In this document: one piece after another, positions 1 through 64,000 of the stretch
How positions within the stretch are numbered: position 1 is the first letter of the stretch
Layout: each line of letters opens with the position of its first letter
DNA from: Amphirosellinia nigrospora
Taxonomy: Eukaryota > Ascomycota > Sordariomycetes > Xylariales > Xylariaceae
NCBI GenBank assembly: GCA_004123355.1
Contig: SCHM01000004.1
Location: 4,615,017-4,679,016 of the forward strand
DNA length: 64,000 nt
Reading direction: 5' to 3'
Position numbers and translations under genes: made by a program
Notes under the pieces: model-generated
The model's input: the letters and a program-made list of their open reading frames with translations, nothing else
Told to the model about the DNA's origin: nothing
The model's database searches: none

Positions 1-240
1 TAAAAATAAATAATTATTAATTTTTAAAAAAAATAATATAGTTTGCTAAATTATATTTTATTAAATTAAATTAATAAAATAAAAAAAAAAAATAAAAAAA
101 ACTAGTTTAGCTTGTTTATATTATTAAATAAATAAATATTTAAATATTATAATATAATAATATAGCTATATAGCTAAAAGTTTATATATTTTTATTTAAA
201 TAAATAAACTATATAAGTTTTATTTATTTATAAATATTAG

Positions 241-288
241 CTAGTTTTTTATTTAATATATATTATTTTTTACGTTTATTTAAGCTTA
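241..288 (+). repeat. Short dispersed repeat, copy 1
   Basis: A roughly 48-bp stretch starting CTAGTTTTTTATTT and ending TTTAAGCTTA recurs almost unchanged at 7691-7739, with a weaker match at 9994-10020. The shared part is short and AT-rich, so it may be the surviving core of a longer repeat whose edges are no longer readable. The family is unknown. Confidence 0.45.
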
Positions 289-3200
289 AAATTTATTATA
301 TTTAAGCTTAATATTTAATATAAAATATAAATATAAAACTATAAAAAATAAATAATATTTATAAAATAATCGCTAGTTTTAAATATAAAAATATATAAAG
401 CTAAATATAATTAAATATAAAATTAAAGCTATATTAATTTAAAAAAAAAAATTTTTATTTAATTCGTAATATTTTTTTGTTTTTTTAGGCTTATTATTTT
501 AAAGGTTTTATTAAATTAAATTATTATAAATTTTAAATTATTTTATATATTTAGTTTAAAAAACTAATTATTATTTTATAATTAATTTGTTTGTTTAAAC
601 TAACGTTTTATTTTTAGCGCTAAAAAAAGTTTAAAAGCCAATTTAGCCGCTAATTTTTTATAGTATATATTTTTTTTATTTATAATTTATATTAATAAAT
701 TTTATTTATATAATAGTTTTTTTAAGCTATTTTTAGTTTATTTATAGCTTATATAAACGCGCGTTTTATAACGTTTTATTTTTATAACGTTTTTATATTT
801 TTTTATACTAGCGTACTATTTATTTTTATTAGTATATTTTTATAATTAGTTTTATTTAATAATATTTAAAACTAAGCTAAGTTTTTCGTTTTTCTAGAAA
901 ATTTTATAATTAAGTTTGCTAAAAAAATAAACTTAAGTTTATTTTAACGTATTTAATCTATAAAAAATAAAATATTTATAATATAGGTTTATTTAAACGT
1001 TAATACGTTAGTTTTTTAAAAAAGCGCTAAGTTTTATTATAATTAAACGCGTAAAGTTTATAAAATATTCGTTTAACTAATAAAAGTTATAAAATTAAAA
1101 CTAGCGAATTTTTTATTATTTATATATTATATTTAGCGGCTTATTAAAGCGTTATATAAATTTAAAAAGTTAAGCTTTATTAATAAGCTTAATATAAATT
1201 TATAAATAATAGCTAAACTATTAAAACTAGCGTTTTTATATTATTTGCTAAAATATATTATTTTAATATTTATAATAATTATTTATTATTTTAAATAAAT
1301 TTAAACAAATTAATTATCGAAAAGTTTATAAAACATATTTATAGAAATTTTCCGGATATATTTAATTTATACTTATAATAACCGCTTATTTAATTTTTTT
1401 TTTAAATATTTTTTTAACTTATTTTTAGTTTATAAAAAAAAAAAATATTTTTTTTTATTTTTTTTTTATTTTAATAAAATTAATAATAATATTTTATTAA
1501 TATTTTTAAATATTTTAAATAAAACTATCGATATTAAATAAGCTAAGCTATTTTTATTAAAATTTATTAATTATAATATTTTAGCGTTTTTTTTATTTTT
1601 AATAGATTTTTAATTTTATTATTACGTTTTAATAATAATTATATATTAAGCTAGTTTATTATATATTATAATAATATATATTAAATTTATAACTATTTAG
1701 TAATTAAAAATCAATAAGTTAAAATTAGCTAATTATTTTATCCGTTATATTTAAAAATTATTTATAAGAAAAACTTTTATAACTTTAATAACTAGTTTAT
1801 AATTTACGTATAATTAGTTTTAAAAATATTTTATTTTTTTATTATTTATAATTTTAACTATAAAAATATTAATTATTTTTTTAAAACTAAAGCTATATAA
1901 AATAGTTTATTAAAAATAGCTAACGTTTTTAACGCTATTATAAAAAAAAGCAAGCAAATTTATAATTTATATTATTATTGCTTTAATAATATATTAATTA
2001 TAAAAATATATAACTAATTACGCTAAACTTATAATTATTTTATAAAATAATTATTATTATTTAAAAACGCTTAAAATAACTAAAAATAGTATTTTTTTAT
2101 ATATAATATAAATACAGTTTATTACGTTATTATTTATTCGAATTTTATACTTATAGTTTTTATACTAAGTTTTTATAAATTTAGCTTATTTAATAATAAT
2201 AATAACTAAAACTTATTATTATTTTATAAACGCGATAATTTAATTAATAATAATTTAAAAAATATATTTTATATTTTAATAAACTTTAAATAAAATTTAT
2301 TACTAAATAAAAAAAATTTTATTAACTAAATTATAATAATTTTTTATTTTATAATAAATATAATATACGCCGAATTATAAAAAAAAATTCTAATAAATAT
2401 TAAAAAGCTTAGTATAGTTTTTAAATAAATCGAATAATATTAAAATATAATATAAAAAGCTATTTAAAGTTAAAAGCTTTTAAATATATAGTTAAAAAAT
2501 ATAATAAAAAAAATTAAAGCTTATTATTTAAAAACTAACAAAACTTTATATATTTTTTAATTATTAATTGTTTATATAATTAAAACTAATAGCTTATAAT
2601 ATATAAACTTTAACGCGAGGTTTTTTTAGCTTTATTTATTTATTATATAAAAAAGTACAAAAAATAGTATTATATAATAACTTTATATATATTTTTTATA
2701 TTATATATTTTTATTTTTTTTATTAATTTAATAAATTTAATAAGTTAGTTTAAACATATATATTAAAAGAATATAAGCAAATTTTATCGCGCGTTATATA
2801 TTATATACTATTAAACTAGCGGATTTAAATAGCTTGCTTAAACTAAAATTAAATAAATTATTATTTAATATAATTTTTTTTTTTTTTTTTAGCTTATAGC
2901 TATTATTAAAAATAATAAATAAAATAAAAAGCTTTTAACTATAACTAAAAACTACTTTTTTTATAAAAAATAAAAAAATAAAATAACGAAAAAAATCTTT
3001 TATAACGCGTTTTATAGTTAAATAATAAAACTATTTATTTATAACTTATTAATTTAAGCTTTTAAAATTAATTATAATAATTATTAATATTAGAATTTAT
3101 TTTTAAGTTTTTAATTATAAACTTTTATAATAAGCGGTTTTATTTATAATTTTAATTATAAATATTTTTATTTTTATATTTATTTTTAAATATTTTTAAT

Positions 3201-5942
3201 TTTAATACTATTTTTGCTTTTATTTTTGTTTTATTTAGTTTAAAATAAAATATATAGCTTTGCTTTTTTTAGTTAAAATAGTATTTTAAAGCTAAGTTTT
3301 TTTTTATTAATTTATTATTTATTTTTTATTAATAGTTTACTTTATAAATTGCTTTAGTTTTAATATTTTTTAATTAAATAAGCTATTTTAATTTTATTAT
3401 AATATTTTCGAAATTAAGCTTATTTATTATATTTTTTATTATAATTTTTATTTTATTTATTAATATAATAATTTATATTTAAAATGTTTTTAATTTTTTT
3501 TTATATTTATTTATTATAAACTAATATTTTTTTTTTTAATTTTAAGCTTAAGTTTTTGTTTTTTTAATTTTATTTTTAAATATAGTTTTTTTGTTTTTTT
3601 TTTTATTAAACGTAGCTTATAACTTAAATATTTTTTTTTAAGCGTATTATAATTTAATCGATTAATATAAACAGATATTTTAAATTAGTTATTTTTTTTT
3701 TTAAAAATATTTATTTTAATTTAATTTTTAAAAATTTTTTTTTAAAAATTAGCTATAAATTTTAAAAACTTTAATTTTTTTTTTTCCGCTTTTACGTTTA
3801 GTTTTTATATTTACGCGCTTAAATTTTTAACAAAGCGTATTTTAGTTTATAATTATGTTTTAAAAATAATAATAATATTTTTATTTATAAAAATATAATT
3901 TAATTTTTATTTAAGCTTTTTTTTTTTAGCTTAAAATATATTAATTTTTAAATAAAGTTCGGCTGTTAATTTTTTTTATTTTTTATTATTTTATTAATTT
4001 TATTAAATTTTTTTTTATAAGTTTTCGATTTTATTATAATAATAATAATTATTAGCGGTTTTATTAGTTTTAAGCCGGTGGAAATTTTAATTTTATTTTT
4101 TTAGTTTATTTTATAAAACGTAATAATTATAATAAATTTTTTCTAGTTTTATTTTTAGTTTTTATTTAGTTATTATTAATTTAGTTTTTTAATTTTAAAT
4201 ATTTTTTATTTTTTATTTTAATTTTTTAATTTTATTTTATAAAGTTTTATAACTTTATTTAAAAATATATATTTTTTTATTTTTTTTGTTTAACTTTTTA
4301 ACTATTAATATAAAAATCTTATAAACTTTTTAATTAAACTACTAAATTTTTAATTTTAATTTTTATACTACTAAAAAAATAATATTTATTTTTAAAAAAA
4401 CAAATAATATTTATTTAAATAGCGTTTTTTATATATAATTAGTTTTTTTAATATAATAAAATATATATATTAATTAAAGCTTTAAATAAAAAAAATATAA
4501 TTTATATAATAATAAAATTATAATTTATTAATTTAATATTAATATAAATAATAACTAATAGTTAGTTTATTTAAAATAATTTATTTTTATTTATTAATAT
4601 TTTTATTATTAGTTTTAAAAATAGTTTAAATAATTAAAATAATAAAATATTTTATAAATAAATTTATTAAACTATATAAATATATAATTTAAAATATTTT
4701 TATATTATAATAATATTAATTTTAATATATTTTTAATTATATAATTTTTAATACTAAGCTATTTTATATAAAAATATTTAGTTAAAAAAACTTAAAGCTT
4801 ATAATAAAGCTTTTTATTTATTTAATACGTTTTAATATTTAAACGTAATTTTTATTACCCCGGATATTTAATTTTTAAATAGTTTATATAGTTTTTTATT
4901 TATTAAATATTAATACGAAATAGCTATTTTTTTAAATAATAAACTAATTTAAACTTTTTTTTTAAAATTATATTATTTTTATAGCTTTATAATTTATATT
5001 AATAACTATATATATTATTTCGAAATAATATTATTATATAATTATTTAATAAAATAGTTTAAAAAGTTTATTAAAACGATTTAAAAGCTTAATAATTTAA
5101 AGTTTATAAAAAACCTAAATATTATTATTACTAATAATAAAACTAATAATAAAATTATTACTTAAAAAAACGGGGCAAATTTTATTTTTAAATAATATTG
5201 CTTAAATAATATTAATAAAAAACTAACCGCTTAAATATACGTTTTAATATAAAAAATATTTATAAAAAAGTTTTTTTTATTTATTATTTAAAATATAATA
5301 AAAATATTTAGAATTTTTATAAAATTAATTAAAAACTAAAATAAATAATTATTTAAAAATATAAAATATTTAAAAATTTAAATTATTAAACGTATAAAAA
5401 AAAAACTTTAAAAAATAACAAGCTAAAACTATTATAAACTATTTATTTATTTTTTAATTATAAATATTTTATTTTTTATTTATATCGCTTTATTTTTAAA
5501 AAATAATAGCTAGTTTATTATAAAATATTAATAAATTAGCTCCCGAAATAATAAACTATATTAACTTAAATATAATTAAAAAATATATTCTAGTATATAT
5601 ATATAAACTTATATATAAAATTTATTTATTTATTATATATTAAAAACTATTTAATTTATAATATTATTTATATTATATATAAAAAATATATAATAATAAA
5701 TAATATTTAAAATAATAAGTTAAAATAACGTTTAAGTTTTTAATTTTAAACTAGCAAATAAAATAATTAATAATTAAAAACGTTTAAAAATTAAATTAAA
5801 ATAAACTAGCTAGATTTATTTATATTTAGCTTTAATAAGCTTTAATATAAATTAATATAATATAAAAAGCTTAATTAAAAAAAATTTTTATTAAATATAA
5901 ATTAAAATTTTTATAATATTAATAATAAAGTAGTAATAATAG

Positions 5943-5943
5943 N
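5943..5943. other. Single-N assembly ambiguity
   Basis: One N is followed by a run of A. It probably marks a base-call or contig-join problem in a homopolymer. Confidence 0.9.
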
Positions 5944-6783
5944 AAAAAAAAAAACTAATAAATATTAAAACCTTATAATAAAAAACTAACTAAATTAAAG
6001 TTATAATGTTTTAAATAAAAATATATTATATTTTATATTAAAATATAAATATTATATTATTTTTATTAACTTATAATTATTTTTATTTATTAAATATTTA
6101 GTTTAAATTTTTAAAATAATATATTAATTAAAAAATAAATTTATTTTATAATAATATAGCTAAAATATTGTTATAATTTATTTAATAAAATCTAAACTTA
6201 ATAAAAACTTAAATTATTTTTTTTAATTTTAAATATTATTTTTATATTTTTATTTTATTTTTTATATTAATTTTAGTTATAAATATATTTTTTATTTATT
6301 TAAAATTAATTTTTAAGTTTATTTAATTTTTTTACGGACTTTAAAAAAAGTTTATTTTTTTATTAATATTATATACTTTAAATTAATAATAATATATTAA
6401 GCTTTATAATAATTTAAAATTATATTTTATTTTATTAATTTTATTTATTAATAAGTTTATATAATTTAACGTTTTAAATATCGAAAAAATATTTAAAATT
6501 TATATTATATTTATTATAAACGTATATTTAACTAGTTTTTCGTTTTTATTATTTTTTAATAAAAAATATTATTAATTTATTATAAATAAAAATTAAACTA
6601 TATTTAGTATAATTATAATAATAAAGTTTATTTAATATTATAGCTATTATTATAATATTTTTTAAAATTGTTTTATTTTTAATATTTATTTAGCTTATAA
6701 AAACAAGTTTAATATAATAAATATTTATTATTATTATTGCCGGTTTTTTTATAGCTTTTCTGCTTATTGCCTAAAAAGATCTA

Positions 6784-7260
6784 GCTTTTGCTTAAAATAT
6801 AGCTTTTATTTAAAATAAAGCTTCCGCCGAAAAAAATATAGCGTTTATTTAAAATATAGCTATTATTTAAAACAAAACTTCTGCTTAAAAAAATACTGCC
6901 GAAAAAAATATAATATCTACTTAAAATATAGCTATTATTTAAAATAAAACTTTTGCTTAAAAAAATACTGCCGAAAAAAATATAATATTTATTTAAAATA
7001 TAACTATTATTTAAAATAAAACTTCCGCTTAAAAAAATACTGCCAAAAAAAATATAATATTTATTTAAAATATAATTATTATTTAAAATAAAGCTTTTAT
7101 TTAAGAAAATACTGCTTAAAAAAATATAACGTTTATTTAAAATATAGCTATTATTTAAAATAAAACTTCCGCCTAAAAAAATACCGCTTAAAAAAATATA
7201 ACGTTTATTTAAAATATAGCTTCGATTTTAAACATAATATTTACCTAAAATAAAAACCTA
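6784..7260. repeat. 72-bp tandem array with an 18-bp inner period
   Basis: The core motif (A)GCTATTATTT recurs at 6859, 6931, 7003, 7075, 7147 and, diverged, 7219, always exactly 72 bp apart. Within each unit there are about four 18-bp subunits of the form GCTnnTnnTTAAAAnAnA. Both periods are multiples of three and there are no indels between units, which is what an in-frame coding minisatellite (six-residue subrepeats) would show. Divergence between units is mostly C/T and G/A. No reading frame is open now. Whether it came from a host gene or from a mobile element cannot be told. Confidence 0.8.
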
Positions 7261-7604
7261 GCTAATATAGCTATAACGTTTATTATAAACTTTAATAATA
7301 ATTTATTTAATATATTTAATTTATCCGATTTATTTAACTTATCCGATTTATTTAATAACTATAAATAATAACGAGCTAAAAAGCAAAAATACTATATATA
7401 ACTTAACTATTCGTTTATTATTTCTATTAAGCTAAAATTATATACTAACTTTTAATATTAAATATATTATAATTAAAATTTTATTATATAATATTATAAT
7501 ATTATTTTAATAAATTAATATTTTTGTTTTTTTAATTTAGTTTTTTTAATTTTTTTAATTTAATATAACTAAAAAAATATAACTTAATATAATTATTATT
7601 ACTA

Positions 7605-7768
7605 CTTAAGCTTTAAATAAAAGTTTAAAATAATATTTAATACTATATAATAATTAATTATACGCTTAAAAAAAATATTATAAAATATTACTAGTTTTTT
7701 ATTTAATATATATTACTTTTTTTGTTTATTTAAGCTTATAATAATTAATTTTTTTATATTTAAATAGT
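7605..7768 (+). repeat. 164-bp exact duplication, copy 1
   Basis: This segment is identical over 164 bp to 7770-7933, and the two are separated by a single N at 7769. Base-perfect identity in an otherwise heavily mutated region, abutting an N, suggests two contig ends that overlap but were joined without merging. It is probably not a biological repeat. It contains dispersed-repeat copy 2 (7691-7739). Confidence 0.85.
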
Positions 7769-7769
7769 N

Positions 7770-7933
7770 CTTAAGCTTTAAATAAAAGTTTAAAATAATA
7801 TTTAATACTATATAATAATTAATTATACGCTTAAAAAAAATATTATAAAATATTACTAGTTTTTTATTTAATATATATTACTTTTTTTGTTTATTTAAGC
7901 TTATAATAATTAATTTTTTTATATTTAAATAGT
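7770..7933 (+). repeat. 164-bp exact duplication, copy 2
   Basis: This is the second copy of 7605-7768, directly after the N at 7769. If it is an assembly artefact, the true sequence has one copy and this part of the window is about 165 bp too long. Confidence 0.85.
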
Positions 7934-8236
7934 TTTATTTAATATTGCTAATTTTTATAACTATATTAAAAAATTAAAATTAATTAAATTAAATCGGAAA
8001 AACTAATCTAATTAATTTAAGCTAATTATTATAAACGTACGATTAATTATATAATATTAAATATTTTAAACTTTTAAGTTCGTTTATATAAAACTTTTAT
8101 TTATATATTAGTTTTTAACTATAATTTTAGTTATTTTTTTTTTTAATTATTTTTAATTTTATATTAAAATATAAAATTTAATAAGCTTTAATAAGCTTTA
8201 ATAGGTTTAAATAGTTTTTATTATATAATATATTAA

Positions 8237-8307
8237 AATAATAATAAAAATAATAATAATAATATAATAATAATATTATAATAATAATATATATAATAAT
8301 AATAATA
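8237..8307. repeat. AAT/ATA-rich microsatellite
   Basis: This is an imperfect (AAT)n and (ATA)n run in RIP-mutated sequence. Similar ATT/AAT runs lie at 13139-13200, 21363-21470, 57451-57535 and 60521-60547. Confidence 0.8.
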
Positions 8308-8457
8308 CGTTTTAATAATTATAATATTAATAATAATAATTATAATTTATAGCTATTAATAAAAAAATTTATAAACGCTATTTAATATTTATTTAAATTA
8401 AACTTATCGAAAACTTTTTTAAAAATTCTTATACTTTAAAAATTTTTATAAAATTTA

Positions 8458-8824
8458 ACTATATTATAAAAATTTAAATAAAAAGCTTAGAATAAATTTA
8501 ATTAAATAATAAAAAACTATAGTATTAAAAAAGCTATATATTTTTAAGTTTTTTATTTTTTTAAAAAAAAAATTTATATTTTTTTATGCTTAAAAATTTT
8601 TTTTTTTTTTATAATCGAAGTTTTTTATAGAACTAAAATCTAAAAACTTATATAACTAAAAAAATAAATATTTTAATATTTAAATTTAATTTAATATTTA
8701 TTTCTAAAATTTATAATAACTTTATATAACTGCTTTAATTTTATAAAATAATATTTAACGAACTTTATATATAATTTTATATAATATTATATTACGCGTT
8801 TAGCTAAAGTTTATATAATAAACT
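8458..8824 (+). repeat. Dispersed ~365-bp direct repeat, copy 1
   Basis: This aligns over its whole length with 23672-24034 in the same orientation. Landmarks shared in order are AAAAGCTTAGAATAAA, TTAAAAAAGCTATATA, TATAGAACTAAAA, AAATATTTTAATATTTAA and TATATAATATTATATTA. The copies differ by small indels and many C/T and G/A differences. The pair could be the LTRs of an element about 15 kb across (with insertions), or two fragments of one family. I could not find a target-site duplication that would decide. Confidence 0.65.
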
Positions 8825-9993
8825 AGGTTTTATTTATAATATTTAGAAATAATATAAAACTAATTTAATGCGATTTTCTTTTTATTTTTATTTAAAAAGT
8901 TTTAATTATTTTTATTTAATACGTATTAATAACGTTAAATTATATTAATTTTTAACTTTTTTTATTTTTAGTTTAATAGTTTTAATTATTTTTATATTTA
9001 ACTTTTAAAAAATATAACAAATAAATAGTTATATATTTTTTAAAAAATATTTTTTTATTTTATTTAAAATAAAAATAAGTTTTTAAATAATAAATAAAAA
9101 AAAACAAAAGAATAATTTATTTAAAATATTATATTTAAAATAAATAATAATTATTTTAAAGCTTTTTTATTATTTAAATATTATATAATACTTTAAATAA
9201 TATAATAACAAGTATATTTAAATAAAAATAAAGTTTTAATAATAATGCTAAATTATATATAAAAATTTATAAATAAACTAATAAATAAATAAATATATAT
9301 AAGTTTAATAATTAATATTACTAAGTTATAATTTATTAATATATATTTATAATATTTTTTTATTATATTTTTTTTAATATAATATTTAGCAAATATAATT
9401 AATATAAAATTTATATAATTATTTTATTTTTATATAATATTTGTTATAAATTTTAAATATATAAAAGTAATAAGTTTTTTATATTATATTAAGCTTTTTA
9501 AAATATTTATACGAAGCTATTTTAATTATATATAAAAATTTCGATATATTTACGTAAAGCTATTTTAACTATATATAAAAATCTTGCTTTATTATTTATA
9601 TATTTTATAATAATAGCTATATTAACTAAAATTTTAATAAAAATAAACATTTTATTTTTATAAAATAATAATAATTAATAATTTTATATTTTTTTAATAT
9701 TATAGTTTTATATATTTATTTTATATTTATTAAATATAAATATAATATTTATTAAATATTTATTTTTATTATAACTAAAAATTATTTTAGCGTTAGTTAA
9801 AAGTTTTACGGCTATAAACTTAAATATATTTTTTTAATATTATTTATATAAGTTTTAAATTTAGCTTTAATATAACTTTATTAATAAAAGCCGAACTTTT
9901 TGCTAATAATATTAATTAAAGTTATTAAAAAAATATAAGCTATAACTTTTTTTAATAATTTATTATAATATATTTTATAATATTAAAAAGTTT

Positions 9994-10020
9994 ACTGGTT
10001 TTTTGTTTAATATTATATAC
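9994..10020 (+). repeat. Short dispersed repeat, copy 3 (weak)
   Basis: This starts CTGGTTTTTTGTTTAATA and matches the copies at 241 and 7691 with G/A differences of the RIP kind. The match then fades. Confidence 0.35.
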
Positions 10021-10664
10021 GTTATTTATTTATATTTAAAACGTTTAAATAAAAAAAGTTTAAATAGCTTTTAAATAAAATCTATTATAATTTATTCGAC
10101 TTAATGTTTTAAATTGTTATATAGTTATAAATTAAAAAAGTTTTTATTATTGCTTTTAAAAAGTTTATTTTAAAAAATTTTATAATTAAATTCGAAAATA
10201 GTAGTTTTTATTATTTATTAAGTATTATTTAATATATTTTAAATATATATTAAAATAAAAATTTAAATATTATTATTAATAACGTAAATAAAAATTCGGA
10301 CAATTTTATAAATATTATAAAAAAAAATTTAAACTATATTATTTATAATATAGCTATTTTATAATAATAAGTAAATTTTTTATATAGTTTATTTTTATTA
10401 TTTTTTAGTTTTAATTTATAATTTTAATATTATTATATTATATTTATTATTATAACTAACTAGCTACGCTTTTAGAAAAATTAAAAAGAAAAAACTATAA
10501 TTAATAACGGCTTATTTATTAGTTGTTATTTAAAGGGGTAAATAAACCGACTTTTATATGTAACTAGTTAGTTGTATAGTTTATATATGCTTTAAAATAT
10601 ATTACTAGTCTTTAATAGTTCTATATTAATTAATAAAAAAAAAAAATAAAAAAAAAAAAAAAAA

Positions 10665-10744
10665 NNNNNNNNNNNNNNNNNNNNNNNNNNNNNNNNNNNN
10701 NNNNNNNNNNNNNNNNNNNNNNNNNNNNNNNNNNNNNNNNNNNN
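10665..10744. other. Assembly gap, 80 N
   Basis: A run of 80 N is flanked by A-rich homopolymer runs on both sides. The gap evidently fell in a poly(A) stretch. The true length is unknown. Confidence 1.
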
Positions 10745-10778
<34 letters not shown>

Positions 10779-13138
10779 AAATTATATATATAGCTTTATA
10801 AGCTTATAAATATTATTAGTATAATATTTTTTAAATTAATTAAATAAACGCGGAAATAAGTTTATTTATTTAAAATATAAAAATAAAAATAATTAATAAT
10901 ATTTATATTATATTTTTTATTATTTAATTATATTTAAATTTATAAAAGCTATAAATTTTAAATAAAGCTATAATATAACTATAATTTATATAAGCAAGAT
11001 TATTTACTAATAAATAAAAAGCTGCTTTTTTTTTTATTTTTATTCTTGCTTTTTTTTTAAAGCTTAAAACTATTATAATATATAAACCTAAAAAAAATTA
11101 TATAGTTTATTTATTTAAAGCTTAAAATAAATAACTAAAAACTATTTTAAAATATTTTATTTTTATATTAAGTTTATTATTACGATATAATAAAGTTTAA
11201 AAACTTAAAATAAAAAAAAAATATAAAGCTTTAATTATAATATTATATTAAAAAGCTATATATTAATATTAAATTAATATATATTATTAATTTTAAATAA
11301 AATATTTTTAAACAATTATTTTTATATTTTTTTTAATTTATTACGTTTTAAAACAAGCTATAATACTAAAAACTAGTAATAAACCTTTTATATATTTATA
11401 TTAAATTATTAAAAAAGCTTATTAAATTTTTTATAATATAATATAAATATTATTAATTTTTATAAACTAAATATATATTTAATATAAATATTTTTTATAA
11501 TAACTACGTATTAATTATCTTTATTTTTATTATAATATAAATATTTATATTGTTTTATTATTATTATTATTATTATTTTTATAGCTATTATTTAATAAAA
11601 TATTCTTTTTCCGGTATATTAGCTAATTTCCGCGTAAAATATATTCTAAATATTTATATATATATAAATAAATATATTATTATTATAAGCTTACGCTTTT
11701 ATATATTTTTTTATACTTTTTTTATTTTATTATTTAGCTTTTTTTAGCTTTAAAGCCGCTAAATATAAAAATACGCTAATATATATTATAAATATTTAAA
11801 TAATAAAAAAAATATATTATTTAATTATATAAAATATATTCTAAATTAAAAAATATATCCTAAAAAAACTAGCAAACTTTATAAATATTATTAATATTTT
11901 ATATTTAATTATATAAGCTATTATTTATATTTATATAATTAAAAAAATTAATTAAGCTTATTAATAGCTTTATTATTTTATTAATAAAAACGTATATATT
12001 ATAAATAATAACTATTATATTTTGTTTTATTTTTTTATAAGCTTTTATATTATTATTTAAAGCAGCTTTTAATATTTTAAAAAAAGCACGGTTTAAAAAA
12101 TTTGTTTTATTATTAAATATAAAAAATATTTTATTAAAAATTAAAAAAATAGCAAATATATTAAATATAAAAAAAAAAACATAAAATAATTATTAAATAA
12201 ATTTTTTACAAAACAAATTACTTTTAACAAAATATTAATAAATATTAATAAAAAATTATTATATATTTTTTATAATTTTTTTTCGAGTTTTAGCTTTAAA
12301 AACTATATTTAAAATATACTAGCTAAAAATTTAATAAAGTTTTTATATATTTATTTTATAAGCTAAAAATATTTTTTATAGCTTATATTATATATAAAAG
12401 CTAGCTATAAACTTAAATATTTAAACTATAATTTTAAAATAAAAAAATACGTTTTTTTTAATACTATAATAATAAAAACTTTATTATAAAAAAAAACTAT
12501 AAGCTAATAATAAAAAAATAATAAAAATAAAAAAAACTTAATATAATATAATAATATTAACTATTTTAATATAGTTATACTAACTATAATAATAAAAAAT
12601 CCCGGTTAATATTATATTATAACTTTTGCCGGTTTTTTATTATTATAAAAATATAAAGCTATATATTTAAATTATTAGCTTTTTAACTATAGTTTTTTTT
12701 TTTAAAAAAAATAATCCGATTTTTAAATTAAAAAATTATATAATATATTATTTTAAACGTAAATATAAATTATATTAAAAGTTTTTTTTAAAATCGAATA
12801 AGCTATAATTATAAATACTTTAATTAATTTATAAACGTTAAAACTAAAAACTTTATTATTTAAGTTAAATTAAGTTTATATAATTGTTTATATATTCCTG
12901 AGTATATTATTATATTTAATTTTTAGTTAGTTTTTTAATATAAATAAAAACGTTTAATAATAATAGCTTTAAAGCTATAAAAATATAGCTTTTATTTTAT
13001 TAAAATAATTTTTTACGCGTTATTATTTGTTAAACTTTTTACCCCGGTTATTATTTCGGTTAGCGTATAATCGCTAATTTTATTTTTACGTTTTATATTT
13101 TAATAAATTTTTTTTATAATATATTATTATTTATATAT

Positions 13139-13200
13139 TATTATTATTATTATTATCGTTATTATTATTATTATTATTTTTATTATTATTTTTATTATTT
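13139..13200. repeat. (TTA)n microsatellite
   Basis: This imperfect TTA repeat is interrupted by TCG and TTTT. Confidence 0.8.
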
Positions 13201-14342
13201 TTGTTTTTTTTATTAGCGCTAGTTTTATTTATATAATAATAGTAATATTATAACGCTAGTTTTTATAATAATTAATTGTTATAAAAATTACTAAAAGAAT
13301 AATTAAAAACTAAACTATAGCTATAAAAATATAACTTAAATTAAAAGCTTTAATTATTACGTTTATTCGGAAATATTATTAATAAATATTTATATATATA
13401 TTAAACGTTTATAATACGTTTTATTAAATATTTAAAATTTTATATTAGTTTGTTTTAAATATTTTTAAACTAAGTTAACGGCTTAAAAAGTTTATAAAAG
13501 CTATTAAAATAGCTTTAAATATATTTTATAATTAAAAATAATATATTTAAGCTATTTTTTATAGCGCTTATTAAATAACTTTTTTATTTATAACTTAAAG
13601 TTATAAATATTAATATAAAATAATTTATAATTATTTTAAAAAAAAATATTATATTATTTTATTTTATAGTTTTTATATACGTATAAAAATAAAATTATTT
13701 ATATATTATTATTATTTTAATATTTACTTAAAACATATAAAAAAAATTAATATTAAATATTATATATAAAAAGCTGCTTATAATAAATAAATTATTTTTA
13801 AACTATATATAATAAAATATATTAATTAAATATTTAAAATAAATAAAATTAAATAGCTTATAATAATTAATCCGGTATAATATTTCGTATAATAAAAATA
13901 TTGCTTTTTTATTATTAACTTTTAATATATTATATAATTATTTTTTTTAGTTTATTTTAACTTTTTACGCGCTATATTTTTTATAGTTTTAAAACTAATA
14001 ATTATTTTTATAATATAAATAATATAGCTTAAAAAAAAGCTATAAATAATATATTAGCTAGCTAAATATATAAACTTAAACTTTATAGCTAATTAAGCTA
14101 AATAAATATTTATAAAACTATACGTTTAAGTATAATTTGCTTTTTAACGAATAGCCGTTTTAAATTATTATATTTTAGCTTTATATTTTTCGCGCTTTTT
14201 TTTATTATACGCTTTTTTTACTATTTTAGTTATATTTTATAGCTTAAAAACATTATTAGGTTTTTTGTTTTTTTATTATTACTATTATTATTGTTTTTTT
14301 TATTTTATATCCGCTTTAAACTAATTTATACTAACTATTACG

Positions 14343-14365
14343 TTTTTTTTTTTTTTTTTTTTTTT
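14343..14365. repeat. Poly(T) run of 23
   Basis: This is an uninterrupted T homopolymer followed by a short (TA)n. It could be an old poly(A) tail read on the other strand, but no LINE or SINE body is recognisable beside it. Confidence 0.8.
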
Positions 14366-17300
14366 ATAAATATATATATATATATAAAACAAAATAATAA
14401 GCAATAATAATAAATATTAGCTTAATATTAAATTAAAAAACGTTTTATATTATAATATTATTTTTATTATTTTTTATTATATTTATTTTATATATAAGTT
14501 AATTTTTAAATGCTTTATTTAATTCGAAGTTAAAAATAACCTTTAAAAATTCGAAAGTTTTATATAATTTGCTCGATATTTTAATCTAAAAATATAAATT
14601 ATAATATTATAATATAAAATAACTATATATTATATATATTATATTTTTTTAATAGCTTAATATTTTATTTTATATAATAAGCGCTTTTTTTATTCTTTTT
14701 TATTAATTATGTATTTTTTTTTTACTATTTAATATATATTTAATTATTTTTTATAAATAAAGCTTTAAAAAGCTTACTTATTAATAATAAATTACCGATA
14801 AAAAAATATATAATAAAAAAATAAATTTTTCGTATAGTTCGAACGAAATTTTAAATTTTATAATTTTAAATAAAACGTTTTAACTTGTTTATTTAATAAA
14901 TAAGTTTTAAAAAAAAAAAAATATATATTAAATTAGCGTTAGTTTTAGCAATAATAAAACTTTAAGCTATTTATTATATTAATATATTTATTTATAATAT
15001 TTAGTTTTATTATTTTTTTTTTTAAGCTAAATTTATATATTATTTAAAATAATAATAAATATAAAAAGTTTTACCGAAAAAAGTTTTATTTTTTACCCGA
15101 TTTTAATATTATAAAGCTATTATATTAATATTTTAATTTATAATACTATATAAAAAAGTTTAGCTAGTATAAAAGCTTTTTATTTATGTTTAATTTTATA
15201 TTAAAACTTATAGCTAGCGAGCTTAAATATATATTAACGTTTAAAAACCGCTTATATATTATTTTTTAAAATATTACGTAATAATATAATAACGTTATAT
15301 AAAAGCTAAAAAAATATTAATTAATTACTACTAAAAATAAACGAAACTAAGTTTTTTAATAGCTTTAGTAGCATATAAATACGCTTTAAATATTATTAAA
15401 AACATTTAAAATAATAAGTTTTAAAACGTAGTAAAATTATATTTTTTTAGCGGATAATTTAAACGTAATATTAATTCGATTTAATAAAATAATAAATAAC
15501 TTTTATTAGTTTATTTATTAAATATTTTTTTATAAGCTTTATAGTTTAAATTTTACTTTTTACGTATAATAGCGCCGCGCTTTTAAATTAATTTAAAAAC
15601 TTTATTTAATAACTAAAACTAAATTAAAAAAATAATAAAACTATTATAATAATTAAAAATAGCTATTATTAGCTCGGCTATAATATATTAACGCTTTTTT
15701 ATAAAATAGTACTTTTAATATAATCGAATAACTTTTAAGCAATTTAAACTCCAGCATAAATAACGCGTATTTTATTATTTTATATAACTTAATTTATAAC
15801 TATTTAATTTATTTTTATTAAATATTTAATAAAGTAGCTTAAACTTTTATTATTATATTTATATAAACTTGTTTTATTTTTTTATTAAAATTTTAAACTT
15901 TTTTTTTTAAAATATAAGCTTAAAAAACCTAATTATATAATTTTTTATATATTTAAATAAAACTATTTTTTATATAGTTCGTAAAAATATTCGTTTATTT
16001 AAGCTATTTAGCTTTTTTTATTTATTATTTAATAAAACTAGTTTTATAGTTCTAAAAATTAATATAATAGTTTAATATATTTACTAGATTTATTTGCTAT
16101 TTATTTTTATTTTAATTATACCGTAAAATTATAATATTAATCGTAATATTTTTTTTATTTAAATATTATTTTTGCTATAAACGATTAATTTTATTATATT
16201 TACTATAATTTCGTTTTTATAACTTTTGCTAAGTTTAATAAAAAACGTTTTAATAAATAATAATAAAATTAATAACGCTAAATAATAAAATAATATATTA
16301 ATAATATTAATAGTTTTATTACGTTAATAATTTTATTTATTTATATTAAATATTATAAAAGTTTATAAATTTTATTATTAAGCTATAGTTTATTTTAATT
16401 TAGCCTGTTTATTTATAGCTAATTTTTTAATTTTTAATTTTTAATAAATATATTTATTAAAACTAATAGCTCGAATAAAATTATTTAATATTTATATTAT
16501 AATATTTAATTCGTATATAAGTTTAAATAATAAAGCTTTAAAAACTTATTAAACTTAAGCTATAAATTAAATAACTATATATTTAGTATTTTAGTTTAAA
16601 TTAATATTTACTAATAAATAATAAAATTATATAAAATTTTTTTTTATAAACCGTTTAATATAATATTTAAAAACGCGTTATAATATAACTTTTATACGTT
16701 ATAAATATATTTAGCAAATTTAAACTTATATATTTAATTTTTAATTACTACTTCCCGAAAAAAAAGTTTATAAATTTATTTTTAATAAAATATATAACTA
16801 AAATAGCATAAAATTTTTTTAGCTTATTATAACTTATAAAACGCCGTTATAATATTAAAATATTTGCTAAAAATAATAATATTAAATAAAAAATTAAAAA
16901 AGTTAGGCCTATAAATATTTAACCATAATAAAAAATCGTATAGCTTTAAAAATAAGCTTTATTAAAGCTTATTTATATATTTTCGGAAAAAAAAAATAAT
17001 ATTATAAGTTTATTAATATATTATAATAACCGCTTTAAATATATTTTTTTTATTTTTTTTAAATTTAAAGTTTTTTTTTTTTATTTAGTAAATAAACAAA
17101 TATATTTTTAACGCTTTAAATATATTTATTTTATTAAAAACCGTATAAAATCTTTTAAGCGTATTTTTAATTATTTAAATCCGCTAATAATATATACGTT
17201 TATTTATTTTTATTTTATAACTAAATAATAATTTATATTAAATATTGCTTATATTTAAAATTTTAAGCTATTAATTATTTATATTATTAAAATAATTAAA

Positions 17301-19124
17301 ATTATTAAATATAAAATAAAAATTATTTATTTATTAAAACTATAGTTAATTTGCTTTAATTTAGGTTATTATTTAGTTTTATATTTTAAGCCGCGGGCTA
17401 AAAAACCGGCGGAAAAACTTTGCTTATTAGTTTTAAAATAAATTTTCGCTATAAAATCGTATATTTACTAGCTCGATTATATATTTTATTTTTTTAATAT
17501 TAATTAAAAATAAACATATTATATTTTTATTATTTTAAAAAAGCTTAAAATATTTATTTTTATTTTATTAAAAAATAATTTAATATATATTTAGCGATTG
17601 TTCGCTAATATTATATATCGCGTATTAAATAATATTATTAGCGTTTTTTTTTAAAAATATAATTAATATAGCTATAATTTAAATTAATATAAATAAAATA
17701 AAACTAGCTTAATAATTTATTAATAAAGCTTTATTTATTATATTATTATAATAAAAATATAAATAATATATATTTTAATTTTCGTTAATATTTTATATTA
17801 ATAATAGCTTAAATAATAATAAATTCGTTTTAAAGTATTAATAATAAGTTTTTTAAAATATAAATAATAATTTTTTATTTTTAAATTATAAAATAAAATA
17901 TATAAAAAATAAAATATTATTATTAAAGCTAAGCTATATTTATTTAAAGCGAATTTTTATTTTCGGACTATTTAAAATTTTAGCAAAAATATTAAAAGCT
18001 AGTTTTATAAATATATATTTATTTTAGCTATAATAATAGCAAATAAACTATAAAATAATAAATATATTAATAACGTAAATTATTTTAATATTTTTAAAAA
18101 ACTACTATATAATTTCGACGCTTAATTAGCGCTATTTAATATATTTTTATTAGCTTAAAATATTATATTATATTTTTTTTTTAAAATATATTTTTATATT
18201 TTAAAACTTATATTTATTATTTTTAGCAACTTTTTTATTGTTTATAATTATAAAAGTATATTTTATTGCTATAAATATTTTTATTTATAATTTTAATTCT
18301 ATTTATATTAACGTAATTATTTTAGTTTTAAATTTTAAACATTAAGCGGTTTTATTTGTTTAGCTAAATATAAACGCGTTTTTATTATTTCTATATACGC
18401 TAGGTTTTATTTAATAAAATATAAAAAAGCTAAAATTTTTAAAAATAAATATAAAATATATATTTGTTTAAAATATAAAATAATAAAATTTGCTAAAAAA
18501 ACGATTTAAAAATATATTAATAAATATAAAAAAAAATAAATTAATATAATAAAAGCTTATAATAAAACTAAAACTATATATTATTATAAAAGCTATAGTA
18601 AATATTTTTTCGGCGTTAATTTTTATAATTATATTTATTATATTATAAAAAATCCGGTTTAATTAAGTTTATAAAACGGCTTTTTAAACTTAAATATTAT
18701 ATATATTCGTTAGTATTATTAAAACTATTTAATTTTAAATAATATATTAAATTAAATATTAAAATATATTTTAAATAAAATAGTTTTTAAGCTATTTATA
18801 AATTTTATATTTATAAAAATATTTTAAAATATTATTATAAATAAATAATTATTTAGCTAAAAATATAACGTTAATTAAAATATAATAAATAATTTTAATA
18901 ATATAAATAATAAAAAAAGCAAACTTAAATATAAAAATATTTTTATTTTAAAATTATTATATAATAAAAATAAAATAAAAACTAATAAATTAAATTAAAA
19001 TATAAAGTTTAAAATTATATCGGATTATAAACTTTTAAGCAGCTATAATTAAAAAAACGCTAAAAATATAATAAATAATAATTTTAAATAATATTTTTAA
19101 AAATAAAACAGTTTAGCTATTTAT

Positions 19125-19420
19125 AGTTACGTTTTATATACTCGAAAAAATAAAGCTCTAGTATATATAGTATATTATATATAAAATCTATAAATAAAGT
19201 AGGAAAAAAAAAAGGTCTAAGTTTACAATATAAGCAGCTGCTTAAATACTCGCGTAAAGCAGCTGTATTTATTGCTAATGCCTGCTTTTATTTACTACAA
19301 CTATATTCACTGCGAATAGTAGTTACGCATTCACTGCAAGTGGTAGTTACTACAAGTAGAGATTACGGGTGCTATGGCTAGTAGTAGGGCATAGCTACTA
19401 GAGCTTGCAGATCCGTAACT
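19125..19420 (-). mobile_element. Solo LTR, AGTTAC-type family, TSD TTTAT
   Basis: This 296-bp unit starts AGTTACG and ends CGTAACT, a 7-bp terminal inverted repeat. It is bracketed by a perfect 5-bp duplication, TTTAT, at 19120-19124 and 19421-19425. It is homologous to 22536-22831 (inverted) and to the two LTRs of the element at 48042-54647. With no partner copy sharing its target duplication, it is best read as a solo LTR left by LTR-LTR recombination. It is less mutated than its surroundings. The minus orientation is taken from the full element, where a purine-rich tract marks the 3' side on the minus strand. It is a fossil and carries no gene. Confidence 0.85.
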
Positions 19421-19425
19421 TTTAT

Positions 19426-21034
19426 TATAAATAAATAATTAATAAACTAAAATAAGCTAATATTATGTTTAAAAATTTTAAAAAAACGTTATATAAAAAG
19501 TTAGTTTAAAAATACGGCTTTTTTTTTTATTTATTTTAATATACTATTATAATAAAAACGGCGTATTTTTAAAATTTTTACTATTTTAGCAGCAAAAAAT
19601 AGCTTTATTTACTATTATATTACTATAAATATATATATTTATAGCGGATAATTTAGCTTTAAACTTAAAAATCGAAATTTATAATAAATAAGGTTTATTT
19701 TTATTGCTAAAAAAAATATTATTAGCTAATTATAGCGCTATAATACTATAAATTTTATATAAATTAAATTATAATATAAAACGTTAAAAATTAGCTTAAA
19801 TTAAACTTTACGTAGGTTTTTTCGGCTAAAGCTATTATTTTATTAATTAAAGATTAGTTGCGTTATATTTTTGTTTATCTGTTTTAAGCGTTTATTAAAC
19901 AATTTTTATATAAAATAAACGTTTTTAATATAAAATAAGCAATATTTTTTATAAATATTAAATCTTTTTATAATATTTAATAAAAATACTTTTTAATATA
20001 TAAAATAACTGTTTGATCTATTTTAAATAAAATATTTTTTAATATATTTATTAATTATAGCTTTATATATTATAACTTATAATAACAAATAAAACCTAAA
20101 ATATTTAAAAAACTTGTTTATATATATAAATTCTAAAAAAAATCTAGTTAAATATATAATATAATACTTAGCTAAATAATTATAATATTGCTTAAAATAA
20201 AAATAAAACTTTCGGCTATAATAATCGAATAATTATTATAAAGTTATAATTTATATATAATAAAACAAATATTCGGTAATATTATATTTTTTTTATAGCT
20301 ATTATTAAAATATTAGTTTTAATATAATTTTAAGCTTTATAAAAATATAACGCTACTTTTATTATTTGTATTAATATTCCCGGACTTTAACTTATAGTAA
20401 ATATATTATTAAGCTTTAATAAATAATAAAAAGCTTTTTTTCGTAATAAAAAAAGCTATAAAATATTTTATTTAGCTATTTTTTAATACAAACAAATTAT
20501 TATTATTAAACTATTTTTTTATAATATAATAAAGCTATTTATTAAAAAAAAAATAAAATAAAAAAAAATATAAAAAAAACAAAATTTAAATTTAAACAAT
20601 AAAAAAAAAAAAAATAATAATAATAAATTAACGGTTTAATTAATTTAATCCTTACTAATATAAAGTACGCCGTAAATTATATAAATATAAAACTATTTAT
20701 TTTTAAAAAATATATTATATTATTATAAACGGGCAAAAAACTAAATATAACTATTTTGTTTAAATATAATAATATATACTACTATAATATATATATAATA
20801 TTAGTTTATATTAATATATACTAACTATTTCTTTAACCGTTTACTAGCTTATATAATTTATCCTTTTTACGCTTTTTATATATATCCGCTTATAAATAAT
20901 ATAAAACAAACAAAAATTTTTATTTTTTAAAAATAAAAAATATATAGCTAAAAACCGCAGAATATTAAGGCATAGCTTATATTATCGAAACTTAAATAAA
21001 AATTCTTTTAAATCTAGGTTATAGTTTAAAATAT

Positions 21035-21108
<74 letters not shown>

Positions 21109-22530
21109 CTTTTTTAGCAAAAACCTTTATAATTAATAAAACACTTCTATTATATCTACCACAGTATTAAACTTTATATTGTTAATAATAAGTTGTTTAA
21201 CTTATATTAAAGCATAAACTTTTAAATTATAAAACTTAAATAAAATATTTTAAAATAGTTAGCTTATTTAAAGTCTTTAATTACTACCTTTTTATCCTTA
21301 AATAAAAGGGGTTATAAATTAAATAATACTTTATTTCTTAAAGTTTATTTTTTAGAAAATAATATTATTTATTATTACTATTATAATTATTACTATTATT
21401 ATTGCTACTATTATTATAATTATTATTATTATTATTATTGCTACTATTATTATTATTATTATTATTATCGATTATATTTATTAAAAAAATCTTTAAACTA
21501 TTTTTTAATATTTTAGTAAAAATAATTATATTTTTTCTTTATATAAAAAGTTTAATTAAATACGCGGGCTATTTTAGCATTTAAACGTATTAAAGCAATA
21601 TATAAGCAGTTATTTTAATAGCTTTTATTACTTTTAAGCAATATTTAAACTATTACTTTAATATTTATAACTAACTTTTTAATATATTTAAATATAAACT
21701 TTATTTAAATATAAAACTTAAAACGGTTGTTTAATAAATTATATAATTTAGCGCGCCTAATAGTATTAAAATAATTAAAAATCTAATTAAATAATATTTA
21801 AAAATAAATAACTTAATTTTTTAATAATTATAAGTTTTTTTAATATTAAACTTAAAAATAATCGATATTTATAAAATCGGACGCTAAATTATTAATAATA
21901 ATAACGTTTTTTAATAAAAAAAACAACTATAATAATAATAATTAAAATATTTAAATTTTATTTATTTAAAAAAAAAAAAGTGCAATAATAATATTTTTTA
22001 GCGTTAATAAAAACGATAAAAATATTTAAGCTTTAGCTTAAAAAAAATAATATATAGCAATTATATTTTTTAATAATAATAAAAATAATAACGAAATAAA
22101 TTATAATAAAATAAATAACGAAAAAATAAACAAAAAAAAAGAAAAAAACAATAGTTATAAAAGCAATAGTTTATATAAGTGTTTTATTTAACTTAATAGT
22201 ATTAAAAGCTTTATAGCTTTTAAAGTTTTTTTACGTAAATATTTTTTAGATTTTCTATTATAATAAAAATATAAATTTTAATTATTCTTGTTAATTAATA
22301 ATAAATATATTATTATTATTATTAAAAAATCCCTTTGTTTGTATAGCTTAAATATTAGCTCGCTTATTTTTTTATGCTTAGTTAAAAAATATTACTAAAG
22401 CTGTATAAATAATCTTAAAACAATAAAAATAAATAAAATTAAAATTAAAATTTAAAAGGTTTATTTTATTTATAAGCAATTTATCTAGCTATATATTTAT
22501 TTTAATAAAATGTTAACTTTTTAATTTTTA
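19426..22530. other. AT-rich stretch between two solo LTRs
   Basis: About 3.1 kb of degenerate AT-rich DNA contains no gene I can recognise. It holds two long poly(T) runs (21038-21076 and 21081-21115) and an ATT/ATT-GCT microsatellite (21363-21470). Patches near 20940-21340 and 22320-22400 keep more G and C than the rest of the block. Confidence 0.7.
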
Positions 22531-22535
22531 TTAAC

Positions 22536-22831
22536 AGTTATAGATCTGCAGGCTCTAGTGGCTGTGCCCCACTACTAGCTATAGCACCCGTAATCTTTAC
22601 TTGTAGTAACTGCTATTTGTAATGAATGCGTGACTGCTATTCGCAGTGAATGCAGTTGCAGTAAATAAAAGCAGGCACTGGTAGTAAATGTAGCTGCCTT
22701 ACGCAAGTATTTAAGCAGCTGCTTATATTATAAACTTAGACCTTTTTTTTTTTTTATTCTATTTATAGATTTTATATGCAATATATTATATATGCTAGAG
22801 CTTTGTTTTTTTAAGTATATAAAGCGTAACT
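22536..22831 (+). mobile_element. Solo LTR, AGTTAC-type family, inverted, TSD TTAAC
   Basis: This is another 296-bp copy of the same LTR, in the opposite orientation to 19125-19420. It runs from AGTTATAG to GCGTAACT and is flanked by a perfect 5-bp duplication, TTAAC, at 22531-22535 and 22832-22836. Having its own target duplication shows that it inserted independently. It is therefore not the other arm of a composite element with the copy at 19125. It retains much of its GC, including the palindrome AGCAGCTGCT, also present at 19233. Confidence 0.85.
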
Positions 22832-23671
22832 TTAACTTTAATTTCTAAAAATAATTTAAATTCTAAATAATTAAAGCATTTTTTATTAATTTATTTATTA
22901 TTTTTTAGCTTTAAATATATTTAAATTAATAAACTTTTTTAGTAAAAATTTTTAAATAAGCAAGTTTATTTAAATCGTTTTATTATATAAACCACTTTTT
23001 TATTTTTTTAATAATTATATTTAACTATAGTTTATAGTTATTTATAAATACTTTATAATATTATAGTTATTATAATTAAATAGCTAATTATATTATATAT
23101 ATATTAAATTTTTAAAAATTAAATTAAAAGCTTATTAGCTATTTAATATATTTATTGTAGAAAATAATTTTATATAAATAATTAAAATAAAAATTCTTAT
23201 AATAATTAAAAATTTTATTAATATAAGTTTAGTTATATATAAAAAAACAATATTTATATAAAAATATTAATTTTTATTATTATTTTTAGCTATTATAACT
23301 AACTATAAAGTTAACTATTAAAATAACTATTAATATTATTATTTTAGTTATTAGTTAAACTATTTATTAAGTTATAAGCTATAATTTAAACTTTGCTTTA
23401 AATATAATAAGCGTATAAAAAAGCTTTATTTTTTTTAAGTAATATATTTAAGTCGAAGTTTTTAGCAAATAAATTAATTTCGTTGTTAAAATTTAAAGGT
23501 ATTTATAATAATAAACATTTTTTTTAATATTAATTTCCGTAATAAATAAAAAATTTAACTTTAATACGTTAAAAATATAAAAGTTTTTAATTAAAAAAGC
23601 TATATATAATATTTGCAAAAAAAAAAAATGCTTTATTTTTAGTAAAAAAGTTATATATTAGTTGTAATATA

Positions 23672-24034
23672 AACTATTATAAAAGTTTTAATTAAAAGCT
23701 TAGAATAAAGTTTAAATTAAATAATAAGCAACTATAATATTAAAAAAGCTATATAAATTTAAATTTTTTTTTTTTCGAAAAAAAAATTTATAACTTTTTT
23801 ATACTTAAAATTCTTTTTTTTTTTATAGTTTTATTAATTTTTATAGAACTAAAAAAAAAACCTATATAACCGGTAAAACAAATATTTTAATATTTAAGTT
23901 TAGCTTTAATATTTATTTAAAACTTATAATAATTTCGTATAACTATTTTAGCTTTATAAAATAATATTTAATAAGCTTTATATAAAACTTTATATAATAT
24001 TATATTATATACTAATTAAAATTTATATAATATA
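23672..24034 (+). repeat. Dispersed ~365-bp direct repeat, copy 2
   Basis: This is the partner of 8458-8824, in the same orientation 15.2 kb away. This copy keeps a few more G and C (for example ATAACCGGTAAAACAAAT). See copy 1 for the alignment landmarks. Confidence 0.65.
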
Positions 24035-24040
24035 AAAAGT

Positions 24041-27000
24041 TTTACGTAATAATTATACTAAGCGAAAAAAATTGCTCGGGTAAAATATTCGTACTTTAAA
24101 AAATAGCGATAAATATTATATAAAAAACTTATAATAGGCAATTTACGTTAAACTATCCGAAAAAGCGCAAATATTAATTATTATTAACTTTTATTTTTTA
24201 GTTTATTTATATTTAAAAAAAAATTAATAAAAAATAAAAAAATAATCGATTTAAAACTTATTATATTATTAATATAAACAAGCAAAATATATTAGTTTTT
24301 AAAAATAATAAATTATATTTTTAAGCTATAAAATAAAACAAAATAATATAAAAGTTTAATAAAAATAATTTCGTTTTAATAAAACTATTATAATATTAAA
24401 TTAATTAAATAAATTATATTTATATATAATTTTTAATATAATATAATTATATATTTTTTAAAAAGCTCCGTAAAAAGCTAGCTTATTAGCTAATTTATAA
24501 TATTAAATAAAATAATAATAATAATAAACAATTATTTTAGCTTAGTATATTTTTAGTTAAATATATTTATTAAATTTTTATTAATAAATAAAATATTTAA
24601 AACTAATTTTTAAAAAAAACATAATAAAATTTATATATAAATAAAAACAAAAATTATATTTTATAATTAATATTATTTTTATAACTTATAAACTAACTAA
24701 TAATTTACGTATATTTTTATTTATATAATTAAAACTATTTATATATTTAATAAAATAACTTAAGCTATATTTATAATTTTAATTTTTTTTTTTTAAACTT
24801 TTAACTAAATTATTTTATTATTATTTAGCTATAATTATATTTAGCAATTTAAATATAAGCAATAATTTTAATAGCGCGCCGGTTAATGTTATATAAGTTA
24901 AAAATAAAAAAATTAATAGCGATTAAATATATAATAAAAAAATTAAAGCTTAAATAATATTTTATAATCGTTTTAAAATAGCTTGCTATTTTTATTATAA
25001 TTTAAAGCAAATATAACTAAAATTTAAACTTTTAAAAAAAAATCTATCGTAAAAATAAACGCTATTATAACTATATATTATAGTTATAACCTTATTTTTA
25101 TCGAATATTTAGATATTTTAAAAATTTTAATTATTATTTTAAACTTAAATATAATTTTAATAAAAAAAAAACAAAAAATATATATAAACTTAAAATAAAT
25201 TAAAAATATTTATTAGTTTATAATAGCTTATATAAAAATAATTTTATTAGATTTTTATTATAAAAATAAAATTTATACGCGCTAATATAAAATAAAAAAT
25301 AATAATAAATTTTAAGTTTTTTAAAGATATAATGCGCTATATAACTATAATAAAAAACCTTTATTACTGTAAAAAATTATTATTTTTTAAAACCCCGACC
25401 TTAAAATACTAATATAAAAAGCTTTCGATAAAAAATATTAAATTATTTATAGCTTTTAATAAAAATCTTAAGTTAAAAAACCCTAATAATATAATAGTTA
25501 TAAAAATAAATTAAAATATAACGGATTTATTTTTAATATTAAATAGCGCTAATTTTATTTTATTACTATAAATAATTTAAACTTTATTCGGTTAAAAAAA
25601 GTAGCAAAAATAAAAAAAAAAACTATTAAAATTAAATATAATATATAAATACTATAATAAATAGTTAAACAAAGCTAATATTTTTATAATATAAATTTTA
25701 TTAAGTTTTAATTTAATAATTTTATTATATAAAATAATAATATTTATTTAAAAAACTTTTTAAAATATTAATTAATAAATTAATATGCCGTTTTAATTAA
25801 ACTTTATATTAATTTTATTTTTTTTAACTATTTTATAGCATATATAATAATATAATTAAAAAAAAAACATATTTTATTTATAATAATTAATAAACTTTAT
25901 ATAAATTATAATTAAATTAAAAACTACGATTAAAATAATTAGTATTTAAAATTTAAACGCTAATATAATAACGTTATTATATATATTTTATTATTTAATT
26001 ATTATAGTAATAAATAATAATAAAAAAATTAAGCTTTTTTTTTTTATTTTATAATAAAAAAAATAAACTAATTAAAAATTATATTCGGCCGGTAAATCGT
26101 AAGCATTTTTTACTATTATAACGTTTTTATATTTAATATTTATAATATTAATTAAAACTTAATTTTTTAAATAATATTAAGCTAGTTTAATAAATTTTTA
26201 TATATTTTTTATTTTTTATAGTTTATATAATTATATAAATTTAAATATAAATTAAAATATATTTATAATATATATTAATATAAAAAACAAAATAACTAAA
26301 AACTTATATAAGCTTATAAATTATAAACGTAAAATTTATAATATTTATAATTAAAAAAAAATTAAATATAAAAAAATAAAGCTTTAAATATTATTATATT
26401 AAATTTAACGCTAACAAGTTAAATTATTATTTATAATTGCTAATAATTTTAAAATTATTTAATAAGCTATTAAAAACTATTATAATAAAATCGAAAATAA
26501 TATAAAAAAAACTTTTTTTAAAAAAATATTTATTTATATTAAAATAATATTAAAAAACGCTTATAAATATTTAAATATAATTTAATATAACGAAAACTTT
26601 ATAATATAAAATAAAAATTTAATAAAAAACTTAAAATAATTTAAAGCTTTAAAAAATATTTTTATTTCTATAAAAAATAATAAGCAATTTAAGCTTATAT
26701 ATATAATTAAACAAAATATTTCGATATTTTTAAAAACTTTTTATATAACTATATAATAAAACGTTTTTATATATAAAAATAAAAACTTTAAACGTAAATT
26801 TTTAATAGTAATATTTATTTTTAAATAAAAAAAACTATTTAATATTTTTTATTATATTTTGCTAAATAAGCTTAGATTTTTTAAAATTATAGCTATTTTA
26901 TAAAATAAAAATAATAAAATTATTTTAAAATATAATATATATTATATATTTAGCTAAATAATTTATTTTGTTTTTTGTTTAAGCTATTATTATTTAAATA

Positions 27001-30000
27001 TACTTTTTTTAAACTAAGCTATTTAACTAAACAATAATATTAGCAATATTAAATAATTAAAAAGCTTTTTAGTTTAGTTATAGCTATTTTTGCTTAATAG
27101 TTTAAATAAAACTATATAAAAGTTTAAAAAAATTAAAAATCGTATAAATATAAATATAAATTTTAAAAAAATTAAATCGGCGGTTTAAAAATTATTATAA
27201 TTTTTTTAAATTAAAATATAATTTTTTTTTTATTAATAGTATTTATATTATAATTATATATTAATACGGCTTAAAACTATAATGTTATAAATTTTAGCTT
27301 TAATAAAAATATACGCTAAATATAAATTATATAAAAAATTAATTATTAGTTTTTTTTAAAATATATAATAAATTTAACTATTTATATAAAAGTTTATATT
27401 TTATTAATTAATAAAATAATATTTATAAGCTAATAATATAAAGTTTTAACGAATATATTATTTTTATTTATAAGTTAATAATAATAAATAAATAGTTTAA
27501 AAACTAGCTATATTTATTATAATTAATAATAAAAACAAATAAAACTAAACTATTTAATTATTATTATTATTATTATAAAAATATTTTATAAGTAAATTAT
27601 AATATTTATAAATATTTTATTTTTTTTTTTTAAAAGTTTTGCTTAGCTTTTTAAATTTAATATGCTTAATATATAATTAACTAATTAAAAATAAGTTTTA
27701 TATTTTATTATTTTTTAAAAATAAAAGTTTTTTAATATATATAATTATATATAATATATATTACGTTTTTTTTTATTTTATTTACTTTTTTTTTAAAATT
27801 CACGCTTATTATAATAATTATAAAATTAAATATTATTATATAAATTTTTAGCTTTTAGCTATAGTTTGTTTATTTATATTATTTTAGGTTATATTAGTTA
27901 TATAAACTAATAAAAGTCCGTTAAAATAGTTTAAAATTTATATATATATAAACTAATTAAATTTTAAGCTTTTTAAAAAAAAATCTAAAAAGCAAAAAGT
28001 TTTTTAATATTATAGCTAATTATTAAATTTAAAAAAATAAAGCTATTTTTAAGCCTTTAAATAAAGCTTTTATAATAAATATAATAATAAAAAACAATTA
28101 AATACGGAATTTTTTATTATTATATAATTATTTTAATATTTTTAATTATAATTAAAGTTTGTTTTAAAAAAAGCTATAAATTTTAACGCTTTATTTTATT
28201 GTTTTAATAAAAAGCTTAATATTAACATTTTTTATATTTTAGTTATTTTTATTATATAAAAAAATAAAATTATTTTTATTATTTATTGTTTAAATTTATT
28301 AAATACTTTTTATTATATTTAATTAGTATTATAATAAACCTAAAAACCCTAAAAATAATATTTTTTAAATAATTTAATTTAGCTAAATATATATATTTTT
28401 AACTAAAATAAAACCGCTTAAAATATAAATTAAAAAAAGATTTAATTATTAGTTTTATAAATATATATAATATAATATATTATTATTATAAATTAAATTT
28501 AGCTTTTTATTAAAAAAAAATCTATAATTTTATATTTATTTTAAATAAAAAACAATAAATAAAACCTAAAAAATAAAAAGCTTAGTTAAATTTTTTATAT
28601 TTTATAAACTTTTATTAGTTTAATAAAACTTATATAAATATAAGCTTATTATTTTATTTTAAATAATAAAAATAAAAATATTAAAATATAATAAAGATTA
28701 ATATTTTATATTAATATATTTTAAGCTTTTAATTATATTATATTAAAATAAAAAAGCTAATTAAAAAAAAATATAAAACTAGCTATAAGTTTAAGTTTAT
28801 TAGTAAAAAAACTATTAATAAATAATAATATAAACGTATTTTTAAACGTATTTATAAAACTAAGTTTAAAATATATAATAAATAATAATTAAAATAAACT
28901 ATTTTTAAAACTAAAAACTAATAGTTTTAATATTTTTTCGTTTATATAAATAGCGTTTATTTAAAGTTTAAAAATTTTATTTATATTTTTTATTTAAAAA
29001 ACGTTAATTTTATAAAAATATCTTTAGTTTAATTTTAATATTTAAAGCTTAAATAAAATAGCTATTTTATTATTAAAAATAATAATATTATATATAAAAT
29101 TTATAGCTTAAAATAAAACTATATATAGTTTATTAAAATATTATAATATAATATTATAAAAAAATAGTTTATTAACTAAAAAGTTTTTATTTTAAACGTT
29201 TTTATAAAAAAACCTCGTAAAAAGTTTATAAATAAAACGTATAATTTAAAATATAGTTTTAAAGCTTTTAAGCTTTATAAAAAAAAAATAGCTAAAAGTA
29301 CTTTTAAAGTAATATTTAATTTTTAAAAAAAAAGCTTTAATTTTTATTATAATAAAAGCTTTAAAAAAAAACAAAAATATTTAAAAGCTATAAATAAATT
29401 AAGCTATATTTAAGCTTTAATAAATAAATAAAACATTAATAAATAAATATTATTTATTAATAAGTTTAATATATTAATAAACGAACTTAAATATTTAAAA
29501 TAAAAATAATCGTTTAGTTATTTTTAATAAATTAGCTTTATAAAAATTATTTAATAATAATAAAAATTAATAAAAAAAAATATCGGCTAATAAATAAAAA
29601 AGTTATTAATTTTTATTTTATATTTAAATATTAAAAGTTTTATTTATATTAATATATAAAAATATATTAAATAATAATATTATTATTAATTATAACGTTT
29701 AATAAATAAAAACGATATAAAAATAAAAATATAAAATAAATAATATTATTATATTTTATTTCGGATATTAAATATTTATTAATTTAATTAATATTATAAA
29801 TTATAAAATAATATAAATAATAATATATTATATAAAAATATATAAAAATAAAAATAATATTTATTTATTTTTTATTGCGCTATAGCTAAAAATAAATAGC
29901 GGTATATAATATTATAACTTAAATATAATAAAAACTACTTAAATAAAAAAAAAAACTTCTAGCGGAAAAAATTTTAGTATAATAATAAAAAAATCTTAAA

Positions 30001-31940
30001 GCTTATATAAAACAAAAATACGTTTTATATAATATTATTTAGTTTTAAATACTTTATATATTTAGCTTTTAAAGCTAATTTATTTTAAAAAATATTTTTT
30101 ATTATAAGCTACTTTTTTATTTAATACTAATAAATAATTATTTATTTAAAAGCAAAATAATTTTTAATATTAACTATTATATAAAAATAAAAACAACTAT
30201 TAGTAAAAAACCTTATTATTAATTAAAGCTTTAAATACGCTAAATAAAATAAAAAAATTAATAATTATTAAATTTTATAGCTAATTAACGTAAAAAAAAA
30301 TAGCTATATTTTTTACGTTAATTTATATAGCTTTAAATAATATTTTAATATTTTATTTAATAAAGCTAAAACGTTAAAAGTTATAATTATAAATATATTT
30401 AATTTTATTAAAAAAAAAAAAACGTTTAAAAAATAAACGTTTAAAATTTATAATTTTATTATAAAAAAAAACTATTAAAAAAAAAGTTATTATAGCTTGT
30501 TTAAATTATAATAAGCTTATTACTAGTAATTTTTTAATATAGCTAAATAAAGCCGAATAATTTAAAATAAATAAAAGTTTATTATAAATAGTTTTATTAT
30601 TAATAGTATATTTAAACTTAAGTTCAAATATATAATTTGCTATTTGTTTAAAATTTTTATTAACGTTATATATAAATAAGTTAGTATATATAGCTTTAGT
30701 TATTTATTTATTTACGCTTTAAATAATTTATATATTTTTTATTAATTTAAAATAAATAGTAAAAAATTAAAAAGCGTTTATATTTAAATATACGATTTTT
30801 TTAATTTAAATAATATTATATATTATATATTATTATTTTTTAAACTTATATCGATTAAAACTAAAGTTAATATATATAGCTTTTTTTAAAAAGCTTACGT
30901 AGAAAAAAAAGCTATATTAAACGTTAATTTTAATTTAATAATATAGTTATTTATAGTTAAAAATAAAAAGTTCGTTTAACTTAAAAAATATAATAAAGCT
31001 TATTTTAAAATTATGCTAGCAAAAAATAATAAAAAAAATAAACAGCCGGCTAAAAAAATTAAAGCTAAAAAAAAATAAAAAATATTTAACGTATATAAGT
31101 TTATTTATATTATTAAATATATTTATTTAAAAAAAGTTTTATATAACTTATAATTAAGTTTAAATAAACTAATAGCGAACTATATATATAATACGTTTAT
31201 TATTATTATATTTAATATTTTTTAATTATATAATAATTTATATATATAATATTATTAGCTTATACTTATTAAAGCTTTAAGCTAAAACTATTTTTTATAT
31301 AAAACCGATCGCTAATTTTTATAAGCTAAAATATAAAAACTTTTTTTTAAGCTTAAATATTATTTAATAAACAAAAATTTAAAAACACGATTTAATTTTT
31401 ATAAAAAAAATATAAGCTTTTTTTAAAGCTTTATTAAAGCTATTATTATTTTTAATAATAAAAATAGCAAAAATTACTAATTATTATAATATTTTATATA
31501 AAACTAAAAATAAACGAAAAAAAAATCAAAAAATAATAAAAGCTTTTTTTATAATAGCTTTAAAAAATATATAGTTATATTAAAATAAAAAATAAACTTA
31601 TTATTATAAACAGTAAGCAATAATTATTAAATTTTAATTAAGCTAAAAATATATATATTAGCTAATATAAATATTTATAAATAATTAAATAAATTTAATT
31701 AGTTTATAAATATTAGCTAGCTATTTAAAATAATTATTATAAAGTTTTAAAGTTGTTTTATATATTACGTTTAAAAATTATTTATTTATTTTATATTATA
31801 ATAAAATTATAGTTTAATTATATAATAATATATAAAATATAAAGCTTAAGCTAATTATTATATATAGCTAAAAATAAATAAAATATATTAAATATTTAGC
31901 TTTTAATAAAAACTTCCGTTAAATTAAATTATATATTTTT
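24041..31940 (+). other. A-rich degenerate stretch, probable old element body
   Basis: About 7.9 kb is visibly richer in A than T on the plus strand, unlike the T-rich stretches on either side. Retroelement coding strands are commonly A-rich, and the nested elements on the right of the window show the same skew. This is probably the body of a plus-oriented decayed element. I found no terminal repeats for it and cannot name its family. Confidence 0.4.
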
Positions 31941-31994
31941 TACTTTTAAGTTATCCCCTAAGTATATAAGCATAAAAAAATATAACCGCTAAGC

Positions 31995-32158
31995 TTTTTT
32001 ATTTCTTTTTTATTTTTTATTTTTTTTATCCTTTTTATCTTTTTCGTTTTTTTTTTTGTTTTTTTTTTATTTTCTTTATTTTTTTCCTTATTTTCTTTAT
32101 CTTTTTTATCCTCCTTGTTCTTTTTATTTTTATTCTCGTTTTCTTAATTTTCTTAATT
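31995..32158. repeat. Pyrimidine-rich low-complexity tract
   Basis: About 160 bp is almost entirely T with scattered C and a few A and G. Nearly every C is followed by T, C or G rather than A. Such a tract offers few CpA sites to RIP, which would explain why its C survive. Read on the minus strand it is A/G-rich, as a Lys/Glu/Asn-rich low-complexity coding segment would be. No gene can be assigned. Confidence 0.6.
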
Positions 32159-34244
32159 ATTATTAATTTTATTTTTAAGCTTATTAAAAGCTATTAAGTT
32201 TTTCGTAGTAAAAGCTTTTATTTAATTTTTTAAAATTATTTTATTTATTTTTATTCGTTTTTTATATTATTTAAGTTTATTTATATAATTTTTATATTTT
32301 TATATTTAATTTAATAAATATTTATAAAAATTTATACTTATATAAATTAAAACTATATAAAATAAATTTTTTTATATATTTATTTTATTATAAATTATTT
32401 ACCGTTTTAATAATATTTTCGTATATTAATATATAATATATTTGTTATAAAAATAAACTTTACCGAAAAAGTTTTTAATTTTTATAATTTTAATATTAAT
32501 TTAATATTACTAAAAATATAGCATATAGCTATACTTTTAAAATATATTTTTATATAAATTATTAATATTTTTTAAAAGTTCGAAACTTTATTATTTAATA
32601 AATTATTTATTATATTTTTTTATAATTATATTAAAAATATATAAAAAAATAGTTTTAATTTATTTATATATAAGTTTTATTTTTTAAATCTAAAAAACTA
32701 TTATTAATATTTAAAAAAAGCAAAAAATATAATAATTTATTTTGTTTATTATTATTTAAATTAAATTTATTAATTTATAAACTAGTTTAATAAAAACTTA
32801 TTTGCGTTATTATTAACGATTGAAATTTTTTATAATATTATTTAATTTATTAAGTATATTAAACTTTTTTTTAAAAAAAAGTTTTTTTTCGCTATTAAAT
32901 AAAATATAATATTATTTTACTATAGTTTAATCGTTTTAAAAATAATATTTTTTTAATAATAGTTTAAAATTTTAGCAAAATTTTAAATATAAGCTTAAAA
33001 TCTAATTTAAAATATAATTATTAATTAAAAATATTTAAAGCTTAGCGTTAATATTAAAATATAATATAAAATATTAATAATATATTAATTTATTTTAAAA
33101 TATAATATAATAAATTTTATAATATATATAATATATTAAACTTTTTTAAACTATTTTAATATATTTTTTAATATAAGCTTAATAGGTATTTTTTTTATAA
33201 AACGTAGTTAAATTATATTTATTATATTTTTTTCCGTTTAATAAATAATAATAATAATAGCTTAAAAAAATTATATTAAAAAAACTTTTATTTTTATATT
33301 TTAAATATTTTAATAATCCGCTATAAAAGTTTTATATAATTATAATATTTAAATTAATATTTTATAAATATTTTAAATATTATTTTTTTTTTATTAAAAT
33401 TTTATATTTTTTAGCATATAAAAATTTTTTTTTTTTATAAAATTTATAACTAAAACTTTTATATTTTTTAATATAGTTTTATTATTTTTTTTATAAATAA
33501 TAAAAATATTAATTATTATTTTTATATGTTTTAAAATAAAATTTTTAATATATTAAGCTTATTTTATAAAAATTAAAATTATACTATTTAAATTTAATTA
33601 TAATAATAAATAATTAAAAACAACTTAAATAAAAAGTTTTTTTTAATAAAAATAATAAGATTTTTTAACTCGCTTTATTTATATATAATTATTTTATTAT
33701 AGCTAAACGTACTTTTATATAAAAAAAATAGCAATAAAAACTTTTAGTTTATATATATAGCTATATTATCGTAAATAATATTTCGAACTTTTAATAAAAT
33801 TTTTATATTAACTTTTATATAAATATATTATATTTATTTATTTTAAATATATAAAAATATAGCTAGTAAGTTCTATTTAAATATTTTAATAAATATTAAA
33901 TAGTTTTTTTTATTTTTTATTTTATATTTTTTTTTATTTCGTACTAATATTTGCCGCTATAATAACGGTTAATTATAATATAAAAGCTATTATTTTACGT
34001 AAAAATTTTATTAATATTTGCTTTTTTGCTTATAAAACTTTTTCCGCTTATAAAAAACATTTATTTAAATTAATAAAATAATAATTCTTTTAAAAAATCT
34101 TTTTTCTAATTAATATTATTTTATAATTATCCGATAAATTAATATTTATATAATTTTAATCTTTATATATAATAGTTATTAGGTTTATTATAAAAGCTAT
34201 TATATTTTATATTTTTATTAATGCTAAATTAAGTATTTTTAATA

Positions 34245-34370
34245 ATATTTATTGTGCGGAAATCCTTATAAAGGCTTAAATATCGGGTTTTTACTATTAA
34301 ACAACTTTTATTTCTAGGATTTAGCATACCTTAAAGCCTTAATAACCTTTATAATCCTAATTATCGATAA
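34245..34370. repeat. Weakly mutated patch with internal inverted repeats
   Basis: A patch of about 125 bp keeps much more GC than its surroundings. It contains loosely palindromic segments: ATCCTTATAAAGGCTT on the left and AAGCCTTAATAACCTTTATA on the right. It may be a remnant of a small inverted-repeat element or a solo terminal repeat. I see no second copy in the window and no clear target duplication. Confidence 0.4.
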
Positions 34371-37200
34371 AATAAAAAATATATATTAAATTATTTTTAA
34401 TAAAAAAATCGTATATAATTTAATATTAAAAAATAACTATTAATTAATAGTCTTTTAATGTTTTAAAAAGCTTTTTTTTTAGTCCGAAATTAAAAAATTA
34501 AACTAAGTTTAATATAATATTATGCGAAATATTAAATTTAATTAAACAAATAACGTTTATTTATTTATTATTAGTTTATTTTATATAAAACATTTATATA
34601 ATATTATAGCTTTTATAATTAAGCTTTTTAAAACTAATAATAATAAGCTATATAAATATTATTATTATATTAAGCTTAAAACGTTTTAAGTTTATTATAT
34701 AGTTTTTTATTTAAAAACGTTACTAAAATAAAAATAAAATAAAATTTTTTAGCAATACTATATTTATTAAAACAAATTATTTTATAAAATCGGTTAAAAA
34801 ATACTTATAACTACTAGCTATATATTTAAACTTATTAAATAATACATTATTATTTAGTTTTTTTTTAATAATAAATAATAATATTTTATTTAAGCTATAG
34901 TTTATATTATTAAAGCATATTATATTAGCTTTAAGCTTAAAACTACGAATAATTAAACTATTATTAAATTTTTATTTAAAAAAAAACGCTTATAACGTTT
35001 ATTTAAATATAGTCCTTAAAACTAGCTTTTAAATAAAATCTTTTAAAAAAAAACCAGCTTATATAATAATTTTATAAATAAGTTTTAAAACTATAATAAT
35101 TTTTCTACCGAAGCTTTAAAAATATTAACTTATAAAATATATTATTATAATTATTAAAATATAATTTTAATTTATTATAAACTATAAATTTTTTATCGTT
35201 AATATATAATTAATAAGTTTTTATTATTTTTATATATAAAAGTTATTTAACGTATAATCGAAAATATTAAATTAAATTTAGCCCGGGTTTTAAATAGTTA
35301 TTATATTATAAAACGTAAATAAACTACCGATAAAAAAAACAAAATTATTTAAATTATTTATAATAAATATTATAAAATCTTTAAATTATTATTAAAACTT
35401 TTTAACTTTTTTATAATAGTTAAATAGTTTTTAAAATATAAATATAAATTAAAAAACTTTAACTAAATATAATTTTATAGTAGTTTAACCACGCTTAAAA
35501 TAAATTCGCTAAAAGCGTAGCTAACGTAACTAGCGCTAATAAAAGCTTTTATACTATTATTTTAACTTAGTTGTTAAAACTTAATACTAAAAAAAAACGC
35601 AAACTTAATAATAGCTTTTATAAAATTTTTTACCGATAAAATTAGCTATTAAAAAAATAAAAAAATTAATATAATAAAAAAAAAAATATTTTATTTTATT
35701 TAACTTTATAAATATATAGCCCTAGTTTATTAAAAAGCTTAAATAAAGCTTTTATTTTTATATTTTAAAAAGCTTTAAAAATTAAAGCATAAAATTAAGT
35801 TCGGATATTTAAACTTTTAATAGCTTAAAATAAAAAACGCTTTTAATTTAAATAAAAGCGTTTTTTTTTTCTGCTTTTTTTTTTTGCTAATATAAAAGCT
35901 TAGTATATAAAAACGTTATTTTTAGCTTTATTTTTTTATTATAATATATTTAATATAAATATTAACTGCTATATTATTTAAAAAAAGCTATTTTAGATTT
36001 ATAGTTTAAAACGGTTCGATTTTATAATAAATTATAAAACGTTAATATTTTAAGCTTTTTTTAAAAAACTTTTTAATAATAAAATATTTATGCCGCTTTT
36101 TAAATAAACTATTAAATAATATAATATATAAAAAAATATACTTATTTAAAGTTTAAAAAAAACTAATATAGCTAATAAACTTTAAAAAATTAAGTTTAAT
36201 AAAATATTTCGGACAAATAATTTAATAATAATTTAAACTATTAATACGGACTAAAAATAAAACCGCTATATTTTAGCTATATTTTTAAAAACTAAAAATA
36301 TTTTTTTTAATACTTTTAGCTTATATAATTTTATATTGCTTTTAAAATAATCGGCTATATTAGTTTTATAAATTATTTTTTAAGCTATAATATTATCCAA
36401 ATAAAATAAAAAGTAATAAACGTATTATTAAAAGCTAGTTTTAAACTATTATTTATTTTAAATCGATAATAAAATAATATAAATTTTAACGAAAAAATTC
36501 TTTAAATTTTACGAATAGCTTAGTTTATTTTGCTATAGTTTTATTAAGTATATTTACGCTAAAATAAATAAAAAAACCTATTTATAACTAAAAGCGTAAT
36601 TAAAGCTTAATAAAATAATTAATTAATTTTTAAACTTTTTTATTATAATATAAAACTATATATTATATTATAATACTATAAAAAATAAAACGTTATTAAA
36701 TTAAGTATTTAACTGTTTATAATTAATTATACGTATATTAAGCTTATAATATTTTTAAGTTTAAAGAAGTTACGGCTATATATATATACGAAAATCTACT
36801 AATAATTAAATATTTTAATAAATTCTAAAGCAAATAATATTATTTAAATATAAAATATAATTAAACGTTAAATATTATTTTAAGTTATTTGTATTTTTAT
36901 TTTTTTATATATAATAAATAATTGTTAGTATAAATTTATTTATTTATTATTTTTATTTTTATTATTTTAAACTGCTTGTTAAACCTTTTTTAATTTAAAA
37001 AAATAAAAGACTTATAAAATAAAGTTCTTTTAAATAAATACTATATTTTATGCCCGTTATTTATTAATATAAATATAAATAGCTTAAATATGCTAATATT
37101 GTTATCGGGGATTTATTTTTGCGTATAAATATTATAATAGCTATTTTATTAATTATTATATTTATAAATAATTATTGTAATTATTGCCCTAAAGTATTTA

Positions 37201-37642
37201 AACTATATAAGACTTAGTAATACTTTTTTACTCCGGCCGTATTTTAAAAAGCTAGGGTGAATAAATTAAAAAAAAAAAATAAAGAAAAAAAATAAAAAAA
37301 TAATTAAAAAAAAATACTTAAAAAAAAATACTAGTTATTAATACTTTTTATATTATAAAAAAAACTAGTATCTAGGTTAAATATAATAATAATACAGTTA
37401 ATAATAAATAGCATATAAAACTAAAGCTTAAAAGAAAAAAAAGTCTAAAGTAAAAAATAAACAAGAATAATATATATATATAAGCTAATATTATAGCCTA
37501 GTAAAACTTAATATTTAAAGAACAAAAAAAAAAAAGCGTAAAAAAACGTGCTTACTTTCGACTACTTTCGGCTACTTTATTTTTATGCTTCTTTTTCTAA
37601 AAGGGGAGGAAAAAAATAAAAAATCAACATAATTTCACTCAC
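37201..37642. other. Transition from AT block to gene island
   Basis: GC rises stepwise here. The stretch holds A-rich runs (37270-37340), an inverted pair ATACTAGT/ACTAGTAT near 37330-37372, and an 11-bp near-tandem repeat of the form CTACTTTCGR around 37555-37576. The GC-normal side begins about 37590. From 37642 leftwards the sequence reads as the start of the cyclase gene's first intron on the minus strand. A pyrimidine tract followed by TTTTAG at 37597-37606 could be its 3' splice site, but what follows does not resemble the cyclase family. I see no LTR end that would date or type the insertion. Confidence 0.55.
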
Positions 37643-37984
37643 GCGCAGTGAATCCCACTGCGAGGAAGCCTGCGTGTTCAACTCGAGCTCGTCGTCAAAC
37701 CCGTGCACGCCCTGCAGCTGCTCTTCGCCTGGGATGACCCGGTGGACGAGCGCTCTTCTTGCGAAACCGGGCTCCACGACGGCGTCCAATGGCCAGTTCA
37801 GAGAGACTGAGATACCCTCGGTCAGCTCCTTGTAAGCTTCTCTGACGGTATCGGGATCGAGGAAGTTGAGGCAGCCATAAGTGTCTTTCTTTCCATCTCT
37901 GTCGAAGATACCCCATGCACACCCATGTGGCATGCCCTCTACTGGGGGAAGATCATCGTAATCTGGGACAGTAACACGGGTCAT
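37643..37984 (-). pseudogene. Cyclase-family protein (kynurenine formamidase-like), exon 1 only
   Basis: A 114-codon first exon starts at the ATG at 37984 (G at position -3) and ends at a consensus donor, GTGAGT (37637-37642), in phase 0. The protein matches the N-terminus of the fungal cyclase family (Pfam Cyclase, PF04199). It has the opening VTVPDYDDLPPVEG, then GCAWGIFDRDGKKD, SLNWPL near residues 60-65, and NTQASSQWDSLR at its end. Family members are usually around 330 residues. The metal-binding HGGTHxD-type motif lies downstream and is not found here. Past the donor the sequence becomes AT-rich block within about 80 bp. Either a transposon nest sits in intron 1 and the remaining exons lie beyond position 1, or the gene was truncated. 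Members of the family are metal-dependent hydrolases; the substrate is unknown. It lies downstream of, and codirectional with, the rhodopsin-domain gene. Confidence 0.75.
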
Positions 37985-38627
37985 TGCGGGTGTTGGGCCT
38001 GTTGTTACGTGAAGCGTCTCTTAACGCTTTTGTTGCTACATATGTTTATACGTAGGGCTCTTCATGTATGTAACATGGGAATATGGGATATTGGTAGAAG
38101 ATGCGAACGGCTCATGTTTAAATATCCGAGCCTTATCCCTTGTCCCGTCGCATTCTGCGGTGCTCGCGACACTGTCCCATCTGTGCGCCCCTCGTCACTA
38201 TGAGCTCAAGAACCTGACCAGAATCCGTAGCTTCAGGGGCCGGGTCGGCACAACCCGGGGCATGCGGGGTAAACGAGCCATTGGGATAAGTCTTGGGGAT
38301 CTTGGGGTCTTAATATTGAGCTGCAAATCAAGTTATGGCACTGTCCCTGCGGAGAAGGTAGCCGGTCGGATACTCCCGCATTATCCTCAGACCACTACCA
38401 CAGAAGCCATGTCTGTACGGTAGCATCCGGCAATGGAAGATGTCCCTCTGGACCGAATCGGATCTACGCCTTAGGTGTACTGTGATCGCGGGTTAGATGA
38501 CGCCGCTCAAATTAGGGTACCACAACAACGTAAGTACAGAGCGCAATATGTAGGTCAGTCCTTACATCAACATACCTATACATGCTTCAAGGTCATCATA
38601 CCGAGTAAAGCGCTTGGCATCTTCGTT
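37985..38627. promoter_or_regulatory. Intergenic: cyclase 5' region and 3' end of the membrane-protein gene
   Basis: This 643-bp normal-GC spacer lies between two minus-strand genes, so it should hold the cyclase promoter and the terminator of the upstream gene. On the minus strand there is an AT-rich TATA-like stretch (ATATTTAAAC, around 38117-38126) about 135 bp from the cyclase start. A GC-rich part near 38236-38262 contains the imperfect palindrome CCGGGTCGGCACAACCCGG. Short plus-strand frames here do not resemble known proteins and I do not call them. Confidence 0.5.
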
Positions 38628-39928
38628 TCAAGGTTCTCTGCGTATTGCTTGTTGGATTGTTCTTTGTGCAATCTGATCACTGTCTGAGTCTGGACTCTGG
38701 GCCTGGATGGGTTTTGAGCTACCAGTTGGCCTTAACCAGTCTCGCACTTGGCCGAAAAACGCGGGGAAGGAGGAAACACAAGCGACAATGATGCCGATAT
38801 TGATTTCGACGATGCTAAATGATTCTTAGTATCACAGACTAATGAAGACTATTATGGGGAAATTAACCTGAATTCAGCAAATGTGGCTTGGCTCCAAATA
38901 AAGTCTGAGGCCCAATAGTTGATAACTATTTCTATCAATCGTGCGAGACTGGCAGCACAGGCTCTAAGAGAAATAGAATTAGCAAAGAATTAACTTGCTA
39001 TAAGGAGATTTTTAACAGTCACTCACCCCAAACCGGTGGCAAAGACGGCGATGAGGCCTAACCTGCGCCGAGGCTGTAATTGCAACTTCATGAGAAGTGG
39101 GAATGGGAGTAAGAAAAGCCAAAGATCCGTAATGACATTGAAACTCGCGTTCAATAACAACACCGTTCCCTGGGAATCGCGACAAAAGCGGTTTTCCGTA
39201 AGTGCCGTTAGGTCATTGCAGGCGACGAGGAAACCGATCTCGATGCCGGCCAGTGGGATATAGATAAGTATTAGGATGACAATACTGATGATCACAGAGA
39301 GGGCAAAATTTTTATTGACGCCGAAGAGTCGTAGATATAGAAGAAGAATAGAGAGTTTGGTGAAGAGAGTTGTAATTTGGTAAGAGATCCCATTCACTGA
39401 TAGCGACTGAACAAAGTGAGTAATAGCATTCATCTAGATGCGAATAACACATACTTGGCTTTCAATTGCGCTAGGGAATGATGAAATATCAATGTCCCAG
39501 ATATGTTTTACGGGGTTTTTATTGTGACTGTGCCAGCATATCAGATCCAGCTGCCTTAGATCACTGCCTGTTTAGATCCAAACCTTCGATGTAGAGTATT
39601 GCAAAGGACAACGATCCGATCTGTATCGATAATGAGCTGCATCATTAGGATAGGTCATAAACCATACGGAAGCCACAATGCAAGCAGTGGGAAGAATGGT
39701 ATTAGTATCATGAACCCATAATAGACTCGCACAACACTCACAGTCGTCCCAACCCCAGCTCTTCGTCAAGCGAAGGCGAACGAAAACCCTGATCAATACA
39801 GCGAGAAACGCCAAGGAGACGAATATGCCGAGAATTACGAAGGATGGGCCCTTCGATATGGAATCTCCAGAGTTTGGGACAACTCCCGGGGGCGGTGGTG
39901 CTGCGGGGTGGTCGTTATAGTTGGCCAT
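38628..39928 (-). CDS. Fungal rhodopsin-domain (PTH11-like) integral membrane protein
   Basis: I read five exons: 39742-39928, 39455-39567, 39027-39406, 38868-38963 and 38628-38814. The four introns (174, 48, 63 and 53 nt) have GT-AG ends, and the frame holds to the TGA at 38628, giving 320 residues. Family signatures (rhodopsin domain, PF20684) are WGWDD at 58-62, KHIWDI near 83-88, FTKLSILLLYLRLFG near 115-129, a Cys at 163 and another at 175, and VEINIGIIVAC near 261-271. Hydrophobic helices lie near residues 29-50, 107-129, 134-162, 180-207, 215-240 and 252-279, and the tail is short and polar. The second helix expected between WGWDD and HIWD is missing in this model. The unusually long first intron (39568-39741) may therefore hide another exon or an indel. 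Related proteins are plasma-membrane, receptor-like and often linked to surface sensing; the ligand is unknown. The other junctions look sound. Confidence 0.8.
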
Positions 39929-40518
39929 TGATATATCGATATAGAAAGTATCAAACCTCTCTGAATTGAACGATTGAGAAAGCTCCCTGGTCTGAGTGAT
40001 TTGTACGAGGGAGTTTTTCCTCAGGATGATATTTCACACTTAGCCATCGAAGGAGGAACAGGCAGAACACGACAGGAAAAATCCCCCAATACTTCAATAT
40101 CCAATTGAATCTCAAAGTCTACTGCACACCATTCACCGACCAGGCGGCATGCCGTCACACTTGTCTTGGATGGGTGGCAGATGCAACTTTGATGGGGCTG
40201 AGTGGACATCGATCCTCAGCGCAAGGAGCTCAGCGGTCGATATAATGGAAGGATTTGCAGCGATCATTAATAGTGGGCTATAAAGCGGCCGATGGTTCCC
40301 ATTTCCGGTAGGCCTAAGCCACCTATTCCTAACGTACCTACTTAGGCAGTTTGAGATGCCCATCTCGTTACGTGCTGCCATTCTGGCTTGTGCCCAGTTG
40401 GCGTGTGTAAATGTGAAAACCATCCCTAAATCTATTTATAAAGACGGTTACGGTTACACCCAGCGCCACAGTATCGTAGCAGTGCCTTCAACTTCATCTG
40501 CAGGCTGCAGACTACAAA
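39929..40518. promoter_or_regulatory. Intergenic: upstream region of the membrane-protein gene
   Basis: This 590-bp normal-GC stretch lies between the minus-strand start at 39928 and the target duplication of the retroelement. It should contain the promoter. I see no clear TATA box and no recognisable gene; short frames on both strands here have no family resemblance. It shows little sign of RIP although the mutated block starts about 130 bp further right. Confidence 0.5.
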
Positions 40519-40523
40519 GATTG

Positions 40524-40718
40524 TGTTGGATTACGCACCAACTGGTGATCTACCTATACATCACTAAATAGATCACCCGTTGCTTACTTATATATATAGC
40601 AGTGCGCCAGGGCTTAACTAGTAGCTAGTGCTCCCGTTAAATACTTTATACTAGAAATACCTTAATTAAGCTTAGCAGTAATATAAATAAATTAATATAT
40701 ATATTATTAAATTTAATA
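40524..40718 (+). repeat. Left LTR of outermost element
   Basis: This 195-bp LTR aligns end to end with 61375-61571 and shares TTGCTTACTT, GGCTTAACTAGTAGCTAGTG and ACCTTAATTAAGCTT. Its outer part (to about 40670) is nearly unmutated, while its inner end is AT-converted. Confidence 0.9.
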
Positions 40719-43700
40719 ATTAAAAGTTTTATTATAATTTTTATATTTTATTAAAAAATAAAGCTATAAAAATATATATTAAAAAATTATTATTATATTT
40801 ATATTAACTATTATAATTTTTAATTCGCTAGAAACTTTTTATTATAAAAAAAACTTTATAACGTTTATAATTTTAAAAAATTTCTAAAAGTACTTATAAC
40901 TAAAAAAACGCGATCTTTTTAGCCTATAAAACTAAGCATACTAAACATATTTAATTTTTTTATATTTATAAACATTAATTTAATAATTGCTATATTAATA
41001 AATTTAATAATAAATAAATAAACTTTATATATTAATATTTAATAACGTTATAATATTATTTTAAAATAATATAATATTTATTAAAATAAAATTATTAAAC
41101 TTTTTAAATAAATATAAAAATAATAAATTCGAACTATAAATTAATTTATATAAAAACTTATTAAACTTTTAATTAATAATATAATAATTTAAAAAACTTA
41201 ATAAAATAATAAGCTAAGTTTTTAAATATAAATATTAAAACAATTATAAAACGTTTATTAATATTATAATAAAAAACTTATTAAAAACTTTACTAAATAA
41301 ACTAATAAATAGCTAAATAAAATTATTAAAATAAATATTAAAAAATTAAATATTATTAAATTATTTAAGCTTATAATTAATTTAAAAAAAACTTTATATA
41401 ATATTAATTTATTTTAAGCTATATTATTAAAAAAACTTATAATAATAAAATTTTAAATAATATTTTAAATTATTAAATAATAGCTATTAAACTTTAATAT
41501 AAAGTTTTTATATTAAATATAATATAAATATTTTAAAAATTATTAAAAAAAAAACTTTTATTACTTATAAACTAATAAATAAAAAAAAATAAAATTATTT
41601 AGTTTATTCTAATAAAAATTAACTTAAATAAACTTATGAAAAATAAAAAATATATTTCTAAATAGTTTAAAATTAACTAAATAACTAATATAATAATTTT
41701 AAAAAAATTCTTTAAATATTTTTATAAAGCGCTTTAAAGCAAATATATAAACTAAAACTAAAAAAAAAACTTTAATATAATAAACTATATAGTTTATTAT
41801 AAAAATACTTAATTATAAATTATTAGTTTGTTTTTTTAAAGTTTTATTTTAAAAACTTTAAAACTAATATTTATTTTAAACGTATTATTTATATATAAAT
41901 AATTATTAAAAATAGCGTTAAAAAAGCAATAAAACGTATTAAAAACTAATAAAAAAAAACATATTAAATTTAACGATTAATTTATAAATTAATATAAAAA
42001 TTAATATATATAACCGTTAATAATATATATTATAAGTTTTTTTATAATTAATAAAAAACTTGCTAAATTATATATATTATATAATTATACTATAATAAAC
42101 TTTAAATTTAATATATATATTTTTAACTAAATAGGTTATTTTTAAATCTTAAAAATATTAACTTAAAAAATATAATATTAGCTAATAATAATACGATTAA
42201 AATATATAGCTATAAAAAAATCGATATTAAATATAAAACTAAAAAAACTTATAGTTTATAAGCTTTATAATATAGCTTTTTATTTTAATATAATTATTAA
42301 TTTTATTTTATTATAAATTTTTAATTATAAAAATATTTATTAAAAAAATAAACTTAATTTAAATTTTTTAAAATATTAATAAAAAAAACCTTTATATTCG
42401 TTAACCCGAATATATAAAATTTGTTATAAAATATTTTTTAATACGTTTAATAAAATTATTTTTTATATCCGAAAAAACTTTTTAAACTTTTATATAAAAC
42501 GTTTTTAATTATAAACTAGTATATATAAATAATATTAACGCTTAAAATATATAAGTTTTAAATTATTAAAATAATTATTAATTTATACTAAAAAAATAAT
42601 AATTATTTTTTAAAAAAATAATAAAATTAAAATTATAAAATATATTAACTATAGTTTTATAAAAACTTATTAAAAAATAATATAAAAGCTTAATCTAAAG
42701 TTTTTAAAAAATACCCGGCTAATAATCGATTTTTACGAATTTAATAACTTTAATATAAAAAATAATTATTTATAAAAAAATATTAATTATTAATAAATAT
42801 TTAAAATATATATAAAATTATTACGTTAATAATAAACGCGCTAATATTATATAAATAGTTTTTAAAAATTATATATATTATATTTAGCTTTATTATAAAA
42901 ATAATATAATTATAATAAAATATAATAATAAATTAAAATATTATAAATAAAACTATTTAATTAATAAAACTTATATAAATATTTATAATATTAAATTTAT
43001 AATTTTTTTATTATATATTTAAAATTTTAATAAAAAAATAAATAAATTAAAACTATTATTAAATAATAAATAAACTTAATAAAAAATAATATAAGCTTTT
43101 TATTTTTTTATAGTTTAAAATAATTTATATTATAATATATTTATATAATTAAACTTTTTATTATATTAATAGTTAAAAAGTTTTTTATAAAAAGTTTTAT
43201 TTATATTTTAATAATTTATAAAACTATATAAGTTTTAAATAAACTTTAAATATTTTATATTTAATAATATATAAATATATAGTTTTTATTATAACTATTA
43301 TTATAAAACGTAAAAAAAAAGCAATAAAAAGCTTAACTTTAAAGCTTAAATAAAATATTTAATAAAATATTAATTTTTTAATATTTATTAAATTTAATTA
43401 TTATAAAAATAAAATAATCGTTATAAAAATATTATTTTTAACGAAAATAAGTTTTTTAATAGTAATAAAAATAAGTTTAAAAATAATTTTTTAAAAATAA
43501 ACTAAAAAAATTATAAAAAATTTATTAATTAAATTAATTATTAAAATATAGCTAAAATAATAACTAACGTTTTTTATAATAAAAAAATAATAAACTAAAA
43601 AATTTATTACTAAAAAACTTTATTAAACTATTAAATTAAACTAAACAAAAAGCTAATTTAAATAATAATAAATTTATAAAAAATAATTTAAAAAATTATA

Positions 43701-44415
43701 CGCTAAAAAATTATTTATATATTAACTTAAAATTTTTTTTTAATATATTTATATTATTAAAATTATTAAAAACTATATTATTTAGTTTAATTATAATAAA
43801 TTAAAACTTATTAATTTAAATATAAACTATAATTAGTTTAATTATTTATATTAAAATTAAAATAAGCTTATATTTTTAAATTAATTTATTAAACTATAAA
43901 CTATATATTTTAATATAGTTTAATTATATAAATTATTTATTATAAATAAAAAAATAATTATTAAAATATAAAAAGTTAAACTATTAAAAACTTTTTTAAA
44001 TATTATAATATTTAAGTTTAAATATTAAATATAAAAAAAATAATATTAATTTATAAAAAATATTTTTATAAAAGTTTATTATTTATTATTTATTTAATTA
44101 TAAATATTAAATATTAATAAAAGCTTTAAATAAAACGAAAAAAAAATACTTTTATAAAAGCTTATTATTTATTATTATTTAATTATAAATATTAAATATT
44201 AATAAAAGCTTTAAACGAAATAAAAAAAAAATATTTTTATAAAAGCTTATAAACTAAATAAAAAAAATCCTTTAAGCTAATAATATATTATTTTAAAGCT
44301 TATTTATAAAAACTATTATTTTAAAAAAAGCATATATATTATTAAAATTTATCCTTATTTTTAAAATAGTATAAAAAGCTCGATTTATATTTATTAAAAA
44401 ATTATTTTAAATAAG
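40719..44415 (+). other. Left interior of outermost element
   Basis: This is degenerate, A-rich sequence with no readable gene. It includes a tandem array at 44064-44250. Confidence 0.7.
44064..44250 (+). repeat. 86-bp tandem repeat, about 2.2 copies
   Basis: Units begin TTTTATAAAAG at 44064, 44150 and 44235 and share TTAATTATAAATATTAAATA. The third unit is cut short. The array sits about 170 bp outside the left LTR of the middle element, inside the outermost one. Confidence 0.8.
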
Positions 44416-44420
44416 CAAAA

Positions 44421-44700
44421 TATTATAATTATAGTATTATTTACGTACAAAGTTAATATATCGGTATTAATTACGTATAATAGCTAATTTAATTATAATA
44501 TTAGTTGTTTATATAATAAATTAAACTAGTATATTTGCCCGATTTAGTTATATAATATATATAGTAGAATTTTTTTATATAAAAAAATTTTTATATAAAA
44601 GCTTAACTTTTATATAAATAGTTAAAAAAATAAATTAATATATATAAATATTTATTTTATTTTTTATTATATACGATATTATATTTTTAGCTATTTAATA
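44421..44700 (+). repeat. Left LTR of middle element
   Basis: This 280-bp LTR pairs with 58024-58306. Shared landmarks are ATTATTTACGTA, GATTTAGTTATATA versus AATTTAGTTATATA, ACTTTTATATAAATAG and TTATATACGATATTATA. The two copies keep G and C at different places, so each was mutated separately. Confidence 0.88.
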
Positions 44701-47700
44701 TTAATTAATATTTAAGTTAAAAATAAATTAATAAAAATAAAAATAAAATTTAAACTTAGTTATATAAGCTATATTTTTTATATTATATTTTAGTTTTTTA
44801 ATATTATATTAATAAAAAAAAAATTAATTATTTTAATATATTTTAATATTATATTTTATATAAAAGTTTAATTAATAGCGTATAATTATATTATTTTAAT
44901 TATTATATAAATTATATAAAAGTTTATAATATAATTTAATAATTTTTTATTTATAATATTTTTAAATATAATAAATAATAATAATTAATTATACGATAGT
45001 TAATATAATTAAACGTATAAAAACGTTATATTTTTAAAAAAATAGTTAAAATAATTTTTATTTTTTAGCTAATATTTTATATAATAATATAGCTAAAAAA
45101 ATCGTTTAAAAAACTAATATATTTTAAATTTTATATAAAAAACTATTAACTTTTATACGTATAAAAATATTTTATAAAATTTAAAATAATTATTATAAAA
45201 TAAATTAATATATAATAATATATTTATATATAAAATATAATTATATTTTGTATAATTTAAAAAACTTTTAAAAAATATTAGTAAAAAACTTTAAAATAAT
45301 AAAACTTAAAATATTTAATAAAATTAATATTTAAATTATTAAAAAATTTACGATATTTTTATATAAAAAACGTTTTAAATTAAAAACTTATAAAACGGTT
45401 AAAAAAAAACTATATTATATAAATTATAAAAAATAAATATATTTTAATATATAAATTTTAAATTTTTATATAATTATTTTAAATAATATTATATTTTTAT
45501 ATTAAATTAATAATTTTAAAATTAATAAAGTTTTTTTATATAATAAAGCAATTTTACGATTTTTTTTTTTAAATAAAAAAATAAATAAAAAAAAAATAAA
45601 AAAATAAATAAAAAAATAGCTATAAAATAACTTACGTATATAATTAAAAGCTAGCTTTTTAACCTTAAATAATAAAATATCGTATAAAAATAAAATATTA
45701 AAAATAAAGTTCTAAAAACTTTTTATAATTATTAAATATTATTTATTATTTATTTTAATTAATAATTTATTTTTTATATAAATAAAAAATATATTATATT
45801 TTAATATATAATAAAATATTTAGTTTTTTAAAAAAATTTTTAAACTTTAAAATAGTTTATTTATTATAATAATATAAATATAAAAATATTTTTATTTAAA
45901 ATTTAAATTTTTATATAATAATATTTAAAATAAAGTTATTTTATTTACGAAATATTAAATTTTTTTAAAAATTTAGCAAAAAAAAAAACTATTTTAAAAA
46001 ACTATACGATTTATTTTATAATAAAATATAATAGTTCGTTAATTATTATTATAAATTTAAAATTATAAAAAATTAGTTTTATATTATATTTTTATAATAT
46101 TAATTAATTATATAAAAAATTATTATATATTATATTAGCTTTAATTATATAAAAAAAATATATAATATTAAATATATTTTAATATAATTATAAATTATAA
46201 TTAATATTAAACTAATTAAACTAATATTATTTTTATATAAATATATAAATAAAAAAAAACCTATTTTTATATAAAATATTAAAAATTATAATTAATAAAT
46301 TATTTAAAACTTAAAAAATATTTAAAATAAAATATTTAAAAAAAATTTATTTAAATATAATTATTATACGCGTATATAAAAACGTTCTAGAATTTAAAAT
46401 AGTATTTATTTTTTAAAAACTTATATATAAAAATTTTTTTTAAACTTTTGTTTATATTTTAAATTAAAAAAAACTTAATAATTTAATATTTTATATAAAA
46501 AATAAAAATTTATACTATATAAATTAATAGTATAATTAAATTAATTATTATTTTATATAATATAAAAATATTATATAATATTTTAAAAATTTTTAAAAAT
46601 AATATATTAACTAAAATTATATAAATAATTATTTTTTAAAAAACTTATATATAAATAAAAAATATTTTATTTATTAAAAAAAAAATATTAATTAATTAAT
46701 TATATTTTTAAAAAAAGTTTTATATAAAAACTAATATTTTAATACGTACGAAATAATATTTAAAAATAAACTAACTTTTAAAAATTTTTTAACTTATTTA
46801 ATTAAATATAAAAGCTATTTAAATATAATATAAAAAAAAAAAATTCGGATATATAAAATAAAAACGTTATATAATATATTATAATAATATATTTATATAT
46901 TATAATAAAAAAACATTTAATTAATAATTATAAACTAGCTATTTAATTTATTTATATTTAATAACTAATATTATATAAAATATTAAAATATTATTTAAAA
47001 TATAAAAACTTTAAAATTTTTTATTATAAAAAAACTATAAACAAAAGTTTATATAAAAAAACCTAAAAGCTAAAATTATTTAAACTTTTAAAATAATTAA
47101 AATAAATTTTAATAAAAACTATATAATAATTTTAGTTAATATAATAAAAATTAATAACTAATTATTATAAATTTTATATTTTAAATTTTTTACTTTATTT
47201 TTATTTTTTTTAAAAAATATAAACTATTAAAAATATATTTTAATAATATAAAAATATTATTATATAAAAAATAAAAATAATATTTTTATTATATATAAAT
47301 AAAACTATTTATTTTTTAATATTAATTTATATAAAATAGCTAGCTATTTTATAAAAACTAAACTATATTATTTATATAAATAATTTTTTTACGTAAAATA
47401 TAAAATTAAATAATTTATTTTAAAAAAAATCTAAAAATTTTATTATTATTATTAAATATATAATAAAACTTTATAATAATTTAAATTTATAATTAAAAAT
47501 AATTATAAATTTGATTATAAATAGTTATAAATATTATATAAATAAATAACTAAAATATATTATATATTATTAATATTATTATTATTTTAAACGGTAATTT
47601 TTTTAAAATTAATATTTATATAAAACGTATAAAAATATTATATAAATATTAAATTAATATTTATTAAAAAAATTTTAATAATATTATATATAATTTTAAA

Positions 47701-48036
47701 ATAAAATTTTCGTCGGATAAATTTAAAAATATATAAAAATAACTAATATATAATACTATAAAATATTTATTAAAATATACTAAATAAAAATAAAATAAAA
47801 TAAATATATAAACTATTTAAATATATATATAATATTTTTCGGGAAAAAATTAATATATATATAATAAAATTAATTTTATAAATAATAATAAAAATATTAA
47901 ATAATATTATTAAATTTAATAATTTTATATTAATTTTTTTATTTTAAAGCTTATTTTTATATTAATAAAAAGTTTTTTTTATTTTTTTATTATATAAAAA
48001 ATAATAATTATTAAAAAGTAATAAAAATATTATGTA
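44701..48036 (+). other. Left interior of middle element
   Basis: This is A-rich degenerate sequence between the left LTR and the inner insertion. No readable gene remains. Confidence 0.7.
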
Positions 48037-48041
48037 AAAAC

Positions 48042-48332
48042 AGTTACGCTTTACACACTTAAAAAAACAAGGCTTTAGCATATAAATATATTGCATATAA
48101 AATTATAGATAAAATAAAAAAAAAAAAGTTTAAATCTATAATTATAAGCAGCTATTTAAATACTCGCGTAAAGCAGCTACATTTATTACTAATACTTGCT
48201 TTTATTTATTATAACTATATTTATTACGATAATAGTTATATATTTATTATAAATAATAGTTATTATAATAAAGATTATAAGTGCTATAGCTAATAATAAA
48301 GCATAGCTATTAAAGCTTATAAATTTATAACT
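48042..48332 (-). repeat. Left LTR (3' side in element sense) of innermost element
   Basis: This LTR starts AGTTACGCTTTACACAC and ends ATAACT. It is much more AT-converted over its right half than its partner at 54360-54647. Shared landmarks are TTAAATACTCGCGTA and CTTTTATTTA versus CCTTTATTTA. Confidence 0.88.
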
Positions 48333-48343
48333 ATTTTCCCTTT

Positions 48344-51300
48344 AAAAAAAAAATAACTTAACGGGGTTAAAGTTATAATTATTCTAGAAAAAAAAGATTA
48401 TTTTAGGTTTTTATTAATATAAGTTTTTATAAAACTTTTATACTGTTAAATTATTATATTAGTTTTTTATATTATTTAAATTTTTTTGCTTAATATAATA
48501 TTTAAATATATATAATATATTTTTTTATTTATATATTTTTTTTGTGTTATTTTTTTTTTTTATGCTATAGCTTTATTATTATTTAAATATAGTTTATTAA
48601 AGCGTTATTTACGCTATTTTAGCTATTTTATAATTACTAAAAATCCGGCTAAATTAAAGTTGTTATAAAATTTTTTAATATTTTTATATTATTTTTAAAA
48701 TTTTTATTAAAATATTATATATTATTAGGTTTTTTTTTTTAGTTTATTTAATATTATAGCTTTTAATAATAAAATTAAAACGTTTATATTTTTTATAATA
48801 AATTTTTTTTTATTTTAAGTTTTATTATTTTTTTTTTAAATTTTTTGCTTTTTAATTTAATAAATTATTTAAATATTTTTATAGTTAATTTACGTATATA
48901 ATTAAATATTTTCTAAATTATAAAAATATTTAATATAATATTTTTGTTTTTTTTATATTTTAAACTTTTATTATATTATAAAAAATTTAGTTTATTTAAT
49001 AGTTTATTTTTTAAAATTATTTTTTTTTTAAAATTAATATATAGTTTTTTATATTAAATTAAATTCGCGTTAACTTTTATTAGCTTAGTTAATTATACGT
49101 TTTTAAATATAACGTAAGTTTTTTTAGCTAATTTAACAAATATATACTATTTTTTTATTTTTTTTTATATATTTATTTAAATGTTTTTTTTTAATAAATA
49201 GCTTTTATAGCTTTTTTTTATAGTCTGGTTTTTTAGTCGAAATTAAATAATATTAAAAAGTTTATTTTATTTATAAATAATAGTTTTATTAAAACATAAA
49301 AAATTAAAGCTTATATATAATTATAATAAATATACGTTTAAACTAATTATTTTAATAATAGCTTATATATAGTTTTAATTTTTAATTAATATATTTATTT
49401 ATAATTTTTATTTTTTTATAGTTTATAATATTTGTAATAACTAGTATATATTTTATACTTATTAAATTATATATTTATTTATAAAAGCAAAAATAAACTA
49501 AAGTCCGTAGTTTAAAGTTATAGTTATAAATATTCCGAAAATTTAAAAAGGTTTTTTATATATATTTTTAATATTTTCTATATTATTTTATAATATAAAA
49601 TATAATTTATATTTGTTTGTTTAAACGTTTATTATAACTAATATATTATTATATTTATATTTATTTTAAATATTTATTTAAAATCGATAATAAATAGCGC
49701 TATATATATTTAAATATTAAAAAAAATAAGTTTATTAAAGTTTTATTTTTAAATATTTTAGCAAATTTATATTTTATATAGTTATTATATATATTATAAT
49801 TTTGCTTAGCTTAAGCTATTAATAGCTTAATAATTTATATGTTTTATTTTTTAAAATATATAATAAATATTTTATAATATATTTTTTAAAAAATATATTT
49901 TTAAATATAAAAAATTAAAAATAATTAAATATTTATAAAATATAATTAATTTATTTTTTAATTTTTATAGGTTTTTTAGCTTATTATTTTTTATTTATTA
50001 ATAATAAATTTTATATTTATATTTTTATAGTTTTTTTTAAAATTCGCTCGATTAATTAATTTTATAAAAACGTTTAGTTTATTATATATTTTAATAAAAC
50101 TTATTTAATATAATTTTATTTATATAAAAATTAATTATATTATATTATTTATTAGTTAAAATTTAAAATAATATTATATTTTTTTTTAGCTTTTTATATT
50201 ATTAAATTTTTTATTTTATAATAAATATTACTAATATATTATTTTTACTAAAGTAATATAATATTAAAAAATTTATTTTAAAAAAAATTAATTTATTTAG
50301 TTTATTTTAAATTAAAATATTATTTTTCGCTAAAAAATTCTAAAGCTTAATTATTAATAAATATTAAAAAAAGCTTATTATAGCTACTAATTAATTTAGT
50401 TTTTATTTTTTAAAATAATATAATTATTAGTAATTTTTTATATAAATATTATAGTTTAATTTAATATTATAAAATATTTTCGAAAAATATATTATAAAAT
50501 ACTAAGTTTTATTATATAGTTATAATAATACGCCGGAGCTAATACTGTTAAAAAAATTAGTTTTAATTTTTATTAATAAATTATATCGAAATATTTTAAA
50601 AAAAACGTATTAAACTTTTTTAAATTAATAAAATAATTTTTTATATTTTTTAGTTTATATAAAAAGTATGCTTTTTTATTAATTAGTTTAAAAGTATAAT
50701 AATATAACTTTAAATATTAATAAAATTTAATAAAAATTATAAAATTTTAAAAAAATTATATATTTTAACTAATATAAAGGTTTTTTATTTTAATATAACG
50801 TTAATTTTAATAAAATTTATTTAGATTTTTTTAATATTAATAATATAATTTAAAAATTTAGTTTTATAATATAAAATTTAGATTTTTTAATTAATTTATA
50901 ATTTAGTTTAAATTAGTTATTTTAATATATAATATATATAAATAATATTTTTTTATTATTTTTAAATAAATAATAATATTATTAGCGTAAATATTATAAA
51001 AATATTTAAAAAATTAAATAATATATTATTAATATATTATTAAAACATTAAAAATCTATTAATAAAACTAAATAATAATACTAATAATTAATATATTATA
51101 TTTTATATAAAACGTTATATAATTTTTTTTTAAATAATATATAATATAATTAAATATTTATTATATATTAAATTAAATAAAATTTTCGTTTTATTAATAT
51201 AAGCTAAGGTTTTTTTAATAAAAAAAATAAATATTAGTTTTTTTTTATAATTTTATTTATTTATAATAATTTATATAAAAATAAACTTATTATTTTTTTT

Positions 51301-54300
51301 TATAAATAAATAAATATACTATATAAAATATTATTAAGTTTAATAAAACTTTTATATAAGTTTTAATTAAAAATTTTTATATAGTTTTAATTTATTAATA
51401 ATATTTTTATAAAAAACTATAGTTTAAATTAGCTTTAAATTTATTTTTAAAAAACTTTATTTTATAGTTTATTTATAAATAATATAATAAAACATATTAA
51501 AATTAATTCGATTAAAATATATATTAAGTTTTATTTTTTAAGTTTTTTCGCGTTTTTTATTTTAATTTTTATTTTTTTTTTTTAAAAATTATTTTTTTTT
51601 TTTTAATTTTTTAATTATTTTATTAATTTTATTAATATTAATAATATAAACGTTTTTTATTCGGTTTTTTTTTATTATTATAAAAATAATTATATTTAAG
51701 CTAAATATTTTAGTTATTAGTTTTTTTTATATTAACTAATATTATTTTATTTTATATAATAAAAATTTTTTATTAAACTTTTAAATAAAAATCGAAATTA
51801 TATTTTTTTAAAAAACGTATTTATATTTTTTAAAAATAAATTCTAGTAAAAACTAATTAAATATTATTTGTTTATTTTATTAAATTTTTTTATATTAAAT
51901 TATTACGTTTTAAAATAAATATTTTTAGTTTTTATTTTTTAAATATTATTTTTTTTTTTATTATTATTAACGTTATATTTTTTAATTTTAAAGTTATAAT
52001 TTTATTAATTATATTAAATTAATAATTAAATATTTATTATATATTTATTTTATTTATTATTAAATAATATTTATATTATAATTAAAAAATAATTAAAATA
52101 AAAATATTAAATAGTTTATTAATAATTTAGTAAAATATTATAATATTTAAACTATAGTTTATTTAAAATAATATTATAAATTAAATTAATAATAATTATA
52201 AATTTATTTTAAAAGTTTTTTTATATATTTTTAATAATAATAAAAAAGCCCGATTAATATTTTTTTATTTTTATTATTATATTTTATAACTTTTTTAATA
52301 AAAAAGTTTATAATAATAAAATTAAATAGTTTAATAATTTTTTTACAAATTATTAATTTATATTTATATATATTTATTTTATATTTTTAAAAAAATTTTA
52401 TAATTAAAAAAATTTATTATTATATAAAATATAAATATATAATAAAAGTTTTTATTTAAATATTTTTTATTAGATTTATTTTATAACTAATAATATTTTT
52501 TAAAAATATTTTTTTAAAAAAAAGCTATTTTTTTAAAGTTATTTTTTTTTTTTATTTATTATAAGTTTATTTTTTATATATTAGCTAGTTTAATATTTAA
52601 TATATTATATATAGCTAAAATAATAATAATTTAAGCTTTTTTATTTATTAAAGTTTAATTATTTTTAAAAAGTATTTTTTTAAAATATTTTTTATTAATA
52701 ATATTAAAATATTTATTATTAAAAATTAATTATTATATTTTATTAATATTAAGTTTAAATAGTTAAATAAATTATTATTATTATTATTATTTAGTTTTAA
52801 AATAAAATAAAAAATTATTTAAACAAAAATAAAAAAAAAAAATAAAAATTATAATAGTAAATTTTTATATTTTTTTTTATAAGTTTTATTTTATTTATAA
52901 TTAGTTATTATTAAATAATAAACTATTTAAAAATAATATTTATATAAACGTTAAAGTTAATATTTTTTTTTAAATATTTTAATATAGCTTTAATTATTAG
53001 TTAAAAAAATAGTTTATTTTTAAATTTTTTTTTTATTTAGTTTTATTAATTTAGTTTTATTAGCTAAATAAATAAAAATAGTTTAAAATTTAAAAACTTA
53101 ACTAATATATTAATTAAAACTAAATAATTAAAAATTAATTTTAGCTTTTTTATTATAGTTAACGTTAATATAAATTTTTTTAAATATTTTAAAATAATTT
53201 TTAAATTAATAAATATATTAAAATAATTAAATAAAAAATAAAAAAAAAAATCGTTAATTATATAGCTTTTAAAGTTTTAATATTAACTATTTTAATTATA
53301 TTATTATAAAACTAATTATATTAAATTTAAATAATTTTTATATTTAAATTTATATTTTAACTTTAAGTTTATTTTTAATTATATTATTATAAAAAATAAA
53401 TATTAATATTTTATTATATATTAGCTATTTTTTTTATTATTTAATAAAATAAAAATTATTTTATAATAATTTAATAAATTAACTATTTATTATTAAAATA
53501 TTTAATTATTTTAAACGTAATTATACTATTTAGTTATTTTTTATAGTTTATTTAATAATTAATTAATAGTTTATTAGTTAGCTTATTATTAGCTAAATTA
53601 TTTTTAATTATAAGTTAAAAATATCGGTAATATATATTAATATAATATATATTTTATTATAAAAAATAATAATTTTATTTTATTTTTTTGCTTAATTAAA
53701 TAAAATTTATTTTATTTATTTAATTTTTTAATAAATATATATAAATTAATAATAAAATAATAATAAACTATTATTAAAAAAATATATATTTTTATTTTTT
53801 AAAAAATAATAATAAAATCTTTATATATATTATTTATATTAGTTTAATTTATATTTTTATTAAAACTAAGCTAAATTATTTATATATAATATATTATTAG
53901 TTTAAAATAAAAACTAAGCTTAACGTTTTTTATTTATAATTTTACGTAATTACTAGCTAAATATTAAACCGTTCGATTAAATTAATAATATTTATATTAA
54001 ATTTTTATTTTTAAATATATAGTTATTAATAATATTATAGAACTACTATACTAAATTAATTAAAATAGTTAGCTTTTATAGCTTATTATTATAATTTTTA
54101 TATAATTAAAAAAGCTAAAATAAATATATTTTTATTATTTATTAAAGTTTTATTATAAAAAACTTATCGTTTTAAATATTTAAAGCAAATAAATCCGAAA
54201 TATTAATAAAAGCTTTAGTATATGCCGCACATGCTTATTATTTTAGTTTTTTTTTAAAAAATATTTTAATATTTTTAAATTAAATTAATTGTTTAGTTTA

Positions 54301-54359
54301 ATTAAAAAATATTATAAAAATAGTCCTAATACTTTATAATATTTTAAATAATTTATAAA
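48344..54359 (-). other. Interior of innermost element
   Basis: About 6 kb of T-rich (plus strand) degenerate sequence has no readable domain. The T-rich skew stops at both LTRs, where the A-rich skew of the host element resumes. Confidence 0.75.
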
Positions 54360-54647
54360 TATTACGCTTTATATATTTAAAAAATAAAGCTTTAATATAT
54401 ATATATATTATATATAAAATCTATAAATAAAGTAAAAAAAAAAAAATCTAAGTTTAATATAAGCAGCTGCTTAAATACTCGCGTAGGGCAGTTGCATTCA
54501 TTACTAATGCTTGCCTTTATTTACTACAACTGCATTTTTACAAATAACAGTTATGCATTTATTACAAGTAGCAATTACTACAAGTAAGATTATAAGTACT
54601 ATAGCTAGTAGTGGGGCATAGCCACTAAAGCCTGTAAATCTGTAACT
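54360..54647 (-). repeat. Right LTR (5' side in element sense) of innermost element
   Basis: This is the better-preserved partner of 48042-48332, ending CTGTAACT. It keeps AGCAGCTGCT, AAATACTCGCGTA and AGTAGTGGGGCATAGCCACT, as the solo copies do. Confidence 0.88.
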
Positions 54648-54652
54648 AAAAC

Positions 54653-57599
54653 TATATAAAAATCGAAATTAATTATATAATTAATAAATAAAATAAACTA
54701 TTTTTATAATATATTTATATTTTTTTTCGAAATAAAATTTTAATATAAAAAAAAAAATAAAATAAAAAAAACCGTACGAAATTAAAATAATCGAAAAATT
54801 AAATATAATCGTAGTTTCGATTAATAAATTAATACGCTTTTAATATATAATAAATTATATTATTATAAAAAATATTTAAATAAATAATTTAAATTAAAAT
54901 AATATATAATTTATATAGCTAATAATTATTAAAAAAAATATAATTAGCTAAAAAAAAAAAATTTAGTTTATTATTATATAACGTTTAAATATATTTTTAT
55001 ATAATATTTAAATATTATAAACTTTTTTAATAAAAAAAAAAATAAGCTTTTAAATTAATAATTAAACTATATATAAATAAAATTATTATAATTTTAATAA
55101 ACTATTTAAAAAATTAAATATAATAAAAATTAATAAATTTATTATATAAAACGTTTTTAAATTTATTATATATAATTTAAATATTTTAAAAAAAAATATA
55201 TTTTTAAATTTTATTTTATATAAAAAATTAAAAAAAAAACTATAAAACTATATAAAAATTTAAATTTATTATATAAAATATAATAATATTAAAAAAAATA
55301 TTATTTTAATTTAATTATTAATAATTTAATAAATAAACTAATAATTAATTTTAATATTTAGTTTTATTTTATATAAAACTTTAAAACTTTATATAAGCTT
55401 AAAAATATTATTTAAATTTATATTTAATTAAAAAATAAATTATTATATAATATTTATATTTATTTATTTTTAAACTAAAAAAAAAATATTTTTAAAAATT
55501 TTTATATATTATATAATTTTTATATAGTTTAATTAAATTTAAACTATATTAGTTTAAAATATATTATTAATATTATTAAAAAAAATTTAAAATATAAATA
55601 TTTATATATAATTTATATTTATTAATTATATATAATAGTTTAAATATTTTAAAATAATTAAAATATAAATAAATAATATATTAAGTTTTATTACGTTAAA
55701 TTTTTTATTACGCGAAAAAAAAAAACTTAAACGAATAAAACTTCGTATAAACTAAAAAAAACTTTATTTTTTAAATATTTATTTAAATTTAATAAAAAAA
55801 TTTTTTCGTATAAATAAAATATTATAATAATTAAAAAACTAAACTAAAAATTTAGCTAAAATTAATTTTATATAAAAAAATTCGCTTAAATTTATATTTT
55901 TTAATAAACTAAAAAAATATATATTAATAATATATATTAATTTAAAACTATATATAATTTATTATTATAGCTTAAATTATTAAGCTATAATTATATAATA
56001 TTAAAATATTAAATAAATAAATTAAATAATAAAAAATAACTTATTAAAAAGCTTATATTTATTTTTTTTAATTTTTATTATATAAAGCTTTTTATTTTTA
56101 TAAATAAATTATTTATAAATAATATAAATATAATTTTATAATTTAAATTTATTATTATATTTATAATCGAAACTTATACGAAAAATATAATAAACCTAGA
56201 TTTTAAAATTAAAAATAATATTATATATTAAAATTTAAATAAATATAAAAAAATTATATAAAATATTTTAGCTAATAAATATAATATAATTAATAGTTTT
56301 AATAATATTATTACTTTTTATATAATATTTTAAAAAATTATAAAAATATTTAATTTATTTTTAATATTTATTATTTTATATTTAAATTTTAAATTATTAT
56401 ACGATTGTTTAATTAAACTAAAATAATTTAAAAAAAAAATTAATAATAAATATTATATTTTTTAAAAATTATATAAAAAAAAAAAATCTTTAAAATATAA
56501 TAAATTAATATAAAAATAACTTAACCGATATATTTATTAAGCGTATATTAAACTAAATATTAAAAACTTTAGTTTTTATAAATAAACTATTTATATAAAT
56601 TAAAATATTTATTAAAAAACCGTAAAAATACGTTATATAATAAATAATAACTAAGCATATATAAAAACAATATATATATATATAAATATTTAAAAAATAA
56701 ATATTATATATAAATAATAAAAAGTTAAAAAATTATAGCAAAAATAATAACTAAAATTTATACCCCGAAAAATAATAATATAATTAATTTTATTTTTTTC
56801 TTTTTTTTTTTTTAAACTTAAACTATATATAATAAAACAATAAATACTATAATTTTATATATAAGCGCTATAAGCGCCGCTTTAAAAACCTAATATTATA
56901 TAATATTAATTAAATAAAATATTTTAATAATTAATATAACTATTATATACTATTTAATATAAAATAATAATTTAGCTATAATTTTAAATAAAAATTATAT
57001 AAAAATATTTTTTTTAACGTATAAACTTCGCTTATATTAGCGAAAATAATAATTAATAATATTTAAAAAATAATATTATATAAAAAACAAAAATAATTAT
57101 ATTTTTTTTATTTTATTATATAAAAAATAAATTAACTAAAATATATATTAAAAATTATTTATAAAATAAATAAATAAAAATATATATGTATGTTTATATA
57201 TAACGTTAATATAAAAGCTTTATAAGCTTAATTTTTAATAAAAAACTATAAACTTTAATAACGTTATTATTTTTTAAACGTATAAAGTTTTAAAACTATA
57301 TAATATATTAAAAATAAAAAATATAAAATATAAGCAAAAAATTTTAATAAAATTAATAAGTTTTATAATAGCTATTATTAATATTAATAGCAATTTTATT
57401 TTAATTATTTATTAGTATAATATTTAAAAAAACTTAAAAAGTTTTATATATAATAATAATAATAATAATAATACTACTATTAATATTATTAGTATTATTA
57501 ATATTATGCTACTATTATTACTAATATTATATTTATTATATAATAATTATTAAACTTAATATTATAAAGTTTGCAAAATTAGTTAGAATATACGTAAAA

Positions 57600-57646
<47 letters not shown>

Positions 57647-58023
57647 TATAAATATACGCGCGTAAAAAAAAAAAAAATAAAAAAAAAAAAAAAAACAATA
57701 TAAAAATAATTTAATTATATACAATAATAACAAATATAAAAATAACGTATTATTTAATTTTTAAAATATTTAAATAAATTAAATAAAAAAATTATATATA
57801 ATAGTTATATATAAATTAGCTTTTTTATTTATATTTATTAACCTTTTTTTTATATAGTTATATAAATATTAAATATTTTAAAAAAATAATAATTTAATAT
57901 ATTATTAAGCGCTTTTTTATTATATATTTGCTATACGATATATTTAATATTTTTTTTGCGTTAGATTTTTATATTAAAAAAAACAATCGTATAAAAATAC
58001 GCTAGCTAAAAAAAAAAAGCTAA
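54653..58023 (+). other. Right interior of middle element
   Basis: This is A-rich degenerate sequence continuing the middle element after the inner insertion. It includes an AAT-type microsatellite (57451-57535) and a (TA)22 run (57601-57644). No gene is readable. Confidence 0.7.
57601..57644. repeat. (TA)22 microsatellite
   Basis: This is a perfect TA dinucleotide run within the middle element's right interior. Confidence 0.95.
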
Positions 58024-58306
58024 TATTATAATTATAATATTATTTACGTATAAAATTAATATATTAATATTAATTATATATAATAATTAATTATTAATTA
58101 CAATATTAGCTGTTTTATAATAAAGTCGGGCTAATATACTTATTTAATTTAGTTATATAGTATATTATAGTAAAATTTTTTTATATAAAAAATTCTTTGT
58201 ATAAAAGTTAACTTTTATATAAATAGTTAAAAAAATAAATCGATATATATAAATATTTATTTTACCTTTTATTATATACGATATTATACCCTTTAGCTAC
58301 TTAATA
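58024..58306 (+). repeat. Right LTR of middle element
   Basis: This is the partner of 44421-44700. It keeps AGTCGGGCTAATATACTT where the left copy is AT-converted. Confidence 0.88.
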
Positions 58307-58311
58307 TAAAA

Positions 58312-61300
58312 TATATTTATTTATAAAATTACTAAAAAATAAAAACTTAAAAAAAAATGCTTAAAAGTTTAACTTTAAATAAACTAGTTTTTAATTATAT
58401 ATAAATATATATATATAAATTTAATAAATATAAATATTATAATAAATATAAAGCCTAGCTAATATATAAAAATTAAAAACTAAACTATAATAAAAAAATA
58501 CTTATATAAATACTTTAGCAAAAAAATCGTTTAAAACTTTAATAATAATTGCTGCTAAATTTAATCTCAAACTTAAATAATATAATACTATAAATATTTT
58601 TATTAACGTAAAACTTATTAAAAAAGTTTATATATATATATTTTTTAGCTATAAAAAATAAACATTATAGTTAAACTATTATAAGCTTTTTATAGCTTAT
58701 AAAAATTTTTTTATTATAATAAAAAAACTTTTAAAATTATTAAATAAAATTAGTTTTAAACTAATATTTTATAAACCTTATTATTTTTTAAAAATAAAAT
58801 ATTTATTTTCGTTTACGTTAATAATATAATAGTTATATATACTTTTAAAAACTTTAAATTAGCTAATATAATAATATTATATTAAAATCTTAATATAAAT
58901 TAACTAAAAATAAAAACTTATAATAGTTTTTAAAAATAAAAATAATTTAAATAAATAAAAATAACTACTAATTATTTTAAACTTTTTATATCGAAAAAAT
59001 CGTTAAGCTTTAAAATATAAATACTATAATATATATTATTATTTTAATAAAACAAATAAATTATTCCTATATAAAAAATAACTTTATTTTTAAATATATA
59101 ATAATATTAATAAAAAATAAGTTCGATTTTATACGTAGCTATTATTATATATTTAAATATAACGTTTATTATTTTTAAGCTATTATAGTTTAATTATAAC
59201 TTTTTTCTTAAATATTATAAAGCTATAAATAAAATTTTTATATTTATTATTTATATAGTACTATATATTATAATTTAGCAATAAAAATAACTTTATAATA
59301 ATTAATAATATATTATTTGCTAATAATATTATTAATAAAAAAAGCTTTTAAGCTTATATTATAAAACTTTTTAATAAAATTATAAATTAAAAAGCTAATA
59401 AATAAAATATAATTATAATATTTATTATAAAAGCTAAATTATTAACGTTAGCTTAAGCTATTAAAAAAACTATATATATTAATAAGTTTATTATTAAGCT
59501 TAATATAATTTTATATTTATAATATATTTAAATTTAATATAATAATTAATAAACTATAAAGCTAATTATTAAAAAATTAACTTTTTTATATATTAAACTA
59601 TAATATATTAATATTTATAACTATTAGTTACGCTAAAAAGTTAAAAATAAAACTTTAATAATAATATATACGCTTATTAACAAAATAATTATTAATAGCT
59701 TTATTAAACTTTATTTATTTAATAATAAATAACGTTTTTTTAATAACTAAAGCTAGCTAAACTATTTATTAAACTAATAATATTAATAAACTAATTATTT
59801 ATATTAAAAAAAATCGAAAACTAACTAATAAGCAAAAATTAGCCGAATAAACTATTAATTAATTATATTTTATTTTTTATTTATTAAATATTAAAATTTA
59901 AATTATAAACGTTTATAATATAAATAAAAAATTAATTAACTTTTATTTAAAGCTTTAAAAGTATTATATATAATTTAAAAAAAAAAAAAATAATTGCTTA
60001 AAAAGCCTGCGATTTTGCTACTTAAATAGCCGGAGCTTAATTTTAACCGGCTTATTTTTTTTTTTTTTTTTTTTTATTGTTTTAGAAAGCTTTAAAATAT
60101 ATACTATATATAAAGCGGTAAGCCGGCGTATAAGCTCGGCAAAAAACATATAGCAAAAATAATAACAATAATAATAGCACATTTAATTAAATATTATATA
60201 AAATATAAAAAGCTTATTTAATATTTTTAAAACTAATTACTATTAAATAAACTATTAATTATTAAAATAAAAAATTATTTATAGCTTTTTATAAATATAT
60301 TTAAAAGTATAATATTAATAGCGCGCTTTATTATTAATTATTTTTATATAATTATTATTAAAATAACCTACGAAAACGCTTTTAATATACTAAAAGTATA
60401 AAATTTCGTAGCGAACTAACAAACGTTTTAGCTTAAAGTAAAAAATAGCATAATAATAATTTATATTATTTTTATAACTATATAAATAATAACTAAACTA
60501 ATAATAATAAAAAAAACAGTTAATAATAATAATAATAATAATAATAAACGCTTTAATAAAACTAAAATAAAAATTAATATTATTTAGATTATTTATTTAA
60601 CTAAATTAATAAAAATGAAAAAAGCTTAACATTAAGCTAATAACCTTAAAAATAATAGTTATAATAATAATAGCTAAAGCTTAACAAGCTAGCGTATAAA
60701 AAATAATAATAAAGTTTTACGGGCGCTATATTTAATATAACTTAGATTAGCTAGCTAAAGCGAGCTAAAATAGAAAAAATAACAAACAAAAATATTTTTT
60801 CGCCCACAAATAAAAATAAAATAAAAACAAAATAAATTATTAAACTATTTAATAATAAATTATATAATATATAAATAATATTTATAAAAAAAATAATATA
60901 ATATAAGTTTTTATATATATTAATAACTAAATATATATTAATACTAAGTTTAATAACTATTAACGCTATATATATTATTAAAAACAACTTAAATATATAC
61001 GAAAGTTTATAATTATTTAATTAAACTATATATAAATTAGTATTAATTTCGGCTATTATTTAAAAAGTACGTATATATAAATATACGCAACTGTTTATTT
61101 ATAAGTTTTAAAACTATAATAGCTAAAAAAAAAAAAAAAAAAAAAAACAGCTAATATTTATATAAATAAATTAACTATTATTATTTGCGTAATTATTTAT
61201 ACTTATTTAATTATTAATAATAACTAGCTTTATAATATTTATATTAAATAAATTATAAAGTATTTATTATTATAATATATTAATAAACGATTTATTTATT

Positions 61301-61374
61301 ATACTTTATATAAATTATACGCTTATTAACTAAAACCTAAAAAAACAACTAAATCTGCTTTTTTTAAAAAAATA
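58312..61374 (+). other. Right interior of outermost element
   Basis: This is A-rich degenerate sequence. It contains a better-preserved imperfect hairpin (60013-60158) and a run of 23 A (61125-61147). No gene is readable. Confidence 0.7.
60013..60158. repeat. Imperfect inverted repeat (hairpin), ~146 bp
   Basis: The left arm 60013-60054 and right arm 60119-60158 pair in register: TTTTGCTA with TAGCAAAA, GCCGGAGCTTA with TAAGCTCGGC, and CCGGCTTA with TAAGCCGG. The loop of about 64 bp starts with 21 T (60055-60075). The arms keep GC that the surroundings have lost. It may be a small foldback element inserted in the outer retroelement, or part of that element. No target duplication is evident. 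Confidence 0.65.
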
Positions 61375-61571
61375 TATTAAATTACGCACTAACTAATAAT
61401 TTATTTATATATTACTAAATAAATTACCTAGTTGCTTACTTAATATATATATAGTACGCCGGGCTTAACTAGTAGCTAGTGCCCGTTAAGTACTTTATAC
61501 TAAAAATACCTTAATTAAGCTTGGCAGCAATACACAGATAGATCAATACACACACATCACTAAATCTAACA
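61375..61571 (+). repeat. Right LTR of outermost element
   Basis: This 197-bp partner of 40524-40718 is the mirror case: its inner (left) part is AT-converted, while from about 61440 outward it is nearly unmutated through TTGGCAGCAATACACAG to CTAACA. Confidence 0.9.
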
Positions 61572-61576
61572 GATTG

Positions 61577-63020
61577 GATGTGATAGGCCACAACGTAAAA
61601 AGACCGTTTAAACAAATACTAAATACTCGACTAAAACTTGTTCTCCTTACCAGGTAACTGCCCCTTCTCATCTTCGCCCCCACTTGACCCCCACTAACCC
61701 TCTCCTTTCATTCCAGCCTACAACGGAGGTCAGTAAGCGGCTAGAGTCTAGAGAAATACTGACTTGTATTTAACGCAACAACACGTCTAGTACCTATTAG
61801 ACGAACGTATACCACGCTTACGACTTGCATGCTCGCAAGCGCGAGCTCTTAACACCAGCTAGCAGTGGTAGAAAGTCCTATACCTGAAGTATAGCTCACG
61901 ATATAGGTAAGCTATGACACAACAATCGCCACCACTTACCTACACACTCACGCCTACATGCTCACGTCTACATGTATAAGCTTACACTTGCGGTCATACT
62001 TATAGACCTAATACAACCAGGCCGTAAGCGTCGTATACGTTTGTCGAATAACATGCCCGTGTTGTTGTGCCCAAGAGCATCTGAAGTGCCGGATATAAGT
62101 CAGTACCTACTTCTTACACTAGGTCCTTCTCCGGGCTCTGGCGGCTTATTGACCTAGGGGCGGCTACCGACTAACCGTAGTAGGGTGGCCGGCCTATTAA
62201 TTAAGGGTGATCAGAGTACCTAATGTGGAGTACTATGTCCAGTCTAGTACAAGTAAACCGTCTTCCAAGTCTTTGCTCTTTAACCATTTGCCAAAACTCA
62301 TAATCAATCAATTGATAATGAATTGACTGTTTATCAAGTGTTAGATATTAAATCAACTATTTTATTCAGTAGTTTAAATCCGATTAAATGTTTGGATTAT
62401 AAATTGACCTGAGAAATAGTTTACTGAGCCGGCAGATTTTGGTACGGTATCCCCATATTTTTCCGTTTTCTCAAACGCTCTAGAGTTGTTGTCGCTGACA
62501 CTTACAGGTCTCTGAAACAATCCTTCCTCGCCCTACATTGGCTGGAGGTTTCCTGCATAACGACGTAATAAACAGAAAACCCTCACATTTCAACGAGTGG
62601 ATTGCAGTAGGTGCAGTTGTCAGCTGTTGCATTGTCCAAGGCGTGCAGGAGCAAACTAGTATAGATAGGAACGTCGCCTTATAGGGACGCTCTAGCAGGG
62701 GATAAAACATGGCTAACGCCACTAAGCAACGATCAGCCCGGCTCTTCAAAAACGACCTTCTACTAGTTCATAGAGGAAGGTAACCAAAAACGGTAGTCGC
62801 CAAGTCTGGGGAGAGCTGTCATAAAAAGTACAGAGGCCGGAAGACGAGTTGCTTCGGCCAACTTAGTACCTACAATCGGACCGAGCTGGCGTCAGCTGCA
62901 GGACGCCGCCATTCCACGCGTCATGAACATGGCGACAGCATCTTAATACAAAAGGAAGGGCAGCCGCATGTTGGTTCTCTGGAGTATTCTGTATGAGAAG
63001 CATCGAGCCCCGAGATCACC
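61577..63020. other. Normal-GC stretch without a recognisable gene
   Basis: About 1.44 kb lies between the retroelement and the glucanase start. I see no frame with family resemblance on either strand. It holds a 14-bp tandem pair of the form CTCACGYCTACATG (61947-61974) and a T/A-richer zone near 62280-62420. The last few hundred bases should be the glucanase promoter; AATACAAAAGG at 62945-62955, about 70 bp before the ATG, is the nearest weak TATA-like site. Parts of 61580-61900 have the feel of decayed retroelement sequence, but nothing firm. Confidence 0.5.
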
Positions 63021-64000
63021 ATGCGCTACTCATCTCTCGCTCCCCTCGTCCTGGCGGGCGCCGCCCACGCCTGGATGCCCCAGGATCGTGACCTTGCCGC
63101 TTTCAACATGACGGCACGCTTCGAGAAACTCGGCAAGCGGTTCCAGCCGTCTCTCCCAACGGCGTGACGAAGATTCGAGGCGTGAACTTCGGTTGTAAGT
63201 GATTGGCAGCCATTCAACTACCTGCTACTAGAGACTCACATGACCTTAGCATGGCTGATCTCAGAGCCGTTCTTCATGTCAACAAATGAGTGGCCTAATG
63301 TAATGGCTGTGGCACGTCAAAGAGCGAGTTCGATTGCATGCGAGACCACTACTCAGGCAGCAACCGCGATGCCGGCAACGCCGCCTTCGAGAAGCATTGG
63401 GCTACATGGATCACGCCCGCCACGGTGCAGTCGGTACACGGTAAGAATCCCCGGTGCTATTTTCCTATTGTTTTTGGCAACTCTAGGAGCACGAGTTCCC
63501 AATTTCGTACCAAGACAGTGTCAAGATAATTCTCCAACACCCACAAATCACGCCCTGGATGGCTATAACTGACTCGGTTTGCAGACGTTGGGTTAAATAC
63601 AATCCGTATCCCGATCGGGTATTGGTCATACACAGCCATCGTGGACACGGCCAGCGAGCCCTTTGCTGATGGCAACCGGATGCTGCCCTACCTTGATGCC
63701 GTTGTCCAGAAGGCCGCGGACCTAGGCATCTACGTCATCATTGACTTGCACGGCGCGCCGGGTGGTCAGCAGCAGGACGTCTTCACAGGCCAGAACCCGA
63801 ACCCTGCGGGTTTCTTCAACAGCTATGACTACGGCCGCGCAGAGAAATGGCTATCGTGGATGACCAACAGGATCCACACGAACCCGGCATACTCGACCGT
63901 CGGCATGATCGAGGTGCTCAACGAACCCGTCTCAATGCACGACGGCGGCGGACGGTACCCAGCCCCCGGCCAAGTCCCGAGCTTGATCGATACGTACTAC
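63021..64000 (+). CDS. GH5 secreted glucanase, probable endo-beta-1,6-glucanase (5' part)
   Basis: The start ATG at 63021 opens a signal peptide (MRYSSLAPLVLAGAAHA). Exons are 63021-63194, 63250-63440 and 63585 onward, and both introns (55 and 144 nt) are GT-AG. GH5 landmarks are IRGVNFG, WLISEPFF, NEWPNVM, FDCM, NTIRIPIGYW, IYVIIDLHGAPGG and VLNEPV; the Glu codon at 63923-63925 is the expected acid/base. The nucleophile Glu lies beyond the window. Similarity in style is to fungal GH5 beta-1,6-glucanases (subfamily 15 type), which cut cell-wall beta-1,6-glucan, but the substrate is inferred. Two frame breaks are apparent. One is near 63155-63158 (CTCCCAAC where CTCCCCAAC would keep frame; otherwise TGA at 63165). 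The other is near 63305-63307 (ATGGCTG where ATGGGCTG would). Both are one base short at a homopolymer. They may be sequencing errors or real recent damage. Confidence 0.85.

Follow-up and report, generated by a model that had tools for sequence, protein, structure and literature searches.

How three LTR retrotransposons of different families came to lie one inside another, near a gene, and in which order they arrived, is the question raised by positions 40519 to 61576 of the window, the whole stretch of 64,000 nucleotides of Amphirosellinia nigrospora analysed here. A nest of LTR elements three deep is in itself an ordinary structure of an already known kind. The nesting, as put forward in the original prediction, was borne out by LTR pairs, uninterrupted copies and target site duplications (TSDs). 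That three families were nested by successive integrase-mediated insertions with 5-bp TSDs and were then subjected to RIP is the explanation that we hold with a probability of about 95%; the structure, the order, the superfamilies of levels 1 and 3 and the mutation spectrum are direct observations of this study.

The layout of the nest is given in Table 1. Net lengths after subtraction of the insertions, calculated from the coordinates, were 7157, 7275 and 6606 bp for levels 1, 2 and 3, in agreement with the expected 7.2, 7.3 and 6.6 kb. The LTR pairs were located where predicted, with an ambiguity of one base at the start of the right-hand LTR of level 3 (54360 or 54361). In the window, the LTRs of levels 1 and 2 were present solely as their nest pairs, and the level 3 LTR was found twice more, both times as a solo LTR. 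The two neighbouring ORFs are probably parts of one gene; level 1 lies about 0.6 kb from the nearer one, on its upstream side.

Table 1. Features of the nested elements and their neighbourhood, in window coordinates.
Feature	Position	Strand	Basis
Neighbour ORF, fungal rhodopsin domain	39023..39433	-	Pfam domain match
Neighbour ORF, no Pfam match	39572..39928	-	ORF
Level 1 TSD, left copy GATTG	40519..40523		Letters read
Level 1 left (5') LTR, TGTTGG...	40524..40718	+	LTR alignment, genome repeat
Level 1 internal region, 5' part	40719..44415	+	Comparison with uninterrupted family 1 copies
Level 2 TSD, left copy CAAAA	44416..44420		Letters read, uninterrupted family 1 copies
Level 2 left LTR	44421..44700		LTR alignment, genome repeat
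Level 2 internal region, left part	44701..48036		Comparison with uninterrupted family 2 copies
Level 3 TSD, left copy AAAAC	48037..48041		Letters read, uninterrupted copies
Level 3 left-hand LTR (3' LTR), terminus AGTTAC	48042..48332	-	LTR alignment, family copies
Level 3 integrase and chromodomain remnant	48658..49486	-	RIP-aware alignment to L127
Level 3 pol remnant (reverse transcriptase, RNase H), Ty3/gypsy	49878..52247	-	RIP-aware alignment to L078
Level 3 right-hand LTR (5' LTR), terminus GTAACT	54360..54647	-	LTR alignment, family copies
Level 3 TSD, right copy AAAAC	54648..54652		Letters read
Level 2 internal region, right part	54653..58023		Comparison with uninterrupted copies
Level 2 right LTR	58024..58306		LTR alignment
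Level 2 TSD, right copy TAAAA (C to T after insertion)	58307..58311		Letters read, uninterrupted copies
Level 1 internal region, 3' part	58312..61374	+	Comparison with uninterrupted copies
Level 1 reverse transcriptase remnant, Ty1/copia (RVT_2)	58494..59133	+	RIP-aware alignment
Level 1 right (3') LTR	61375..61571	+	LTR alignment
Level 1 TSD, right copy GATTG	61572..61576		Letters read

Each level consists of one body between two direct LTRs. The LTR pairs were compared by transition-tolerant local alignment against 300 dinucleotide shuffles per pair, and all three scored far above chance. The score of level 1 was 287.5, with 78.5 for its best shuffle; the alignment contained 159 identities, 32 transitions, no transversion and 10 gap columns. 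In the same order, level 2 reached 462.5 against 144 (243, 34, 1 and 7) and level 3 reached 439.5 against 106 (230, 52, 3 and 7). The best scores elsewhere in the region were 75, 135 and 123.5, respectively, and when transitions were counted as mismatches the pairs scored 180, 343.5 and 261 against 41.5, 81 and 55 for the shuffles. A genome search showed the LTRs of all three levels to be repeats across the genome. That these pairs and the flanking 5-mers are coincidences of AT-rich DNA, an idea encouraged by element bodies of 5-12% G+C and by the local frequency of TAAAA (29 times per kb), is next to impossible, since every pair beat all its shuffles and the other region positions tried, the LTRs recur across the genome with the same boundaries, and the uninterrupted empty sites described below already refute it.

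The TSDs read GATTG/GATTG, CAAAA/TAAAA and AAAAC/AAAAC for levels 1, 2 and 3, letter by letter as predicted. An exact pair of 5-mers arises by chance in 1.7% of cases in the AT-rich DNA here (2.5% with one transition allowed) and in 0.11% in G+C-rich flanks; because of the frequency of TAAAA, that half of the level 2 duplication carries little weight alone. When the TSDs were followed into further copies, a 5-bp duplication flanked all six of the other family 1 elements that were fetched, exactly in 4 and with one transition in 2. It was also seen by eye in all six cases of family 3, a set composed of level 3 of the window, the LTR pairs L041/L062 and L058/L048, the near-unmutated copy (TAAAT) and the two solo LTRs of the window (TTTAT and TTAAC). 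Family 2 was the least regular: 12 pairs were fetched, 3 were excluded (two mis-located, one a right-hand LTR), and of the nine usable pairs five were exact, one of these after its boundary had been shifted by eye, one matched with a transition and three were unmatched. The LTR termini are TG...CA in families 1 and 2, when C-to-T change is allowed for, and AG...CT in family 3; in the left LTR of level 2 the terminal TG is now TA, and some other copies retain TG.

Joined-flank queries against genome copies served as an empty-site test. All 40 scored places showed an uninterrupted level 3 site in level 2, at 87-92% identity; for the level 2 site in level 1 this was so at 30 of 40 (82-92% identity), whereas two of the other ten were the window's own halves and the rest, among the matches listed, were partial and at most 69%. 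For either site, the four uninterrupted copies that were read all had a single target without duplication, which for level 2 was CAAAA in the family 1 copies (4/4). Judged from positions, one uninterrupted copy of family 1 elsewhere measures about 7.16 kb and one of family 2 about 7.34 kb. The insertion order 1, 2, 3, which the original prediction had taken from geometry, is fixed by it and is independently shown by the uninterrupted copies and the TSDs. LTR divergence gave no confirmation of its own: the LTR pairs differ by 0, 1 and 3 transversions at levels 1, 2 and 3, which is too few to rank the levels, and their direction was not as expected. Ectopic recombination or an assembly artefact among dispersed copies could also have built a nest, and the high copy number and AT-rich composition of the three families favour either process. 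Such an origin is nevertheless extremely improbable, as recombination would usually unmatch the duplications, whereas every level has its own matching TSD, and the net lengths match those of the uninterrupted copies.

RIP had been thought to have erased all coding content. RIP-type mutation is present, with CpA most affected, but "all" was too strong, because RIP-aware codon alignment recovered the reverse transcriptase of level 1 and the pol, integrase and chromodomain of level 3; the coding content of these two levels is eroded and still detectable. Reversed and shuffled proteins served as nulls. A reversed-DNA null was dropped because its trinucleotide composition differs and it outscored the real sequence, and a lenient whole-body DNA alignment, with nulls nearly as high as the real sequences, was left unused.

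The level 3 element belongs to the Ty3/gypsy chromoviruses, has AG...CT LTR termini and runs along the minus strand, so that its right-hand LTR is the 5' one. Its pol scored at best 213 against L078 (null maximum 57), and integrase and chromodomain scored 130 and 106 against L127 (null maximum 45), the chromodomain remnant lying at 48658-49029. L127, a family 3 relative, has an rve domain and a Chromo domain (the latter PF00385, 30.9 bits; cut-off 25.1). The order reverse transcriptase, RNase H, integrase in level 3 is that of Ty3/gypsy, and the chromodomain at the C terminus of the family 3 integrase is that of chromoviruses. A near-unmutated relative of level 3, with identical LTRs, is present elsewhere in the genome in AT-rich surroundings.

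Level 1 is a Ty1/copia-like element on the plus strand, with an RVT_2-type reverse transcriptase downstream. RVT_2 proteins from L089 (102) and L088 (60 and 51) exceeded a null maximum of 46, and the one from L086 scored 66 against 57; another of its stretches, collinear with the first, reached 56 and stayed just short of that maximum. An unmutated relative of the level 1 body was not found. A gypsy reverse transcriptase profile gave 46.7-47.4 on the left part of level 1 (end 42787) against nulls of 45.3-45.9; we take this marginal score as chance, yet it counts against the copia reading. The level 1 LTR matched an LTR in L069 at 79 and 80 of 80 positions in purine/pyrimidine code, and level 1 was considered as a non-autonomous derivative of the gypsy element of contig C9 with a common LTR. 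This was rejected because the L069 body did not match that of level 1 and its gypsy element has LTRs of its own (996-1206 and 6561-6766), with the family 1 LTR outside the element.

Level 2 is an LTR element by its LTR pair and TSD, and neither superfamily nor orientation is assigned. Single-protein RIP-aware searches and a gypsy reverse transcriptase/RNase H profile gave nothing above null in level 2; the same profile built without L078 still detected level 3 (75.9 against 45.9). When a less mutated family 2 LTR served as query, the matches listed included no recognisably unmutated place. As a complete autonomous element level 2 is putative, because, unlike in levels 1 and 3, no reverse transcriptase was detected.

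Old repeats mutated by RIP often have no comparable starting sequence, but the damage to level 3 can be measured directly and counted context by context because a near-unmutated sister copy exists. Over 2.6 kb of L078, level 3 has lost 1161 of 1314 G:C pairs (C-to-T 588/654, G-to-A 573/660), at CpA in 153/154 cases, CpT 152/166, CpG 165/189 and CpC 118/145. Other substitutions affected 21 of 2499 sites (14 transversions and 7 reverse transitions); against L127, non-RIP differences were 34/1231, so they are not uniformly low. C-to-T change on both strands, preferring CpA, occurs in repeats, and the flanking DNA is spared (46-51% G+C). A general AT mutation bias might be read from the depletion of C in every context; it is very improbable, given that CpA was still hardest struck, that other substitutions are few and that the flanks keep their G+C. 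Moreover, the solo LTRs of the window, both 296 bp long and situated in its AT-rich left part, are less mutated (96/286 G/C sites) than the level 3 LTRs (151/276), which fits a length-dependent repeat-directed process. RIP is a process of the sexual cycle that requires a RID methyltransferase; the C5 DNA-methylase family was found at three loci in the genome, as a family-level match that makes these genes candidates for RID/DIM-2. We infer that the mutator was RIP proper, which struck all three elements because all are multi-copy.

Mutation was uneven along the LTRs. In level 1, G/C sites were mutated at 1/19 in the outer 50 bp of the left LTR and 16/18 at its inner end, and at 13/19 in the inner 50 bp of the right LTR and 3/19 at its outer end. 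Across family 1, seven left LTRs had 13/134 outer and 89/124 inner sites mutated, and six right LTRs 68/97 inner and 54/113 outer. In family 3 (29 loci, 24 left-hand and 5 right-hand LTRs) such protection was weak (left-hand LTRs, outer 310/541, inner 437/666). Protection of the outer edge is strong in family 1, and the data do not confirm its generality to family 3.

The history of the nest was probably as follows. The Ty1/copia element entered G+C-rich DNA near the gene with the fungal rhodopsin domain, the second LTR element entered level 1, and the chromovirus entered level 2 on the minus strand. RIP converted the repeats, with T replacing most C of either strand, until the bodies reached their present composition. 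Later elements would have entered RIP-converted repeats, the last perhaps steered by its integrase chromodomain; if the level 3 chromodomain does steer insertion into RIP-made heterochromatin, nesting would be self-reinforcing. Outer flanks of 300 bp exceeded 30% G+C in 8/8 cases for family 1, 0/30 for family 2 and 2/30 for family 3, each count including the window's own copy and the families being compared only with each other. The contrast between families 1 and 3 (Fisher p 9e-7; 4e-6 excluding the window's own copies) is favoured by ascertainment, the flank sets having been picked for their resemblance to queries that were either mutated or edge-preserved.

Inner insertions may instead have been random as to chromatin, the nesting reflecting abundant AT-rich repeats and selection against genic insertions. 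The limitation of the flank comparison to the three families speaks for this, as does family 2, which is as AT-bound as family 3 with no demonstrated chromodomain; the G+C-rich flanks of family 1 and the near-unmutated family 3 copy within AT-rich DNA, a single case, speak against it. We give random insertion somewhat less than an even chance. That AT-rich blocks build themselves, with a copia element in gene-rich DNA becoming a RIP-made A/T heterochromatin seed which a chromodomain-guided AG...CT chromovirus enters, seems doubtful. Under this self-building scheme at least one recent chromovirus copy is still unmutated, the one with identical LTRs that family 3 put into AT-rich DNA.

The nest resembles the RIP-affected blocks of filamentous ascomycetes, in which LTR elements are piled in AT-rich DNA (PMC7882544; Trichoderma reesei, PMC5496416), in being a long, G+C-depleted and RIP-marked stretch between gene islands. 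Its bodies of 5-12% G+C, as one locus, are not to be ranked against the per-species averages of 14.9-33.0% for Large RIP-Affected Regions (PMC7882544, Table 2). Level 1 has in common with Ty1/copia the RVT_2-type reverse transcriptase in the 3' half, TG...CA LTRs and the 5-bp duplication, with no difference seen among these traits. In the Drosophila gypsy group the ends are AG...YT. With chromoviruses, described as the commonest gypsy group of fungi in the part of PMC3248453 consulted, the family 3 relative shares reverse transcriptase, RNase H, H2C2, rve and C-terminal Chromo domains, and family 3 departs from them in its AG...CT LTR ends, in place of TG...CA, with a 5-bp duplication. The AG...CT chromovirus is a natural case in which to ask how terminal dinucleotides of another kind come to be accepted by an integrase. 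Like it, the non-TGCA elements named in the part of PMC5659011 consulted (the TGTT and AACA families of Rosaceae, Tos17, TARE1 and AcCOPIA1) integrate with termini other than TG...CA, but they are plant elements with other dinucleotides, whereas the AG...CT of family 3 is palindromic.

The nest at window positions 40519-61576 belongs to contig C6 (the window is C6:4615017-4679016) of a genome of 48.1 Mb in 11 contigs and is bordered by a G+C-rich island on the left (46.5% G+C at 38-40 kb of the window) and G+C-rich DNA on the right (51% at 62-64 kb). Between these borders, G+C falls to 5-11% in 2-kb steps through the core of the nest. The window also contains an ORF with a fungal rhodopsin domain, which together with the RIP pattern indicates a filamentous ascomycete. 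The LTR pairs were aligned with transitions tolerated, and 300 dinucleotide-preserving shuffles served as the null in each comparison. The outer, middle and inner elements (levels 1, 2 and 3) scored 287.5, 462.5 and 439.5 versus shuffle maxima of 78.5, 144 and 106, respectively, and all three pairs thus align beyond chance. Transitions within the pairs numbered 32, 34 and 52 and transversions 0, 1 and 3. Other genomic copies were found for the LTRs of all three levels: from 92, 322 and 262 first-look candidates, 40 places per level were scored, among them those of the window itself. The LTR boundaries in the window agree with those of the other copies. The three-level nest of the original prediction is correct and well supported, and is a known kind of structure.

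The target duplications are those first proposed, GATTG/GATTG for level 1, CAAAA/TAAAA for level 2 and AAAAC/AAAAC for level 3. Random 5-mer pairs match exactly at a frequency of 1.7% here (2.5% with one transition allowed); for the G+C-rich flanks the frequency is 0.11%. In the genome-wide repeat families of the three elements (families 1, 2 and 3), all six fetched family 1 pairs matched, four exactly and two with one transition. For family 2, three of the 12 fetched pairs were excluded, two because the right end had been wrongly placed and one because its "left" LTR was a right-hand LTR; of the nine usable pairs five were exact, one of them after a boundary shift by eye, one had a single transition and three were without a match. 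Exact 5-bp duplications were read by eye in 6/6 family 3 cases: level 3 itself, two element pairs, two solo LTRs of the window and a near-unmutated element elsewhere in the genome.

Queries joining 300+300 bases of flank, with the inner element removed, were continuous in 40/40 scored places for the level 3 site in level 2 (identity 87-92%) and in 30/40 for the level 2 site in level 1 (82-92%); of the remainder two were the window's own halves, and the others among the places listed were all partial, at ≤69%. A single target was present in the four copies read per site, AAAAC for level 3 and CAAAA for level 2. Host copies are uninterrupted at both inner sites, and the order 1, 2, 3, previously drawn from geometry, therefore holds without dating. 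Since CAAAA stands in 4/4 uninterrupted family 1 copies, the T in the right-hand TAAAA of level 2 suggests a post-insertion change.

Proteins were compared with RIP-mutated codons by a RIP-aware score summed over RIP-changeable codons, with reversed and shuffled proteins as the null. Level 3 scored 213 on the minus strand against the pol of L078, a family 3 relative (C4:4990000-4992600) with RVT_1, RNase H and integrase H2C2 domains, versus a maximum of 57 among 2640 null scores. The adjacent piece L127 carries rve and Chromo domains (Chromo 30.9 bits, cut-off 25.1). The matches to the L078 pol and the L127 rve/Chromo piece identify level 3 as a reverse-oriented Ty3/gypsy chromovirus. Level 1 scored 102 against the copia piece L089 and 60 and 51 against L088 (null maximum 46), and 66 against L086 (null maximum 57), where another stretch reached 56 and fell narrowly short of the maximum; these stretches are collinear and in neighbouring frames. 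A gypsy RT profile on the left part of level 1 reached 46.7-47.4, marginally above nulls of 45.3-45.9, which counts against the copia reading and is probably due to chance. Level 2 gave no match above the null by RIP-aware protein scoring or the gypsy RT profile, and may be non-autonomous or of an unsampled lineage. As a control, the profile without L078 still detected level 3 (75.9 versus 45.9).

Features of the nest and of its surroundings in the window
Feature	Position	Strand	Evidence
Level 3 match to L127 (integrase piece)	48658-49486		RIP-aware scores 130 and 106 versus null 45
Level 1 copia RVT_2 match	58494-59133	+	RIP-aware scoring against L089, L088 and L086
Solo family 3 LTR, 296 bp, complete, without partner in window	19125-19420	+	Exact 5-bp target duplication, TTTAT
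Solo family 3 LTR, 296 bp, complete, without partner in window	22536-22831	-	Exact 5-bp target duplication, TTAAC

With L078 as the reference (2499 aligned sites), level 3 displayed C-to-T changes at 588/654 and G-to-A changes at 573/660 sites, with 14 transversions and 7 reverse transitions. Losses by context were 153/154 for CpA, 152/166 for CpT, 165/189 for CpG and 118/145 for CpC. The integrase piece was mutated at 529/647 sites, with differences of other kinds at 34 of 1231 sites; for the end pieces the counts were 240/340 and 253/376 (15 and 11 other differences). The ends of level 3 are less affected than the interior. This spectrum bears out RIP-type mutation; the accompanying claim that all coding content had been erased is overstated in view of the RVT_2 remnant in level 1 and the pol and integrase in level 3. 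A near-unmutated relative lets orientation, superfamily and damage be read, and the nest is more informative than first supposed: superfamily is readable for two of three levels and detailed damage for one. RIP with a RID-type enzyme would have mutated the nest, and C5-methylase family genes occur at three genomic loci. Mean G+C of large RIP-affected regions is 14.9-33.0% across the RIP species listed in Table 2 of PMC7882544.

The mutation pattern now visible is cumulative. Relative to an unmutated solo LTR, the level 1 left LTR was mutated at 1/19 sites in its outer 50 bp and 16/18 at its inner end, and the right LTR mirrors it (inner 13/19, outer 3/19). Seven other family 1 left LTRs concur (outer 13/134, inner 89/124), in a set biased towards outer-edge protection, its members having been selected for resemblance to an edge-preserved query; six right LTRs concur more weakly (inner 68/97, outer 54/113). 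In family 3 such protection is weak (29 loci). The two solo LTRs of the window were mutated at 96/286 sites versus 151/276 in the level 3 LTRs (p 5e-7), and the lower damage of these 296-bp sequences fits a length requirement. Tandem-like repeats spaced about 82-86 bp occur in the level 1 body near the level 2 insertion site (window ~43980-44250), with similar secondary matches in other family 1 copies.

Contigs C9 (1.33 Mb) and C11 (0.25 Mb) carry 18/32 RVT_1 and 7/16 RVT_2 genome matches, many in open frames, a share biased by the difficulty of detecting mutated copies in domain searches. G+C is 0.47-0.55 in 14/15 steps of L069, a piece from C9, and some C9 and C11 retroelements seem to have escaped RIP. 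AT-rich DNA bearing a family 3 LTR is also found on C9 (L070). On large contigs, five RVT_1 matches (C1:5499608, C1:12638343, C4:2326918, C4:7647740 and C4:7655988) share a score of 99.2 bits, lie in open frames 757-1075 aa long and look like recent copies untouched by RIP; the one examined, L079, is gypsy-like. Together with the near-unmutated family 3 copy, these five suggest that this genome now undergoes RIP rarely or that the process has lapsed. At about position 970 of L004 (C6:6775343-6778544) a family 3 end, LTR and adjoining body, abuts family 1 interior, a single junction that is probably another nest. Two inverted family 3 LTRs lie within ~100 bp of one another at positions 1501-2180 of L061, and two family 1 elements in opposite orientation (C4:7487305 to ~7494560 and ~7494979 to 7502162) have right ends ~0.4 kb apart.

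The chromodomain would bring family 3 to RIP-made heterochromatin. Outer 300-bp flanks exceeded 30% G+C at 8/8 family 1, 0/30 family 2 and 2/30 family 3 loci (the window's copy included in each); the contrast of families 1 and 3 (p 9e-7; 4e-6 excluding the window's copies) is drawn from the loci of these three families alone and is prone to ascertainment bias. Family 2, without a demonstrated chromodomain, is as AT-bound in its flanks as family 3. On these three grounds, targeting of family 3 by its chromodomain is held to be a doubtful reading, with a probability of about 0.3.

Among the non-TGCA LTR elements found in the literature searched, those named (PMC5659011) are plant elements with dinucleotides other than AG...CT, and published fungal elements with AG...CT ends may exist. 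In the near-unmutated family 3 copy the two LTRs are identical across 298 aligned bases, with termini AGTTACG...CCGTAACT, and TAAAT flanks both sides; from its end positions the copy measures ~6.85 kb versus 6.6 kb for level 3. Judged from this copy, the AG...CT termini are original, RIP not being their source. AG...YT ends occur in the Drosophila gypsy group.
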